DNA of 64,000 nt from Lacibacter luteus. Its GTDB lineage: Bacteria; Bacteroidota; Bacteroidia; Chitinophagales; Chitinophagaceae. Every line of letters begins with the position of its first letter. The stretch's first letter is position 1. Under the pieces are notes generated by a model. It saw only the letters and a program-made list of their open reading frames with translations. It did not search any database and was not told the DNA's origin. Positions 1 to 64,000 of this stretch are shown piece after piece. The stretch covers positions 186,001 to 250,000 of the forward strand of contig NZ_SDHW01000006.1 in the NCBI RefSeq assembly GCF_004118265.1, in the 5' to 3' direction. The position numbers were made by a program, and so were the translations under genes.

Positions 1-73
1 GAAATTGGTAGACAAGCCACTTTGAGGTGGTGGTGTTCGAAAGGACGTGCTGGTTCGAATCCAGTCCCGGGCA
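1..73 (+). tRNA. tRNA-Leu(GAG), 5' end cut off by the window
   Basis: The window opens in the D arm. The anticodon stem pairs CCACT (with one wobble) with GGTGG around the loop TTGAGGT, which places T33 before anticodon GAG. A variable arm follows, as expected for tRNA-Leu, then a T loop TTCGAAT and the acceptor strand CCCGGGC with discriminator A. CCA is not encoded. The acceptor 5' strand lies outside the window. Confidence 0.9.
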
Positions 74-74
74 C

Positions 75-104
75 AAAAAAGCAGTTCAATTGAACTGCTT
101 TTTT
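75..104 (+). terminator. intrinsic terminator of the tRNA-Leu gene
   Basis: An 18-bp perfect palindrome (81-98, GCAGTTCAA and its complement) is flanked by six A on the left and six T on the right. It can act in both directions. It starts two bases after the tRNA. Confidence 0.85.
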
Positions 105-125
105 GATTTTGACATTTGTGATTAA

Positions 126-155
126 CCGGGAGGAAAGTCGACACAATCCTCCGGG
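126..155 (-). terminator. possible weak hairpin terminator after the cysK-like gene
   Basis: CCGGGAGGA (126-134) pairs with TCCTCCGGG (147-155) with one mismatch, about 40 bases past the stop of the minus-strand gene at 194. There is no U tract, so termination by it is uncertain. Confidence 0.3.
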
Positions 156-193
156 TACAATCAACATGAGAAAACATTCTTACTTAAACCAAA

Positions 194-1285
194 TTATAAT
201 CGATCGATTGCTTTGTAATCGATCAGTTCAATATGTTGTGATAAATATTCCTGGCGCATCGGTTGTTCTTTCATTAAGTCGGTGCTCAGGTATTTTTTAT
301 TACTGTCGCTGAATACGGTTACAACAACTTTATCTGCACCCATTTCGTTCTGCAACTGAATAGCACCTAAAAAATTAGCACCCGATGAAATACCTACTGC
401 CAATCCTAATTGCTTCGCTAACTTCTGTGCCATGATGATGGAATCACCATCGGATGCTTTTACTACTTTATCTAATTGATCAAGCTTTACAATAGCAGGA
501 ATAAATTCATCGGAAATACCTTGTATTCGATGCGAACCAACTTTATAACCAGTGGAAAGTGTGGGTGATTCTGCAGGCTCCAACGGATGTACTTTAATGG
601 CAGGATTACGCTTACGCAAATAATTACCCATGCCCATTACTGTACCACCTGTGCCCACACCAGCAACAAATGCATCGGGTGTAAGATCGATGCTTTGCAA
701 CTGCATCCAAATTTCTTTGGCGGTTGTTTTTTCATGTGCTTCAGCATTGTATAAATTTTCAAATTGCTGCGGTAAGAAAACTGTTTTATCTGCAGCAGCC
801 ATTTGTTCACTCAATGCAATACTGCCGAGGAAACCACCTTCTTCTTTGCTGATGAGTACCACATCAGCACCAAGACTCTTGATGATATCAATACGTTCTT
901 TACTGAGCCAGTTGGGCATAATGATGGTTACATCATGTCCCAATGCTTTACCAATTGCACTGAAGGCAATACCGGTGTTGCCACTTGTGGCTTCCACAAT
1001 GGTATCGCCTGGTTTTATTTTATTCTGACGATAGGCTTGCTGTAAAATATACAGGGCCATACGGTCTTTAATACTCCCGGTAAGATTATAGTTCTCACAC
1101 TTCACATAAATTTTTCTGCACTCGTCTTTGTATTTGTAAGCAATTTCAAGCATAGGTGTATTGCCCACCAATCCCCAGAGGTGACGAAACTTGCTTTCCA
1201 ATTTATCCGATACGGAAGGTGAAGCATCATAACAACCGCAATCGTTGTTGATGCTGTTTGATGTTAGTTCGTTCTGCATGATCAT
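194..1285 (-). CDS. PLP-dependent cysteine synthase / cystathionine beta-synthase family enzyme
   Basis: A fold-type II PLP enzyme. The PLP lysine is K73 in TGSIKDR, the substrate-binding loop TSGNTG is at about 100-105, and the glycine-rich phosphate loop GVGTGGT is near 210. At 363 residues it is longer than typical CysK (about 310) because of an extra C-terminal tail of roughly 40 residues, in the manner of a CBS catalytic core without Bateman domains. It probably makes cysteine from O-acetylserine and sulfide, or cystathionine from homocysteine; the sequence does not decide. It begins 4 bp after the stop of dsbD, so the two are almost certainly co-transcribed. This places a cysteine-forming enzyme next to thiol-redox genes. 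An alternative ATG lies two codons downstream (1279). Confidence 0.88.
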
Positions 1286-1289
1286 AGTT

Positions 1290-3290
1290 TTACTGATTGC
1301 CTGCTGCGTATTTTTCTTTTACGGTATCCAGCAGTTGTTTAAACTTGTTGATATCCGGATCATAACCATATCCATCGGGAACGATCCTTTTTTCATTGGC
1401 ATCGAGGAAGAAATAATAGGGTTGACTGTTGGCACCATAGCTTGTTACCTGCAGGTCTGCATTTTTATCGCCCAGCGTTTCCACTTGTTTGCTCAATGCT
1501 TTGGAGAAATAATGTTCACTCTCCGGCAGGTCAACATTCTGCACATCCACATACAACGATACGATCACAAAATCTTCTTTCAGTTTATTCATCACTGCTG
1601 CATCGCTCCACACCTGTCCTTCCATTTTGCGGCAGTTCACACAGTTGATACCGGTAAAATCAAGCATCAATGGTTTCTTTAATTTTCTTGCAACATCCAA
1701 TGCTTCATCATAATCGAAATAAGTGACCATGCCATACTTTGTTACCACTTCCGGTTCGTACACTTTCATCTGTTCATAATATTTCTGCGGATGCTGAGTA
1801 GCAGCGTTCCTTTCAGGGCGCTGATGAATACCTGCTCCCATTACAAAATCCTGTGTACCCATGGGCGGCACAAATGCACTGATGCTTTTTAATGGCGCAC
1901 CAAATAAACCGGGGATCATATACACAGCAAATGCAAAAGCAGTGATCGCAAACATCAACCTTGTTACAGTGAGATAGGGCAAACCAAAATCATTCTTTGG
2001 CAATTCATCATCGTGATGAAATTTGAGTTTACCCAACAGATAAATACCAAGTAATGCAAAGATGACGATCCATAACACTAAGAATACTTCACGATCCAAC
2101 AACCGCCATCCTTTTACCAAATCTGCATTCGATAAAAATTTCAATGCCAGTGCCAGCTCTAAAAAGCCGAGTGTTACTTTCACAGCATTCAACCAGCCGC
2201 CTGCTTTTCCCAATACATTTAATTTACTGGGGAAGAAAGCGAACAAAGCAAACGGTAATGCAAGAGCAGTGGAGAAACCAAGCATACCTACTAGGGGACC
2301 AAAATAACTTCCCTTTGAAGCAAGAACCAACAAATTACCAATGATAGGACCTGTGCAGGAGAATGATACCAGCACCAGTGTTAATGCCATAAAGAAGATA
2401 CCGAGAAAACTTCCGGTACTTGCTTTGGAGTCGCTCTTGTTTGTCCAGCTTGAGGGCAATGTAATTTCAAATGCTCCAAGAAATGAAAAACCAAAGATCA
2501 AAAACAAAGCAAAGAACACAAGATTGGCGATCCAGTTGGTGGCAAGGTTATTCAACGCTGCCGGACCAAAAATGAGTGTGACCAAAAAGCCAAGCAGTGT
2601 AAAGATCACCACAATAGAACCTGCATAATACAAAGCATTGCGGATACCTTCTGCTTTTGTTTTGCTGCGTTTGGTAAAGAAACTAACGGTAACGGGTATC
2701 ATTGAATACACACAAGGTGTAAGCAATGCCAGTAAACCACCGCCAAAGGCAGCAAGAAATATCCAGAGCAATGATTTATCTGCAACAGAATTACTCCCAT
2801 CAGCAGCTGTGTTTACTGCTGTCGTTTCCGGTTGAATAAAAAACTTAAACGATTGCTCACCGGGTAAGTATTCATCGCCTTTAGCAAAGAGGTAACTGAT
2901 GTTTCCTTTTACCAAAAAGCTATCGCTTGCAGTTGCATTGATCTTTTGCTCCCACAACACCGAATCGGAAAAGAAACTTACCTGCGCCTTTGTGCCGGCA
3001 TCAAGTTCTGTTTTTGCTGTTCCTTTTTCGGTAACAGTGCCCGACAAATATTTGGCAGCAGCAGAATCGAAATTGAGTGTTGAGAATAACACATCTTCTT
3101 CTTTCTTCTGCAAAGCAAACAGTTTATACCCGGGCTTAATACTCACCCTTAACTGCAACAGCATTTCCTTATCGCTGATGCGTTGTTTGTTATAACTGAA
3201 TGTTACAGCCGACGAATCGGCAGCCTGCAACTGAACTGCTGTTGTAACAAAGCAGAACAGCAGGCCAAGAACCGCACAGATCTTTCTCAT
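1290..3290 (-). CDS. dsbD: thiol:disulfide interchange protein DsbD
   Basis: Passes electrons from cytoplasmic thioredoxin across the inner membrane to periplasmic thiol proteins. Signal peptide at 1-23, periplasmic N-domain to about 155, then a multi-pass membrane domain from about 172 to 460 holding the paired cysteines C193 (TPCVYSMIP) and C312 (SCTGP), and a C-terminal thioredoxin domain with CVNC at 550-553. The length of 666 residues is near that of full DsbD. The N-domain lacks an obvious disulfide pair; the small protein just upstream has two cysteines and a related domain, so it may supply that function. It lies 7 bp after that gene and 4 bp before the cysK-like gene, in one operon. 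A likely job is to keep the two TlpA proteins of this locus reduced. Confidence 0.93.
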
Positions 3291-3297
3291 CGTTTAA

Positions 3298-3750
3298 CTA
3301 TTGAATGGCCAATGAAAATTTATTGCTGGTGGGTGGTAAACACTGTGTATCGTTACACACCATGAACTCAACCGTTCCTGATACAGCTGTTTTAACAGCT
3401 GCTTTTACTTTAATGGTTTGCACAAAGTTTACCGTGTTGGAAAACTGTTTTACATCCACACCAAACAATTCTTCATGGCGTTGTTCAAGCTTACCCACTT
3501 CTTTGGCTTTACCTACCAGTGTAATCAATGGATTTTTAGTAAAGTTGATAGCTGTTGGTACAGGCCCGCCATCGGGTGTTGTTTGTGAATAGATATGCCA
3601 GCCTTTATCAATGGTGGCGGTAATATGCACTTCGTACGTAGTGGCGTTTACTTTCTTTAATTTGTACGCCCACTTAACTGGGTTTTGTACCTTGGCATTG
3701 GCCATAAAGCCTGCCACTAATAACACAACGAACAATACTAGTTTCCTCAT
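3298..3750 (-). CDS. secreted DsbD N-terminal-domain-like protein
   Basis: A 150-residue protein with a signal peptide (about 1-19) and one domain like the N-terminal domain of DsbD (KGWHIYSQT and a late MVCNDTQC segment). The two cysteines in CNDTQC, about residues 132-137, could form the electron-accepting disulfide; this is inference from position. It lies 7 bp upstream of dsbD and 5 bp downstream of the metalloprotease, so it belongs to the same operon. It could be a separate periplasmic partner of DsbD. Confidence 0.8.
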   Translation of the reverse strand: MRKLVLFVVLLVAGFMANAKVQNPVKWAYKLKKVNATTYEVHITATIDKGWHIYSQTTPDGGPVPTAINFTKNPLITLVGKAKEVGKLEQRHEELFGVDVKQFSNTVNFVQTIKVKAAVKTAVSGTVEFMVCNDTQCLPPTSNKFSLAIQ

Positions 3751-3755
3751 GATCT

Positions 3756-6287
3756 TTATTTTTTAGTGTCAAGTGATGTGGTTAATCTGTCTGCAAGATC
3801 CTGCAGGTGTAATTTGGTGAGCGGATCGCTGCTGGTTGCAATCGCTGCTTTAATTTCTGCAAGCAACGTACGCATGTGTCCTTTCACGATTGACAGACCA
3901 TCATTCATCTTACTTACAGCAGCACTTGTATTTGGTGCACCGGGAACAGTTGCGGCAGGTGCTTCTGCGGTTAATGCGATCAAACGTTCAACATATAATT
4001 TCTGCAGATTACGACGATAGATGTCAATTGCTTTTGCTGATTTCAATTCGCTCCAGATGCCTCTCTTTAATTCATCCAACATTTCTTTTGCTGTATATGC
4101 CTGTGCTCCATGAACTGATTCAAACAACAATAATTTGCTGATGGTTGCATTACTGAGCAAACGACCGAGTGCTCCGTTCTGCATGTTAGCAATCGTATTC
4201 ATATCACCTGCGCCTGTTAACGAGAATATCTTTTTATCGAGTAACCAGGTTGGTGTGGTAAACAATTGTTCCTGTAAGAAAGCCATGGCTTCTTTTTGTT
4301 TTGCTTTCGATACAAACTCGATCACCGAACCATTTTCTTCCACTGTTTTTGGCGTGGTCATAATACCACCGATATTTTTTGCTGCATGGCCCATGTAACG
4401 GTTGAACTGTCCTGTTACTTCCGTATACATTTCACGCAGGCTTGCATAACCTTCTGTTGGTTCTTTTGTCCAGGTGATAAGATTAGGTACAATGCGCTTC
4501 AGATTTTTAATACCATACAATCCTGCTTTCATCGCATTGTCGCCAAGATCTTCGTTTTGTCCACGTGGATCGTTTGCATCTGTTTCTGTACCAAACCACA
4601 AATAAGGGTTTGCAGTTGTTTTACTGATGATCCAGTTGTTCAATGTTTCTTTTTGTTCTTCCGGCATCCATCTGTAACCCCATTCAATGGCCCACTTATC
4701 ATATTCACCAATACGTGGAAACAGGTTGTTGCGATCAATATTATCTTCCGGTTGTGCCACATAGTTAAAACGTGCATAGTCCATGATAGATGGTGTGTGA
4801 CCATGTTCTGTCAACCACTTATTATCACGCAGTTTTTCAACAGGCACAGTTGAAGAAGAACCAAAGTTGTGACGAAGGCCCAATGTATGTCCTACTTCAT
4901 GCGATGATACAAAACGAATAAGTTGCCCCATCAGTTCATCATCAAACTGCATGCTTCTTGCTTTTGGATCAAGTGGTGATACTTGCACCATATACCAGTT
5001 ATGCACCAGCTCCATAATGTTATGGTACCAGTTGATATGTGTTTCCATAATTTCACCACTACGAGGATCATGCACATGCGGACCACTTGCGTTTGCTACA
5101 TCCGATGGTTTGTACACGATCACATTATGTCGTGCATCTTCCACACTCCATTCAGGATCATTCTTCGGAGCTTCTTTTGCAATGATGGCATTCTTCCAAC
5201 CTGCTTTTTCAAATGCAGCCTGCCAATCGTTTACACCCTGTATTAAATAAGGCACCCATTTTTTTGGTGTTGCCGGATCGATATAATAAATGATGGGATT
5301 TTTTGGTTCTACCAATTCACCACGCTTATACTTTTCAATGTCTTCTGCTTTTGGTTCCAGTCTCCAGCGTGTGATCATGGCCGTTGTTTTCACACCCTGA
5401 GGATTTGCATCAAAGTCAACAAAGCCTGTTGCGAAATAACCAACCCTGTTATCGAAATAACGTGGCTTCATAGGTGTTTTTGGTAACAACACTAAGGAGC
5501 TGTTGAGTTCGTAAGTTGCAGGTGCACCTGTTGCCGGACCAAAACTTTGTTGTCCCTGTTGTTGTGCAGGTGTACGCATATAGGTACGCACAGTTCCGAT
5601 CTCGATATTTTGTGGAAATGATTTCATGCCGCTGATAAATGATTTATCGGGCTGCATCATACCCAATGAAAGCTGGCGCTTGGTCATTGCTTCGAAGTAA
5701 AAAATATCGTTATCAGTATTGATGTAATCAGTGAAGTCGATCACCACTCCGGCAGAATCTTTCGCCAACGCTTTAATATCGAATGATGCAACAATGGGTT
5801 GCAGGTTCGAATTCATCACCGAACGATACATTCCATTTTCACTGCTGTCTTTCGATACTTCCTGGTGCGATACACTGTATAAAAACAATTTGTTATTGGG
5901 ACCTTTTGCAAAACGGATCACATTTTCACCGATCATATCACCGGCATAACCCATAAAACCTGCTCTGCCGCCAGCGGCTGATTTGGCAATACGGTTCACC
6001 ACTAATATTTCTCTGCCAAGTAATGAATCCGGAATTTCCAACAGGTAACGTTCACTTACTTTATGCACGCTGAACATGCCTTTATCTGTTCGTGCAGATG
6101 CAGGCACAACTTCCTGGTATGGTCTTAACCCGCCTGCAGCAGGTGGACGCATTGTTCTGTTTCCGCCATTTGTTGTATCGGCTGGAGCTGTTGTTGGTCT
6201 TGCTTGTGCAGTTAATTCATTGCTGCATAGTAAAAGACCTGATAGGGCAACTGAAAAAAAGAAGCACTGTTTTACTTTACGAATCAT
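3756..6287 (-). CDS. zinc-dependent metalloprotease (DUF5117/DUF4953-type)
   Basis: An 843-residue secreted protein with a signal peptide ending near residue 29 and a Gly/Pro/Thr-rich stretch after it. The zinc motif HEVGHTLGLRH is at 463-473 (three His ligands and the catalytic Glu464), followed by a conserved NFGSS. The N-terminal part matches the DUF5118/DUF5117 region found with this peptidase in Bacteroidota. It probably hydrolyses peptides or proteins outside the inner membrane; the substrate is unknown. The gene starts the run metalloprotease, DsbD N-domain protein, dsbD, cysK-like. Enzymes of this type are, from memory, common beside SusC/SusD pairs with DUF4843 and PKD-like lipoproteins, as here. 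Confidence 0.88.
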   Translation of the reverse strand: MIRKVKQCFFFSVALSGLLLCSNELTAQARPTTAPADTTNGGNRTMRPPAAGGLRPYQEVVPASARTDKGMFSVHKVSERYLLEIPDSLLGREILVVNRIAKSAAGGRAGFMGYAGDMIGENVIRFAKGPNNKLFLYSVSHQEVSKDSSENGMYRSVMNSNLQPIVASFDIKALAKDSAGVVIDFTDYINTDNDIFYFEAMTKRQLSLGMMQPDKSFISGMKSFPQNIEIGTVRTYMRTPAQQQGQQSFGPATGAPATYELNSSLVLLPKTPMKPRYFDNRVGYFATGFVDFDANPQGVKTTAMITRWRLEPKAEDIEKYKRGELVEPKNPIIYYIDPATPKKWVPYLIQGVNDWQAAFEKAGWKNAIIAKEAPKNDPEWSVEDARHNVIVYKPSDVANASGPHVHDPRSGEIMETHINWYHNIMELVHNWYMVQVSPLDPKARSMQFDDELMGQLIRFVSSHEVGHTLGLRHNFGSSSTVPVEKLRDNKWLTEHGHTPSIMDYARFNYVAQPEDNIDRNNLFPRIGEYDKWAIEWGYRWMPEEQKETLNNWIISKTTANPYLWFGTETDANDPRGQNEDLGDNAMKAGLYGIKNLKRIVPNLITWTKEPTEGYASLREMYTEVTGQFNRYMGHAAKNIGGIMTTPKTVEENGSVIEFVSKAKQKEAMAFLQEQLFTTPTWLLDKKIFSLTGAGDMNTIANMQNGALGRLLSNATISKLLLFESVHGAQAYTAKEMLDELKRGIWSELKSAKAIDIYRRNLQKLYVERLIALTAEAPAATVPGAPNTSAAVSKMNDGLSIVKGHMRTLLAEIKAAIATSSDPLTKLHLQDLADRLTTSLDTKK

Positions 6288-6510
6288 GGTTTGTTTTTTA
6301 TCGTCTTGAAGGAAACTGCTTTTGAAAACTTTGATAGTAGACTAACAACTGTGCAGTTTTACCCCAAGAACAGGTAACATTATTTTTTTACGGGCAAAGC
6401 AATCCCTTACCCCATCATTTAAAGAGTTTTAAAACCGTTCATCAACTGTTTTTTTTAGTGATCGTATTTACGCAACCACTAACGGAGCATTAAAGTGCAG
6501 GTGGATTTTG

Positions 6511-6546
6511 TTCACTTGCCCCGGCCTTAAGGCCGGGGCAAGTGAA
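6511..6546. repeat. 36-bp perfect palindrome between the TlpA and metalloprotease genes
   Basis: The arms read TTCACTTGCCCCGGCCTT and its exact reverse complement with no loop bases. It begins 8 bases past the stop of the minus-strand TlpA gene, so it may end that transcript, though neither side has a T tract. The rest of the 266-bp gap (6288-6510) shows no gene; it must hold the leader of the metalloprotease gene, but I found no clear promoter match. Confidence 0.75.
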
Positions 6547-6553
6547 GCAACAA

Positions 6554-8035
6554 CTATCCTTTCAAAGCCATTTCAATCATGGCATCAATTTCTTCAACAG
6601 CGAGTTCGTTGCCACCGGAGAAACCAATGAACTTAAAGCGGATATTTCCGTTCTTATCGATAATGAATTTGGTAGGAATGCCCGATACGCCAAAGCTTGA
6701 AACAACTTTATTTGTTCCTGATGCCTGGTCTTTCAGATCCATCATTACGTTGAATGTGTAATTATTTTCTTTGATATACTTGATAGCGTTCTCTGTAGCA
6801 ACTGCCGCCTCTTCACGCTCCCATGTATGAATAAAGAGGAAGGCAACATCCGGGTTGTCTTTGTATTTGCTTACTGCAGTTTGCATAGCGGGGAAAGAAG
6901 CTTTACAAGGGCCACACCATGTTGCCCAAAAATCAACGATCACAATCTTGCCTTTCAGGTCTGCCAATGAAACTGTTTTTCCTTCAAAGTTCACAAGACT
7001 GAATGCTGGCGCCGGTTTGTTGATGATCTGCTTCGCCAGATCTTTACGCACATTCGCTGCAAGTATCTTACGCACTTCGGCCATGTATGCATCAAACCCT
7101 GTTTCACCTTTCAGTTTTTTATACAGCACTTTCAGATTTTCGTTTACCTCAGGTGTTGCCAAACCATGGCGCACCAGTTCATCATATTTATCAAACGCTT
7201 CCTGGTCTCTGCCCAATGCCATATAAATTTTTGCAAACACTCCGTTCATCCCGATGCGGCGTGTACTGTCCGCTACATCGTATGCTTTTTGCTGATAGTC
7301 GAGCGCCTGTTGGTAATCTTTACTTTCAAGCAGAATGTTTGCATACATACTTAAATAAGAAGGATAGCCCATTGCTGCAAAACCTGCACCGGTAGAATCT
7401 TTCCAGATGGTTTTGTATTTGTATGCGTTATCGATGGCTTCCTGCATCAACAGTTTTGCTTCTTTGTAATGTCCGTTTTTAATAAATGAACGGATAGAAC
7501 CCATTGAGCCTTCGCCTTTCCAGAATTTCGATTCCATCATGTTCACATACAGCATTGCTTTCTTTACATTATCTTCTTCGGCAAATGCAGTAGCTAAATT
7601 ATTGCGTGCATAATCGTACATGATCCTGTCGTTACCGAATTTTGCAGGTGGAAATTTTTTCACCCATGCTTTATAAGCTGCTTCTTTTGTTGCAGTTGTT
7701 TTAGCTTCATAGATCTTGCTTGCTTCTTCGTTTCTTACCGCTGCACCTAATGGAAATTTGATCTTAATGGCTTTACCAATTGAATCTGACACATTTGTTT
7801 TCTGCAACTGATAAAAGTATTGCCTGGCTGTTGACCAATCGCTTTCGTTTTTGCTTTTCAGCAACTCATACATTTTTGAGGCAAGCAGATCTTTATCGGC
7901 CTGGTCTTTTGAATTAGCTAACCGTGTGTAATACCTGCGCAGGGTATCAGCCGCAGGACGACCGGTCTGTGCAAAAACAGATGACTGTGTGCAGAACAAA
8001 GCTGCTACAACAATAAGGAAACCAAGTTTTTTCAT
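6554..8035 (-). CDS. TlpA-family thioredoxin with a helical, TPR-like N-terminal region
   Basis: A 493-residue exported protein (signal peptide to about residue 23). Residues about 25-330 are alpha-helical with TPR-like character (for example YQQALDYQQKAYDVAD). The C-terminal domain from about 340 is an AhpC/TSA-thioredoxin fold with active site WCGPC (C374, C377) and the cis-Pro region SGIPTKFII. It probably reduces disulfides in the periplasm or on the outer surface, with DsbD as electron donor; the partner is not visible. It is followed by a long palindrome and preceded, 57 bp away, by a second TlpA gene. Confidence 0.85.
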   Translation of the reverse strand: MKKLGFLIVVAALFCTQSSVFAQTGRPAADTLRRYYTRLANSKDQADKDLLASKMYELLKSKNESDWSTARQYFYQLQKTNVSDSIGKAIKIKFPLGAAVRNEEASKIYEAKTTATKEAAYKAWVKKFPPAKFGNDRIMYDYARNNLATAFAEEDNVKKAMLYVNMMESKFWKGEGSMGSIRSFIKNGHYKEAKLLMQEAIDNAYKYKTIWKDSTGAGFAAMGYPSYLSMYANILLESKDYQQALDYQQKAYDVADSTRRIGMNGVFAKIYMALGRDQEAFDKYDELVRHGLATPEVNENLKVLYKKLKGETGFDAYMAEVRKILAANVRKDLAKQIINKPAPAFSLVNFEGKTVSLADLKGKIVIVDFWATWCGPCKASFPAMQTAVSKYKDNPDVAFLFIHTWEREEAAVATENAIKYIKENNYTFNVMMDLKDQASGTNKVVSSFGVSGIPTKFIIDKNGNIRFKFIGFSGGNELAVEEIDAMIEMALKG

Positions 8036-8092
8036 TTGCTTTTTGTTTACGAATACAGCAACAGCTGTATGAATGGTGATGAATAATGTTTA

Positions 8093-9223
8093 TCAGTTAA
8101 ATATTTCGGCAAGCTTTTCCCAGAGCAACTCAGCTCTTAAATTGTTGGCAATGATTTTTCCATTCGGATCAAGCAGAAAACTCGTAGGCACCACTTTAAC
8201 ACCCAACTCTTTTACAATACCACTCTCCCATCCTTTCAGATCACTTACATGGTACCAGTTCAATCCATCTTTGGCAATTGCTTTCATCCACATATCTTTT
8301 TTTGTATCGAGCGAAACACCAACGATCTCAAATCCTTTCTCATGATATTTTTGATACGCTTTTACTACGTTTGGATTTTCTCTGCGGCAGGGCACACACC
8401 AGCTTGCCCAAAAATCAACCAGTACATATTTTCCTTTTAACGAAGAGAGCTTTAATATTTTTCCTGATGTATCGGCAATAGCAAATGTTGGTGTAGCCCC
8501 CGGTTCAGTTTTGGCAGCAATCAAGAGATATTCTGATATCTGTTTTCCGAACGATGTATTCTTTCCTTTACTGTCGAGCAATGCAAAGAACTTTTTTACA
8601 CGGGGCAGATCGGTATAATTGATATAACGGTCAATGATAACGTATGCAGTAACAGGCGATGATGGATATTTTGAAACCATGACGTTAATGGCACTATCAG
8701 TACTGATGGTTAATGCAGCCATACCATCATCAAATGCTTTGCGCACAACTGAATCGGTTTGCATGGTTACATTGCCCGTACTGTCTTTTTTACCCGTAGC
8801 AAGCAAACGATAATATTCTCCGGCCCTGCTTGTAATAGCACTCCACAGTTCGCTCCACTCTTTAAACTGTATATGTGTTTCTGAACCTGTCACTGCTGCT
8901 TTACGCAGCTCGCCTTTGTTTGCTGTAATACTGATGTTGCTGTTTTCAACAAAAAGCGGCAACCCATCATTTGCCATACGCAGATAATAAAAATCAGCAT
9001 CTTTTACAGCGCCTTTAAAGGCAAACTTCCCACTCTTCAGTCTTGTTGAATCATTTACCCGTGTACCATCTTTTAAAAAATGACTTAAGTACACTTTGCC
9101 TGTATCAATACCATTCACTATTCCTGTAATAACAAATCCTTTTTTAACTGTCTGTGCTTTTGTTGCAGTTGCCAGCAACAGTGCACACAGTAACAATGCT
9201 GACAATCGTAGTTTGCTTTTCAT
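8093..9223 (-). CDS. TlpA-family disulfide reductase with an N-terminal DUF4369-like domain
   Basis: Start chosen at the ATG at 9223 because it gives a clean signal peptide (MKSKLRLSAL, cleavage near residue 23); the open frame extends upstream to 9268 but only through the intergenic hairpin. The protein has 376 residues. Residues about 28-120 resemble the beta-rich DUF4369 domain (GKVYLSHF, SGKFAFKGAV). The thioredoxin domain from about 240 carries WCVPC (C276, C279) and VVPTSFLLDP with the cis-Pro. It is a likely extracytoplasmic thiol reductase of the SusC/SusD locus. It differs from its neighbour in the N-terminal domain, so the two are not simple duplicates. Confidence 0.86.
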   Translation of the reverse strand: MKSKLRLSALLLCALLLATATKAQTVKKGFVITGIVNGIDTGKVYLSHFLKDGTRVNDSTRLKSGKFAFKGAVKDADFYYLRMANDGLPLFVENSNISITANKGELRKAAVTGSETHIQFKEWSELWSAITSRAGEYYRLLATGKKDSTGNVTMQTDSVVRKAFDDGMAALTISTDSAINVMVSKYPSSPVTAYVIIDRYINYTDLPRVKKFFALLDSKGKNTSFGKQISEYLLIAAKTEPGATPTFAIADTSGKILKLSSLKGKYVLVDFWASWCVPCRRENPNVVKAYQKYHEKGFEIVGVSLDTKKDMWMKAIAKDGLNWYHVSDLKGWESGIVKELGVKVVPTSFLLDPNGKIIANNLRAELLWEKLAEIFN

Positions 9224-9244
9224 GCTTTCTTTTTTTTTAAAAGG

Positions 9245-9286
9245 CAATACCGGGGACAGCAGAGACATTTTTTGTCCCCGGTATTG
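9245..9286 (-). terminator. strong hairpin between the PKD-like gene and the TlpA gene
   Basis: A perfect 14-bp stem (CAATACCGGGGACA at 9245-9258 with its complement at 9273-9286) lies in the 90-bp gap. Read on the minus strand it is followed by CCTTTTAAAA, not a true U tract. It may be a partial terminator or an mRNA-stabilising 3' structure that lowers expression of the two TlpA genes relative to SusC/SusD. Confidence 0.55.
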
Positions 9287-9313
9287 TGTATGAACAATTA
9301 AATTGAATAACTA

Positions 9314-10834
9314 CTATGGTACTTTGTAAACGAGGTCAACAATCTTTGAAAAACCTGTAAACACATTTGTGTAAGTAGCACCAAGATCGCCCACTGCCGA
9401 GACCGTGAAGTAGTACACTTTACTTTCTGTGCCATTCCATGTTACAGCAACAAGGCGTGCAGCACCTGTGCCCGGAACAACTTTCTGATAAACCAGTTTT
9501 GTTACGGTTTCACCTGCAGCAAAACTGAAGGACATAGCTGTAGTGTTTGATGTTGTTTCGTATTTCGTGATGGTATTACCTGCACCATAATAAATATGTG
9601 GTGTAAGTGTTGAAGCGGTGATCACATTTGTACCAGTTAAACCAGGTGCATTCATGCTGATCTTTGCTGTGGTAATAACAGGATCGGCAGCAGTTGCCAA
9701 TGTTTTAAACTGCAAGAGATAAGGCGTTGTTGCATCTTTCATTACCGCACTCCACACACCTGAAACATTTGACGAATCAAGTTTCAACAGATCAAGTCCT
9801 ACATTGTTCATATCAAACACAGTGCTTGCTGCTGCAGGAAAACTTGCCAAACGTGTTGTACCAACAGAATAGAAACGCTTGTACTTCTTATCAAACATCA
9901 CAATCGGATACGTTGCAGAGAATGATGCAGCACCTGCAATATCTGTAGCCATATCATAATCAAAACCACCATCAGGTGTACTTAATGCTTCACCCCATTT
10001 TTTAATACCGGGGAAACCACCAACAAGGTTTACATGCACTTTTCCATTGTTAACTGATACACCCATACGCTGAAACGGATTTACGCCACTGAGGTATGCT
10101 GTCCATCCCTGGAATGTTGGCTTCACAACAGAAGGTGTTGCGAAATACAAATAACCAAACGGAAATTTCTTTTGCAGCGTTAATGCATTTAATTCCTGTC
10201 CGTCATTTTCTGTTAACAGGTAAATACGTTTGCCGGGTGATGAAAGATCATCGGTAATGCTAAACGATGTTGCATTGATAGCAACAGGTTTACCTAAAGG
10301 TGCAGTGGGATTGATCGATGAATACACTTTCCGTTCAATCGTATTGTTCGGTAAGATCATCGATACATCACCTTCGCCGCCTTTATCTTCAAACAGCATC
10401 CATCCTTCACCCAACTTATTTGATACAGTAAGATCGTAAAGTATAAATGCTGATACACCTGTTTTCGGATCAGTTACTTTCAATGTCAACCGATAGTTTT
10501 CACCCAATACAAATATGCGACTGTCGACAACATAGTTGAGATCCTTTACACGGGAGATGGTATCTCTCGGAAGATTGTACGCACTGTTTGAAGAGTTGTT
10601 ATACACAAACCACAAATAGGTTAATCCTTCTGTTTGTATAGTTTGGGTGATTGCTGGCGACAAACGTAATGTATCGCCCTGGAAAACAAATATCCGGTTG
10701 GCAGCACGTGCATCTGTTACCGTTATTTTATTAACGCTTGTATAATCGTAATTGCCTTTGTCTTTATAGCAACCGGCAAAGAATGCCAGTGCTGCTACAA
10801 GTACAAATGATATATAAAATGATTGCTTGTTCAT
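9314..10834 (-). CDS. PKD-like family lipoprotein of a SusC/SusD locus
   Basis: A 506-residue lipoprotein with lipobox FFAGC (C22) followed by YKDKGNYDY, the usual start of the PKD-like lipoproteins found with SusC/SusD. An Ig/PKD-like beta domain covers about 35-145, and the rest looks beta-rich, perhaps a propeller-like domain (ILPNNTIERKVYSS, then GSxxRF-like strands). It is probably surface-exposed and helps bind the ligand taken up by the SusC/SusD pair. It lies 17 bp after the DUF4843-type gene. From memory, Bacteroides thetaiotaomicron BT2261-BT2264, a peptide-binding SusCD complex, has two additional lipoproteins in a comparable arrangement. Confidence 0.78.
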   Translation of the reverse strand: MNKQSFYISFVLVAALAFFAGCYKDKGNYDYTSVNKITVTDARAANRIFVFQGDTLRLSPAITQTIQTEGLTYLWFVYNNSSNSAYNLPRDTISRVKDLNYVVDSRIFVLGENYRLTLKVTDPKTGVSAFILYDLTVSNKLGEGWMLFEDKGGEGDVSMILPNNTIERKVYSSINPTAPLGKPVAINATSFSITDDLSSPGKRIYLLTENDGQELNALTLQKKFPFGYLYFATPSVVKPTFQGWTAYLSGVNPFQRMGVSVNNGKVHVNLVGGFPGIKKWGEALSTPDGGFDYDMATDIAGAASFSATYPIVMFDKKYKRFYSVGTTRLASFPAAASTVFDMNNVGLDLLKLDSSNVSGVWSAVMKDATTPYLLQFKTLATAADPVITTAKISMNAPGLTGTNVITASTLTPHIYYGAGNTITKYETTSNTTAMSFSFAAGETVTKLVYQKVVPGTGAARLVAVTWNGTESKVYYFTVSAVGDLGATYTNVFTGFSKIVDLVYKVP

Positions 10835-10851
10835 TGTGTTGCTGTTTTAAG

Positions 10852-11580
10852 TTATGGGAAAACCACCCTGTTACCGAATTCATCGATCAATGGTCCGTTT
10901 GCCAGTTCGTAGTTGTACAAAGCATACTTGGCTGTCTGGATCATAAAGTTGAGATCTTGTGGAAGACCTGTGCTTGTCCATGATGTACGGCCGGTAACCT
11001 GTATAAGGAACTGGAATTTTACTTTGGAGAAAACACCAAAATAATTCACCCAAACAGTTTCCCAGTTCGCAGGTTTTGTTAACTGATCGGTGATGTTGAT
11101 ACGGTAATGCAAACGATCTAACACGCCTGTTGTACCGGTACCTGTTACACCATTAATATAACCCAACTTAAAATCGGCAGATTCAACAATAGAAATATGT
11201 GCAGTTACAATACTGTCTTTTAAACCCGGTTTGCGATGTAGATAAACAGGCAATGATATCTGGTACGTATTCGCTGGAATTACCAGCGGAGCAAAGGTTA
11301 TGTGATAACCAAGCTTTGCAGTAGAGCTGTCTTCTACTTTTAAATTAAACGTACGATCCCTGTTTTGCGCAGAACCCATAATGCGGATGGGCATGTACAA
11401 TGTATCTACTGTATACGATGCAGGTCTTACAGCAAATGTGTAGTCTACAACAGCGCTTGTGTAAAAGTAAATACGTGGATCTTCTTCGTACATCAGTCTG
11501 TCGTTCTTTGAACAACCGGCAAGCGACAAACCAATTGCCAGTGTTGCAATGATGCGTGTATATGAATTAAATAAGTTCAT
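10852..11580 (-). CDS. DUF4843-type lipoprotein of a SusC/SusD locus
   Basis: Start chosen at the ATG at 11580 (MNLFNSYTRI); the frame is open upstream to 11610, but only from a TTG inside the susD end. The protein has 242 residues with lipobox SLAGC (C23). The segment RIYFYTSAVVDYTFAVRP and the later NRDRTFNLKVEDS match the pattern of DUF4843 proteins, which have two beta domains. It lies between susD and the PKD-like gene, with gaps of 13 and 17 bp, so it is co-expressed with them and is probably a surface accessory subunit of the transporter. Confidence 0.8.
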   Translation of the reverse strand: MNLFNSYTRIIATLAIGLSLAGCSKNDRLMYEEDPRIYFYTSAVVDYTFAVRPASYTVDTLYMPIRIMGSAQNRDRTFNLKVEDSSTAKLGYHITFAPLVIPANTYQISLPVYLHRKPGLKDSIVTAHISIVESADFKLGYINGVTGTGTTGVLDRLHYRINITDQLTKPANWETVWVNYFGVFSKVKFQFLIQVTGRTSWTSTGLPQDLNFMIQTAKYALYNYELANGPLIDEFGNRVVFP

Positions 11581-11593
11581 GTTTCTTGTTTTG

Positions 11594-13132
11594 TTATTTA
11601 CCAAATTCAAGTTCAGCCAAAGGAAGAGGCAGTGTGTACTTAGCAGCCGTCATTGGGTTACCAACTCCATCAGGAATGGTGGTAACATTCTTGCGCTTGA
11701 AATAATACCAGATCTGTCCTTCACCATAAAACTCTTTACGGTATTCCTTTTGTATTTCGGCATTCAATACCGCATCCGATGTTACAGAAGCTGTTGTAAG
11801 AGCAGGTAATAAACGTGCAGTACGTACAGCATTGAGATACGTTAAACCATCGGTGTATGTTGCTGCTGCTTCTGCTGCGATGTAATACATCTCCGGCAAA
11901 CGCAATACAGGAACCAGAAACTGCTTTACATTGGCCACATTATCCGAATAATATTTTTTGGTATAAACAACACCTGTTGTAACCTGTGTCCACAAACTTT
12001 TTGATGCATCAGGATTACGGATGTCGGTACCATAACCAACTACTGATGTTTCATACAAAGCAGTGAGTTTTGCTTTGGTTGAAAACAGATCGTTGGCATC
12101 GCCACCTGCAGCAGTTGAGTTTTTAAAATAATTATCACTGATGCCTTTTAAACCGGAAACATAAAAGGAGAACAGATGCTCACTGCTGAAGGTCATATCT
12201 GATGCAGTAGTTGTAGCATCCACACTCAATGTTGTTGGTGATGCAAAGCTGAACTTGGCACTATTGATCACTTCCAATGCATATTTCAATGCATTTGTTT
12301 TATCGCCTTTGTACATGTACAATCTTGCGAGCATTCCTTTTACTGCCCAATAGTTTAAATGATTCTGACGAAACATTAAAAACAGATCGGCAGATGTTGA
12401 ACCCTGGTTCAAAGCTATCTGATCGATCGTTTGATGATCGGCTAGTAAAACCTCAGCTGCTTTCAGATCGGCTTCGCATTTATCCAATGCAGCGCCAAGT
12501 GTTAATTTCGCTTGTGGTGTAACGGTGAATGCTTCCATATAAGGAATGGCATTTGCAGCTGCACTTGCTGCATCTGTATAAGCAGGTGCAAACAAACGCA
12601 CCAGATCGAAGTGTAAAAAACCACGCAAGGCCAATGCTTCACCTTTAATAATCTTGTAGGCAGCAGGCGATAATACACCGGGGCGTGAATCAACATTCTT
12701 CAAAATATAATTCGCCTGTGCAATACTTGCATAGGAGTTGCCCCAGATATTATTGATCGTACTCCGTACATTTTGTTGTGTTGCTACTTCCGAAACAAAA
12801 TTGTAACGAGCTGTTTGCCCGTACCAGGTTGTTGTTTGCGAACTTTTGTTTTCGTACAACTGTGCCATTACATCTACAAAACCATAGGTTGCATTGTAAC
12901 TGTAACCGTTTGTACCGGCTGCTTTCTGGTACACACCAAACAAGGCATCAACAAATCCTTGTTGAGTAGAAAATTGTTTATCTTCTTTTATCTGCGTAGC
13001 AGGACTTACTGCCAGCCATTTTTTGCAGGAGCTTGCTGAGAGCAAAAGCACAAGTAGTAACAGATGCCCTGCTTTCAAATGCAGTTTCCCTTTCAGGAAA
13101 TTTTGCTTTTTATATTTTAATGTATTCAACAT
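11594..13132 (-). CDS. SusD/RagB-family surface lipoprotein
   Basis: The ligand-binding lid of the SusC channel. Lipobox SASSC (C36), a SusD-like N-terminal region (QFSTQQGFVDALFGVYQ), TPR-like helices, and a C-terminal RagB/SusD domain with LPEMYYIAAEAA and REFYGEGQIWYYFKR. At 512 residues the length is typical. It follows susC by 27 bp. No glycosidase shares the operon, while a metalloprotease does lie in the locus, so a RagB-like (peptide) role is as likely as a glycan role. Confidence 0.92.
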   Translation of the reverse strand: MLNTLKYKKQNFLKGKLHLKAGHLLLLVLLLSASSCKKWLAVSPATQIKEDKQFSTQQGFVDALFGVYQKAAGTNGYSYNATYGFVDVMAQLYENKSSQTTTWYGQTARYNFVSEVATQQNVRSTINNIWGNSYASIAQANYILKNVDSRPGVLSPAAYKIIKGEALALRGFLHFDLVRLFAPAYTDAASAAANAIPYMEAFTVTPQAKLTLGAALDKCEADLKAAEVLLADHQTIDQIALNQGSTSADLFLMFRQNHLNYWAVKGMLARLYMYKGDKTNALKYALEVINSAKFSFASPTTLSVDATTTASDMTFSSEHLFSFYVSGLKGISDNYFKNSTAAGGDANDLFSTKAKLTALYETSVVGYGTDIRNPDASKSLWTQVTTGVVYTKKYYSDNVANVKQFLVPVLRLPEMYYIAAEAAATYTDGLTYLNAVRTARLLPALTTASVTSDAVLNAEIQKEYRKEFYGEGQIWYYFKRKNVTTIPDGVGNPMTAAKYTLPLPLAELEFGK

Positions 13133-13159
13133 TGTAATCAGTTTAGGTTAATGAATGGA

Positions 13160-16100
13160 TCAGAACGATGTTTGTAACATAACTGTAAAGGTTCTTGCAA
13201 ATGGATAGTCAAGACCTCTCTCTCTTCTGATAGATGACATCCAGAACATATTACCACTGTACAGCGTAACTTTTGTGTTCTCTACTTTCAGTCGCTTATT
13301 AAACTGATCAGAGAAACGGTAGTACAATGAAATATTCTCCAGTGAAATTGAATTATCGTCCTGCACAAAACGTGAAGTTGCATACGTTGGTTCTGTAATT
13401 GCAAACCCTGCATTATCGATCAATCCTTTAAAGAAGGTTACATCACCGGGTTTTAACCAACGTTGTTCTGCTACCCTTCTGTCAACATTATATAAAGCAA
13501 CGTTTACATTCTCTACACGTTCGATCAATGTTTGGTTATACGCCTGTCCACCATAACGGAAACGGAAGAACACGTTAAAACCAATACCATTCTTTTCGAA
13601 GTTTGTACCGAATGTTCCTTCTACATCTGCACGCAGATCACCAACGATCACCTGGTCACGTGGATCATACACATTGGTTAACGTACCATCTTTCTTTACA
13701 AAAATTTCATAGCCGTTTGATGGATCAATACCTTTTGATGGCACTGCCCAGATTGCAGTTGTTGATTGACCAGCTGCATAACGGACGATGGGGCGTGAAC
13801 TCTTTGTGTTGTTTGCTGCTTCGTTGAGTTTAGCGATGGTGTTCGATACTCGTTCAATTTTATTTTTAACAGAGAACATGTTTACAAACACACTCCAGTT
13901 ATCTCTGCGTTTAGGATTTGCCAGTATGTTGAAACGTGTATTGAGTTCCCAGCCACGGCCAATTACATCACCCATGTTTTCTGCATACGAGTTGAAACCG
14001 GTTGATGGTGCAGTAGAGATCGAAGCAATGCTACCCTGTGTTTTTTCAACGAAGTAGTTGGCAATGATATCGAGGCGTTTAAACAAAGTGATATCAGCAC
14101 CAATATTATTCTTCTGTGTTTTTTGCCATGCAAGTATTGAGTTACCAAAGCCTAACAGATAAGTGCTGATGACACCACGGTATTCACGATCGGTATAATA
14201 CTGGCTGGTAGTTAAACCAAGATAGCTTGCAAAGTTTTGCGAACCGGTGTAACCAAATGAATAACGAAGCTTCAAACGGTTGATGATCGAATGATCTTTA
14301 AAGAATTTTTCGTTGTGCAAATTCCAACCTGCACCAACCGACCAGAACGGAGCAAAACGTTTGTCTGTTCCGAATTGTGATGAACCATCAATTCTGTACG
14401 AAAGATCAAGAAGGTATTTGTTATCGTATGAATAGCTAAGGTTGCTTAAGAAACCAATCATACGTGAAATACTTTCTGTACCTGTTGGTTTTGTAGCATC
14501 AGGGAAACGATTACCCAACACCAACTGATCAAGATTTGGATTAGGGAAACCCTGCACCATAAAACTTTCAGTATGATATTTTGCCTGGCTTGTGTTTACA
14601 CCAACAGTACCAAAGATCATGTGAGCACCTACTGCTTTGTTTACATCGGCAGTAAGCATGGTTTCAATATTATTCTTTTTACCGTAGCCTTTTGTATAAG
14701 TACCTTTTTCAAACGTTGGCTTCGATACAAAGGATGTATGTTGTGCCGGTAAAAATTTATCCGACTCATCGGCCTGGTATTGATAAGCAACACGACCTGA
14801 AACACGCAACCATTGTTTTACCTGCCACTGTAATGAAAAGTTGTTGACAATACTGTTGTACGATGTTTGATCAACAATATTGAGACTTGCATTGTACAAT
14901 GGATTTGTAGGACGACCAACAGCCTGTCCATCAAGATTGTCATAGGTATCGAAGTTGGTTAATCTTGCACCTGAAAGATTTCTTACATCTTCCAGATAGA
15001 TTTTCAGATTACCTGCACTGTCGTACGGGCTCCAGTATGGATTTAAACGTGCATACTGCGAAAACGAACCGTAAGGCGAGTTGTTTGCTTTGTTGTTATA
15101 AATCGTCAGATCGTTTCTGAACTGGAAATTCTTAACCCTGTACGACAAAAAGGTATTACCCGACATGTTCTGACGGTTAGAACCTTTCATTGCACCGGAA
15201 ATTCTGTTATAGGTAAGGTTAATGCCATACAATGCATTGTTACCACCACCTTCAACATAAATATTATGCTTTTGCCCAATACCTGTTTGTACCGGTTGTG
15301 CCAGCCAATCGGTATTAACACCGCTGTTGATGGCTGCAAGACGTGCATTGTAATAAAACGCAAGATCCTGTTCACGAAAATTCCAGTTGTAGAATGTATA
15401 AGCGTTCGCTTTATTTTCTATATCAAATTTTTCTCTTGCATTCAACAGATCATAGCTGCTGAGGTCTGGTGCTTCAATGGATAAATTACCATTGTACGAA
15501 AAACGAAGCTTACCATCTTTCGGACGAATGGTTTCAATAACGATAACACCATTAGCTGCTCTTGAACCATAAATAGCAGTTGCGGCCGCATCTTTTAAGA
15601 TGTCTACTTTCAATATCCTGTTCATATCAAGATCGTTGATACGTTGCAGCGATACTTCAAAACCATCTAAGATGAAGAGCGGTGTGTTAACACCTGTTGT
15701 ATAACTGAAAGGTGTATTGTTTGGCTGACTCAGATCAACCAAACTGTTACCACTACGCAATACCACTTCCGGTAATGCATTAGGGTTTGAACCTAAATTG
15801 ATATTTTCCGGTAATTGAAAAGAAGGATCAACTGATTTTAATGCAGTAAGCAGGTTGTTATTACTCACTTTTGCAAGGTCTTCTCCAGAGAATGAACTTG
15901 CAGCACCTGTGTAGTTTGCTTTCGGACGATAAAACACACCCGTTACAACTACATCGTTCATTGATTTGCTGGAAACTTCCAGCTTTACTTCGTAATAACC
16001 GGCTTTCTGAATTTTAATTTCTTTATCTACATAACCAACATAGGAAATTACAAGTACAGCACCTTCATCAACTGAAATGGTAAACTGTCCTTTTCCATTT

Positions 16101-16615
16101 GTTGTAACAGCTTTGCTGGCAGATTTCACTTTTACCGTAGCACCGATCAACGGCTCGTCGGCGTTCTGGCTTTTTACCACACCTGTTACTTCCACAGGTG
16201 GCGGGGCTTGTGGTACTTCGGGCGCTGCAGGCGACGTAGTAACCACTTCCTGCTTTTGTTTTACAACAATGGTTTTGTTCAGGATCGAATACGTTAAAGG
16301 CTGCTCTTTAAAACAAAGAGCAAGCGCTTCATCCAGTGAAATGTTATTCACTTTCAACGAAACCGATTTGCTTTTTTTCAGTACCGAATAATCGTAGAAA
16401 AAAACATAACCGGTTTGCACCTCGATGATCCGGAATACTTTTTCGAGAGAAACGTTTCTTTCTGAAATAGAAACCTTTTGGGCGTAGCCGCCTGCACTTG
16501 CGGTAAGGCAGGCCAGAAACATAATGAAGACAGATAGTTTCATGATCCGCAGCAGTTTTTGTGATGGTAACACATGCGTCCATAGAGAATTGTTACCAAG
16601 AGCCGTTAAAAACAT
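13160..16615 (-). CDS. SusC/RagA-family TonB-dependent transporter with an N-terminal STN signalling domain
   Basis: An outer-membrane 22-strand barrel that imports a ligand with energy from TonB. Start taken at the ATG at 16615; the frame is open to a TTG at 16642 and a further ATG lies at 16543. After the signal peptide (ending near GGYAQ) come an STN domain (VSLEKVFRIIEVQTGYVFFY), a Pro-rich linker (about residues 132-142), a carboxypeptidase-regulatory-like domain (VTGVVKSQNADEPLIGATV), the SusC motif MNDVVVTGVFY, a plug (ILKDAAATAIYGSRAANGV) and the barrel to the C-terminal TVMLQTSF. The STN domain is the part that contacts FecR-type anti-sigma factors, which fits the two genes upstream. 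Confidence 0.93.
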   Translation of the reverse strand: MFLTALGNNSLWTHVLPSQKLLRIMKLSVFIMFLACLTASAGGYAQKVSISERNVSLEKVFRIIEVQTGYVFFYDYSVLKKSKSVSLKVNNISLDEALALCFKEQPLTYSILNKTIVVKQKQEVVTTSPAAPEVPQAPPPVEVTGVVKSQNADEPLIGATVKVKSASKAVTTNGKGQFTISVDEGAVLVISYVGYVDKEIKIQKAGYYEVKLEVSSKSMNDVVVTGVFYRPKANYTGAASSFSGEDLAKVSNNNLLTALKSVDPSFQLPENINLGSNPNALPEVVLRSGNSLVDLSQPNNTPFSYTTGVNTPLFILDGFEVSLQRINDLDMNRILKVDILKDAAATAIYGSRAANGVIVIETIRPKDGKLRFSYNGNLSIEAPDLSSYDLLNAREKFDIENKANAYTFYNWNFREQDLAFYYNARLAAINSGVNTDWLAQPVQTGIGQKHNIYVEGGGNNALYGINLTYNRISGAMKGSNRQNMSGNTFLSYRVKNFQFRNDLTIYNNKANNSPYGSFSQYARLNPYWSPYDSAGNLKIYLEDVRNLSGARLTNFDTYDNLDGQAVGRPTNPLYNASLNIVDQTSYNSIVNNFSLQWQVKQWLRVSGRVAYQYQADESDKFLPAQHTSFVSKPTFEKGTYTKGYGKKNNIETMLTADVNKAVGAHMIFGTVGVNTSQAKYHTESFMVQGFPNPNLDQLVLGNRFPDATKPTGTESISRMIGFLSNLSYSYDNKYLLDLSYRIDGSSQFGTDKRFAPFWSVGAGWNLHNEKFFKDHSIINRLKLRYSFGYTGSQNFASYLGLTTSQYYTDREYRGVISTYLLGFGNSILAWQKTQKNNIGADITLFKRLDIIANYFVEKTQGSIASISTAPSTGFNSYAENMGDVIGRGWELNTRFNILANPKRRDNWSVFVNMFSVKNKIERVSNTIAKLNEAANNTKSSRPIVRYAAGQSTTAIWAVPSKGIDPSNGYEIFVKKDGTLTNVYDPRDQVIVGDLRADVEGTFGTNFEKNGIGFNVFFRFRYGGQAYNQTLIERVENVNVALYNVDRRVAEQRWLKPGDVTFFKGLIDNAGFAITEPTYATSRFVQDDNSISLENISLYYRFSDQFNKRLKVENTKVTLYSGNMFWMSSIRRERGLDYPFARTFTVMLQTSF

Positions 16616-16688
16616 AACTTTGTTTTGGTTTGGGTTAAACAATAAATAAGTCGCCAGACTATGTCAATTGTATTAATTCATCCGTTCG

Positions 16689-16720
16689 CCGGGTAGTGCT
16701 TCCAACACGCCCGGTTTTTT
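16689..16720. promoter_or_regulatory. hairpin in the fecR-susC gap
   Basis: CCGGG (16689-16693) pairs with CCCGG (16710-16714), with an inner GTG/CAC pair, and six T follow on the plus strand. It would terminate plus-strand transcription, but both neighbours are on the minus strand. On that strand it is a hairpin in the susC leader, so it may be a leader structure or stop antisense transcription. Confidence 0.45.
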
Positions 16721-16743
16721 GTTTGAATTAATTCGTTCAGGTT

Positions 16744-17901
16744 CTACTTTGTTACCACTATTTCATTACCGTTTATCTTGTAATGAATATTTGCTTCTGC
16801 CAAAATCTGCAATACCACCGACAGGTTATTATCCCTTTGAATTTTCCCCCTGAATGAGTGAACAGGTATTGTCCCTTCGTACCTCACTGAAACATCGTAC
16901 CATCTTGCCAGTTGCCGCATCACTTCCTGCACACTTGCATCATGAAAAGCAAACATTCCATTCTTCCAGGCCATTACAAGTTCAATATCTACACCATCAA
17001 CCAGCTTAATACCCGTTTCAACTTCTGCCTGTTGGCCTGGCTTTAACAGTAATGCTTCTTTACCATTCTGCACCTGCACTGCACCTTCGAGCAGTGTTAC
17101 TTTTAATTCCTTCTCATCATGGTATGCATTTACATTAAAATGCGTACCCAATACTTTTATTTCCGTTTCACCTTTGGCAACAACAAACGGCAGCTTGTCG
17201 TTATGTGCCACTTCAAAATATGCTTCACCGGTTATCTCTACTTTCCTTACATCACCTGTAAATACAACCGGGTATGTAAGTGAAGAACCTGCGTTCAACC
17301 AAAACTTTGTACCATCTGCCAACATCATTGAAAGAACTTTACTGCCCCTAGGATTTGAAACAGTGTTATAACTGATGTTGCTTCCTGCTGCAGTTTCATC
17401 CAGTTCATAAGCAATTTCTCCACTTGGCAGCTTCACCAGTTTCATATTGCCCGGTAGCAATAATTGGCGATTGATAGCACTGTCGATATATACTCTTTGT
17501 CCGTTTGCCAGTGTGATCACTGCCCTGTTCGATTCCGGCGCTTGTACATCAGCTTCTATATTGTTCTGAGCCAATTCTGTTTTTGTTTCTGTACGATCGG
17601 TCAACACAAACAGACCAGCACTCAAGAGCGCCACTACTATTGCAGCAGCCCACCAAACTTTTCGCCAGTTGAACTGTGCTTTATAAACCTTCCCTCCTGC
17701 ATCAGACTCCGATCCGGATATCTGTTGCAGGATATTTTTCTCCATTCGTTGCTTTACTACCAGTTTTTCTTCGGCTGATAATTGCAGATCACCCGTTTCT
17801 AATAAGTGACCATACCAATCTTCCACCAGCTTCTTTTCTTCAGCAGTGCATTCATTATTCAGGTAGCGTTGCAGCAAATCGTTAGCAGCTTTCAAATTCA
17901 T
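16744..17901 (-). CDS. FecR-family anti-sigma factor / transmembrane sensor
   Basis: A 385-residue inner-membrane protein: cytoplasmic sigma-binding region about 1-80, one membrane segment near 85-105 (VWWAAAIVVALLSAGLFVL), a FecR domain about 180-280 (GSKVLSMMLADGTKFWLNAGS) and a C-terminal DUF4974-type STN-like domain (VQEVMRQLARWYDVSVRYEG). It is thought to hold the ECF sigma factor inactive until the STN domain of the ligand-loaded SusC protein signals. It lies 63 bp after the sigma gene and about 130 bp before susC. Confidence 0.93.
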   Translation of the reverse strand: MNLKAANDLLQRYLNNECTAEEKKLVEDWYGHLLETGDLQLSAEEKLVVKQRMEKNILQQISGSESDAGGKVYKAQFNWRKVWWAAAIVVALLSAGLFVLTDRTETKTELAQNNIEADVQAPESNRAVITLANGQRVYIDSAINRQLLLPGNMKLVKLPSGEIAYELDETAAGSNISYNTVSNPRGSKVLSMMLADGTKFWLNAGSSLTYPVVFTGDVRKVEITGEAYFEVAHNDKLPFVVAKGETEIKVLGTHFNVNAYHDEKELKVTLLEGAVQVQNGKEALLLKPGQQAEVETGIKLVDGVDIELVMAWKNGMFAFHDASVQEVMRQLARWYDVSVRYEGTIPVHSFRGKIQRDNNLSVVLQILAEANIHYKINGNEIVVTK

Positions 17902-17964
17902 AAAATGCGTTTCTTATTAAAGATGTCCGCCAACTAAACCCGAGGGGGTAATAAAAAATAATAA

Positions 17965-18588
17965 TTATTTAAAGAGGCAGCCCAGCAGTACGGAAACAGG
18001 TACAGATGATTTGGACAGGGCGGTTTTGATCATGGCAAGGGCGTGCTGAATATGTTTTTTTACCGTTTCTGCTGAAATACCCAGTTTATCGGCAATTTCC
18101 TGGTGGCTGAGGTATTGTTGCCTGCTGAGTTTGTATACCTCCTGCATCTTGGGAGGCATTTCGGCAACTGCATTGGAGATCAGTTGCTGTACTTCTTTAA
18201 ACTGAAGTTGTAACTCCGAATCGGGCGGCAGTGTTTCTACCGCAACATTTGTAAGTAAGGCGAGGTAATCCCGGCGGGTTATATTTTTTTCAATATAATG
18301 TATGGCTTTGTAACGAACACTTGTGTGGAGATAAGCAGCCAGAGAACCGTTGATATTTAATTCATTTCTTCTTTTCCAGAATGAAAGAAAAACATCCTGC
18401 AATACATCTTCCGCTTCCTCTGTACCTCTTAATACTTTAGCGGCAGTAGTAAACAACTCATCCCAGTAACGGTTATATAACGTTGAAAACGCATCCCTGT
18501 CGCCTGCTGCTATTTGCTGAAGCAAATACTCATCGGTATATAGCGCTACTGTATCCACTGACGTAAAATTACTAAAATCTGTAACCAT
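17965..18588 (-). CDS. ECF-type RNA polymerase sigma-70 factor of a FecR/SusC system
   Basis: A 207-residue group 4 sigma factor. Region 2 is at about 32-98 (AFSTLYNRYWDELFTTA, EEAEDVLQDVFLSFWKRR) and region 4 at about 140-195 (LSRQQYLSHQEIADKLGISAETVKKHIQHAL). It matches the Bacteroidetes FecI-like class that always sits next to a FecR protein. Its probable target is the susC promoter or its own. Confidence 0.94.
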   Translation of the reverse strand: MVTDFSNFTSVDTVALYTDEYLLQQIAAGDRDAFSTLYNRYWDELFTTAAKVLRGTEEAEDVLQDVFLSFWKRRNELNINGSLAAYLHTSVRYKAIHYIEKNITRRDYLALLTNVAVETLPPDSELQLQFKEVQQLISNAVAEMPPKMQEVYKLSRQQYLSHQEIADKLGISAETVKKHIQHALAMIKTALSKSSVPVSVLLGCLFK

Positions 18589-18604
18589 GAAAAAATAGTT
18601 GCTG

Positions 18605-18612
18605 CAAACTTA
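18605..18612 (-). promoter_or_regulatory. candidate -7 element of the sigma-factor gene
   Basis: TAAGTTTG on the minus strand fits the Bacteroidota -7 consensus TAnnTTTG and lies 17-24 bases before the ATG at 18588. No convincing -33 TTG stands at the usual distance, so this is a partial match only. Confidence 0.35.
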
Positions 18613-18676
18613 CTACAATCTACCTATTCAGTAGACTAATAATTTTCCGGTGACAGCTCAGATCCAGTTGGATTAT

Positions 18677-21094
18677 TTATTGTACGATCCATTCGTGTAT
18701 ACCGGTTGCATATTCTGCCGGCAACTGTACTTCAATTTTTAAAGCAGTTGTTTTTACCGGTTCAAAATTTACTGTGCAGAATTTATCTTTCTGTATTTCG
18801 TATGCACTTGTATTCTTTACAGGTATCCATTGTCCGTTATCGAGGTAATAAATTTTCCATGCTGCAGGAATACGGCAACCACCCCAGGGACCGTCATCGA
18901 ACCAATAGATCTTTGATGAGGAAACAGTGTACGCTGCATCAAAATCGTACTGCACCCATTCAGTTGTATTTTTCTTTGGCCACCAATGCAGGTAAGAAGC
19001 GCCGGGGTCTTTAGAATCAACAGGATCATACTGATCGTTGAGCGACCTGTACATCATTTTATTTTTAACCGATGCTGATATCTTGCTTTTTGATGCAATG
19101 GTTGAAGCCGGTTTTGGACGGGCTGCCGATTCGTTATAAGGAATCCATACTTCCATTTCCGATGGTCCCCGATTAGCCCATGCATAATAAGGAATAGCAG
19201 TTACCTCCTGCTCTGTTTTCAACAGTTGATTACTTTGCTCCTGCCGTTTGGTAGCGAAGCCTTTCATCTGTAACGTCATTACACCATTAAGTAAGTTTGG
19301 TTGATAGGTTGTGTTAACGACGGTATTTTGATCAACTACAATGTTCATCACAGCCGAATCGTTGTTATCGGGACTTTCCAAACAATAAACGATGGGGCCC
19401 ATTTGCAATGCAAAACGATTTTTATTTGCTGCAACTGCATCGTTCGCTATTACTTTTTGTATGTCCATTGGAAGCTCTAACTGCAGCTTATCATTCTTCG
19501 ACCATACTCTTGTAATAACAGCATACCCTTTTTTCATTTCATACTTCACAGCTTTGCCATTCAATAATATTGTTACCGGCTTTACATTCTTCTTGCTATT
19601 GGTATACAAGTCGCCGGGCACAGGTTCGTTGATTGCCCAACCTGGAATACGTACATACACCGAAAAACTTGTTTTCTTGTCGGGATTGATGCTGATCTCA
19701 TTCTTACCACTCCACGGATAATTGGTGTTTTGTGTAAGCTCAACTTTTGCAGCAGGTAATTTGATACTTGCCGAACTGCCTACAAAAAGATTTACATACA
19801 GATCGTTTTTATTTTGCGCATAGATATATCCCGGCATCGATGGAAGAAAACGAGTCATGTTTGAAATACAGCAGGCACAGCTGAACCATTCGCTTCGCTG
19901 ATGCTGACCAAGTGATGCTAATGGATTAGGATAGAAAAAACGTTTACCATTTAATGAAACACCTGATAGTAACCCGTTGTACATTACACGTTCCAACACA
20001 TCAATATACTTTGCATCGCCGTGTAATAAAAACATGCGGCTGTTCCAATAAACATTGGCAATAGATGCACAGGTTTCAGCATAAGCACTCATATTGGGCA
20101 GATCAAACGCTGCACCAAATGCTTCGCCATTGCCCGTTGCACCAATACCACCGGTGATATATATTTTTTTGCTGATGACATCACGCCAGATGTCATCAAT
20201 TGCAGATAGATATTGCTGATCGCCGGTGAGTGCTGCCACATCGGCCATACCTGTGTACATGTATGTTGCACGTACTGCATGCCCAACAGCTGTATGCTGA
20301 TCAACTACCGGTACATGTGCCTGGCTGTATTCATGATTAAGATGGCCTTTCTTACCACGGAGATCGAGAAAGAACTTTGCAAGATCGAGATAAGCTTTCT
20401 TTCCTGTTACACGATACAAACGTGCCAGTCCCATTTCTACTACCTGGTGACCGGGAAATTTTTCTTCCTTGCCCCAGCCAAAAGTGTTTACCAACAGATC
20501 GGCATTTTTTATTGCGATATTGAGTAAGGATCTTTTTCCTGTAGCAAGGTAATGTGCAACAGCTGCCTCGTATAAGTGTCCACTGTTGTATAATTCATGA
20601 CTCAGGTCTTCTTCTTTTTCCCAACGTTTGCCGCCCACCCATTCATGCGGTTTGGCAGGTTTCATGGTTCTGAAAGTGTAGAGATAACCATCGGGTTCCT
20701 GTGCAGCAGCAATAACATTGATGAGCGTATCTAAATACTTTTCCAACGATGCATTCTTCTTCGTTTGCAAACTGTACGATGCTCCTTCAATTACTTTATA
20801 CAGATCGGTATCATCAAATGTGAATGCTGTTAATGTATCAACAGGAATAACACCCGCAGCACGGAGAAAATTATCAATGCGGCCTGTACGTTTGCATTGT
20901 TCCAATGTATAGGGAATGGTTACATCTGCATTTACATTGATCTTTGGAGCCCAAAACTGATCGGTTACATGCACCTGTGTAAACACAACAGGTTGTATGG
21001 GGTAATCGTTTTTTACCTGTGCGTGTAAAACAGAGCAGCTGAAAACTGATGCCGGTATAATTGCAGCAATTAATTTATTCGAAAGAAAATTCAT
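18677..21094 (-). CDS. glycoside hydrolase family 127-type beta-L-arabinofuranosidase (DUF1680)
   Basis: An 805-residue exported enzyme with a signal peptide ending near residue 26. The (alpha/alpha)6-type catalytic domain covers about 35-450. The cysteine-glycosidase residues of the family are visible: Glu340 and Cys342 (AETC) and Cys408-Cys409 (CACC), matching the zinc ligands and nucleophile known from Bifidobacterium HypBA1. A beta domain follows, and a C-terminal discoidin-like module starts near 695 (EWVQYDFDAAYTVSSSKIYW). It should release arabinofuranose from plant or glycoprotein glycans; related families have other sugars as substrates, so specificity is not certain. It lies 88 bp upstream of the sigma-factor gene on the same strand but is probably a separate unit. 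Confidence 0.86.
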   Translation of the reverse strand: MNFLSNKLIAAIIPASVFSCSVLHAQVKNDYPIQPVVFTQVHVTDQFWAPKINVNADVTIPYTLEQCKRTGRIDNFLRAAGVIPVDTLTAFTFDDTDLYKVIEGASYSLQTKKNASLEKYLDTLINVIAAAQEPDGYLYTFRTMKPAKPHEWVGGKRWEKEEDLSHELYNSGHLYEAAVAHYLATGKRSLLNIAIKNADLLVNTFGWGKEEKFPGHQVVEMGLARLYRVTGKKAYLDLAKFFLDLRGKKGHLNHEYSQAHVPVVDQHTAVGHAVRATYMYTGMADVAALTGDQQYLSAIDDIWRDVISKKIYITGGIGATGNGEAFGAAFDLPNMSAYAETCASIANVYWNSRMFLLHGDAKYIDVLERVMYNGLLSGVSLNGKRFFYPNPLASLGQHQRSEWFSCACCISNMTRFLPSMPGYIYAQNKNDLYVNLFVGSSASIKLPAAKVELTQNTNYPWSGKNEISINPDKKTSFSVYVRIPGWAINEPVPGDLYTNSKKNVKPVTILLNGKAVKYEMKKGYAVITRVWSKNDKLQLELPMDIQKVIANDAVAANKNRFALQMGPIVYCLESPDNNDSAVMNIVVDQNTVVNTTYQPNLLNGVMTLQMKGFATKRQEQSNQLLKTEQEVTAIPYYAWANRGPSEMEVWIPYNESAARPKPASTIASKSKISASVKNKMMYRSLNDQYDPVDSKDPGASYLHWWPKKNTTEWVQYDFDAAYTVSSSKIYWFDDGPWGGCRIPAAWKIYYLDNGQWIPVKNTSAYEIQKDKFCTVNFEPVKTTALKIEVQLPAEYATGIHEWIVQ

Positions 21095-21236
21095 GTTTCC
21101 TTATTGCAAAATGAGTAAATGATCGAAAGCTGAAATTAGAACTAAACCTGTTCGGGATTACTTTAATTACTGATTCCTTTCTTTAAAATCTGTTGCGTAC
21201 GCTACAGAAACAAGCAGTTTAATTTCGCCTCTCATC

Positions 21237-21267
21237 CAAAACTACCTTAGTCAGGAGTATTTTCAAT
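21237..21267 (-). promoter_or_regulatory. candidate promoter of the GH127 gene
   Basis: On the minus strand TAGTTTTG (21237-21244) fits TAnnTTTG exactly, and ATTG lies 19 bases upstream (21264-21267), as expected for the -33 element. Confidence 0.45.
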
Positions 21268-21430
21268 GCTGTTATTTGCTCAATACTTAACCGATTTTAA
21301 CCTTCCCGAGATCTTAATCTCATTGCGATTATAAATACAGTAACACTTTTTTCCGCTTAGTGTTAAGCAAAAAAAAGCCTGCTGCCGCTCATTAAACTAC
21401 TGGTTAATATTCGTTTACAGCTGTTCTAAA

Positions 21431-21456
21431 TTAAAAGCCCCGGATGTCTCCAGGGC
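21431..21456 (-). terminator. intrinsic terminator after the beta-barrel-like gene
   Basis: GCCCCGGA (21437-21444) pairs with TCCAGGGC (21449-21456) with one mismatch. On the minus strand TTTTAATTT follows. It lies about 30 bases past the stop at 21485. Confidence 0.65.
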
Positions 21457-21484
21457 ATTTATATATTTAAGGGAATAAGATTCG

Positions 21485-22327
21485 TTATAATCGAACGCCT
21501 ACACTTGCCGTTACATAAAAACGATTTCGTCCATACTCACCATTGGATGTAAGAATATTTTGTGGCATTACATACGAAGGACTTAATGCTGCATTAAACT
21601 TTCCAACCACCAACACCAACGGCATTGTGTATTCGTAAGCAAGAAGTGAAAATGTGTTTACGTTTCTTGTAGCTGTTGTTGTTTGTGGATTGCCTCCAAT
21701 TGGCAAGCCGCCAATACCGGTATTTTGTTTTTGCTGATAAGTTTCGGTAAATCGCTGTGTACCGCCATATGCAGTAAGTGTAGGATTAATTGCAAATGCT
21801 CTTGGCTTACCTTCTTTCAGTTTAATGATAAATAAATGATCGATGCCTGCTGTTGCACCCACATCTGTTTTATCGCTGAATTTTAAATCGGCACCCAGAT
21901 TTATATTGATTATTTTATTTTGAAAGCTGGTATTTACACCTGCCTGGTATTTTAACGCCGACTGTACCAACACCGATTGGTCTTTATATAAAAATCGGGA
22001 TAGAAAAACATTTCCTGAAAACTTATCGTTCTGCGGAAAACGATAGCCCATTTCCACACTTGTACCTGTATATTGAAAAGGAGTTGCACTGTTTGCAATA
22101 AAAATTGCTGCGCCTTGTGCATACAATCCGTTTTTAAGCTGGTAGCTTACAATCGGCAAAGTAGCATTGCTGCTCAAACTATCCGAACGTCCAAGAAAGT
22201 GTACATAACTCTGGTGTGCAATGTTGGCAGCAAACACGGGTTTACGCTTATCTGTACTGTCTTGCGCTTGTACAAAAAAATGCAGTGATAAGATAAATGC
22301 TACCAGTAACTGAATTATCTTTTTCAT
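21485..22327 (-). CDS. putative outer-membrane beta-barrel protein of unknown function
   Basis: I do not recognise the family. Start chosen at the ATG at 22327 because it gives a signal peptide (MKKIIQLLVAFILSL, cleavage near FVQAQ) and because the open frame further upstream runs through the terminator of the preceding gene. The 280-residue product is rich in alternating beta strands (YQLKNGLYAQGAAIFIA, SGNVFLSRFLYK, INLGADLKFS) and ends in a strand-like YVTASVGVRL, which together suggest a small barrel. Gene order suggests no substrate. Confidence 0.65.
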   Translation of the reverse strand: MKKIIQLLVAFILSLHFFVQAQDSTDKRKPVFAANIAHQSYVHFLGRSDSLSSNATLPIVSYQLKNGLYAQGAAIFIANSATPFQYTGTSVEMGYRFPQNDKFSGNVFLSRFLYKDQSVLVQSALKYQAGVNTSFQNKIININLGADLKFSDKTDVGATAGIDHLFIIKLKEGKPRAFAINPTLTAYGGTQRFTETYQQKQNTGIGGLPIGGNPQTTTATRNVNTFSLLAYEYTMPLVLVVGKFNAALSPSYVMPQNILTSNGEYGRNRFYVTASVGVRL

Positions 22328-22350
22328 GGATTTACGTTTTGGTAAAGGGT

Positions 22351-22380
22351 TAAAAAAAGAGTCCCGTCGTACGGGACTCT
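22351..22380 (-). terminator. intrinsic terminator after the Ala/Thr/Lys-rich protein gene
   Basis: A perfect 10-bp stem (AGAGTCCCGT, 22358-22367, with 22371-22380) and a 3-base loop, followed on the minus strand by seven T. Confidence 0.88.
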
Positions 22381-22425
22381 TATGTCCGGTCACTAATCAC
22401 CAATCACACAACTGAAACAGTTGAA

Positions 22426-23163
22426 TTAATTATTACCGGTACTTGTTGTAGTAGTACTGCTGGCCGAAGCATCAGCTTTTACTTCTACTTTCGTTTTCTT
22501 TACTTTTTCAACCGATGATTTTGTTTTCTGTTTAGCTTCTGCTGCTTTTTGTTTTGCGGCATCTGCTTTTTGCTTTGCTTCATCAGTTTTTACTTTTACA
22601 TCGGCTTCAGCATTTGTACTGCTGTTAATGCCACCATTCAATGCACCGTTCTCAGAGCTAACTTCACCTTGTGTATTGGTGTTTGTATTGCTGCTAACGT
22701 TTAAGCCAGGCTTTACTTCGTTACGCAATTCCTTTGCAGTTGTGCGTATACCTTTTGCTTCTGTTACAACTTCTTCTTTAACTTCTGTTGCCATACCATT
22801 TGCCTGTTCTTTGGCATTGGTTTCTGCTTTTACCTTAGCATCAACCGCTGTTTCATTTTTAACGGAAGCATTGTTACTTTTTGCTGTTGCATTGGCAGCT
22901 GCATTTGTTTGTGCTGTAACGTTACCCGTGGTTTTTGTTACAACATTTGCTGTTGTTTGTACAACTTTACCTGTTGCATTAACCACTCGTGTTGTAGCCT
23001 GTGTTGTTTTACTTACGGCATCTGCTACTTTTGTTGTACTTACTGTAGCCTTTGTAACTGCACTTGTTGTACTGTTAAGATTTACATTAACCTGGGCCAT
23101 TACTGCGTTTGTAATTACAATTGCACCAAATGCGATCATTACTTTTTTCATACTGTTCTTCAT
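22426..23163 (-). CDS. secreted low-complexity Ala/Thr/Lys-rich protein
   Basis: I recognise no family. The 245-residue product has a signal peptide (cleavage near AVMAQ) and then a sequence made of a few residues: T/V/A-rich repeats at about 30-110 (TTKVADAVSKTTQATTRVVN and similar), a K/E/A part (KVKAETNAKEQANG), and a Lys/Ala region near 195-225 (repeats of AKQKA). It is likely a helical or disordered periplasmic or surface protein. An in-frame ATG four codons later (23151) could be the true start. It ends in a strong terminator, so it forms its own transcript. Confidence 0.65.
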   Translation of the reverse strand: MKNSMKKVMIAFGAIVITNAVMAQVNVNLNSTTSAVTKATVSTTKVADAVSKTTQATTRVVNATGKVVQTTANVVTKTTGNVTAQTNAAANATAKSNNASVKNETAVDAKVKAETNAKEQANGMATEVKEEVVTEAKGIRTTAKELRNEVKPGLNVSSNTNTNTQGEVSSENGALNGGINSSTNAEADVKVKTDEAKQKADAAKQKAAEAKQKTKSSVEKVKKTKVEVKADASASSTTTTSTGNN

Positions 23164-23628
23164 ACAGAGTTGTTTTTAGATGATTAAAAATTAAAAGCGC
23201 TTTGCTTTTAACGGATTAATTGACGGGTGTTTTTTTGCGAGGTTTAAATCTGTTGATAAAAATTTTCAACCTCTTTATTCTTGCATTTGCATAAAGCATG
23301 CCAATCGATTTTTTTGTTACACATTAAAATGAAGAGCATGCAATTTCAATTAATAATCAATGCATAACAAGCTTTCAGAAGAACAAGAACATGAAGTGAA
23401 TGCTATAAAAATTTTCAAAAAAAATAAATTTTCTTTATCGAAATCCAGCTATTAAACCTTGTCGTATATAACAGGTTATACTTTCACATCAAACAGTACT
23501 CTTTCTATCTTTCTTCAAAAAAGTTATCCGTCTTTGAGATAACAAATGACTACGATCAGTTCATTTTCTTACCATTGTTAGTTCCGGATTTCGGCGTGCA
23601 AAGTATTTTCGCTGTTAAATCATCACGT
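23164..23628. other. 465-bp AT-rich gap between divergent genes
   Basis: No gene is visible. It must contain promoters for the minus-strand gene at 23163 and the plus-strand gene at 23629, but I found no full match to the Bacteroidota consensus. A short hairpin lies at 23191-23211 (TTAAAAGC with its complement). The plus-strand frame open from a TTG at 23575 is better explained by the ATG at 23629. Confidence 0.5.
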
Positions 23629-24036
23629 ATGAAAAAAATCATCAGCTCCGGTCTTGTAGCCAGTGTTGCATTACTCGCTTTTGCTTACATATGTATATTG
23701 ATTATGCCCGTGCTTTTACCGAAAGTAGCCGAAGAATATTACAGCCCTGCATTTGTGAACGATGAAAGCCGCAATATGTTTTATTATGTGCACCCTGTAC
23801 TATTAGCTTTTGGTTTAGCCTGGTTCTGGAACAGATTTAAATCGTTATTAAAAGGAAATGCATTAATGCAGGGAATTGAAATGGCACTGATCTATGCAGC
23901 TATAGCAACACTTCCTTCGTTAATTATATTATACAGCGCAATCAATGTTTCGTTGTTAACAGTAGGCTCGTGGTTGTTGTATGGATTTTTCCAGGCGTTG
24001 ATTGCAGGTATTATTTTCTCCCGTATGCATGTTTAG
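23629..24036 (+). CDS. small inner-membrane protein of unknown function
   Basis: Start chosen at the ATG at 23629 (MKKIISSGLVASVALL); the earlier open frame has only a TTG. The 135-residue product appears to have four membrane segments, at about 8-30, 50-66, 82-105 and 110-130. I do not recognise the family. It stands alone, divergent from the gene on its left, and is followed by a strong terminator. Confidence 0.7.
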   Translation: MKKIISSGLVASVALLAFAYICILIMPVLLPKVAEEYYSPAFVNDESRNMFYYVHPVLLAFGLAWFWNRFKSLLKGNALMQGIEMALIYAAIATLPSLIILYSAINVSLLTVGSWLLYGFFQALIAGIIFSRMHV

Positions 24037-24066
24037 TATTTTCTCTGTTTAAGGTTTATGTACAAC

Positions 24067-24093
24067 AAAGCCCCTCTTTATGGAGGGGCTTTT
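24067..24093 (+). terminator. bidirectional terminator between the small membrane protein gene and ftsZ
   Basis: AAAGCCCCTC (24067-24076) pairs with GAGGGGCTTT (24083-24092), with A residues on the left and four T on the right. It can also end ftsZ transcription from the minus strand, whose stop lies at 24183. Confidence 0.85.
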
Positions 24094-24182
24094 ACACAAC
24101 TAATAAAACGCAAAGGGTCTAAAAATTCACCTTACAACTATAAAACTAAATTTCTCTCCATGCTGAAGCACGGAGCTATGCA

Positions 24183-26057
24183 TTAATCGGGTTTTTTACC
24201 ATCCAGAAATGTATTGATGGTATTGATCTGTGCCTGGTTGTTTTCATCGCTTTGAACAGTATAATTGCTGTAGAAATTTTCTGCAGGCGAAATAGTATTA
24301 TACAATTCTAAATTACGGCGGAGGTATGCCGGCACAGTTTCAAACTCATTGTTCGGATCAGCGGCATGGATGTTAAACGAGAGGTTTCTCAACTTCTGTA
24401 AACGATCTGCAGCTTTTTTCCGTTGCTCTTCTGCCTCATCCGTTACCGGAGGCTCTTCCGAAAAAGCAAGATGAACATTTTGATCGGCCCGAGGCTCTTT
24501 CTCCGCCGTTGGTTGTTCTTTTTTCTCCACCAGCTGCATATCGAACGATTCTTCATCGTCCTTAACAATATTCAACTGTACTGGAGCTGCAACCGGTTTT
24601 TCTTCGGCCTTTATTTCCGGAATGGATTCTTCTTCTTTTTCTACATAAATGATGGAAGGTTTTTTCAGAAACCCACCTGTAGTAACCGGTTTTACCTCTG
24701 CAACTTCCTGTTTAATTACCGATTGTGTTTGCGCAACAGGCGCAGCGTACACAGGCTCTTCAACTTTTACTTCCGGTTGTACTGTTTGCATTGGCGTAAC
24801 AAGCGGCTCTAATACAAACTCGATCTTTTCTGTTTCAACAACCGGAGCCGGTTTTTCTTCAACCTTTGCAACAGGAGTTTCTGTTACCAATACAGGTTGC
24901 AGATTTACCTTCTCTGCCACAGGCGCAACTTCAACAGGAGCCGGAGCAGGCGCTGGAACAGGCTTCGGCTCTTCCGTAAAAAGAGCGGGTTGTGAGTATG
25001 CTTTTTTTTCAGGTTCGGCCAAGGTCATTACAATCTTTTCAACCTTTGGTTTTACTTCTTCTACAACAGCAGGTTTTTTATCAAACGGATTCTTTGCTTC
25101 AAAACCTGTTGCAATTAATGTAATACCAATTTTATCGCCCAATGTATTATCGTAACCTAAACCAAGAATTACATCTGTGTTTTCGCCGGCTTGCGATAAT
25201 AAATGGTTTTGAATGATCTCTACTTCATCCATTGTAAACTCGTGCTCATTCTCAGCACTGTTAATATTAATGAGGATCCACTTCGCACCACGAATATCAT
25301 TATCATTCAGCAATGGTGAGTTGAGTGCTTCTTCAATTGCACGTTGTGCACGGTTGTCGCCATTTGCACTTGCATTACCAAGTATAGCTACACCACCGTT
25401 TTTCATTACTGTACAAACGTCGGCAAAGTCAACATTGATCTGGCCGGTGCTGTTAATTACATCAGTAATACATTTAGCTGCAGTTGCCAAAACGTTATCA
25501 GCTTTTGAAAATGCTTCTTTCATTTTCAAATTACCAAACTGGTGACGCAGTTTATCGTTGCTGATGACAAGCAATGTATCAACATAATCTTTCAAACGGC
25601 CAATACCATCTTCTGCCTGTTGTATACGTTTCTTTCCTTCGTAACTAAATGGTGTTGTAACAATACCTACAGTAAGAATGCCAAGATCCTTACAGATTTT
25701 TGCAATGATGGGTGCACCACCTGTACCTGTACCACCGCCCATACCGGCAGTAATAAACGCCATCTTGGTGTTTACTTCCAACATTGCTTTTAATTCTTCT
25801 AAACTTTCTTCGGTTGCCTGCCTTCCAATTTCAGGATTGGCACCTGCACCAAGGCCCTGTGTTAAATGCGGACCTAACTGCACTTTGTTTGGCACCATGC
25901 TGGTTGCAATAGCCTGTGCATCTGTATTACAAATAATAAAATTTACGCCTTCAATAATCTGAGCATGCATGTGATTAACTGCATTGCTACCACCGCCACC
26001 AACACCAATTACTTTAATGATGGATGACTTTTCCTTTGGCAGATCAAAATGTATCAT
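24183..26057 (-). CDS. ftsZ: cell division GTPase FtsZ with a long C-terminal extension
   Basis: Forms the tubulin-like Z ring. The GTP-binding signature GGGTGTG is at 107-113 and the synergy-loop segment NVDFADV at 208-214. The globular core ends near 320. The protein has 624 residues against about 380 in Escherichia coli: residues 320-550 form a linker rich in Pro, Val, Glu and Lys. The conserved C-terminal-peptide-like motif VPAYLRRN (575-582) is followed by about 42 further residues, so it is not at the very end. Last gene of the dcw cluster, 91 bp after ftsA. Confidence 0.96.
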   Translation of the reverse strand: MIHFDLPKEKSSIIKVIGVGGGGSNAVNHMHAQIIEGVNFIICNTDAQAIATSMVPNKVQLGPHLTQGLGAGANPEIGRQATEESLEELKAMLEVNTKMAFITAGMGGGTGTGGAPIIAKICKDLGILTVGIVTTPFSYEGKKRIQQAEDGIGRLKDYVDTLLVISNDKLRHQFGNLKMKEAFSKADNVLATAAKCITDVINSTGQINVDFADVCTVMKNGGVAILGNASANGDNRAQRAIEEALNSPLLNDNDIRGAKWILININSAENEHEFTMDEVEIIQNHLLSQAGENTDVILGLGYDNTLGDKIGITLIATGFEAKNPFDKKPAVVEEVKPKVEKIVMTLAEPEKKAYSQPALFTEEPKPVPAPAPAPVEVAPVAEKVNLQPVLVTETPVAKVEEKPAPVVETEKIEFVLEPLVTPMQTVQPEVKVEEPVYAAPVAQTQSVIKQEVAEVKPVTTGGFLKKPSIIYVEKEEESIPEIKAEEKPVAAPVQLNIVKDDEESFDMQLVEKKEQPTAEKEPRADQNVHLAFSEEPPVTDEAEEQRKKAADRLQKLRNLSFNIHAADPNNEFETVPAYLRRNLELYNTISPAENFYSNYTVQSDENNQAQINTINTFLDGKKPD

Positions 26058-26148
26058 AACTTTCCGGGTTTGCTGGGTTAGTAAGTTTTTGTTGTGAATG
26101 GTGAATGGTCAATAGTGAATGAATTGCTCATCACTACTTACTCATCAC
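26058..26148. repeat. degenerate short repeats in the ftsA-ftsZ spacer
   Basis: The stretch from about 26093 consists of GTGAATGGTGAATGGTCAAT-like units followed by CTCATCACT-like units of the opposite sense, so it can fold on itself. Similar units occur at 27721-27760 and 35602-35655. Confidence 0.5.
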
Positions 26149-27549
26149 TCATAGCTTCCTGTCTTCTTCTTCGTTAAACAAATCGATCAATCCGTCTTTA
26201 ATGCTATCCATAAATCCTTTCAGGCTCTTGCGTTTTTTAACACGAACAACATGCGTATCGGTTTGTTCGTTGTACTCCTGTATAACTTCTGCAACTGGTT
26301 CTTCTTTTATTTCTATGCCCTTCAGTTTGTTCTCTGTATTTTCATAAACATTGTATCCTTTCAGAATTAAACCAATACAGGTTGAATACATTGGTTTCGC
26401 CAACTCATCAATATGTCCGGATGCAAGATGCTCGTTTGGAAAACCAATTCTTGCATTTAAACCTGTTACATATTCTGTTAACTGAATCAAATGTTTCAAT
26501 TGCGAACCACCACCTGTTAACACAATACCACCATTGAGCATACGGTTATCTAAACCAACCTGCTTTAAATGATAGGTTACAAAATCCATGATCTCGCTCA
26601 TACGTGCCTGGATGATGTGTGCAAGATTTTTTACACTGATCTCTTTCGGCTGCATACCACGAATTCCCGGAATAGTGATGAATGCATTTGTTTTTGCTTC
26701 ATCGGCCAACGCACTGCCAAACTGCACTTTCATTTGTTCGGCCTGTGTACGCAACACACCTAATCCCATTTTAATATCGTTGGTAATGTTTTCACCACCA
26801 AACGGAATTACTGCAGTATGTTTTAAAATACCTTCATAAAACACAGCAAGATCTGTTGTACCACCACCAATATCAACAATGGCAACACCTGCTTCAAGAT
26901 CGTGTTCGCACATTACAGCTGCTGCAGATGCAAGCGGCTGCAATACGAGATCTCTCACTTTTAAATTACTTTTCTCAACACTGCGATTGATATTGCGGAT
27001 AGCATTTTTATCGCCGGTGATGATGTGGAAGTTTGCTCCAACTTTCACGCCACTATACCCAATCGGGTTAGGAATATTCTGAAAGTTATCCACTGTAAAT
27101 TCCTGCGGTATTACATCAATGATCTGATCGCCTGCAGGAATATAGGTTTTGTATTGATCGCCGATGAGCTGATCAATTTCACGTTGCGAAATTTCTTCTT
27201 CGTTTTGCTGACGAACAATATCGCCACGTGTTTGCAATGATTTAATATGATGGCCTGCAATACCTACATATACTTCGTTGATCTCAAGGTTCGGATTGCT
27301 CGCATAGCAGTTTTGTAAAGCCTGCTCAATAGCTTTAATGGTTTGATCGATGTTTAACACCATGCCGTGTTGTACACCGCTGGAGTTTGCACGACCAAAG
27401 CCGAGAATTTCCAATTTACCAAATTCGTTTTTGCGTCCGGCAATAGCAGCGATCTTGGTGGTACCAATATCCAACCCCACAATAATGGGATTGTTATTGA
27501 CAGCCTGCCCGTTCGTTGCTGTTCCGTTTGTGGGTGATTCCGTTGTCAT
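26149..27549 (-). CDS. ftsA: cell division protein FtsA
   Basis: An actin-like ATPase that ties FtsZ to the membrane and recruits later division proteins. Phosphate-1 motif VGLDIGTTK at about 24-32, phosphate-2 motif VDIGGGTTDL near 225-235, and adenosine motif GGIVLTGGGSQL near 344-355. A C-terminal tail with the sequence KGFMDSIKDGLIDLFNEE is a likely amphipathic membrane helix. At 466 residues it is a little longer than the Escherichia coli protein. Confidence 0.95.
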   Translation of the reverse strand: MTTESPTNGTATNGQAVNNNPIIVGLDIGTTKIAAIAGRKNEFGKLEILGFGRANSSGVQHGMVLNIDQTIKAIEQALQNCYASNPNLEINEVYVGIAGHHIKSLQTRGDIVRQQNEEEISQREIDQLIGDQYKTYIPAGDQIIDVIPQEFTVDNFQNIPNPIGYSGVKVGANFHIITGDKNAIRNINRSVEKSNLKVRDLVLQPLASAAAVMCEHDLEAGVAIVDIGGGTTDLAVFYEGILKHTAVIPFGGENITNDIKMGLGVLRTQAEQMKVQFGSALADEAKTNAFITIPGIRGMQPKEISVKNLAHIIQARMSEIMDFVTYHLKQVGLDNRMLNGGIVLTGGGSQLKHLIQLTEYVTGLNARIGFPNEHLASGHIDELAKPMYSTCIGLILKGYNVYENTENKLKGIEIKEEPVAEVIQEYNEQTDTHVVRVKKRKSLKGFMDSIKDGLIDLFNEEEDRKL

Positions 27550-27753
27550 AGTTGTATGTTGTTTTAGTTGTGTGCGTGTTTGTTTTTTATGGTTATCAAC
27601 TTTTGTACTTTATTCATCTTCGTTGTGTCACTCACTTCATCGTTCTTCGAACTCTCCTCGTTAACCCACCCCATTTACCTATCTCCTGTGTAACAGCTTG
27701 CTCCCCCTCCCTGGAGGGGATTTACTCTCTCATCACTCATCATTCATTACTCA
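27550..27753. repeat. 204-bp ftsQ-ftsA spacer with a GC-rich palindrome and short repeats
   Basis: No gene is visible. It contains CCCCTCC-CT-GGAGGGG (27704-27719), a palindrome of the same type as the ends of the nuo-operon repeats, followed by CTCATCACTCATCATTCATT-like units up to about 27760, which run into the end of ftsQ. Confidence 0.5.
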
Positions 27754-28920
27754 TCATTGATCCCTCTTCTTCATCACTGCCTTAGGTTGTTTTTTCACAG
27801 GTTGGCTTTTAGCTTCGTTAAGGACATTGTTTTCTTCGGTTTTTGGTTTGGGTTTTGGACTTTGCACATTGGCCTTTTTGTCTTGTGCCTTGTCTCCCTG
27901 TACCTTGGTTCCTGTTGAGGGGGTAGGGAGTTGGTTTTTCAAAGCATTGTGATTTTGGTTTTGTGGTTTCACAGTAGCGGACTTTAAAACGGGCTCTGTA
28001 GGTGTTGGTTCACTCTTATAGATCCCAGAGGTAAGCAAACTATCAGGTTTTGTATTTGCTGTTGCAGCATAACCGGTATCAACAGCAGTGTTAACCTGAT
28101 AATTATTTTGTTCAACTACTAAACTTGCAAACAGACTTGCACTGTCTCTGCGCACTGCAACAAGTTGTTTATCGAAACGCACATCTAATGCGCTGTAATA
28201 ATTCCATCCGGTTTTGTTCATGATCTGTTTATAGAACAACAGCAGGCGGTTAAACTTCGGTTCAATTTTTTCTGCTGCTCCAAACTTAATGATGTGATTG
28301 CCGAGCTTTGGTACTAATTCAAATTCGTAGTTGCTGATGTTTACCTGTTCTACCTGCGCCATCCAGAAATCGTTACGTAAAATGAACCGTCCCATTTCCT
28401 TTATCTGCTGTTGCAGCACACTATCCTTTGTACGTGCAGCAGTTGTTTCTGTAGGGAACGATGTAAATACAGGCACACGTGCAACCTGGTCGTTGGTTAC
28501 AGGTAATTGCTCACCTAAGTCGTCGATATAAAACGATTGACCATTTGTACGAAATACTCTCGCCACCGGTTCACGTTCAGTAATATCAACATGCAATACA
28601 TCATTATTATCAAAGAACAGTTCGGCATTACGGATCCACAGGTTGCGTTCCAGCAATTGTTCCAGCTGTTGCAGATCGAATGTTTTTACCAGCTGACCTT
28701 TCATTAAATCAGGTCGGCCGCCGGAAATGGTTTTCAGAATTTGCTTTTTGCTTACATATTCCACACCATCAACAGCTTTCATTTTCACCAGTACATCTTT
28801 ACAACGCTTTCCGTTTTGATTGCGGGCAGCAGCAACCAGCAATACAATTGTGCATGCCCCTACTGTTGTCCACAGCATGGCCAGCATCAACTTTTTCCAC
28901 GAAAACTTTTTACTGCTCAT
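27754..28920 (-). CDS. ftsQ: cell division protein FtsQ
   Basis: A single-pass membrane protein of the divisome. Short cytoplasmic tail, membrane segment at about 11-30 (LMLAMLWTTVGACTIVLLVA), POTRA-like region (KMKAVDGVEYVSKKQILKTI) and FtsQ beta domain (RNAELFFDNNDVLHVDITER). At 388 residues it is longer than usual because of a Lys/Pro/Gln-rich C-terminal tail of about 100 residues that looks disordered. It follows murC by 7 bp. Confidence 0.88.
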   Translation of the reverse strand: MSSKKFSWKKLMLAMLWTTVGACTIVLLVAAARNQNGKRCKDVLVKMKAVDGVEYVSKKQILKTISGGRPDLMKGQLVKTFDLQQLEQLLERNLWIRNAELFFDNNDVLHVDITEREPVARVFRTNGQSFYIDDLGEQLPVTNDQVARVPVFTSFPTETTAARTKDSVLQQQIKEMGRFILRNDFWMAQVEQVNISNYEFELVPKLGNHIIKFGAAEKIEPKFNRLLLFYKQIMNKTGWNYYSALDVRFDKQLVAVRRDSASLFASLVVEQNNYQVNTAVDTGYAATANTKPDSLLTSGIYKSEPTPTEPVLKSATVKPQNQNHNALKNQLPTPSTGTKVQGDKAQDKKANVQSPKPKPKTEENNVLNEAKSQPVKKQPKAVMKKRDQ

Positions 28921-28927
28921 TGTATAA

Positions 28928-30298
28928 TTATGCTTCGATCGTCTTTTTTAATTCCTGCAACAACGCATCAATATCGCCTGCTCCTGCTGTTACAAATACA
29001 CTGTTAGCATCCACTTTTAACTTCACACTATTCAATAATTCCTCTTTCGTTAGAATCGCTTTCTTCTCCAGCTTCATCTTGTTTAAGATGAGCTCGCTTG
29101 TTACACCTTCAATGGGTAATTCACGTGCCGGGTAAATCGGTAACAGAATTACTTCATCTGCCATATCCAGACTGGCTGCAAACCCATCGGCCAGATCTCT
29201 TGTTCTTGTGAACAGGTGGGGCTGAAACACCAACACCAGTTTCTTGTCTCCAAACAAACTTCTTGCTCCGGTAATCAACGCTCTCAGTTCTTCAGGATGA
29301 TGTGCATAATCATCAACAAACACTACCTCTCCTTCACCCGGCGCAATCACATATTCAAATCTTCTTTTCACTCCTTTAAAAGCTGCAACCGCTGCTTTTA
29401 TTTTTTCATCATCGATCTTCAGTATATGTGCAACTGCAATAGCAGCCAATGCATTTTCTACATTGTGCAATCCACCAACATTCAATAACACATCTTTCAA
29501 TAACCAATCGCCAAACACTACATCAAAAACATAACTGCCGTTTTGCACTTTCAAATTCGTTGCATGTACAGTTCCATTTGTATTGTTGAGATGATAGGTG
29601 ATATGATTATCTGCAACCAAATCACTGTATCGCTTCAATCCATGTTTGCTGATGAGCCAGCCACCGGGTTTGATCTTACGAGTAAACTCGATGAAGGCTT
29701 CTTCCATTGCTTCAGCAGTTCCATAGATGTCTAAGTGATCAGGATCCATTGCGGTGATCACTGCAACATCAGGACTCAGTTTGTGAAAAGAACGATCGTA
29801 TTCATCAGCTTCCACCACACAAACATTATTATCGCTTGCCCAGAAGTTGCTGTTATAATTCACCGCAATACCTCCGAGAAACGCATTGCAACCATAACCA
29901 CTGTGGCGAAGCAAATGCCCCGTCATTGTACTGATAGTTGTTTTACCATGCGTGCCTGCTACGCAGATGTTCAAAGAACTTTGTGTAATGATCTGCAATA
30001 CATCACTCCGCTTTACTACACTGTACCCGTTTTGCAGATAATACTGATACTCTTTATGCTCTTTCGGAATAGCAGGTGTATAAACCACTAACTGCACATC
30101 CTTCGGAATCAATTCTACTTCTTCGCTGTAGTGAATCGCAATTCCTTCAGCTTCCAGTTGCGATGTAAGCGGCGTTACTGTTTTATCGTAACCGCTTACT
30201 TTCACTCCCTTCTCATTAAAGAACCTTGCGAGTGCACTCATACCAATGCCACCAATTCCTACGAAGTACACTGCTTTTATATCGTTCAACTGAATCAT
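28928..30298 (-). CDS. murC: UDP-N-acetylmuramate--L-alanine ligase
   Basis: First amino-acid-adding Mur ligase: joins L-Ala to UDP-MurNAc with ATP in the cytoplasm. N-terminal Rossmann motif GIGGIGMSALARFF (about 13-26), ATP-binding loop GTHGKTT near 115, and the DDYAHHPEE motif near 325. At 456 residues the length is normal. Its ATG overlaps the stop of murG (ATGA). Confidence 0.96.
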   Translation of the reverse strand: MIQLNDIKAVYFVGIGGIGMSALARFFNEKGVKVSGYDKTVTPLTSQLEAEGIAIHYSEEVELIPKDVQLVVYTPAIPKEHKEYQYYLQNGYSVVKRSDVLQIITQSSLNICVAGTHGKTTISTMTGHLLRHSGYGCNAFLGGIAVNYNSNFWASDNNVCVVEADEYDRSFHKLSPDVAVITAMDPDHLDIYGTAEAMEEAFIEFTRKIKPGGWLISKHGLKRYSDLVADNHITYHLNNTNGTVHATNLKVQNGSYVFDVVFGDWLLKDVLLNVGGLHNVENALAAIAVAHILKIDDEKIKAAVAAFKGVKRRFEYVIAPGEGEVVFVDDYAHHPEELRALITGARSLFGDKKLVLVFQPHLFTRTRDLADGFAASLDMADEVILLPIYPARELPIEGVTSELILNKMKLEKKAILTKEELLNSVKLKVDANSVFVTAGAGDIDALLQELKKTIEA

Positions 30299-31389
30299 TT
30301 CTTTATCAACTTCAATACTTCTGTTGCAATTACTGTGTCTGCATTATCTACACCCAGCTTTGCAATGTTTTGTTTCAATTCGTTTTGCTTTGCTTCATCC
30401 CTTGCCAATGCAATGATGCTGCTTACTAATTTTTCTTTTGCTTCACTATCCTTCACCATCAGCCCTGCATGCTTCTCAACCAAATGCTGTGCATTTACTG
30501 TTTGATGATCTTCTGCCGCAAAAGGAAACGGCACAAATACAGCAGGCTTTGCTACCAAACAGATCTCCGCAATGGCCATGGCGCCTGCTCTTGAGATCAC
30601 CACATCAGCTGCAGCGTATGCGTTCTCCATCTCTTTAATAAAATCGTTTACCCACACATTTGCTTTTCCGTTTGCGCTGGCTTTGCCTTGTGCAGCATAA
30701 GGTTTACCTGTTTGCCAGATGAGTTGCAGATCGTTTTGTTGAAACTGATCGATACCTGCATCAATGGCTTCGTTAATACTTTTTGCACCGAGACTTCCAC
30801 CAACCACCAGCACTGTTTTCTTCTCCGTATTCAAACCAAAGAACTTCAAACCTTCTTCCTTACTTACAGTTGCATGTGCAATTGCAGAACGAACTGGATT
30901 ACCTGTGATCATCAACTTCTCTGCAGGAAAAAACTTTTGCATCTTATCACTCGCCACAAATACTTTCGTTGCCTTCTTTCCTAACAGGATATTACTCTTG
31001 CCCGCAAACGAATTGCTTTCGTGAATGAACGTTGCAATGCCTTTGCTTTGCGCAAAACGCAATACCGGAAAGCTGGAATAACCACCTACACCTATTACTG
31101 CATCGGGCTGAAAATTGTTAATGATGGTACGTACCTGGAAAAAACTCTTTAACAACTTAAACGGCAAACCGATGTTTTTTATCAAAGAACTTCTGTTAAA
31201 ACCTGCAATATCCAACCCCTCTATTTTGTAGCCGGCCTGCGGCACTTTTTCCATTTCCATTTTTCCCTTTGCACCTACAAACAAAATCTCTGCATCGGGT
31301 TGTTGTTTTTTAATGGCATTGGCAATGGCGATGGCAGGAAAAATATGTCCACCGGTTCCACCTCCCGCTAAAATCACTTTCACACTCAT
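30295..31389 (-). CDS. murG: UDP-GlcNAc:undecaprenyl-PP-MurNAc-pentapeptide GlcNAc transferase
   Basis: Makes lipid II on the inner face of the membrane. Start chosen at the ATG at 31389, which gives MSVKVILAGGGTGGHIFPA with the glycine loop at the very start and a 4-bp ATGA overlap with ftsW; the frame is open to 31476 inside ftsW but that start is not needed. GT28 C-terminal motifs GGSLGAKSINEAI and VISRAGAMAIAEI are present. The product has 364 residues. Confidence 0.96.
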   Translation of the reverse strand: MSVKVILAGGGTGGHIFPAIAIANAIKKQQPDAEILFVGAKGKMEMEKVPQAGYKIEGLDIAGFNRSSLIKNIGLPFKLLKSFFQVRTIINNFQPDAVIGVGGYSSFPVLRFAQSKGIATFIHESNSFAGKSNILLGKKATKVFVASDKMQKFFPAEKLMITGNPVRSAIAHATVSKEEGLKFFGLNTEKKTVLVVGGSLGAKSINEAIDAGIDQFQQNDLQLIWQTGKPYAAQGKASANGKANVWVNDFIKEMENAYAAADVVISRAGAMAIAEICLVAKPAVFVPFPFAAEDHQTVNAQHLVEKHAGLMVKDSEAKEKLVSSIIALARDEAKQNELKQNIAKLGVDNADTVIATEVLKLIKK

Positions 31390-32627
31390 GCCAGTTCCTC
31401 CTTTGCAGGTTCTGCCGAACCTTCTGCATCTTCTACATTTCTTGCAACACTTAAAATAATTCCGATTGCTAAGCACGTAAACAGAAAACTACTACCACCC
31501 ATACTCACCAATGGAAGTGTTACACCTGTTACGGGAAACAAACCCACATTCACCGCCATATTCGTCATGGCCTGTATTACCAATGTAAAGCTTAAGGCCA
31601 ATGCCAGGAATGCACCAAATGCATACGGACATTTTCTGAACAACCGTATACTCCTGAACAAAAACACCATGTAAATAAACACGATGAACGAAGCACCGAT
31701 CAACCCATACTCTTCAATAATGATGGCATAGATATAATCGGAATACGGATGCGGTAAGAAATTGCGTTGCTCACTGTTACCCGGACCAAGACCGAACAAA
31801 CCACCTTTTGCAACAGCGATCTTTGCCTGTTGCACCTGGTAAGGTGCTTCGCTTTTTGCTGCATACATAAAATCCTGCACACGTTTGATCCATGTTGGAA
31901 TACGCCCTGCAGATAAAACCGCAGGCAGTTCTTTTGTTTTTCCCTCAGCCTTATCGTAATAAGCACCGGCAATGGAAATAAGAATAATTACAGGCACCAG
32001 CACCGCAGCTGCAACCAATGCAATATGCTTAAAGCTTACACGACCAATGAACAATAACAACATACTTGTTGCCCCGGTAAGCAATGCGGTTGATAAATTA
32101 GCTGGTGCAATCAATCCGCAGATAACAACGATCGGCATCATCAACGGCAGAAAGCCTTTCTTAAAATCTTTGATCACATCCTGTTTCTTCGATAACAATC
32201 TCGACAAATACATGAACAAAGCCAGCTTGGCAATGTCGGATGTTTGCACTGTGAGATTAATAATGGGCAGCTTTATCCAACGACTGCCATCATTGATTTT
32301 TGCACCGAAGAACAATGTATAAATGAGTAATACAATGGAGATGTAGAATAACATCTTTGCCACCCTTGAGTAAATAGTATAGTTTACACGATGTGCAAAA
32401 TAAACAATGATGATGCCAAGTGTGATGAATGCAATCTGTTTAAACAAATAAACAAATGTGTTGCCTTTGTATAATTTATACGCCAATGAATTAGTAGCAC
32501 TATACACCACCAATAAACTTACCAGCGACAATACAACCACGATTGCCCAGATCACTTTATCGCCACGGGTTTTATCCCGCAGCCCTGCCGGTGAAAATTT
32601 AGATGATATGTTTGCGATTTGATTCAA
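31386..32627 (-). CDS. ftsW: peptidoglycan glycosyltransferase / division protein FtsW
   Basis: A SEDS-family membrane enzyme with about ten membrane segments that polymerises septal glycan with its partner FtsI. Conserved parts are PAGLRDKTRGDKVIW at the start, FFGAKINDGSRWIKLP, GNSEQRNFLPHPYSDYIYAI and VTGVTLPLVSMGGSS near the end. The only plausible start is a TTG at 32627; no in-frame ATG occurs before the first membrane segment or between here and murD. At 413 residues the length is typical. Confidence 0.95.
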   Translation of the reverse strand: MNQIANISSKFSPAGLRDKTRGDKVIWAIVVVLSLVSLLVVYSATNSLAYKLYKGNTFVYLFKQIAFITLGIIIVYFAHRVNYTIYSRVAKMLFYISIVLLIYTLFFGAKINDGSRWIKLPIINLTVQTSDIAKLALFMYLSRLLSKKQDVIKDFKKGFLPLMMPIVVICGLIAPANLSTALLTGATSMLLLFIGRVSFKHIALVAAAVLVPVIILISIAGAYYDKAEGKTKELPAVLSAGRIPTWIKRVQDFMYAAKSEAPYQVQQAKIAVAKGGLFGLGPGNSEQRNFLPHPYSDYIYAIIIEEYGLIGASFIVFIYMVFLFRSIRLFRKCPYAFGAFLALALSFTLVIQAMTNMAVNVGLFPVTGVTLPLVSMGGSSFLFTCLAIGIILSVARNVEDAEGSAEPAKEELA

Positions 32628-32736
32628 AAGCTTGTTTCTTGTTTTCCGTTTCTTGTTTCTTGTTTCTTGTTGCTGAGCACGCTTTGGTTTCTTAGTTCTT
32701 ACTTCGTACCTCGTACTTCTAACTTTGTACTTGTGC
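32628..32736. repeat. murD-ftsW spacer made of short degenerate repeats
   Basis: Plus-strand units CTTGTTT repeat at 32631-32672, followed by CGTACTT-like units (TACTTCGTACCTCGTACTTC, near 32700-32720, and TTTGTACTTG). No stop interrupts the ftsW frame through it, but no ATG either. A similar CGTACTT stretch stands before the gene at 60918. Confidence 0.55.
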
Positions 32737-34077
32737 TTACAGATTTCTTACCGCTTGCTTAAACTGATCGCCTCTGTCTTCGTAATTTTTAAACAGATCG
32801 AAACTTGCGCATGCAGGACTCAGCAATACAGCATCACCCTTTTCTGCAAAATGATACGCTGCTTTCACCGCATCTTCTGCACTTGTGGTATTTACCATCA
32901 AGGCAACAGTATCGCCAAATGCTTCATGAATTTTTCTGTTATCTAACCCAAGACAAACAATTGCTTTTACTTTTTCCTTCACCAGTTCTTTCAACACTTC
33001 GTAATCATTTCCTTTATCAACACCACCTAAGATGAGGATAGTTGGACGGGTCATACTTTCCAACGCATACCAGGTAGAGTTGATGTTGGTAGCTTTACTG
33101 TCGTTCACATACTCCACTCCTTTTACCATTGCCACCATCTCCATCCGATGCGCAAGACTCTCGAACGTAGTAACGGCTTCCCTTATTTTCTCCTTGCGGA
33201 TACCTAACGTAGCCGCTGCAATACCTGCTGCCATGGTGTTGTATTGATTGTGTTTACCCTTGATCTTAAAATCGTCGACACTCATAGTGAGTTTGTCGTC
33301 GTTTACTGCAATCGTCATTGTTCCGTCTTTAATAAAAGCGCCTTTTTGCGGTTCTTGTTTCATGGTGAATGGTAATGGGTTTGATTGGAGAGTAAGTTTC
33401 TTTAAATATTTTGCTGTTACCGGATCGTCCGGACAGTATATGAAAGAATCGTTTGCTGTTTGGTTATTCGTGATCTTGAATTTTGCGTTGATATAATTTT
33501 CAAACTTGTAATCGTACCGGTCTAAATGATCTTCGGTGATGTTGGTGAGCACAGCAATATCTGCTTTGAACTCTTTAATATCATCGAGCTGAAAACTGCT
33601 GATCTCTGCTACATACACTTCCTTTGGATCGAGTGCCACCTGTTTGGCAATACTGATACCGATGTTTCCTACCAATGCACAATCAACACCTGCATGTTTG
33701 CAGATATGATAAGCCAATGATGTTGTAGTTGTTTTGCCGTTGCTTCCCGTAACAGCAAGTATTTTACTGCTGCCTTTAAAGCGATACGCAAGTTCAATTT
33801 CACTGATGACCGGAATGCCCTGTTTTCGGATTTTCTTCATCATCTCACTCTTTTCAGGAATACCGGGGCTCTTCACAATTTCATCTGCACTTAAAATTTT
33901 CTCTTCGCTGTGCATGCTTTCTTCAAACTCAATTCCATACTCCCGCAACTCTTCTTTATAAATGTTTTTGATAGGTCCTGCATCGCTCACAAATACATCA
34001 TACCCCTGCTTCTTTGCAAGAATAGCTGCGCCTGCTCCACTTTCGCCGCCTCCTAGTATGTAACATTTGTGTGCCAT
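32737..34077 (-). CDS. murD: UDP-N-acetylmuramoyl-L-alanine--D-glutamate ligase
   Basis: Second Mur ligase, adds D-Glu. N-terminal Rossmann motif GGGESGAGAA, ATP loop GSNGKTTTTSLAY near 113-125, and the metal and substrate motifs NITEDHLDRYD and HRMEMV. The C-terminal domain carries the usual LLSPACASFDLFKNYEDRG. At 446 residues the length is normal. Confidence 0.96.
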   Translation of the reverse strand: MAHKCYILGGGESGAGAAILAKKQGYDVFVSDAGPIKNIYKEELREYGIEFEESMHSEEKILSADEIVKSPGIPEKSEMMKKIRKQGIPVISEIELAYRFKGSSKILAVTGSNGKTTTTSLAYHICKHAGVDCALVGNIGISIAKQVALDPKEVYVAEISSFQLDDIKEFKADIAVLTNITEDHLDRYDYKFENYINAKFKITNNQTANDSFIYCPDDPVTAKYLKKLTLQSNPLPFTMKQEPQKGAFIKDGTMTIAVNDDKLTMSVDDFKIKGKHNQYNTMAAGIAAATLGIRKEKIREAVTTFESLAHRMEMVAMVKGVEYVNDSKATNINSTWYALESMTRPTILILGGVDKGNDYEVLKELVKEKVKAIVCLGLDNRKIHEAFGDTVALMVNTTSAEDAVKAAYHFAEKGDAVLLSPACASFDLFKNYEDRGDQFKQAVRNL

Positions 34078-34309
34078 AAGCTGGTTGCAGGTTGCCTGTT
34101 ACCTGTTACTGGTAACCTGCAACCAGTAACTTCTTTTTGGATTTTGGTTTTCTCCTTTCTTTCATTTCGGCAGAAATAAAAGAAGGTTCTTCACAAGTAT
34201 GGGTTAGTACTCGATCCTTCGGTGGTTCACAGACATTGGACACTGTTGGTCTTACACAGGATTGGATGGGTAAGGATTGAAAACCAGGGGTGGTTTTTCA
34301 AAAACCTCT
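34078..34309. repeat. 232-bp mraY-murD spacer with nested inverted repeats
   Basis: CTGGTTGCAGGTT (34081-34093) pairs with AACCTGCAACCAG (34114-34126). Inside, GTTACC (34098-34103) can pair with GGTAAC (34111-34116), which overlaps the right outer arm by three bases, so the two stems compete. A second hairpin, GAAAACCA with TGGTTTTTC, lies at 34280-34300 next to the mraY stop. No gene is visible. Confidence 0.6.
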
Positions 34310-35587
34310 TTACCGGATTTTGAGTGTTACAATCGCAAACGCAACGCAGAGGATGGTTACAATCCAGAAACGTGTTACGATTTTACTTTCATGAAATCCT
34401 TTTTTCTGATAATGATGATGGAGCGGACTCATTAAGAAAATCCTTCTGCCTTCACCATATTTCTTTTTGGTATACTTGAAATAACTTACCTGCAGTGTTA
34501 CACTCAGTGTTTCTACAAAAAACACCGCACACAAAATCGGAATCAACAATTCTTTACGTACTAAAAACGCAAGCGATGCAATTACACCACCCAACATCAA
34601 ACTTCCTGTATCGCCCATAAACACCTGCGCAGGGTAAGAGTTGTACCAGAGAAAACCGATACATGCACCAATCATGGCTGCAATAAAAATGGACAGCTCG
34701 CCAATACCCGGCACATACAATATGTTGAGATATTCTGCAAGTCGTGAATCTCCACTGGCATAAGCAAAAATGCCAAGGCCAATACCGATAATGGCAGATA
34801 CTCCTGTTGCCAAACCATCAATACCATCTGTTAAGTTGGATGCGTTTGACACAGCTGTAACAATAAAGATGACAGCCAGTACATATATCAACCAGGTTAT
34901 ACCACGCATTGCCTTCGGCAACAGCTTTGAGTAATTGAACTCATGGCTTTTTACAAAAGGAATTGTTGTAACCGGTTCGTTTGCCTTAACCATTACACGT
35001 TCTTTTCCATTAAGTTTTACCACAATTGTATCGGCATTTGCCGGAACAGTTGTGCCTGTAAACTCACGGTAAGCACTAACCGAATCGTTAAACATCAGCG
35101 TTGTTGCAACGGCAATACCCAATACCACTTGCCCTAAAACTTTAAACCAACCTGCCAAACCATCTTTATCACCTTTCTTATAAGCAATGCCTTGTTCCTG
35201 AGCAATTCGCTTGGCTCGTATCTTTAAATAGTCATCAATAAATCCAATCAGTCCCATCCATACAGTTGCAAACAACATCAACAGAATATAAACCTTACTT
35301 ACATCGGCCAGCAAAAGGGTTGGAACTACAATTGCAAGTATGATGATAAGACCACCCATGGTTGGTGTACCTTTCTTTTGTTGCTCACCCGCCAATCCTA
35401 AATCACGAACGGTTTCACCTACTTGTTTTTTACGCAGGTAGTTGATGAGCTTTTTACCAAACACCGTTGAAATGATCAGCGATAACAATACCGCCAGCAT
35501 CACCCTGCTGGTGATGAACTGAAACAGATTGTCGCCCGGCATTTTAATTCCGATGCTGTTCAACCAATCAAATAAGTTCTTTAACAT
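34310..35587 (-). CDS. mraY: phospho-N-acetylmuramoyl-pentapeptide transferase
   Basis: Makes lipid I on the membrane. A polytopic enzyme with the family motifs GTPTMGGLIII, GFIDDYLK (catalytic Asp pair), NLTDGIDGLATG and GDTGSLMLGG, and the C-terminal PLHHHYQKKG. At 425 residues it is longer than the roughly 360 of Escherichia coli because of an insert near 165-215 (YREFTGTTVPANADTIVVKL), which looks periplasmic. Confidence 0.96.
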   Translation of the reverse strand: MLKNLFDWLNSIGIKMPGDNLFQFITSRVMLAVLLSLIISTVFGKKLINYLRKKQVGETVRDLGLAGEQQKKGTPTMGGLIIILAIVVPTLLLADVSKVYILLMLFATVWMGLIGFIDDYLKIRAKRIAQEQGIAYKKGDKDGLAGWFKVLGQVVLGIAVATTLMFNDSVSAYREFTGTTVPANADTIVVKLNGKERVMVKANEPVTTIPFVKSHEFNYSKLLPKAMRGITWLIYVLAVIFIVTAVSNASNLTDGIDGLATGVSAIIGIGLGIFAYASGDSRLAEYLNILYVPGIGELSIFIAAMIGACIGFLWYNSYPAQVFMGDTGSLMLGGVIASLAFLVRKELLIPILCAVFFVETLSVTLQVSYFKYTKKKYGEGRRIFLMSPLHHHYQKKGFHESKIVTRFWIVTILCVAFAIVTLKIR

Positions 35588-35656
35588 GTGTTTCTTTTTA
35601 TCGTGAATCGTCAGTGGTGAGTCCTGAATACTTACTCATCACTGATTACTCATCAT
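35588..35656. repeat. murE-mraY spacer with a short stem and CTCATCA units
   Basis: AGTGGTGAGT (35613-35622) pairs with ACTCATCACT (35634-35643), and CTCATCATTCAT follows. The units resemble those in the ftsA and ftsQ spacers. Confidence 0.45.
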
Positions 35657-37123
35657 TCATCTTTCTAACAGTTCAAACATTTGTTCCAGTACCTGTTTAT
35701 CATCAAACGCATACTTTACGCCTTTGATCTCCTGGTACTTTTCGTGTCCTTTACCTGCAATCAGAATAATGTCTTCGTTCTTTGCAAGACTTACTGCTGT
35801 TTTAATTGCTTCCTTGCGATCGGCAATGGAAATAAATTTTCTTCTTGCTGCGCTGCTCAACCCGTATTCCATATCAGCAAGAATTTCCAACGGATCTTCG
35901 CTGCGTGGGTTATCGCTGGTGAAAATCACCTTATCACTTAATTCACAAGCCACTTCACCCATTACCGGACGTTTGGTTTTATCTCTATCGCCACCACAAC
36001 CAACAACCGTAATAATCTGTTCGTGTCCTCTTCTTAATTTCTTAATAGTTCCTAATACATTTTCCAACGCATCGGGTGTATGTGCATAATCAATAATGCC
36101 GAGTATTAAATGGTTGGGAGAAATGATATAGTCAAATCTTCCTTCTGCACCTGTAATGCTGCTTAATACCTGCAACACTTTTTGTTTGTCTTCACCCATC
36201 GATACTGCTGCACCATAAACTGCCAGCAGATTATATGCATTAAACTCACCGATCAACCGAAAATGCACTTCATCATTATTCACCATCATCTGCAAACCTG
36301 TTAATCCGTTTTCAAGGATCTTGCCTTTGAAATCAGCGAGGTTCTTTAAACCGTAGTACAGTTTTTTTGCTTTTGTATTCTGCAACATCACTTCACCCCG
36401 CTTATCGTCCTTATTACTGATTGCAAATGCATCCTTACCTAATCCATCAAAAAAGCTCTTTTTAACTTTGATGTATTCATCAAAAGTTTTGTGATAATCG
36501 AGGTGATCGTGGGTGATGTTGCTGAACAAAGCCCCGGTAAAATGAATACCGGTAATACGATGCTGGTGTATAGCATGACTGCTGCACTCCATAAACACAT
36601 ACGTGCAACCTGCATCATACATTTCTTTTAATAAACTGTTGAGATTAATAACATCGGGAGTAGTATGTGTAGAAGGATAAACTTTATCGCCTACATGATA
36701 CTGCACCGTAGAAACCAATCCGCAGCGGTAACCTAAACCGCTGAACAATTTGTATAATAATGTTGCAATGGTTGTTTTTCCGTTTGTGCCGGTAACACCC
36801 ACTACGTTCATTTGTGTTGTAACACTTCCAAAGAACTCGTTAGCTATATAACCGGCCGCTTCTGCACTGTTGGCAACCTGTACGTAGGTTACATCTTCCT
36901 TCAAATGCTCCGGTAACTGTTCGCAAATAATTGCTGATGCACCTTGCTCAACTGCTTTCGCAATAAATGCATGCCCATCAACCGAAACACCTTTTACTGC
37001 AATAAAGCAGGTACCTGCTTTTACATGGCGTGAATCGATCTGCAGATCGTTCACATCAACTGTTGTTGATCCGTGAACGCTGCGCAGATGCACTTTGTAC
37101 AATATGTCTTTTAACTCCGCCAT
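35657..37123 (-). CDS. murE: UDP-N-acetylmuramoyl-tripeptide synthetase (meso-diaminopimelate type)
   Basis: Third Mur ligase. ATP loop GTNGKTTIATLLY near 112, carbamylated-lysine region, and the motif DNPR (in FTSDNPRSEDP), which is typical of enzymes that add meso-diaminopimelate, so this organism should have DAP-type peptidoglycan. At 488 residues the length is normal. Its ATG overlaps the stop of ftsI by one base. Confidence 0.95.
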   Translation of the reverse strand: MAELKDILYKVHLRSVHGSTTVDVNDLQIDSRHVKAGTCFIAVKGVSVDGHAFIAKAVEQGASAIICEQLPEHLKEDVTYVQVANSAEAAGYIANEFFGSVTTQMNVVGVTGTNGKTTIATLLYKLFSGLGYRCGLVSTVQYHVGDKVYPSTHTTPDVINLNSLLKEMYDAGCTYVFMECSSHAIHQHRITGIHFTGALFSNITHDHLDYHKTFDEYIKVKKSFFDGLGKDAFAISNKDDKRGEVMLQNTKAKKLYYGLKNLADFKGKILENGLTGLQMMVNNDEVHFRLIGEFNAYNLLAVYGAAVSMGEDKQKVLQVLSSITGAEGRFDYIISPNHLILGIIDYAHTPDALENVLGTIKKLRRGHEQIITVVGCGGDRDKTKRPVMGEVACELSDKVIFTSDNPRSEDPLEILADMEYGLSSAARRKFISIADRKEAIKTAVSLAKNEDIILIAGKGHEKYQEIKGVKYAFDDKQVLEQMFELLER

Positions 37124-39228
37124 TAATTGAGATACAACATGATTTCCTGTCCTTTCGCAACAGGCGCACCTGCAGCAACAGACGTGTTTACAATTCTTCC
37201 TCTTCCTGTTACCTGTACTTTCATACCGGCTGTTTCCAGTACATACAAAGCATCTTTCAAACCCATACCTTTTACATCGGGCATTACTGCATTCGATGTT
37301 TGTACGGTTTGTGATTGCACTGTTTTATTTTTTAAGTACGAACGTCGCCAGCTGCCTGCCAACTGATCGGCATAAGTAAAGCCAAACTGTGTGGCAATAC
37401 TGTTTACTTCTTTCTTTAAACCTGCAAATGTGTACAGCATTGAATCCTGTACCGGCAATTGCAAGGGCTGCTGTTTGTCGATGCTGTATTTATATAAGTG
37501 ATCGGCAATTTCTCTAAACACCGGTGCAGCTACAGAACCACCATAGTAGTTGGCTGCATGCGGTTTATTTTTCACCACTACAATAATGGAGTACTTCGGT
37601 GCATCGGCCGGAAAGTATCCTGCAAAGGCAGATTGATACACACCATCACGATATTTATATTTACCATCGTTCACTTTTGCTGTACCTGTTTTACCTGCTG
37701 CTTTGTAAGGAGCGGTTTCAAATTGTTTACGTGCTGTACCATCTGTACAAACCGCAGCCAAACATTCCTGCAATTGTTTAATGGTTGCTTCGCCTGCAAC
37801 AGCTTCGTTTAATACAACAGGTTCGTTTTTGCGAATAATTGTTCCGTAACTTTTTATTTCGTTCAACAGGTAAGGCTTCATCATCTTACCATTGTTGGCA
37901 ACAGCATTGTACACCATCAACATTTGCAGAGGCGACACCATCAATTCATATCCAAAGCCCCACGATGCCAATGTTTGCGGGTGCCAGTTCTTTGGTTTCA
38001 CCTTATTGGGGTTACGAATAAGCGGACTGAACTCTTCATTTAATTCAACACCTGTTTTTGAAGTGAGATGAAGTGCTGTAAAATGTTTGTAATACTCTTT
38101 TGGTTTGCCAGTATAATATTGATAGGCAAGTTTACTCATTGCAACATTCGAGCTTTGAATAAACGCTGTTTTAATATTTGTTACTTCAGGGCCATGATGA
38201 TCGTCTACAATTGTTCTTCCATTCAAATTCCAACGACCACCGTGTATGGCAATATTATCATTGATGGTTACATGCTTATCTTCCAATGCAGCTAATAATG
38301 TAACCAGTTTAATGGTTGAACCCGGCTCGGAAGTACGCAACGCATAATTATCTGTTTCGAAATATTGTCCTTCAGGTGTGCGGCCAAGGTTTGCAATGGC
38401 TTTGATTTTTCCTGTTGCCACTTCCATTACAATACATGTTCCTTCCAATGCTTCATTGGTAGTCATTGTACGCATTAATGCACGCTCGGTAATATCCTGA
38501 ATGTTTACATCAATGGTTGTGTACACATCATCGCCATTTTCAGGTTCTACTTCAAAACCTTCAACCGGCATTAACACACCGCCTGCTACGTAGCGCACCA
38601 AACGTTTACCTGTTGTACCACGCAACACACTATCGAACGAACGTTCTAAACCAACCAGTTTCGAATTTTCACGATACAATCCAATGGTACGGAAACCCAA
38701 TTCACCAAAAGGATTTAAACGTTTTGTTTTTACTTCAGCAATAAAACCACTTTTGTTACGGCCCAAACGCACCAATGGAAAAGCACGCAACTCTTTATAC
38801 TCTTCGAACGATACTTTTTTATGCAGCTGATAATAACGCTCTTTGTCTTTATAAGCCTGCTTCAATTCCTTTTTATATTCAGCAGCAGTTTTATTGTTAA
38901 ACAACCCTGCAAGAGAAATACTTAACGAATCAACATTCTCATAAAAATTCTTTCCTTCTTTTGCACGCAAACCATCGGCACCAAAGTCGATGTAAATATC
39001 AAACTGTGGTAAAGATGTGCTGAGCATACTTCCATCTTCACTGTAAATAGTACCACGTTCAGCAGCAAGATCAAGGATCTTTGTATGCAGACTATCGCCC
39101 ATGCTTTTCCAATAGCTTCCCTCGAAACGTTGTGTGTAAAAAGCCTTCCCCAAAATAAGGAAGCCAAATACACCCAGTCCGAGAAAACCGAGGTAAACAC
39201 GCCACAATATGTCTTTCTTTACTTCCAT
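37123..39228 (-). CDS. ftsI: septal peptidoglycan transpeptidase FtsI (PBP3) with one PASTA domain
   Basis: A single-pass membrane class B penicillin-binding protein. Membrane segment at about 10-29, PBP dimerisation domain to about 220, transpeptidase domain with the active-site triad S304-x-x-K307 (STIK), S359-x-N361 (SSN) and K513-T-G515 (KTG), and a C-terminal PASTA domain at about 648-701 (MPDVKGMGLKDALYVLE). PASTA on a division PBP is usual in Bacteroidota and Gram-positives but not in Escherichia coli FtsI. One-base overlaps with both neighbours. Confidence 0.94.
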   Translation of the reverse strand: MEVKKDILWRVYLGFLGLGVFGFLILGKAFYTQRFEGSYWKSMGDSLHTKILDLAAERGTIYSEDGSMLSTSLPQFDIYIDFGADGLRAKEGKNFYENVDSLSISLAGLFNNKTAAEYKKELKQAYKDKERYYQLHKKVSFEEYKELRAFPLVRLGRNKSGFIAEVKTKRLNPFGELGFRTIGLYRENSKLVGLERSFDSVLRGTTGKRLVRYVAGGVLMPVEGFEVEPENGDDVYTTIDVNIQDITERALMRTMTTNEALEGTCIVMEVATGKIKAIANLGRTPEGQYFETDNYALRTSEPGSTIKLVTLLAALEDKHVTINDNIAIHGGRWNLNGRTIVDDHHGPEVTNIKTAFIQSSNVAMSKLAYQYYTGKPKEYYKHFTALHLTSKTGVELNEEFSPLIRNPNKVKPKNWHPQTLASWGFGYELMVSPLQMLMVYNAVANNGKMMKPYLLNEIKSYGTIIRKNEPVVLNEAVAGEATIKQLQECLAAVCTDGTARKQFETAPYKAAGKTGTAKVNDGKYKYRDGVYQSAFAGYFPADAPKYSIIVVVKNKPHAANYYGGSVAAPVFREIADHLYKYSIDKQQPLQLPVQDSMLYTFAGLKKEVNSIATQFGFTYADQLAGSWRRSYLKNKTVQSQTVQTSNAVMPDVKGMGLKDALYVLETAGMKVQVTGRGRIVNTSVAAGAPVAKGQEIMLYLN

Positions 39229-39554
39229 TAATTTTCTTTCAGCTTTGTACTGTCTGTTAATTTGATGGGTTGCTGAATATTTTCTTTTAAACCAATTGTT
39301 TCTGTTGCCTTTGCCACTTCGCTCAAACGGTTTTGATACATTAATCTTCCGTTGAGTGTTTTATACTCATACTCCTGCTCACGTAATTCTTTGGTTGTTT
39401 TGTTAATGTTCCGGATTGTATTATCGGCATAATGGCCATTGGCGATGTAGATGATCGCCAGTACAGAGAGAAAGAGAAAGTATGGAACGTTGCGAACGAT
39501 CCACTGGTAATTGAACCACTTTTTTACATCAATCTTCGGCTCTTTTACTGCCAT
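39228..39554 (-). CDS. FtsL-like division protein
   Basis: A 108-residue protein with one membrane segment at about 22-40 (NVPYFLFLSVLAIIYIAN) and a coiled coil after it (NKTTKELREQEYEYKTLNGRL). Size, topology and position between rsmH and ftsI identify it as the FtsL counterpart, although sequence identity in this family is too low to see. It overlaps ftsI by one base. Confidence 0.85.
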   Translation of the reverse strand: MAVKEPKIDVKKWFNYQWIVRNVPYFLFLSVLAIIYIANGHYADNTIRNINKTTKELREQEYEYKTLNGRLMYQNRLSEVAKATETIGLKENIQQPIKLTDSTKLKEN

Positions 39555-39615
39555 TGGTTTGTTTGTAATTTTTCCCGTTATCTGTTTTTGTTTATGCTTG
39601 TGTTTTACAATGGGT

Positions 39616-40572
39616 CTAGAGTTTTTCGGCTACACGTAGCCGTGCACTTCTTGATCTTGAGTTGCGCTTCAGCTCTTCGGCCGAAGCTTCTATTGGCTTT
39701 TTTGAGAGAATGTGAAACACTTGTTCCTTTACTTCCCTGTCGAAAGGGTTATACGATTCCTCTTCAAAACTTCCCTTTTTAAAAAAGTTTTTAACCAATC
39801 TGTCTTCCAGCGAATGAAAGGAAATGATGGCCGCACGGCCTTTGGGTTTCAGTACCGCAGGCAACTGCTCTAACAATTCTTTCAATACACCTAATTCATC
39901 ATTCACTTCAATACGCAATGCCTGGAATACCTGTGCGAAATATTTATTGGGATTACCCTTTACAACCGGTTGCAATGCCTGTTTAAGATGCTCAATGGTT
40001 TGAAACGGATTGGTGCTGCGCTGCTGAACAATTGTTGCTGCAAGCGTTTTTGCATTTGTTACCTCACCATACTGTTCAAACAATTTATGCAGCTGCTGTT
40101 GCGAGTAAGTTTGAAGGATGGTTGCGGCGGTTACGGGTTGCGATGGATCCATCCGCATATCGAGCGGACCATCGAACCTTGTAGAAAAACCTCTTGCACC
40201 TTCATCAAACTGGTGACTGGAAACGCCAAGGTCGGCCATTACACCGTCCACTTTTGAAAAGCCGTTGAGTTTTAAAAAGCGTGACAGATGTTTAAAGTTG
40301 TGCGGCACAAAAACAATGCGTTCATCATCGGGAAGATTTCGTTTGGCATCGGGATCCTGGTCGAAAGCAACCAGTTTACCGTTCTTTCCCAATCGCTTTA
40401 ATATTTCCCTGCTATGCCCACCGCCACCAAATGTGCAATCAACATACACCCCATCGGACTGTATGTTCAGAGCATCCACCGTTTCATTCAACATTACAGG
40501 AACATGATAAACATCCTGTTGCTGATTGGCCTGGCCTTCATCAGCAGTTGGTATGTGTTTTTGTTTCGCCAT
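39616..40572 (-). CDS. rsmH: 16S rRNA m4C1402 methyltransferase RsmH
   Basis: Methylates N4 of C1402 in 16S rRNA with S-adenosylmethionine. Motifs HVPVMLNETVDAL, the SAM loop DCTFGGGGHSREIL, DLGVSSHQFDEGARGFS and ISFHSLEDRLVKNFF are all present. At 318 residues the length is normal, with an N-terminal Gln-rich tail. It follows mraZ by 14 bp, the standard dcw arrangement. Confidence 0.96.
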   Translation of the reverse strand: MAKQKHIPTADEGQANQQQDVYHVPVMLNETVDALNIQSDGVYVDCTFGGGGHSREILKRLGKNGKLVAFDQDPDAKRNLPDDERIVFVPHNFKHLSRFLKLNGFSKVDGVMADLGVSSHQFDEGARGFSTRFDGPLDMRMDPSQPVTAATILQTYSQQQLHKLFEQYGEVTNAKTLAATIVQQRSTNPFQTIEHLKQALQPVVKGNPNKYFAQVFQALRIEVNDELGVLKELLEQLPAVLKPKGRAAIISFHSLEDRLVKNFFKKGSFEEESYNPFDREVKEQVFHILSKKPIEASAEELKRNSRSRSARLRVAEKL

Positions 40573-40586
40573 ACTTCTTGCTGTGC

Positions 40587-41036
40587 CTAAAGTTTCACCA
40601 TCACCTCACTCGCCAGGTTGCTGAAATCGCTGGCTGAAAGGGTTTCAAAGAACTGTTTGTACTTATTACTATCCCATATTTCTATCTTGTTTCCTTTGGC
40701 AAACAACACCGCATCCTTATCGAGCCCTGCATATTCTTTCAACTGAGCGGGGATGAGCAAACGACCTGCAGAATCCAGTTCCACCGTTGTAGCTCCGTTC
40801 AAAAAGAAGCGTTGGAATTGCCTTACCTTCGGATCGAAATCGTTTAAAGAACTTATTTGGGTGAAAATGGGTTCCCAATGCTTCATGTGGTATAACGTGA
40901 GGCAGGAATCGAGGCCACGACTTACCACAAATTGGCTATTCCACTCTTCCGGCATCTGCTTTTTAAAGCCAGCCGGGAGCAGGAATCGACCTTTTACGTC
41001 GAGCGTTACCTCATATTCTCCCAGAAAACCAATCAT
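40587..41036 (-). CDS. mraZ: transcriptional regulator MraZ
   Basis: A two-repeat AbrB-fold DNA-binding protein that represses its own dcw operon. The paired motifs are visible: DVKGRFLLPAGFK at about 14-26 and DSAGRLLIPAQLK at about 88-100. At 149 residues the length is typical. First gene of the cluster. Direct repeats directly upstream (41051-41095) fit its known type of binding site. Confidence 0.95.
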   Translation of the reverse strand: MIGFLGEYEVTLDVKGRFLLPAGFKKQMPEEWNSQFVVSRGLDSCLTLYHMKHWEPIFTQISSLNDFDPKVRQFQRFFLNGATTVELDSAGRLLIPAQLKEYAGLDKDAVLFAKGNKIEIWDSNKYKQFFETLSASDFSNLASEVMVKL

Positions 41037-41050
41037 TTAAACGATTTTGA

Positions 41051-41095
41051 CACTAAACCTACACATTTACACACAAAATAACACTTTTTCCCACT
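41051..41095 (-). promoter_or_regulatory. putative MraZ operator: GTG repeats at 10-bp spacing
   Basis: On the minus strand GTG triplets start blocks GTGGGAAAAA, GTGTTATTTT, GTGTGTAAAT and GTGTAGGTTT at exact 10-bp spacing (CAC on the plus strand at 41062, 41072, 41082 and 41092), plus one more at 41051. MraZ of other bacteria binds three or four TGGGN-type direct repeats of this period in front of mraZ. The site lies 15-60 bases before the ATG. Confidence 0.65.
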
Positions 41096-41319
41096 TTCAA
41101 ACCAAAAGTGAAAGTTTTTATTTTTTCCACAAACCGCTATGCCTTTACGGTAAAGGGTTTCAGGGGAAAACCATTGCTTTTTTGGTGAACAGAGATGTGA
41201 ATTGCGGTGAATAACCCGTGGATAAACGAAGGCTAAATGTGAATTAAACGAATTGCCAGAGCAGACTACTCTACAACTCATCTTGTGCAACATCAATCCT
41301 GAATGAAAAAACTTTATCG

Positions 41320-41407
41320 AGGTATCTGACGTTTAGCAACGTCCTGATACCAATCTCCGAATTTCAGAGAGTTTGTGGTATCAGGACAACGCAGATGTCA
41401 GACACCT
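41320..41407. repeat. 88-bp palindromic element
   Basis: Two arms of about 32-33 bases (41320-41352 and 41376-41407) match with 12 exact outer-loop bases (TGGTATCAGGAC) and a near-exact 11 at the ends (GTCAGAYACCT). The loop has its own TCTC/GAGA pair. The form is that of a MITE or REP-like element. Confidence 0.65.
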
Positions 41408-41557
41408 TGTTGTTTTTACTGATTGGTGTGGATTCGAAAATAATGCTGATGTTGTTTCGCAAGTTGAAAAGCGAGTGGTAGTAACGTTAGTATAGAATGT
41501 GCTGTTACAGAACAATGGAGCGGATTGAAACTGGTAATACCAGTTGCGAAGAAATGA

Positions 41558-42886
41558 TTACTTCTTCAACGGTAACTCAACTGTAAACGTGCTGCCCTTA
41601 CCAACAACGCTATCGGCTTTTACTTTACCACCGTGTGCTTCCACCATTGTTTTTACATAGCTCAAGCCTAAACCAAAACCTTTTACATTGTGTACATTAC
41701 CTGTATGTGCACGGTAGAATTTTTCAAACACTCTTGTAAGTGTTTCTTTGTTCATGCCTATACCATGATCTTCTACAGTAATGCGGATGAACTTGCCTGC
41801 ATTACGTGTAGCGATATTTAAACGGAATGAATCGTCTTTGGAATATTTCAATGCATTATCAACAAGGTTGTTGATGAGGTTGGTGAGGTGTACTTCATCT
41901 GCATCCATTACATCGTTTGTGGCGTTGAGCTGTACATCTACCTTGCCCTGTTTCTCTTCTATCTGTAACTGCAGGTTGCTTAATACTTTGTTGATGATGT
42001 CGTGTACATGCAGTTCACGCAGATTTAATTGCACTTCCTGTCGCTCCATTTGTGCAGCCTGCAGAATCTGTTCCACATGTTTGTTCATGCGTTTGTTTTC
42101 ATCCTTGATCATGGTAGTGAAATAGCTGAGCTTATCAGGATTGCTCAACACTTTTTCACTCTTTAACGCATCTACTGCCAGTGAAATCGTTGCAAGCGGA
42201 GTCTTTAACTCATGCGTCATGTTATTGATGAAGTCGTTTTTCATATCGCCCAGTTTTTTCTGGCGCAACAACGTACGGATGGTTAAGAAGAATGCTGTGA
42301 TGATGATGAGTGTAAACAACAATGAACCGGTAATCATCCAACCCAACGATTGGATAACATAATTTTTTACGTCGGGCACCACAATTACAAACACTTCATC
42401 AGGTGCAAGACTTTCGAGATACGTTCCGCTTGCAGCAACCAACGGATACCATACTTTCAGGTTATGTACCGTATCGATTGCCATATCCATAAACTGTTGC
42501 GACTTTAGTTCGTAATGCCCAAACACGTTATCACTTGCAACAGCAAATTCAAACTTGGTATCTTTTAAGTTTTGTCGTTGAAAGGCCTTCTGCAACTTCT
42601 CTTTAATCTCATACAATGTAAAGCGATTGGTAACCGAAAACTGTTTGTAAATATCATAGCCATCGCCGGGGAATTTCATACCAGGCATACGGCCGAGATT
42701 ATTAAACGCATCGCTTCGTTGCATTACCAATTCATCGCCCACCTGTTGAATAACGGTCGACAGTTTTTCCTTCAATTGTTCTTCCCGCAACTGTGCAAGG
42801 TTTTTTAACCACGATACCTGGATATAGATAATACCCATCAACGATAAAGTGATCAAAGCAATAATTACGGGAAATGTTTTCTTCAT
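41558..42886 (-). CDS. membrane sensor histidine kinase
   Basis: Start chosen at the ATG at 42886 (MKKTFPVIIALITL); the frame is open to 42967 without features. The 442-residue protein has membrane segments at about 5-25 and 180-203 that flank a periplasmic sensor region of about 150 residues that I do not recognise. A HisKA domain follows with His225 in MTHELKTP, then N box NNLVDNALKYS (N344), G1 DHGIGM and G2 GFGLGLSYV. No response regulator gene is adjacent, so its partner must lie elsewhere. Confidence 0.92.
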   Translation of the reverse strand: MKKTFPVIIALITLSLMGIIYIQVSWLKNLAQLREEQLKEKLSTVIQQVGDELVMQRSDAFNNLGRMPGMKFPGDGYDIYKQFSVTNRFTLYEIKEKLQKAFQRQNLKDTKFEFAVASDNVFGHYELKSQQFMDMAIDTVHNLKVWYPLVAASGTYLESLAPDEVFVIVVPDVKNYVIQSLGWMITGSLLFTLIIITAFFLTIRTLLRQKKLGDMKNDFINNMTHELKTPLATISLAVDALKSEKVLSNPDKLSYFTTMIKDENKRMNKHVEQILQAAQMERQEVQLNLRELHVHDIINKVLSNLQLQIEEKQGKVDVQLNATNDVMDADEVHLTNLINNLVDNALKYSKDDSFRLNIATRNAGKFIRITVEDHGIGMNKETLTRVFEKFYRAHTGNVHNVKGFGLGLSYVKTMVEAHGGKVKADSVVGKGSTFTVELPLKK

Positions 42887-42921
42887 GTGTTGTGTTCCTG
42901 TTATACAATTTCGGCAGTGTG

Positions 42922-42929
42922 CAAAAATA
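42922..42929 (-). promoter_or_regulatory. candidate -7 element of the histidine-kinase gene
   Basis: TATTTTTG on the minus strand matches TAnnTTTG exactly and lies 36-43 bases before the ATG at 42886. No clear -33 element was found. Confidence 0.35.
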
Positions 42930-43043
42930 CCCTTGAAAATTAAAGGAAATCCCCGATTTAAAAACAAGCAGTCTTTTTAACGTGCCTTTTACATTACATT
43001 TTCAAAAGAAGGAAATTTGAATTTTCCTTAGTATATTAATGTT

Positions 43044-43598
43044 ATGATAGACCCTGCAAGTGGCATATTGTTGATTTCTGATCCTTTTCTTCGAGACCCT
43101 AATTTTATGCGAACAGTGGTTCTTCTTTGTGAACACAATGATGCCACCGGAACATTCGGCCTTGTAATTAACCGTACGTTTGAACAAACACTGGACCAGC
43201 TGATAACTGATATTGATGGTTTTGAAGTGCCGGTGTATTATGGAGGGCCGGTACAAATGGACACACTTCATTTTCTTCATCAACTACCCGGCGAAATACC
43301 CGGTGGTCAAGAAATTGCCAGAGATATTTTCTGGGGTGGTGATTTTGATATTGTACTAACACTGTTGAGACAGGGTTTACTCGACCTGGACAAGATCCGT
43401 TTTTATCTAGGCTACAGCGGATGGAGCAATGGACAGCTTGACAGTGAACTGAAAGAAAAAAGCTGGTTGACCGTTAAGGCTTCGAACCAGCTTGTATTTG
43501 AAAAAGAAACAGATCTTATCTGGAAAAATTCGTTGCAGGCAATGGGTGGCAAGTACGCACAACTGGTGAACTATCCTATTGATCCGCAGTTAAATTGA
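43044..43598 (+). CDS. YqgE/AlgH family protein
   Basis: A 184-residue cytoplasmic protein of the YqgE/AlgH (DUF179) family, whose function is not settled. The family signatures are GILLISDPFLRDPNFMRTVV at the N terminus, GTFGLVINR, YYGGPVQMDTLHFLH and FYLGYSGWSNGQLDSEL. It stands alone between divergent and convergent neighbours. No distinct promoter match was seen in the 157-bp gap to the histidine kinase. Confidence 0.93.
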   Translation: MIDPASGILLISDPFLRDPNFMRTVVLLCEHNDATGTFGLVINRTFEQTLDQLITDIDGFEVPVYYGGPVQMDTLHFLHQLPGEIPGGQEIARDIFWGGDFDIVLTLLRQGLLDLDKIRFYLGYSGWSNGQLDSELKEKSWLTVKASNQLVFEKETDLIWKNSLQAMGGKYAQLVNYPIDPQLN

Positions 43599-43652
43599 TT
43601 GTTGTTTTTTATTTCGCTTGTAAACGTCCATCTCGACTACCGCTCAGGACTC

Positions 43653-44711
43653 CTACACTTTCACTCTCGAAAAACTTAAACTCTTCACCATCCAGTTAGG
43701 CAAAGGCTTTTCAGGTTTTCTGTTTTTAAGATTGAGATACCAACCGATCTTTTTAAGAATAGGTACACGATGTGTTTCTACATATTCGATCCATGTACCG
43801 TCTGGGTCTTCGTTGTAAGAGAAGTGACCAGCAGCTTCACCCATATCAAAACTGTTTGCACTGTCAACAGTAAACGGAAATCCATTTTCATTGCAGATGC
43901 GTTCGTGCTCGTCGTAGCCATTGATATCGAAGCAGAGATGAATATATCCCTGGTCGCCCCAATAACGATTCTCAAATATTTTCTTTGGTGTGCGATCTGT
44001 TACTTCAACTAACTCAATGTAAGTTGGACCAAGCAGTTTTGAAAATGCACCTTCTTGTTTTCGTGTATGTCCAAGCATAACACGTTTGAAATTGTTTTCA
44101 CCACCGGGCATTTTGCTGAACTCTTCGTACTTGCCTTCATCTAAAAACAATTGCTTATCGTAGCCCAATACTTTTTCGTAAAACGGAATTGCTTTCGCAA
44201 TAGATGAAACACCAATAGTAACACCACATACACCTCCGGTATATCTTCCTGTATCACCAAACCAGTTGTCATCGGCCATTACTTCAAAAATATTTCCATA
44301 AGGATCTTTTAAAAAGAAGGATTCAATGCCGCCAGGATTTTCCTTTGGTGCACTTAACAGATTCAATCCTGCTTTCTGATATTCAGCATAAGCAGCTTTT
44401 ACATTCTTACATTTTATTTTGATGATGTAAATGCCTGTATCGCCAAGCTGTACTTCAAATGCAGCCGGTTGCGATTTACGACTGCGGTATTCCCATATTT
44501 CAAAACCACCACCACCTTGCATGTTAATAGCAAGAATAGCATAACGCTCATGACCTTCGCCGCCAGTATAACGTTTCATCAGTTCAGCACGTGCTGCATC
44601 CTTAAACACCACCACATCTGCTCCGAAATGTTTGTTATACCATACAAAAGCTTCATCGGCATTTGTAACACCGATACCTACCTGCTGAATACCACTGATG
44701 ATCCTGCGCAT
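43653..44711 (-). CDS. two-domain VOC-family protein (glyoxalase/dioxygenase fold)
   Basis: Start chosen at the ATG at 44711 (MRRIISGIQQVGIGVTN), where the domain begins; the frame extends upstream to 44885 but only through a palindromic repeat. The 352-residue protein has two VOC units: about 6-125 (QVGIGVTNADEAFVWYNKHF, ending at DPYGNIFEVM near 145) and about 160-310 (GVTIGVSSIAKAIPFYEKVL, ending at DPDGTWIEYVETHRVP). Glutamates in the two end motifs are possible metal ligands. The reaction is unknown. Confidence 0.78.
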   Translation of the reverse strand: MRRIISGIQQVGIGVTNADEAFVWYNKHFGADVVVFKDAARAELMKRYTGGEGHERYAILAINMQGGGGFEIWEYRSRKSQPAAFEVQLGDTGIYIIKIKCKNVKAAYAEYQKAGLNLLSAPKENPGGIESFFLKDPYGNIFEVMADDNWFGDTGRYTGGVCGVTIGVSSIAKAIPFYEKVLGYDKQLFLDEGKYEEFSKMPGGENNFKRVMLGHTRKQEGAFSKLLGPTYIELVEVTDRTPKKIFENRYWGDQGYIHLCFDINGYDEHERICNENGFPFTVDSANSFDMGEAAGHFSYNEDPDGTWIEYVETHRVPILKKIGWYLNLKNRKPEKPLPNWMVKSLSFSRVKV

Positions 44712-44781
44712 ATCATTGAATTTTGAAGTGCGTGAAGATAGGAAAGATGCAGAAAAAGACGCTGCTGCAAAGGAAGTTTTT

Positions 44782-44867
44782 GAACCACGAAGGCGCAAAG
44801 TCACTAAGGAACACGAAGAATACATTTTCTCTTTGTGCATCTTCCTGTCTTCGTGCCTTCGTGGTTC
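44782..44867. repeat. 86-bp palindromic repeat between the VOC and DUF4139 genes
   Basis: The arms GAACCACGAAGGC (44782-44794) and its complement (44855-44867) are perfect, and the inner parts carry further CACGAAG-type units. It overlaps no well-supported coding sequence. The form is that of a short non-autonomous repeat. Confidence 0.65.
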
Positions 44868-44877
44868 ACTGTTTTCA

Positions 44878-46770
44878 TCAATCAAGTTGCAGTTTCTTTT
44901 CCTTTGGATATTTTACACTGTACCGCAGCTCCATTTTCTTTGTTTGTTTGGGATCGATTGTGTACGACCAGGTAACGATCTTTGTTTCATCATTCAGTTT
45001 GCCTCCATCGTATTTCAAGTCGTCCACTTCAATTTCTTTTAATGTAGAAATTGGGAACACATCTTCCACAATAATATTCACCGGTACATTTTTGTTGTTG
45101 CGTACTACAATTTCAAATTGCTTTGTATCGGTACGGTTGCTGCCGAGAAATTTTTTGTTGCTGAATTCTTTTAACACTGTTCTTTTTACGGTGATGCCTT
45201 TATCAACACCCAATGAAAGTGATAAGGTATCAGAATCTGTCGACAGATCGAGGTAAGATTTGCCGAGGAATGTTCCTTCGTAAAATAAATTTGTTTCGCC
45301 GGGAATTAAATTCAGATCCTGCCAGTTGATGAGTTTGGCAGTGAGATAAGCTGCTTCATCCAGCTTTGGTGCTGTATAATATTCATAGTAGGCATCGATG
45401 CCTTTTTCATTGATGCTGATGGTATTTATTTTACCATCATTATTGACTGTTGCAATTTCCTGTATTTCGTATTGGGTGGTGATAGGCTGGAATGTTGTGA
45501 GAACCTGTAAAGGAATTGAATTTGACTTAGATTTTGCTTCTTTCTTGGCTAAGCCCGGAGCGCTTCCGGCCACGTATCCATCAGAGGCCCCATAACCAAT
45601 TACAACAACTTCACTTAAACTGCTATTAATTGGCGTCAGTGAAACATTAGCAAAACCTTTACCGCCGGCAAATTCGTATTGTTCAAAACCAACTGAAGAG
45701 ATCAACAATGTTTGTACAGCAGCATTACTGTTAAGGCGATAAAATCCATTGGCATCAGTTGTTGTTCCTTGTGTGGTTCCTTTAATTACAACACTGGCGC
45801 TCGACACAGGAGCACCTTTGTCGTCTGTAACTCTTCCCATCAACATTTTATCACTGCCGCCAATCATCCATTGCTTCATATAATTATTCACCTGTTGATT
45901 CGTGTAAGAAATAAACCAGGGATTGATCAACGGCTTCGAATTATTTTCATTGGGATTACCGGTTGATAAAACAAGCTTGATGTTGTTCCAGTTTTCACCA
46001 CTTGTCTGGTACACATTGGCATTCATCTCCAGTTGAAGATTACTCGCTACATCTTTTACACGGATATTATACGTAGGATACCAACCTGCTTTTTGTACGA
46101 GATAGGTTATCTCGAAAGGAACTGTTGCTGTTTCTTTTACATCGGCCAATACCACAATTTCATTGGTTGAAAGATCAAACTTGCGGTTCATTTCTGCCAG
46201 TTGATTGTTCAACTTGTTGCGGTCTTTATTCAGCTCTTCCATTTCTTTTTGCAAGGCAAGTTGTTGTTTCAACACTTCGGTTAAGCGTTGCCGTTGAAAA
46301 TCGAGTGCCTGCCGCAACTCTTCCGGTTTAAGCGTAACTGTTGAACCTGCGATCTGTTGATTCTTGATCAGCATCGTTTCTTCCTGCTTAAATACATCCA
46401 GTGTTTTACCGGTAATGCTGATCTTATCGTTGAGTGCACTAACTTTTTCCTGCAGTTGTTTGATTTCCTCTCTTACTTCCTGCTCCTTTAAATAATCTCT
46501 TTGTACACGTACCGATAAAATAATGAGCTTGCCATCGGCTTTTACCTGCACACTCTGCTTTTCAATATCGGTGGAAATACCAGTGAATACGATCTCCTGT
46601 TTACCGGTACTGATCATTTGTTTTCCGGTTCGTTTTACCTGTGCTCCTTTGGTAAACACCGTTACCTGTTCCATTTTTGTTTCAACAGGAACACGTTTTA
46701 CGGATTGAGCAACTAATGTAATAGGGAGAAAATAAAGAAGAAATTGCAGCCATTTCGTTTTCATAAACAA
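44878..46770 (-). CDS. DUF4139/MuiA-family protein with an inserted SusC-like regulatory domain
   Basis: A 630-residue exported protein (signal peptide ending near residue 21). The N-terminal DUF4140 domain (MEQVTVFTKGAQVKRTGK) is followed by a coiled coil at about 93-195 and the DUF4139 beta domain from about 215 (PFEITYLVQKAGWYPTYNIR). Inside DUF4139, residues 308-394 form a carboxypeptidase-regulatory-like domain (MGRVTDDKGAPVSSASVVIK) that ends in LSEVVVIGYG, the signature before the plug of SusC proteins. No plug or barrel follows; DUF4139 resumes. MuiA-type proteins are named for an effect on mucoidy; the biochemical role is unknown. An ATG two codons later (46764) is an alternative start. 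Confidence 0.82.
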   Translation of the reverse strand: MFMKTKWLQFLLYFLPITLVAQSVKRVPVETKMEQVTVFTKGAQVKRTGKQMISTGKQEIVFTGISTDIEKQSVQVKADGKLIILSVRVQRDYLKEQEVREEIKQLQEKVSALNDKISITGKTLDVFKQEETMLIKNQQIAGSTVTLKPEELRQALDFQRQRLTEVLKQQLALQKEMEELNKDRNKLNNQLAEMNRKFDLSTNEIVVLADVKETATVPFEITYLVQKAGWYPTYNIRVKDVASNLQLEMNANVYQTSGENWNNIKLVLSTGNPNENNSKPLINPWFISYTNQQVNNYMKQWMIGGSDKMLMGRVTDDKGAPVSSASVVIKGTTQGTTTDANGFYRLNSNAAVQTLLISSVGFEQYEFAGGKGFANVSLTPINSSLSEVVVIGYGASDGYVAGSAPGLAKKEAKSKSNSIPLQVLTTFQPITTQYEIQEIATVNNDGKINTISINEKGIDAYYEYYTAPKLDEAAYLTAKLINWQDLNLIPGETNLFYEGTFLGKSYLDLSTDSDTLSLSLGVDKGITVKRTVLKEFSNKKFLGSNRTDTKQFEIVVRNNKNVPVNIIVEDVFPISTLKEIEVDDLKYDGGKLNDETKIVTWSYTIDPKQTKKMELRYSVKYPKEKKLQLD

Positions 46771-46822
46771 TTGTTTTATGAACGATGGATGCAGGGAATG
46801 ATGAGATTACATAAAATAAAAA

Positions 46823-46842
46823 TTCCGCCAGTTAAGCGGGAA
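46823..46842 (-). terminator. intrinsic terminator after the 116-residue secreted protein gene
   Basis: TTCCGC (46823-46828) pairs with GCGGGAA (46836-46842) with one bulged G; on the minus strand TTTTTATTTTA follows. It lies 12 bases past the stop at 46854. Confidence 0.6.
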
Positions 46843-46853
46843 CTTGAACGATT

Positions 46854-47204
46854 TTACTCTTTTGTTTCTATTATGATCAGTTTCTTAATACTTGTATCTC
46901 TCGTATAGTCTGCAATCTTTTTTTCATCAGTTACAATGTCCATGCATTTTATTTTATGCGGCTCAACAAGGTACAACATCGGGGCTGTCCCTTTAAGAAT
47001 GTGCGGTTTACCATTCAAATGCAGCAGAATCTTTTCACCAGCATTATCTAAAGTAATCGATTGCCGCATCCTTACTTCCTGTGCTTTTGTATACTGCGAT
47101 GCATTAATGTCACCACCTTCAGGTATCAGGTCTTTGATACGTTGAGTTTGCGCATTGCAAATATCAGTGGAGCTAATAAAGATGAGGAAGAGGATGTATT
47201 TCAT
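46854..47204 (-). CDS. small secreted protein of unknown function
   Basis: A 116-residue protein with a signal peptide (MKYILFLIFISSTDICNAQ). The mature part has a segment MLYLVEPHKIKCMDIVTDEK and otherwise no motif that I recognise. It begins 20 bp after the atpC terminator and ends in its own terminator. Confidence 0.6.
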   Translation of the reverse strand: MKYILFLIFISSTDICNAQTQRIKDLIPEGGDINASQYTKAQEVRMRQSITLDNAGEKILLHLNGKPHILKGTAPMLYLVEPHKIKCMDIVTDEKKIADYTRDTSIKKLIIIETKE

Positions 47205-47226
47205 GTTGAGCTATTTATTGTAAGAT

Positions 47227-47256
47227 AAAAAAATCCCGTCAATTTTTTTGACGGGA
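47227..47256 (-). terminator. intrinsic terminator of the atpD-atpC operon
   Basis: TCCCGTCAA (47234-47242) pairs with TTGACGGGA (47248-47256); on the minus strand seven T follow (47233-47227). Confidence 0.9.
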
Positions 47257-47281
47257 CCTTTCTAAATTTATCTAAACCTGT

Positions 47282-47533
47282 TTACACAGCTTCACTTCCT
47301 TCTACAAGCACTGTTACTTTATTGTTCAGCACTTCTACAAAACCACCCTGTATCTTATACGATTCGGTGCGGTTCTTCTCCAGTAACACTTTCAACTGAC
47401 CTGCTTTCAATGCACTCACCATCGGAGCGTGGTTATCAAGCACTTCAAAACTACCATCAACACCCGGCAACTGAACACCGTTCACTTCGCCGCTGTATGT
47501 TTTTCCGAGAGGAGTTAATATTTCTAAATTCAT
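47282..47533 (-). CDS. atpC: F-type ATP synthase epsilon subunit, short form
   Basis: An 83-residue protein with the N-terminal beta-sandwich of the epsilon subunit (MNLEILTPLGKTYSGEVNGV, GSFEVLDNHAPMVSALKAG). The C-terminal helical hairpin, which in longer forms inhibits ATP hydrolysis, is missing. This short form is common in Bacteroidota. It follows atpD by 82 bp, and the rest of the ATP synthase is not in the window. Confidence 0.93.
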   Translation of the reverse strand: MNLEILTPLGKTYSGEVNGVQLPGVDGSFEVLDNHAPMVSALKAGQLKVLLEKNRTESYKIQGGFVEVLNNKVTVLVEGSEAV

Positions 47534-47615
47534 TGTTGTTTCTAGTTTGTGGTTTTTAGTTTCTAGTTCCTGTTAAACAACGAAGCCAACAATAAACTAT
47601 AAACTATAAACTTTC

Positions 47616-49127
<1,512 letters not shown>

Positions 49128-49156
49128 TTAAATAGTATGGTTTTGAAAACTGGCCG

Positions 49157-49187
49157 CAAAGGTAAGTGTGGGCGAATGAATTGCCAA
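49157..49187 (-). promoter_or_regulatory. promoter of atpD
   Basis: On the minus strand TTGG (49184-49187), 19 bases, then TACCTTTG (49157-49164), an exact match to the Bacteroidota -33/-7 pattern. The leader would be about 35 bases. Confidence 0.6.
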
Positions 49188-49570
49188 TTTGTAAAGGGCT
49201 ATTTTTCAAATTGGTGGAAAAAAGCAGGAAAACCTCTCGTTGCCTGGTTCAATCGGGTTAAAAATCAGGAAAAACCCACCCCAACAGGCCTTTTCTGCAT
49301 ATACTAATTGTCCGATTGTGAAATTGCCCGAATAGCAATGTTCGATAAGCCGAGTGGTTTTAAAAAGTTCCATCCTCACAGCCCCCTACAAAAACCGGCA
49401 CCTTCTATTTTCAAAATCAAACTTCAGCAAACTTTCATTTCGCTATGTTCATATTTCGACATCCGGCAGTTCTTTTAGTACATTTTCCTAACCAATATCA
49501 GTAATTGGGTTCTTCAAAGCGGCAAGAAAAATGATCGTCATCACCACGCACTCGATTCCGCAAAAAAAGG

Positions 49571-49601
49571 TTGGTTTATAGCGGCAGATAAAATAATTTG
49601 G
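49571..49601 (+). promoter_or_regulatory. promoter candidate for the FNR-like gene
   Basis: TTGG (49571-49574), 19 bases, then TAATTTGG (49594-49601), which has one mismatch to TAnnTTTG. The ATG follows 20 bases later. Confidence 0.4.
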
Positions 49602-49620
49602 AGCATTAAAACTGAAAAGA

Positions 49621-50340
49621 ATGGCGCTACAACCCTGGCGAACAGGTACAATCATCCGTATAGTGGATGAAACCCCTAACACAAAACGATACTGGATACA
49701 GCTTGCCGAAATTGATGTATTTGATTTTAAACCCGGCCAATTTGTACAACTCGAATTTCCAATTCACGAACAACAAAGCAAACGCTTACGCAGTTACAGT
49801 ATTGCATCGCCCCCCGATGGTACAAATGTGTTTGAACTATTAATTGTGTTAAACGAACAAGGTGCAGGTACAACCTGGTTGTTTGCCAATGCGGTTGTTG
49901 GTACACAAATACCTGTTCGTGGAGCAATGGGTGTATTTACATTACCAGAAAAAATCGAAAAAGATATTTTCTTCATCTGCACAGGTACAGGCATTGCACC
50001 ATTCCGCAGTATGTCGCAGTATATTAAAATGCACAACATTGAGCATAAAAATATTTACCTGTTGTTTGGCACACGCAAAAAAACAGATCTGTTGTATTTT
50101 GATGAACTGGCGCAATTACAAGAAGAATTACCAAGCTTCCATTATATACCAACGCTCTCCAGAGAAGAATGGGATGGCCGTAAAGGTTATGTACATCCTA
50201 TCTACGAAGAATTATGTGCAAGCAAACAGGAAGCAAGTTTTTTCCTTTGCGGATGGAAAGCCATGATCGATGAAACAAAAAAACGCATCATGGAAATGGG
50301 CTACGATAGAAAAACTATTCACCAGGAACTTTATGGTTAA
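49621..50340 (+). CDS. ferredoxin-NADP reductase-like flavoprotein
   Basis: A 239-residue cytoplasmic oxidoreductase. FAD-binding motif RSYS at 57-60, FAD/NAD-binding domain with GTGIAP at 122-127, and a C-terminal FFLCGWKAMIDETKKRI, which fits pyridine-nucleotide binding. No iron-sulfur domain. It should move electrons between NAD(P)H and ferredoxin or a flavodoxin. It is 190 bp upstream of nuoA on the same strand, in a region where the usual NADH module of complex I is missing, so it may supply or draw electrons from the same ferredoxin pool. Confidence 0.86.
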   Translation: MALQPWRTGTIIRIVDETPNTKRYWIQLAEIDVFDFKPGQFVQLEFPIHEQQSKRLRSYSIASPPDGTNVFELLIVLNEQGAGTTWLFANAVVGTQIPVRGAMGVFTLPEKIEKDIFFICTGTGIAPFRSMSQYIKMHNIEHKNIYLLFGTRKKTDLLYFDELAQLQEELPSFHYIPTLSREEWDGRKGYVHPIYEELCASKQEASFFLCGWKAMIDETKKRIMEMGYDRKTIHQELYG

Positions 50341-50352
50341 TTGATGATGCGG

Positions 50353-50430
50353 ATTGTGAGGTGAAACAGTTTTTTGTATGATGCTGATCAATAATTGAAA
50401 ATTGTACAGCATCGACCTTCACCTCGCAAT
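50353..50430. repeat. 78-bp imperfect palindrome before nuoA
   Basis: ATTGTGAGGTGAA (50353-50365) pairs with TTCACCTCGCAAT (50418-50430) with one wobble, and GATGCTG (50380-50386) with CAGCATC (50407-50413). It starts 13 bases past the FNR stop, so it may end that transcript or be a repeat element. Confidence 0.55.
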
Positions 50431-50530
50431 TCATACATTACTTTATTTAAATCTGAATAACTTTTATGCATAGCATAATTGCGGATTCAATAAATGATGT
50501 ATATTAAATCTTCAAACAAACCAAACGTAT

Positions 50531-50881
50531 ATGGGTGCTGCCTCACTCATTGTTTTGATTCTTGCTGCCATTGCTTTTTCGGCCGGTGCTATTCTGATTG
50601 CGAAAGTGGTAACCAAAGCCACAAAGAATAAACAGAAAGCCGAGCCATATGAAAGCGGTATCCCTACCCGTGGGCCAAGCTGGGTTCAGTTCAATGTTGG
50701 CTATTATTTATTTGCACTTCTCTTTTTGATCTTCGATGTCGAGTTGATCTTTTTATATCCTTGGGCAGTAGCTGCTAAAAAAGTAGGCATGCTTGCCCTT
50801 GTTGAAATCATTATTTTCTTTTTCATTTTATTCATGGGCTTTTTATACGCACATAAAAAAGGTGCGTTGAAATGGAAATAA
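50531..50881 (+). CDS. nuoA: NADH-quinone oxidoreductase subunit A
   Basis: A 116-residue membrane subunit of complex I with three membrane segments. The family motifs [12 protein letters not shown] and [12 protein letters not shown] are present. First gene of an 11-subunit operon. Confidence 0.95.
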
Positions 50882-50900
50882 CATTTACAAACAGTACCGG

Positions 50901-51443
50901 ATGATAACACAACAACAAAAAGCAAGTGATTTTCCCGGAGAAATACATGAAACACCCGGTGGCGGAATTGTCCTTAGTAAACTCGACGATGTGATCAACT
51001 GGGCACGCTCCAATTCACTATGGCCATTAACATTTGCTACCAGTTGCTGTGGTATTGAAATGATGAGTACCGCTGGTGCCAAATATGATTTTTCCCGTTT
51101 TGGATTTGAAGTAGCAAGAGCCACACCACGCCAGGCCGATGTAATTATTATAGCAGGTACTATCGTAAACAAAATGGCACCTGTGCTGAAACGTTTGTAC
51201 GATCAAATGGCCGATCCCAAATATGTTATTGCAATGGGCGCATGTGCTATCAGCGGTGGTCCTTTCTTTTATAATACTTACTCTGTTGTAAAGGGAGCCG
51301 ATCATGTGATACCCGTTGATGTGTATGTGGCCGGTTGTCCGCCACGACCTGAAGCATTGTTACATGCATTGATATCGTTGCAGCAAAAAATAAAAATGGG
51401 TTTAACCCGTGAACAAATAAGAGAAGGAAAAGAAAGCGTATGA
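50901..51443 (+). CDS. nuoB: NADH-quinone oxidoreductase subunit B
   Basis: Holds the terminal cluster N2, which passes electrons to quinone. The four cysteine ligands are C49, C50 (SCC), C115 (GAC) and C146 (GCPPRP). At 180 residues the length is normal. Its stop overlaps the nuoC start. Confidence 0.97.
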
Positions 51444-51904
51444 CGAACGAAGAACTAAAGACAGGCATCAGCGAGTTAGCAGCAACTGCAATAATAGATG
51501 AAGCAGATGCAAACGGCTGGCTCACTGTAAATATAGAAGCAACAAACTGGTTATCGTTTGCACAAAGCTTGCGTACTGATCCTGCACTGCAATTTAATTT
51601 CCTGTTTTGCTTAACCTGTGTTGATTGGAAAACACATCTTACGATGGTGTATCACCTCCGTTCAACCATATACAAACACGAGCTTGTTGTAAAAGCAAAA
51701 CTTGATCGTAACAATTCCGAAATAGAATCGGTTGCACATATCTGGCGCACAGCAGAGTTTCATGAACGTGAAGTGTATGAATTGTTTGGTGTGAATTTCA
51801 TGAACCATCCCGATCTGCGTTTGCTGATATTACCTGATGGTTGGGAGGGAAAGAAACCATTGCTCAAGGATTTTGAAGATCCGATTAACATGATCAGACT
51901 ATAA
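51440..51904 (+). CDS. nuoC: NADH-quinone oxidoreductase subunit C
   Basis: The 30-kDa-type peripheral subunit. Signature [20 protein letters not shown]. At 154 residues it is on the short side. It is separate from nuoD, not fused as in some Bacteroidota and in Escherichia coli. ATGA overlap with nuoB and 3 bp before nuoD. Confidence 0.95.
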
Positions 51905-51907
51905 TTT

Positions 51908-53023
51908 ATGTTTGAAGAAGTAGGCACAACAACGGAAGGCGATTTGATTATTAACATGGGACCACAACACCCTGCCACACACGGCGTGTTGCATTTGGTT
52001 GTTACGCTCAATGGCGAAACCATCAAGAATGTAGAACCGCATCTCGGCTACATTCATCGCTCCATTGAAAAAATGTGTGAGAGCCTTACCTATCGCCAGT
52101 TCATTTATGTAACAAGCCGCATGGATTATCTTTCTGCACACATCAACAACCACGCTTGTGCTATGTGTGTTGAGAAAGGTTTACAATTAGAAGTACCGCC
52201 ACGTGCACAGGTGATACGTGTATTGATGGATGAACTTACCCGTATTGCTTCGCATGAATTGTGGTGGGGAGCAATGGCAATGGATCTCGGTGCGTTCACT
52301 CCTTTCTTTCATGCGTTTCGTGAACGGGAAAGCATCAACGATATTATGGAAGAAACATGTGGTGCACGCTTAACGATGAACTACATGGTGCCCGGTGGTG
52401 TGATGCATGATCTTCATCCAAACTTTCAACGGAGAGTAAAAGATTTTCTGCAGTTATATAAAAGCAAAGTGCATGAGTATGATGAGATGGTAACCGGCAA
52501 TGTTATTTTCCAGAATCGTATGAAGGGAGTGGGAATTATTTCAGCAGAAGATGCGATCTCCTACGGTTGCACAGGACCGGTAGCAAGAGGAAGCGGTGTA
52601 AGTTGCGACGTACGCAAGCATTACCCTTACGAAATTTATGATAAGCTGCAATTTGATGAAATACTGGAAACCGGTTGCGATTCATTTGCACGTTACATGG
52701 TTCGTGTGCGTGAAATGAACCAATCGATTAGCATCATTGAACAATTGATCGATAATATTCCTGAAGGCGATTTCCAGGCAAAAACAAAAGCTGTATTGAA
52801 ATTACCAAAAGGCGAATTCTATAGCAAAGCTGAAACAGCACGTGGTGAGTTGGGAGTGTACATTGTGAGTGAAGGTGGCACAACTCCTTATCGTATCAAA
52901 TTCCGTTCACCGGGTTTCTCCAATCTTTCCATATTAAACAGAATGGCAAAAGGTGGAAAGATCGGTGACTTAATTGCAGCAATGGGAACGTTGGATCTGG
53001 TGATACCGGATATTGACAGATGA
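51908..53023 (+). CDS. nuoD: NADH-quinone oxidoreductase subunit D
   Basis: The 49-kDa subunit that lines the quinone pocket with NuoB. Motif NMGPQHPATHGVLHL at about 18-32 carries the conserved quinone-site His. At 371 residues it is a little shorter than typical. A 146-bp repeat follows in place of nuoE, nuoF and nuoG. Confidence 0.96.
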   Translation: MFEEVGTTTEGDLIINMGPQHPATHGVLHLVVTLNGETIKNVEPHLGYIHRSIEKMCESLTYRQFIYVTSRMDYLSAHINNHACAMCVEKGLQLEVPPRAQVIRVLMDELTRIASHELWWGAMAMDLGAFTPFFHAFRERESINDIMEETCGARLTMNYMVPGGVMHDLHPNFQRRVKDFLQLYKSKVHEYDEMVTGNVIFQNRMKGVGIISAEDAISYGCTGPVARGSGVSCDVRKHYPYEIYDKLQFDEILETGCDSFARYMVRVREMNQSISIIEQLIDNIPEGDFQAKTKAVLKLPKGEFYSKAETARGELGVYIVSEGGTTPYRIKFRSPGFSNLSILNRMAKGGKIGDLIAAMGTLDLVIPDIDR

Positions 53024-53169
53024 CCCCCACCCGACCTCCCCTGAAAGGGAGGCCAGCAACACACATGGCTAACTTATTTGAAGATCATGACGAATAGAAA
53101 ATAAAACGTACAAGTGTGCGACGCAACAAAAGACGAACAGAATTAATACAGATGACTAAATAAACATAC
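53024..53169 (+). repeat. nuo-operon repeat 1 (nuoD-nuoH gap)
   Basis: Begins at the first base after the nuoD stop with CCCCC-ACCC, then the hairpin CCTCCC-ctgaaa-GGGAGG (53035-53052). The inner part CTTATTTGAAGAT is shared with repeat 3. The right end lacks the GC-rich arm seen in the other copies, so this copy may be truncated. Confidence 0.7.
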
Positions 53170-54246
53170 ATGTGGAGCTTAAGTAACATAGCAGCAAATA
53201 TTGATCTCTGGCTTAATGAACAGGTTGGTGCAACATGGGCAGTGGTGCTTGAAATGGTTATTGCAGGTGTAGCAGTGATCGGGTTATTTGCCACACTTGG
53301 TCTTGTATTGGTGATCATGGAACGGAAAGTATCGGCATGGATGCAAATCCGTTTAGGACCTAATCGTGTAGGACCAAAAGGAATGTTTCAATCATTGGCA
53401 GATACATTGAAATTATTGGTGAAAGAAGGAATGACGCCAGGCGGTGCAGATAAATTGTTGTTCAATGTAGCACCGTTCGTCGCTATGATCGTTGCTATGC
53501 TATTGCTTGCACCTCTTGCTTTTGCAAAAGACTTTCAACTGTGGGATTTGAACATTGGTGTTTTGTATATCTCTGCTGTATCATCTATTTCCGTCATCAG
53601 TATTTTAATGGCAGGCTGGGCGAGTAATAATAAATATTCTTTGCTTGGTGCCATGCGCAGCGGTGCACAGATCGTAAGCTATGAATTGTCGGCCGGTCTT
53701 GCAGTACTTGCCATTGTTGTGTTAACAGGTAGCTTACGCATCAGCGATATTATACAGGCACAGGAAAACGGATGGTGGTTGTTTAAAGGACATATACCTG
53801 CCATCATTGCATTTATCATTTTCATTATTGCTGTTACCGCCGAAACAAACCGTGCGCCATTTGATATGGCAGAAGCAGAAAGTGAATTAACTGCAGGATT
53901 TCATACGGAATATTCAGGAATGAAATTCGCACTCTTCTTCTTAGCTGAATATGCAAATGTGTTTATTGTTTGTGCCATTGGTGCAACACTTTTCCTTGGT
54001 GGATGGATGCCGTTTCATATTGGTAACTGGACGGCTTTTAATGGCGTGATGGATTGGATTCCTTCAAGCATCTGGTTTTTTGGAAAAACATTCGCTTTAA
54101 TATTTCTGATCATGTGGTTTCGCTGGACATTTCCACGTTTACGTATTGATCAGTTATTGAATCTCGAATGGAAATATTTATTACCCATCAGTATGTTCAA
54201 CTTACTACTGGTGACGTTGATTGCAATTATGGGTTGGCATTTTTGA
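53170..54246 (+). CDS. nuoH: NADH-quinone oxidoreductase subunit H
   Basis: The membrane subunit that links the quinone site to the proton pumps, about eight membrane segments. Signatures RLGPNRVGPKGMFQSLAD and ETNRAPFDMAEAESELTAGF. At 358 residues the length is normal. Confidence 0.97.
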   Translation: MWSLSNIAANIDLWLNEQVGATWAVVLEMVIAGVAVIGLFATLGLVLVIMERKVSAWMQIRLGPNRVGPKGMFQSLADTLKLLVKEGMTPGGADKLLFNVAPFVAMIVAMLLLAPLAFAKDFQLWDLNIGVLYISAVSSISVISILMAGWASNNKYSLLGAMRSGAQIVSYELSAGLAVLAIVVLTGSLRISDIIQAQENGWWLFKGHIPAIIAFIIFIIAVTAETNRAPFDMAEAESELTAGFHTEYSGMKFALFFLAEYANVFIVCAIGATLFLGGWMPFHIGNWTAFNGVMDWIPSSIWFFGKTFALIFLIMWFRWTFPRLRIDQLLNLEWKYLLPISMFNLLLVTLIAIMGWHF

Positions 54247-54369
54247 AGCCCCCACCCCCTAAAGGGGAGTAAGGCAAGAACCTGATTTTTGAATGAGTTT
54301 TATTAAATGTGTGACAAAGATTTTGAATAGTAAACTATAAAATAATTCCCCTTTAGGGGTTAGGGGCTT
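54246..54369 (+). repeat. nuo-operon repeat 2 (nuoH-nuoI gap) with terminal inverted repeats
   Basis: The left end AAGCCCCCACCCCCTAAAGG (54246-54265, followed by GGAG) and the right end, complement of AAGCCCCTAACCCCTAAAGG (54350-54369), are inverted repeats of about 24 bp. The 76-bp core is AT-rich. It spans exactly from the nuoH stop to the base before the nuoI ATG. Confidence 0.8.
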
Positions 54370-54849
54370 ATGTTTTTAAAAAAATACATACAAGACATCT
54401 GGGGTGCGGTGAAATCGCTGGCAACTGGTATGAAACGTACCGGTTACTATTTCACACATCACAAAGAAATTATTACACAACAGTATCCTGATAACAGGGA
54501 TACATTGGTGTTACCCGAACGCTTCAAAGGCGAAGTGGTGATGATACATGATGAGAACAATGAACATGCATGTACAGGTTGTACAGCTTGTGAACTGGCT
54601 TGTCCCAATGCAACCATCAAGATCATTACTAAGTTTGATGTGGATGCAGAAACAGGCAAGAAGAAAAAAGCCATCGACACATTTGTGTATCATCTTGAAC
54701 TGTGCACCATGTGCAATTTGTGTGTGGAAGCTTGTCCCACAGGTGCAATTAAAATGGCACAAACATTTGAACATAGTGTGTTTGATAGAAGTCAGTTGAC
54801 GAAAACATTGAATAAGCCTGGTTCGAAGATTAGGGCGGGAGTTGAATAA
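54370..54849 (+). CDS. nuoI: NADH-quinone oxidoreductase subunit I
   Basis: Carries two 4Fe-4S clusters between the electron input and N2. Ligands C68, C71, C74, C78 and C112, C115, C118, C122, both as CxxCxxCxxxC. At 159 residues the length is normal. In complexes without NuoEFG this subunit is where ferredoxin is thought to dock. Confidence 0.96.
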   Translation: MFLKKYIQDIWGAVKSLATGMKRTGYYFTHHKEIITQQYPDNRDTLVLPERFKGEVVMIHDENNEHACTGCTACELACPNATIKIITKFDVDAETGKKKKAIDTFVYHLELCTMCNLCVEACPTGAIKMAQTFEHSVFDRSQLTKTLNKPGSKIRAGVE

Positions 54850-55027
54850 CCCCACCCAGCCTCCCCTGAAAGGGAGGAGATCAACGCACAAAGCCAGCTA
54901 TTTGAAGATGTAAATAAATAGTTAGCTGCCGAATGAAAAACAAAAGTTGAAATGCTTAATTACTATTGTTAAACTAAAAAATAACAGCTCGGCCTCTCCC
55001 GCCTTGCGGGAGACCGAGGATGAGGCC
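54850..55027 (+). repeat. nuo-operon repeat 3 (nuoI-nuoJ gap)
   Basis: Starts right after the nuoI stop with CCCCACCCAG and the same CCTCCC-ctgaaa-GGGAGG hairpin as repeat 1 (54860-54877). The core is clearly similar to that of repeat 4 (ACTATTGTT followed by an A-rich run and CGGCCTC). The right end has a hairpin CTCCCGC-ctt-GCGGGAG (about 54995-55011) and ends GATGAGGCC directly before the nuoJ ATG. Confidence 0.75.
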
Positions 55028-55543
55028 ATGACTGCATCACAAATTATATTTTATCTCATCTCAGCATTTATTCTGAGCATGGGTGTTTTATCGGTAACCA
55101 GCCGTAAGATCTTTCGTTCGGCGATCTGGTTGTTATTTTCACTCATTGGTATTGCCGCACTTTATTTCTGGATGGATGTGCAGTTCATTGCTGCCGTACA
55201 GATTGTTGTATATGTCGGCGGCATCGTTGTACTCATCATCTTTTCGATATTTCTTACGCAGCAATCAGGAAAAGAAATGCCGAAAGCGCCGCTGCTGCGA
55301 ACTGTTGCAGGCGCATTGGCTGTAGTGTTTGGTTTTGCGTTTACCTATTTACTTATCGATCAATATGGATTTCCAACAATCGATCAACCGTTCGATAACG
55401 ATGTGGCCCGCATTGGTAATGCCATGCTCAATACACAACAAGGCGGTTATGCATTGCCGTTTGAGGTAGTAAGTATTTTACTCCTTGCGGCTATGGTTGG
55501 TTGTATTGTGATTGCCCTTAAAACAAAACCCGAAGAAAAATGA
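55028..55543 (+). CDS. nuoJ: NADH-quinone oxidoreductase subunit J
   Basis: A membrane subunit with about five segments. Start chosen at the ATG at 55028 (MTASQIIFYLISAF); the open frame from 54947 lies in repeat 3. The motif VQIVVYVGGIVVLIIF marks NuoJ. The 171-residue length is normal. It overlaps nuoK by 4 bp. Confidence 0.95.
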   Translation: MTASQIIFYLISAFILSMGVLSVTSRKIFRSAIWLLFSLIGIAALYFWMDVQFIAAVQIVVYVGGIVVLIIFSIFLTQQSGKEMPKAPLLRTVAGALAVVFGFAFTYLLIDQYGFPTIDQPFDNDVARIGNAMLNTQQGGYALPFEVVSILLLAAMVGCIVIALKTKPEEK

Positions 55544-55854
55544 GCGACATACCCGTTTCACATATTTTATTCGTCAGCACAGCGCTGTTCTTTATCGGCA
55601 TGTATGGTTTGTTTACACGACGTAACATGATTACGATGCTGATGGCGATTGAACTTATTCTGAACAGCGTTAACATCAACTTCGTGGTGTTTAATAAATA
55701 TCTCTATCCCGAAAAATTAGACGGCATCTTCTTTACCATATTTATTGTAACCATCGCTGCAGCCGAAGCAGCTGTAGCAATTGCCATCATTATTAATCTT
55801 TACCGCAGTCATAAATCCATTGATGTGGAAGATGCAACTGATATGAAATACTAG
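55540..55854 (+). CDS. nuoK: NADH-quinone oxidoreductase subunit K
   Basis: A small antiporter-like membrane subunit with three segments. The motif MLMAIELILNSVNINFV contains the conserved membrane Glu, and the second one lies in AAAEAAVAIAI. At 104 residues the length is normal. Confidence 0.96.
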   Translation: MSDIPVSHILFVSTALFFIGMYGLFTRRNMITMLMAIELILNSVNINFVVFNKYLYPEKLDGIFFTIFIVTIAAAEAAVAIAIIINLYRSHKSIDVEDATDMKY

Positions 55855-56039
55855 GCGGCCCCCTCTAACTCCCCCAAAGGGTGAGAAAGGCATGGCACAA
55901 GCCTAGTTTATGAACGACTTAAATTAAATAGACAGTCGCTGAATGAAAAGAATAGATGAAATGTTTAAAAACTATTGTTCAATAAAAAAATAAAAGCCCG
56001 GCCTCCCTCTCTAACGGAGAGGGAACGAGGGTGAGGCAT
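55855..56039 (+). repeat. nuo-operon repeat 4 (nuoK-nuoL gap)
   Basis: Begins after the nuoK stop with GCGGCCCCCTCTAACTCCCC and ends with hairpin CCCTCTC-taacg-GAGAGGG (56005-56023) and GGGTGAGGC directly before the nuoL ATG at 56040. Its core matches repeat 3 over about 90 bases with gaps (AATGAAAAG, TGAAATG, ACTATTGTT, CGGCCTC). Confidence 0.75.
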
Positions 56040-57971
56040 ATGAACTACTCATCATACATTGCTCTTATTCCGCTTTTGCCCCTGGCAGCATTTGTATTGC
56101 TGGGTTTGTTTGGGCGAAAGTATTTTAACCGGTCGGCCGGTATTATTGCCACATTGTTTTTATTGATCGCAACAGTACTGTCGCTTTACACTGCTTACCA
56201 ATACTTTTTTGTGAATGGCAAAGTTGGAGATGCTTATCAAAGCATCACTGCATTAAACTATACTTGGCTTACGTTCAGCGAAAATGTTTCGATTGATATG
56301 GGCATTATGCTCGATCCTATTTCGGTGATGATGCTCGTGGTGGTAACCTTTGTTTCGCTGATGGTGCACATCTTCAGTCTCGGTTATATGAAAGGCGAAG
56401 AACGATTTGCCACTTACTATTCCTTTCTTGGTTTATTTACGTTTTCGATGCTGGGTCTGGTGGTATCATCCAATCTTTTCCAGATCTACATGTTCTGGGA
56501 GTTGGTTGGTGCTTCCTCTTATTTACTCATCGGTTACTACTTCCAGAAACCATCGGCAGTTGCTGCATCAAAAAAAGCATTCATTGTAACACGCTTTGCC
56601 GATCTTGGTTTTCTCATCGGTATATTGATCCTTGCATTTTATGGTGAAAGCTTAGACTTCAATACCATTATTCAAAATTTAACTACACAACAATCTTCAC
56701 AATTCTTAGCTATCACCTCTGCTTCATTCATTGGCATCTCTGCATTAACATGGGGATTGGTGATGGTGTTCATGGGTGGTGCAGGTAAGAGTGCCATGTT
56801 TCCGTTACACATCTGGTTACCCGATGCCATGGAAGGCCCAACGCCTGTTTCTGCATTGATCCACGCAGCAACGATGGTGGTGGCCGGTGTGTTTCTTGTT
56901 GCAAGATTATTTCCTGTATTCTCCATCAACACCGATGCATTAACTGTTGTTACCATCATTGGTGTTACGTCTGCTTTGTTTGCAGCCATCATTGCCTGTA
57001 CGCAAACAGATATTAAACGTGTACTCGCCTACTCTACCATGAGCCAGATCGGTTACATGATGTTTGCACTTGGTGTTAGTGGTTATAGTGGAGAAAATGG
57101 ACTGGGTTATACTGCTGCCATGTTTCATTTGTTTACACATGCCTTCTTTAAATCGTTGTTGTTCCTTGGCGCAGGTGCTGTTATTCATTTAGTGCACAGT
57201 AATGAAATGAAAGATATGGGTGGCTTACGCAAGTTGATGCCCATTACACATATCAGTTTCTTAATTGCCTGTTTAGCTATTGCCGGCATCTGGCCATTTG
57301 CAGGTTTCTTCAGTAAAGAAGAAATTCTGTTGGCAGCGTATAACAAAAGCATGGTTGTGTATGTGATCGCTTTACTTACATCCGGACTCACTGCTTTTTA
57401 TATGTTCCGTTTGTATTTCTCTATCTTCTGGAACAAAGAAGCTGATGCACATGATCATCACGGCGAAGGAACATTTTCCATGAAACTTCCTTTGATCTTA
57501 TTAGCTGTATGCAGTATCGCTGCAGGCTTTATCCATTTTGGTGAATATGTTTCAAGTGATGGCAAAGCCTTGCCTTCCGAATTTCATCTCAGCTTTGCAT
57601 TAGCACCGCTTGCATTAGGTATTGGCGGTATTTTGTTGGCTATGTGGTTGTACAAAACAGCAAACGATAAGCCGCAACGTTTGGCAACATCATTGGGCGG
57701 TTTATACAAAGCTGCATCGAAAAAATTCTATATTGATGAACTCTATTTATTCATCACCAAAAAACTTGTGTTCAATCTGATTGGTCGTCCTGCGGCATGG
57801 ATCGATAAAAATATTGTTGATGGGTTGATGAATAGTATTGCTGCAGCAACAGGATGGCTATCGAACCTGATTAAATCGTTGCAATCCGGTAAAGTGCAGA
57901 ACTACCTGTTGTATTTCTTTGGTGGAATTGCTGCACTCGTGATCATATTTATTTACATCTGGAAACCATAA
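56040..57971 (+). CDS. nuoL: NADH-quinone oxidoreductase subunit L
   Basis: The distal proton-pumping, antiporter-like subunit with the long lateral helix at the C terminus. Start at the ATG at 56040 (MNYSSYIALIPLLPLAAF); the GTG at 56031 lies in repeat 4. Motifs FWELVGASSYLLIGYY and LPDAMEGPTPVSALIHAATM are typical. At 643 residues the length is normal. Confidence 0.96.
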   Translation: MNYSSYIALIPLLPLAAFVLLGLFGRKYFNRSAGIIATLFLLIATVLSLYTAYQYFFVNGKVGDAYQSITALNYTWLTFSENVSIDMGIMLDPISVMMLVVVTFVSLMVHIFSLGYMKGEERFATYYSFLGLFTFSMLGLVVSSNLFQIYMFWELVGASSYLLIGYYFQKPSAVAASKKAFIVTRFADLGFLIGILILAFYGESLDFNTIIQNLTTQQSSQFLAITSASFIGISALTWGLVMVFMGGAGKSAMFPLHIWLPDAMEGPTPVSALIHAATMVVAGVFLVARLFPVFSINTDALTVVTIIGVTSALFAAIIACTQTDIKRVLAYSTMSQIGYMMFALGVSGYSGENGLGYTAAMFHLFTHAFFKSLLFLGAGAVIHLVHSNEMKDMGGLRKLMPITHISFLIACLAIAGIWPFAGFFSKEEILLAAYNKSMVVYVIALLTSGLTAFYMFRLYFSIFWNKEADAHDHHGEGTFSMKLPLILLAVCSIAAGFIHFGEYVSSDGKALPSEFHLSFALAPLALGIGGILLAMWLYKTANDKPQRLATSLGGLYKAASKKFYIDELYLFITKKLVFNLIGRPAAWIDKNIVDGLMNSIAAATGWLSNLIKSLQSGKVQNYLLYFFGGIAALVIIFIYIWKP

Positions 57972-57973
57972 CT

Positions 57974-59464
57974 ATGAACCTTTCTTTACTACTCATATTG
58001 CCCCTTGTGTTTTCACTGCTGGTATTGCTGGTGAAAGGTCAACAGCAGGTACGCAGTGTTGCATTAGCAGGTGCTGTTGCACAACTTGGAATGAGTATTT
58101 ACTTATTGATGCAATTTCTTAGCGAACGTGCTGTAAACAACGCAGCTTATTTGTTTGAACATGATCACAGCTGGTATCATGCATTAAAAATTCATTACCA
58201 TGTGGGCGTGGATGGTATTTCTGTTGCGATGATATTGCTCACTTCGTTTGTTGTACTTGCAGGTGTGTTGGTTTCGTGGAAACAGGAAAAGCTGTACAAA
58301 GAATTTTTCTTCCTGCTGTTGTTTTTAAGTTTAGGTGCATACGGTTTCTTTTTATCGCTCGATATTTTCCTGATGTTCTTCTTCCTGGAAGTAGCAGTAA
58401 TACCAAAGTTCTTACTCATCGGTATCTGGGGCAGCGGTAAAAAAGAATACAGTGCATTAAAGCTTGCGTTGATGTTGATGGCAGGTTCTGCATTGGTATT
58501 TGTCGGACTTGCAGGTTTGTTCTTCAACAGCAATGTTGATGGCACACATACGTTCGATATTGTAAAACTTGCAACAAATCCGTTAGCAACCGATCTGCAA
58601 CGATTCTTCTTCCCATTTGCATTCATCGGCTTTGGCATATTCACTGCATTGTTTCCATTTCATACATGGGTGCCCGATGGTCACTCCAGTGCACCAACAG
58701 CAGCGTCGATGTTCTTAGCAGGTATCTCCATGAAGCTTGGAGGTTACGGTTGTTTACGTGTGGCAACATGGCTCATGCCTGATGCAGCACAACATTATTC
58801 AACCATCATCATCATCCTTGCATGTATCGCTATTCTGTATGGCGCATTTGCGACCATGATGCAGACCGATCTTAAATACATCAATGCGTATTCATCGGTT
58901 AGTCACTGCGGATTTGTATTGCTGGGTATTGGTATGCTGACGAAGACAGCCATTAATGGTGCTGTGTTGCAAATGGTAAGTCATGGTTTAATGACGGCTC
59001 TTTTCTTCGCTGTGATCGGTATGATCTACGACCGTACACATACACGACAGGTGGCACAACTCGGCGGCTTGTTAAAAGTGATGCCATTTATTTCATCGGT
59101 GTTTGTCATTGCAGGTTTGTGTTCGCTTGGCTTACCTGGTTTAAGTGGGTTTGTTGCGGAGATGACGGTGTTCATGGGTAGCTGGCAACGGGCAGGTGCA
59201 TTTTATCATACTGCAACTATTGTTGCATGTGCATCGATTGTTGTAACAGCTGTTTATATTTTGCGTGCAGTTGGTTCCAGCATTATGGGACCAATAAGCA
59301 ACAACGAACATGTAAGTTTAAGTGATGCAGGCTGGCACGAACGTACAGCTGCAATTGTATTACTGGCAGGAATTTTAATCATGGGCATTGCACCATTCTG
59401 GTTAACGGATCTCATCAATCCCGGAACAGAAGTGCTGATGCAAAAGATCGGATCGATAAAGTAA
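57974..59464 (+). CDS. nuoM: NADH-quinone oxidoreductase subunit M
   Basis: A proton-pumping, antiporter-like subunit with about fourteen membrane segments. Motif MFFFLEVAVIPKFLLIGIWG holds the essential Glu, and LPFHTWVPDGHSSAPTAAS-type sequence marks the family. At 496 residues the length is normal. 2 bp after nuoL. Confidence 0.96.
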   Translation: MNLSLLLILPLVFSLLVLLVKGQQQVRSVALAGAVAQLGMSIYLLMQFLSERAVNNAAYLFEHDHSWYHALKIHYHVGVDGISVAMILLTSFVVLAGVLVSWKQEKLYKEFFFLLLFLSLGAYGFFLSLDIFLMFFFLEVAVIPKFLLIGIWGSGKKEYSALKLALMLMAGSALVFVGLAGLFFNSNVDGTHTFDIVKLATNPLATDLQRFFFPFAFIGFGIFTALFPFHTWVPDGHSSAPTAASMFLAGISMKLGGYGCLRVATWLMPDAAQHYSTIIIILACIAILYGAFATMMQTDLKYINAYSSVSHCGFVLLGIGMLTKTAINGAVLQMVSHGLMTALFFAVIGMIYDRTHTRQVAQLGGLLKVMPFISSVFVIAGLCSLGLPGLSGFVAEMTVFMGSWQRAGAFYHTATIVACASIVVTAVYILRAVGSSIMGPISNNEHVSLSDAGWHERTAAIVLLAGILIMGIAPFWLTDLINPGTEVLMQKIGSIK

Positions 59465-59472
59465 ACGAAGCT

Positions 59473-60876
59473 ATGAGTAACTTTTTTCTTTTACTGCAAC
59501 AGGAACTGCTGTTAACAGCAATCATCTTCGTGTTGCTATTTGTAAAACTGAGTGCAAAGGAATGGAACGGTAAAACAGTTCTGTCCCTCATCAATATATT
59601 ATTGGTCATTAACCTGGCAGCGGGTTTCTTTTTTAAAGAAAAAGGAACGCTGTTTGGCGATATGTATCAAACCAACGATCTGTTGCGTTTGGAAAAAAAC
59701 ATTCTCAACCTCGGCACATTGCTCATTTCATTACAAGCATATAACTGGTTATTGAAACATAAACATGCGATTGAGTTTTATGTACTCATGCTTTCTACAT
59801 TATTAGGCATGTATTTTATGTTGAGCAGCAGCAACCTGCTGATGTTTTATGTTGGTCTTGAACTGGCAAGTATTCCATTGGCAGCATTGGCGAATTTCGA
59901 TCTCGATAAAAAACGTTCTTCTGAAGCGGCGATGAAATACATCATGAGCTCGGCTTTTGCATCGGGTTTATTACTGTTTGGTATTTCCATGATCTATGGC
60001 ATGGTTGGTTCTGTTGGCTTTGCCGAAATTACCGCAGCAGCTTCTGAAAATCCCTTGTTCCTGTTTGGTTTTATACTCATCATTGCAGGTTTTGGTTTTA
60101 AAATATCTGCAGTGCCTTTTCATTTATGGACAGCCGACGTATACGAAGGTGCGCCTGTTGCTGTTACATCTTATCTCTCCGTTATTTCAAAAGGCAGTAT
60201 GTTGTTTGTAATGACGAGTGTGTTGTTTACTGTATTCAGCAAGCTTCTGTTTCAGTGGTACAATATTGTTGCTGTGCTGGCTGTATTATCAATGATCGTT
60301 GGTAACCTCTTTGCCATCCGTCAGCAAAACATCAAACGCTTTCTTGCCTTTTCTTCTATATCGCAGGTTGGTTTTATTTTAGTTGGCATGTCAGGTGCTA
60401 ATGCTGAAAGCTACAGTTCGATTATTTATTTTGTATTGGTGTATTTATTCTCAAACCTTGCTGCCTTTGCAGTGATCAATGTAGTGAGTGAAGCAAGCGG
60501 CAAAGAAAATATTGATGATTACAAAGGATTTTACAAAACCAATCCAGCACTTACATGGGTATTGGCAGTTGCTTTATTTTCATTAGCCGGTATTCCGCCG
60601 ACTGCAGGTTTCTTTGGTAAATTCTTTTTGCTTTTGGGTGGAGCAAGCAAAGGCAATTACCTGCTCATTATTGTTGCAGCGTTGAACATGGTTCTATCGT
60701 TGTATTACTACCTGCGCATCATCAAAGCCATGTTTATGGATGCAAATGAAACACCTGTTGAAAGAGTAGCACTCAACTGGAGTCCGAAAATCTCCATGTT
60801 TGTTTGTGTGGCAGGCATTGTTGTTACCGGCATCATCAGCGGTGCTTATGAATATATTTACTCGTTGTTGAAATAA
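59473..60876 (+). CDS. nuoN: NADH-quinone oxidoreductase subunit N
   Basis: The third antiporter-like pump subunit. Motifs MFYVGLELASIPLAALANF, FHLWTADVYEGAPVAVTSYL and LAGIPPTAGFFGKFFLL are typical. At 467 residues the length is normal. 8 bp after nuoM; the last recognised nuo gene. Confidence 0.96.
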   Translation: MSNFFLLLQQELLLTAIIFVLLFVKLSAKEWNGKTVLSLINILLVINLAAGFFFKEKGTLFGDMYQTNDLLRLEKNILNLGTLLISLQAYNWLLKHKHAIEFYVLMLSTLLGMYFMLSSSNLLMFYVGLELASIPLAALANFDLDKKRSSEAAMKYIMSSAFASGLLLFGISMIYGMVGSVGFAEITAAASENPLFLFGFILIIAGFGFKISAVPFHLWTADVYEGAPVAVTSYLSVISKGSMLFVMTSVLFTVFSKLLFQWYNIVAVLAVLSMIVGNLFAIRQQNIKRFLAFSSISQVGFILVGMSGANAESYSSIIYFVLVYLFSNLAAFAVINVVSEASGKENIDDYKGFYKTNPALTWVLAVALFSLAGIPPTAGFFGKFFLLLGGASKGNYLLIIVAALNMVLSLYYYLRIIKAMFMDANETPVERVALNWSPKISMFVCVAGIVVTGIISGAYEYIYSLLK

Positions 60877-60884
60877 TTTTTGAG

Positions 60885-60917
60885 ATCGTACTTTGTACTT
60901 CGTAAATCGTACTTATT
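60885..60917. repeat. CGTACTT-type short repeats before the gene at 60918
   Basis: CGTACTTTGTACTTCGTAAA and CGTACTTA follow one another. The same units in the same plus-strand sense lie at 32696-32735. Confidence 0.4.
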
Positions 60918-61325
60918 ATGGCTATTAATAAAAATCATGAGTTTGAAGAGCTGGATGGCGTGAAGTGTGCGATCGTAGAAAAGAATGCATCGCCTGAACG
61001 TGTAGCCTTTTTAAAAAACTTACTTGAACAGAATCGTTATACAGTTGTAGTGGTGGCATCTCCTCCACCAAAAGCTGCGCCTGCACCAAAACCGGTTGAA
61101 GGCGAAGAAGCTCCGCCTGTTGTTGAAGCACCGCCGCCTCCATCAACTTTTACCGTTGGTGTTACCGATGTAACATTCAATCCTACCAATGCTATTTTCG
61201 GTCGTTTGTTGAAAACAAAAAGCGGACAGGTTGTTACACTTGCCTACTGGAACCAGGAAGAACAAAACAGTGATGATACAATTCCGTATTTTGCGCAGGA
61301 TGAAATCATCAGCAAATGGAAATAA
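60918..61325 (+). CDS. protein of unknown function with a Pro/Ala-rich linker, after nuoN
   Basis: A 135-residue protein without signal peptide or membrane segment. Two small parts flank a linker rich in Pro, Ala and Glu at about 47-76: an N-terminal part (KCAIVEKNASPERVAFLKNL) and a C-terminal part (FTVGVTDVTFNPTNAIFGRL). I recognise no family. It follows nuoN by 41 bp, so it may be carried on the nuo transcript. Confidence 0.65.
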   Translation: MAINKNHEFEELDGVKCAIVEKNASPERVAFLKNLLEQNRYTVVVVASPPPKAAPAPKPVEGEEAPPVVEAPPPPSTFTVGVTDVTFNPTNAIFGRLLKTKSGQVVTLAYWNQEEQNSDDTIPYFAQDEIISKWK

Positions 61326-61330
61326 AAAAC

Positions 61331-61768
61331 ATGTTCGATAAACAGGCGTTTGAAGAGATTCAGCAACGTCTGCAAAACTTAACCATCCACCATCAACGTC
61401 AGTGGGGAAAAATGACAGCAGCACAAATGCTCACCCATTGCAAGGAAGCGTATAAAGTTCCGCTCACGAGCAAACCATTGAAGCGTAATCCCATCAGTTA
61501 TATCGGCTGGCTGTTTCGTCCCATTTTATACAACTCAAAACCATACAGGCAAAGTTTGCCCACTGCCCCTAACTTTATTGTAAAGGACGAACGTGATTTC
61601 GAAAAAGAAAAAGCCGAGATGCTTTCCATTACCAAAGCTTTTCATGAAAAAGGTGCAGCAGGTGTTGGCGATAAAGTACATCCCTTCTTTGGAAAGATGA
61701 CGGCCGAACAATGGGGCAAGAGTATGTGGAAACATCTTGACCATCATTTGCGGCAGTTTGGAGCGTAA
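61331..61768 (+). CDS. DUF1569 (DinB-like) protein
   Basis: A 145-residue cytoplasmic protein with a four-helix DinB-like pattern: HHQRQWGKMTAAQMLTHCKE near the start and MTAEQWGKSMWKHLDHHLRQ at the end, with His residues that could bind a metal. Start taken at the ATG at 61331; one at 61316 overlaps the previous gene. The function of this family is unknown. Confidence 0.78.
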   Translation: MFDKQAFEEIQQRLQNLTIHHQRQWGKMTAAQMLTHCKEAYKVPLTSKPLKRNPISYIGWLFRPILYNSKPYRQSLPTAPNFIVKDERDFEKEKAEMLSITKAFHEKGAAGVGDKVHPFFGKMTAEQWGKSMWKHLDHHLRQFGA

Positions 61769-61803
61769 GCCACAACCTTATTACTTACTTTAAAACACCT
61801 CGT

Positions 61804-62862
61804 ATGAGTAGATTTTTGATACTTATTTCATTTCTATTATTAGTTCTTAGCGGTTCAATAGCTTGCAAGAAAAAAAAGAACCCTCAACCAGAACCTCCTC
61901 CATCCGTGAAAGACGTTTATGTTGCAGGCCATACGATGATGGGAAGTAATGCCATAGCCAAATACTGGAAAAACGGCGTTGCGACAGAATTAACAAAAGG
62001 CACCACCAGAGCATATGTAGCATCCATTTTTGTTTCGGGAGAAGATATTTATGTTGCAGGAACAGAAAGTACCAGCCAACATGATATTGTAAAATACTGG
62101 AAAAATGGAAACCAAGTTAATCTTACTGATGGTTCAAGACTTGCATTTGTGTACTCAATGACTGTTGATAAAAATGATGTGTATATAGCTGGTGCAGAAA
62201 GTGCCGGAGTATGGCAAATTGCAAAATATTGGAAAAACGGCACTAGCGTTAACCTTACAACCGGAACAAATGATGCATACGCATTTAGCATCGCTATTTC
62301 AAACAATGATGTTTATGTTGCAGGTTCTGAAAGAAATTCTTCCGGTAAAAATGTTGCGAAATACTGGAAAAACGGCAATCCCGTTTCTTTGTCAAACGGA
62401 ACATTTGATGCGGTAGCAAAAGCAATTACAATTTCCGGGAATGATGTGTATGTAGCCGGGAGTGAAAAAAATGCAGAAAATAAAACAGTAGCTAAATACT
62501 GGAAGAACGGATCAGTAGTTAATTTTATGGGAGATACAATTAATAGTGAAGCTACCAGCTTGTGTGTAATAAACAATGATGTGTACATTGGAGGATATTA
62601 CAATAATGGAAAGGACAATGCTGTTTACTGGAAAAATGGAGAGATGACTATTCTGTCAAGCACATCAAACAATACAATAGTAACTGGAATTGTAGCTTTT
62701 GGCTCGGATATTTATATATGTGGAACAGAACGGGAACCTATTTCTGGTCAAGCCACACAAGCACTGTATTGGAAGAATAACCAATTATTAACTCTTACAA
62801 ACAATGGAGCTGGCACATTAGGAAATTCAATCTTTCTTACTTTAACTAAAAATAATTATTAA
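61804..62862 (+). CDS. lipoprotein with seven propeller-like repeats
   Basis: A 352-residue lipoprotein with lipobox GSIAC (C21), a Lys-rich and Pro-rich stretch, then seven repeats of 43-45 residues that begin with DVYVAG or DIYVAG at 37, 81, 125, 169, 214, 259 and 302 and contain KYWKNG in the middle. The number and length suggest a seven-bladed beta-propeller on the cell surface or in the periplasm. The first five repeats are much more alike than the last two. By eye the gene is more AT-rich than its neighbours. Confidence 0.82.
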   Translation: MSRFLILISFLLLVLSGSIACKKKKNPQPEPPPSVKDVYVAGHTMMGSNAIAKYWKNGVATELTKGTTRAYVASIFVSGEDIYVAGTESTSQHDIVKYWKNGNQVNLTDGSRLAFVYSMTVDKNDVYIAGAESAGVWQIAKYWKNGTSVNLTTGTNDAYAFSIAISNNDVYVAGSERNSSGKNVAKYWKNGNPVSLSNGTFDAVAKAITISGNDVYVAGSEKNAENKTVAKYWKNGSVVNFMGDTINSEATSLCVINNDVYIGGYYNNGKDNAVYWKNGEMTILSSTSNNTIVTGIVAFGSDIYICGTEREPISGQATQALYWKNNQLLTLTNNGAGTLGNSIFLTLTKNNY

Positions 62863-62869
62863 CAATCTC

Positions 62870-63115
62870 ATGGCACAAAAACAACTCTCAGAAATGAGCG
62901 AAGAAGAATTAAAGAAGAACATTAAAATGATGACCGTTGCTGTATCGGTTATTCTTGTATCGATTCTCATCATGGCAGTCTCGGCTGTTTATACATATAC
63001 CAAAAAAGGATTTACAGCAACAACTATTTTACCTGTTGTGTTCCTGCCCATTGCTTTAATGAACATTATGAATCTGAAAAAGATCAAAGCAGAGTTGGCA
63101 TCGAGAAAAAAATAA
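62870..63115 (+). CDS. small membrane protein of unknown function
   Basis: An 81-residue protein with an acidic start (SEMSEEELKKN), two membrane segments at about 20-42 and 49-66, and a basic end (LKKIKAELASRKK). No cysteine. I recognise no family. It follows the propeller lipoprotein by 7 bp and ends before a strong terminator. Confidence 0.7.
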   Translation: MAQKQLSEMSEEELKKNIKMMTVAVSVILVSILIMAVSAVYTYTKKGFTATTILPVVFLPIALMNIMNLKKIKAELASRKK

Positions 63116-63139
63116 TCTTCTACTTCGTTATACAATGTT

Positions 63140-63175
63140 AAAGGGAGTTTCTCACGAAACTCCCTTTGCTTTATT
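63140..63175. terminator. bidirectional terminator between convergent genes
   Basis: AAAGGGAGTTTC (63140-63151) pairs perfectly with GAAACTCCCTTT (63156-63167) with a TCAC loop. T residues follow on the plus strand and A residues lie on the other side. Confidence 0.85.
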
Positions 63176-63194
63176 CATATGGGTTTAATCTCCT

Positions 63195-64000
63195 TTACAA
63201 TCCTTTCAATGTTTGCAGCCTGTGCCACTTCCCTTCTTTCATTTCTTCTGCTGTTTCCAGGAAACGTGCAGCCAATGCAGGATCTTTTGCTTTAATCACA
63301 TTGAAACGGTTTTCATGATACATGAATTCACTCAATGGTAACGATGGGTCTTTTGAATCAACCACAAAGCGTTCTCCTTTTGGTTTCATCGGGTTGTAGT
63401 GGAACAATGGCCAGTAACCACTCTTCACTGCAAAATCCTGTTCTTCTGCACCATGTGCCATATCAATACCATGCGCAATACAATGACTGTAAGCAATGAT
63501 CAACGATGGACCGGGATATGCTTCTGCTTCAAGAATGGTACGCACAGTATGCATATCATTTCCACCCATTGCTATCTGTGCAACATAAGCGGTGCCATGT
63601 GCAATGGCCTGCATCGCAAGGTCTTTCTTACCTGCTGTTTTACCATTTACACTAAACTTGGCACTTGCACCAATAGGTGTTGCTTTTGATTTTTGTCCAC
63701 CGGTGTTGCTGTACACTTCGGTATCGAGCACCATGATGTTTACATTTTCACCTGTGCTGAGGATATGATCCAAACCACCGTAACCAATATCATAAGCCCA
63801 ACCATCACCACCAATGATCCAGATCGATTTTTCTTCTAAGAAATCTGCAAGATGGAAGAGATTCAATGCAGCCATTGAACGTTCACGACTTAAACGAAGC
63901 TTCAGTTCTTTCACCAGTTCATGTTTCTCTGCTAACTCAGCTTCAGTGGTTCCGTTATTATTGATGATCTTGTCAACCAACTCTTCACCAACCATCGGAC
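63195..64000 (-). CDS. nifJ: pyruvate:ferredoxin (flavodoxin) oxidoreductase, C-terminal part
   Basis: The gene runs off the right end; only about 268 C-terminal codons are present. The thiamine-diphosphate domain is clear: GGDGWAYDIGYGGLDHIL and EVYSNTGGQKSKATP, followed by HGIDMAHGAEEQ. The methionine at 63995 is internal. The enzyme turns pyruvate and CoA into acetyl-CoA and CO2 and reduces ferredoxin or flavodoxin. Its nearness to a complex I operon without the NADH module is of interest. Confidence 0.93.
   Translation of the reverse strand, partial: PMVGEELVDKIINNNGTTEAELAEKHELVKELKLRLSRERSMAALNLFHLADFLEEKSIWIIGGDGWAYDIGYGGLDHILSTGENVNIMVLDTEVYSNTGGQKSKATPIGASAKFSVNGKTAGKKDLAMQAIAHGTAYVAQIAMGGNDMHTVRTILEAEAYPGPSLIIAYSHCIAHGIDMAHGAEEQDFAVKSGYWPLFHYNPMKPKGERFVVDSKDPSLPLSEFMYHENRFNVIKAKDPALAARFLETAEEMKEGKWHRLQTLKGL

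Follow-up and report, generated by a model that had tools for sequence, protein, structure and literature searches.

Which regulators act on the division and cell-wall (dcw) cluster of Lacibacter luteus, and what are the GTG blocks that stand directly in front of its first gene, mraZ? The locus lies within a stretch of 64,000 nucleotides, hereafter called the window. A first-pass annotation had read the blocks as a probable MraZ operator with an unusually high number of repeats. From the comparison of related sequences, we arrive at a broader answer: the ~520-bp region before mraZ probably (at a rough probability of 0.75) controls the dcw cluster and receives two inputs, MraZ and DnaA. Within it, the GTG blocks represent another instance of known MraZ operators, and the composite control region is the new part.

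The genes concerned are encoded on a single strand:

40587 to 41036, minus strand: mraZ, 149 aa, gene number 1 of the dcw cluster; Pfam MraZ (PF02381), E 7.7e-35, in two stretches
24183 to 40572, minus strand: remaining dcw cluster

The mraZ product bears both MraZ domains (PF02381), as members of the MraZ protein family do, and matches four different MraZ sequences of known structure. Its start codon is located at 41036–41034 of the minus strand, and the gene heads the dcw cluster. Of the genes that follow, mraW, an ftsL-like gene, a PBP/ftsI-like gene, and murE were recognized by Pfam, and those from the mraY-like to the ftsA- and ftsZ-like genes (the latter at 24183–26057) were assigned from sequence reading alone. 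Upstream of mraZ, beyond the intergenic gap of ~520 bp, lies a histidine kinase gene (41558–42967).

On the transcribed strand, the final 58 bp upstream of the mraZ start open with GTGGGAAAAA GTGTTATTTT GTGTGTAAAT GTGTAGGTTTA GTGTC, which can be divided as follows:

41090 to 41094, minus strand: predicted MraZ box 1, GTGGG, in block GTGGGAAAAA (41085–41094); conserved in the profile of 97 family sequences, fits TGGGN
41080 to 41084, minus strand: predicted MraZ box 2, GTGTT, in block GTGTTATTTT (41075–41084); near-invariant in the family
41070 to 41074, minus strand: predicted MraZ box 3, GTGTG, in block GTGTGTAAAT (41065–41074); GTG in 97 of 97
41060 to 41064, minus strand: predicted degenerate MraZ box 4, GTGTA, in block GTGTAGGTTTA (41054–41064); NTG in 57 of 97, GTG in 9 of 97
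41049 to 41053, minus strand: block 5, GTGTC; GTG in 4 of 97; of 11 aligned genus members, only the window has it

The coordinates and the spacing given before—four GTG blocks with an exact 10-bp step and a fifth block after 11 bp—are right. A run of four GTG at exact 10-bp distance is found a single time in the window and in none of 100 dinucleotide shuffles. In the 5.07-Mb genome, such runs occur at two places, mraZ and C23:60997–61029, and three GTG at 10 bp give 16 matches, for which the backward control is identical to the pattern and so uninformative. The second run (L148:5998–6030, minus strand) precedes a gene of unknown function that was matched in just 4 of 14 genus genomes, and marks a possible second MraZ site. 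An inverted repeat ACTTTC...GAAAGT with 6-bp arms (41093–41115) ends in box 1; by eye, it is present in one relative (L002) and absent from three others (L004, L005, and L008).

Relatives were collected in a first set (56 of 59 matched, upstreams of 50 used) and in a further set comprising the best 80 of 87 relatives; among the latter is Lacibacter cauensis (L052), a close relative whose MraZ shows 93% identity. The family/order set of 130 loci yielded 118 unique upstreams after removal of duplicates and of one short locus (L104), and 97 of 102 family upstreams were alignable for a column profile. As the compared sequences are related, the counts given here do not stand for independent events. 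Three GTG at exact 10-bp distance are present in 109 of the 118 upstreams, where a first-order Markov model lets one expect 0.11; in the aligned family set, 93 of 97 keep the three core GTG exactly, and the core AAA-GTGGGAAAAAGTGTTATTTTGTG is near-invariant. For the class Bacteroidia, 110 of 119 genomes matched and 90 loci (L149–L238) were read. Five were dropped from the counts—L149, L159, L164, and L172 from the window's own family and L162 with a misplaced start—and the resulting 85 upstreams include several same-family pairs, unthinned. Three exact GTG in 10-bp register appear in 57 of them (0.07 expected) and three TG in the same register in 73 (3.5 expected). The class boxes are mostly GTGGK with A-rich spacers. 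Hereby, box 2 marks a difference: GTGGK followed by A-rich sequence in the class stands against the near-invariant GTGTTATTTT of Chitinophagaceae.

Direct repeats with a 10-bp period just before mraZ are hence kept in relatives, as is expected for an operator, and the GTG blocks almost certainly are the operator of MraZ. This reading appears safe because family, order, and class all preserve the period, and because the blocks resemble both the E. coli operator and the Mollicute motif; the identity of the gene and the position add to it. The operator proposed by the first-pass annotation thus stands, including the period in close relatives on which it had been made to depend, and so does the remark that only one block, block 1, fits TGGGN. 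The E. coli form, with TGGGN in all boxes, was not found. Two further claims did not hold up. The number of blocks is not unusually high, as block 5 is shared by no other aligned genus member and most of the family has a degenerate block 4; block 5 is probably due to chance or strain-specific. Nor is the divergence from TGGGN a matter of the strain, given that the GTGTT of block 2 is near-invariant in the family and that all five blocks fit GTG[T/G].

What holds block 2 so constant? A second element appears to be placed on top of it:

41074 to 41081, minus strand: TTATTTTG, a candidate promoter -7 element that overlaps with boxes 2 and 3; proposed from its near-invariance and from the class motif TAnnTTTR

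TAnnTTTR is found in 71 of 85 class upstreams (22.7 expected), and the family TTATTTTG fits it inexactly. Block 2 is probably near-invariant in the family because it overlaps this promoter element, so that box 2 might double as a -7 element in Chitinophagaceae; the positions of the element and of the start site are predictions. A promoter of the E. coli sigma-70 type was rejected, as a scan of 40500–41600 gave two matches, both on the other strand, with 1.9 expected.

Further upstream, the alignment reveals a second conserved island, TGTGGAWAAA, from -37 to -28 relative to box 1. In the window, it contains an exact site:

41123 to 41131, plus strand: inverted DnaA box TTTTCCACA, which the transcribed strand shows as TGTGGAAAA; it begins 37 bp ahead of box 1

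The reverse complement of TGTGGAWAA, TTWTCCACA, fits the DnaA box consensus TT[A/T]TNCACA, as given in PMC4674748. The exact motif is present in 96 of 102 family upstreams, in 82 of them at exactly -37, whereas mononucleotide shuffles lead to an expectation of 0.35 of 118 regions. The W column of the 97-sequence profile comprises 60 A and 37 T, with neither C nor G. Profile columns further upstream do not exceed 0.53 bits, and between both islands a few reach 1.0. The site lies ~50 bp upstream of the candidate -7 element.

A second group of sites follows at 150 to 225 bp before the start codon. In the window, it consists of three boxes with one mismatch each:

41206 to 41214, minus strand: DnaA box of the array, TTATTCACC
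41217 to 41225, minus strand: DnaA box of the array, TTATCCACG; an exact box in the 11 other genus members read
41238 to 41246, minus strand: DnaA box of the array, TAATTCACA

This array was assessed in 500 bp of 102 unique family upstreams (from 112 loci offering that length) by scanning for TTWTNCACA, one mismatch being allowed. Between -225 and -150, the three 25-bp bins hold 41, 140, and 85 sites, with 9.7 expected per bin; from -500 to -225, the bins hold 5 to 18. Nearly all sites of the array share one orientation—269 of 278 read toward mraZ and 9 away—and their mutual distances cluster at 10/11, 20/21, 31/32, and 42 bp, that is, with a 10.5-bp period. At least two such boxes are present in 94 of the 102 regions, and at least one exact box in just 54. 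The exact boxes read TTATCCACA (28), TTTTCCACA (11), TTATTCACA (10), and TTATGCACA (8), plus nine others. If TTATCCACA is freed one position at a time, any of the four bases is accepted at position 5 (C 28, T 10, G 8, A 3), and there is hardly any variation at positions 4, 6, and 8, which agrees with a DnaA box. Positions 1 (CTATCCACA, 15) and 2 (TAATCCACA, 25) vary as well, which the DnaA consensus disallows; part of the array is therefore weak or something else. The motif is not enriched at large, which counts against the DnaA reading: exact TTWTNCACA occurs 11 times in the whole 64-kb window, with 14.6 expected, and TTWTCCACA 78 times in the genome of the window, compared to 133 for the backward control. 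Boxes fitting TTWTNCACA are conserved in place before mraZ, in the manner of a DnaA-dependent control region.

Are these boxes also found where DnaA is expected to act? Tandem TTATNCACA pairs within 30 bp are rare, with 11 places in 18 family genomes. Four of these lie ~165–220 bp upstream of mraZ (twice in G031, once each in G028 and G017), three upstream of nadA (twice in G031, once in G015), one ~250 bp upstream of dnaB (G022), and three elsewhere. In G031, seven exact TTATNCACA boxes are lined up between nadA and the gene for NADH-dehydrogenase chain 3 (L296:2437–2688, C1 at ~2.376 Mb). The GC skew, noisy and sampled at 20 stretches in this genome, turns positive around this cluster: 8 of the 10 stretches up to 2.30 Mb are negative, all 7 between 2.40 and 3.80 Mb are positive, and the sign is mixed beyond 4.1 Mb. 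In G002 (25 stretches, equally noisy), it changes from negative to positive near 0 Mb, with nadA at 17–18 kb and boxes upstream of it. Within 900 bp upstream of nadA, 10 of 11 genomes hold at least two exact TTWTNCACA, the window's own genome having two. The exception is G027 (L353), which has no exact DnaA box over this length and whose matched nadA frame contains one TAA. The site upstream of nadA, which carries boxes in other genera too, is the probable oriC of Chitinophagaceae, so that boxes of the mraZ type would recur at the origin of replication. The mraZ upstream region itself was considered as oriC and rejected: mraZ lies at 2.76 Mb in G031, where the skew switches at 2.3–2.4 Mb, and at 3.98 Mb in G002, where it switches at ~0 Mb. 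Being remote from both switches, the mraZ boxes are therefore not the origin. The dnaA loci of the 18 genomes mostly contain few boxes; unlike the others, the dnaA locus of G133 (L249:17–265) shows five DnaA-box-like sites within 250 bp.

Pairs of the wider motif TTWTCMACA were found at 25 direct and 18 inverted places. The flanking genes were read at a selection chosen for clustering, from which no rate is derivable: at nine inverted places—gyrA three times, nadA/oriC, parA, dnaB, and three without a recognized replication or division gene—and, in addition, at clusters of G170 (dnaN), G133 (ftsZ), and the window's genome (smc, G000 C11:1035734). An inverted TTWTCCACA/TTTTCAACA pair is placed shortly before gyrA in three genus genomes including that of the window (L293:2501–2531, L294:2526–2556, and L295:2556–2586); GyrA was confirmed by Pfam in one of these (L293), and the other two share its N-terminus. 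In the window's genome, a TTATCAACA/TTTTCAACA pair of the TTWTCAACA type stands just upstream of smc (L259:735–764; G000 C11:1035734–1035763), and pairs with this spacing occur in G002 and G010 as well. In G133, four TTTTCMACA sites are packed into 60 bp between the ftsA- and ftsZ-like genes (L306:2471–2530). Mixed TTWTCAACA/TTWTCCACA pairs precede gyrA, dnaN, ftsZ, and dnaB, and a TTATCCACA pair precedes a parA-like gene.

Outside the family, the arrangement takes an altered form. In 53 of the 85 class upstreams, TTWTYMACA ends 1–4 nt before box 1. These abutting sites read TTTTCAACA (26), TTATTAACA (13), TTATCAACA (7), TTTTCCACA (4), TTTTTAACA (2), and TTATCCACA (1), so that most have the form TTWTCAACA or TTATTAACA and deviate from the DnaA consensus by one or two changes. 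TTWTYMACA is present anywhere in 61 of 85 upstreams and TGTGGAWAA in 10 of 85 (1.8 and 0.5 expected under the Markov model); either one is found in 70 and neither in 15. The far array was not seen in class upstreams outside Chitinophagaceae. In 35 of 62 motif pairs, TAnnTTTR follows the DnaA-like site at 46–48 bp, with small groups about one turn off at 36–37 bp (four pairs) and 56 bp (five pairs). For the phylum, 76 of 80 genomes matched, and 25 loci (L360–L384) were read by eye, of which L382 belongs to the class. Most of the other 24 retain GTG boxes, often preceded by a TTGAC-like element, and no DnaA box recurs at a constant position among them; TGTGGAAAA appears further upstream in three.

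The class site could belong to a regulator other than DnaA, and of the competing explanations this unlikely one survives best. It is favored by TTATTAACA (13 of 53), which departs from the DnaA consensus at two places and forms the weakest case among the DnaA-box-like forms of the class, and by the many copies that read GTTWTYAAC, a partly symmetric sequence. Against it, TTWTCCACA occupies the same place in 5 of the 53 class sites and in two loci of the order (L043 and L048), and TTWTCAACA occurs together with TTWTCCACA before gyrA, dnaN, ftsZ, and dnaB. This common position and the mixed pairs support the view that TTWTCAACA acts as a DnaA box in Bacteroidota; PMC4674748 also names TTATCAACA as a DnaA box of Cyanothece.

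Taken together, the dcw promoter is best described as a putative dual DnaA/MraZ switch. MraZ, the product of the first gene, would bind three or four GTG boxes that follow each other at one helical turn and overlap with the core promoter, and might repress its own operon by blocking RNA polymerase; both binding and sign are taken over from E. coli and Mycoplasma genitalium. DnaA, the replication initiator, would bind the inverted near box and the upstream tandem array, nearly all boxes of which read toward the gene. The identity of these sites as DnaA boxes is well supported, because of the consensus and the comparison with the probable oriC; the binding of DnaA to them is presumed. DnaA might then raise or time dcw expression around the initiation of replication, and MraZ might set its ceiling.

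The sign of the DnaA effect is less certain than the presence of its sites. We lean slightly toward activation, because the sites lie upstream of the promoter, the usual position of an activator, and the ~50 bp from the near box to the candidate -7 element favor activation over occlusion. Alternatively, DnaA might bind and repress jointly with MraZ, much as it represses its own gene in E. coli according to PMC8203912. The sites, however, are located upstream of and not over the predicted core promoter—a merely suggestive position—and we regard joint repression as doubtful.

An improbable alternative is that the boxes form a DnaA reservoir or an origin fragment (datA-like or oriC-like) that came to lie near mraZ by chance. 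The tandem array with its 10.5-bp period does resemble the DnaA oligomer arrays found at origins. However, the sampled skew suggests an origin close to nadA, at a distance from mraZ of 0.39 Mb in G031 and more than 1 Mb in G002, and a function at the promoter is indicated by the abutting class site, which mostly keeps 46–48 bp to a -7-like element.

The region might also be an MraZ operator only, with TGTGGAWAA and the array as further MraZ boxes or promoter elements. TGTGGAAAA indeed has GTGG followed by A-rich sequence and in this resembles an MraZ box. Yet the near site has its GTG 36 bp away from box 1, which breaks the 10-bp register; the array reads TTWTNCACA toward the gene (269 vs 9), so that any GTG inside is on the opposite strand from the MraZ boxes; and the same boxes are present at the probable oriC of Chitinophagaceae. 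This explanation is accordingly given little credence. An unusual operator with five functional boxes, for which the five GTG of the window speak, was rejected as most improbable of all, since block 5 is off the 10-bp register and, among 11 aligned genus members, is shared by no other.

If the dual DnaA/MraZ switch is real, the dcw promoter of Chitinophagaceae carries an origin-like tandem DnaA array. Its extension to the class is an even bet: across Bacteroidia, the dcw promoter would be a composite DnaA/MraZ switch, and boxes of this type, found before gyrA, smc, ftsZ, dnaN, dnaB, and parA in various members, would form a DnaA cell-cycle regulon, tying the expression of division and cell-wall genes to the replication initiator across the whole class. 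A DnaA cell-cycle regulon with such genes was not found described for Bacteroidota in the literature searched, nor was the DnaA/MraZ layout in the literature on MraZ sites or DnaA control, as covered by titles and the beginnings of abstracts, with subscription journals poorly represented. For mutagenesis, the promoter offers a defined element, with DnaA sites and MraZ operator spaced almost constantly ahead of the complete division cluster throughout the family and, in altered form, the class.

How does this layout compare with known systems? The E. coli mraZ operator is alike in its GTGGG boxes, its exact 10-bp period, and its place directly before mraZ, with the sequence GTGGGAAATTGTGGGGCAAAGTGGG (GTGGGAAATT GTGGGGCAAA GTGGG); Eraso et al. 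are said to have described it in 2014 as TGGGN boxes with N5 spacers. It differs in bearing three full GTGGG, whereas the window has GTGGG in box 1 alone and GTGTT in box 2 over the predicted promoter, and the window has DnaA boxes upstream. According to PMC8475190, E. coli MraZ is a repressor acting via MraZ boxes, the cluster is up in an mraZ mutant of Mycoplasma genitalium, and MraZ overexpression in Mycoplasma gallisepticum went along with more FtsZ; MraZ therefore need not be a repressor. The same paper quotes Fisunov et al. 2016 for the Mollicute MraZ site, in which AAAGTG[T/G] is directly repeated. This compares well with the GTG[T/G] of all five window blocks and with boxes 1 and 2, which read AAAGTGG and AAAGTGT; blocks 3 to 5, in contrast, lack the AAA.

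For DnaA, the closest parallel is Bacillus subtilis, where it binds at the ftsL promoter (Goranov et al. 2005, as quoted in PMC8203912 and PMC11019786). The operon concerned contains rsmH (mraW), ftsL, and pbpB, so that replication status can reach these same genes; levels of RsmH and PbpB were comparable to wild type with two oriC boxes blocked (PMC11019786). Here, on the contrary, the predicted sites precede mraZ in a fixed layout with the MraZ operator, which is conserved in the family and, in altered form, in the class; DnaA binding is observed in B. subtilis and presumed here. In Caulobacter crescentus, DnaA binds the ftsZ promoter in vitro (PMC8203912), which is alike as DnaA control of a division gene and differs in gene and layout. 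With DnaA binding known at ftsL of B. subtilis, the idea of a link between DnaA and the dcw cluster has a precedent.
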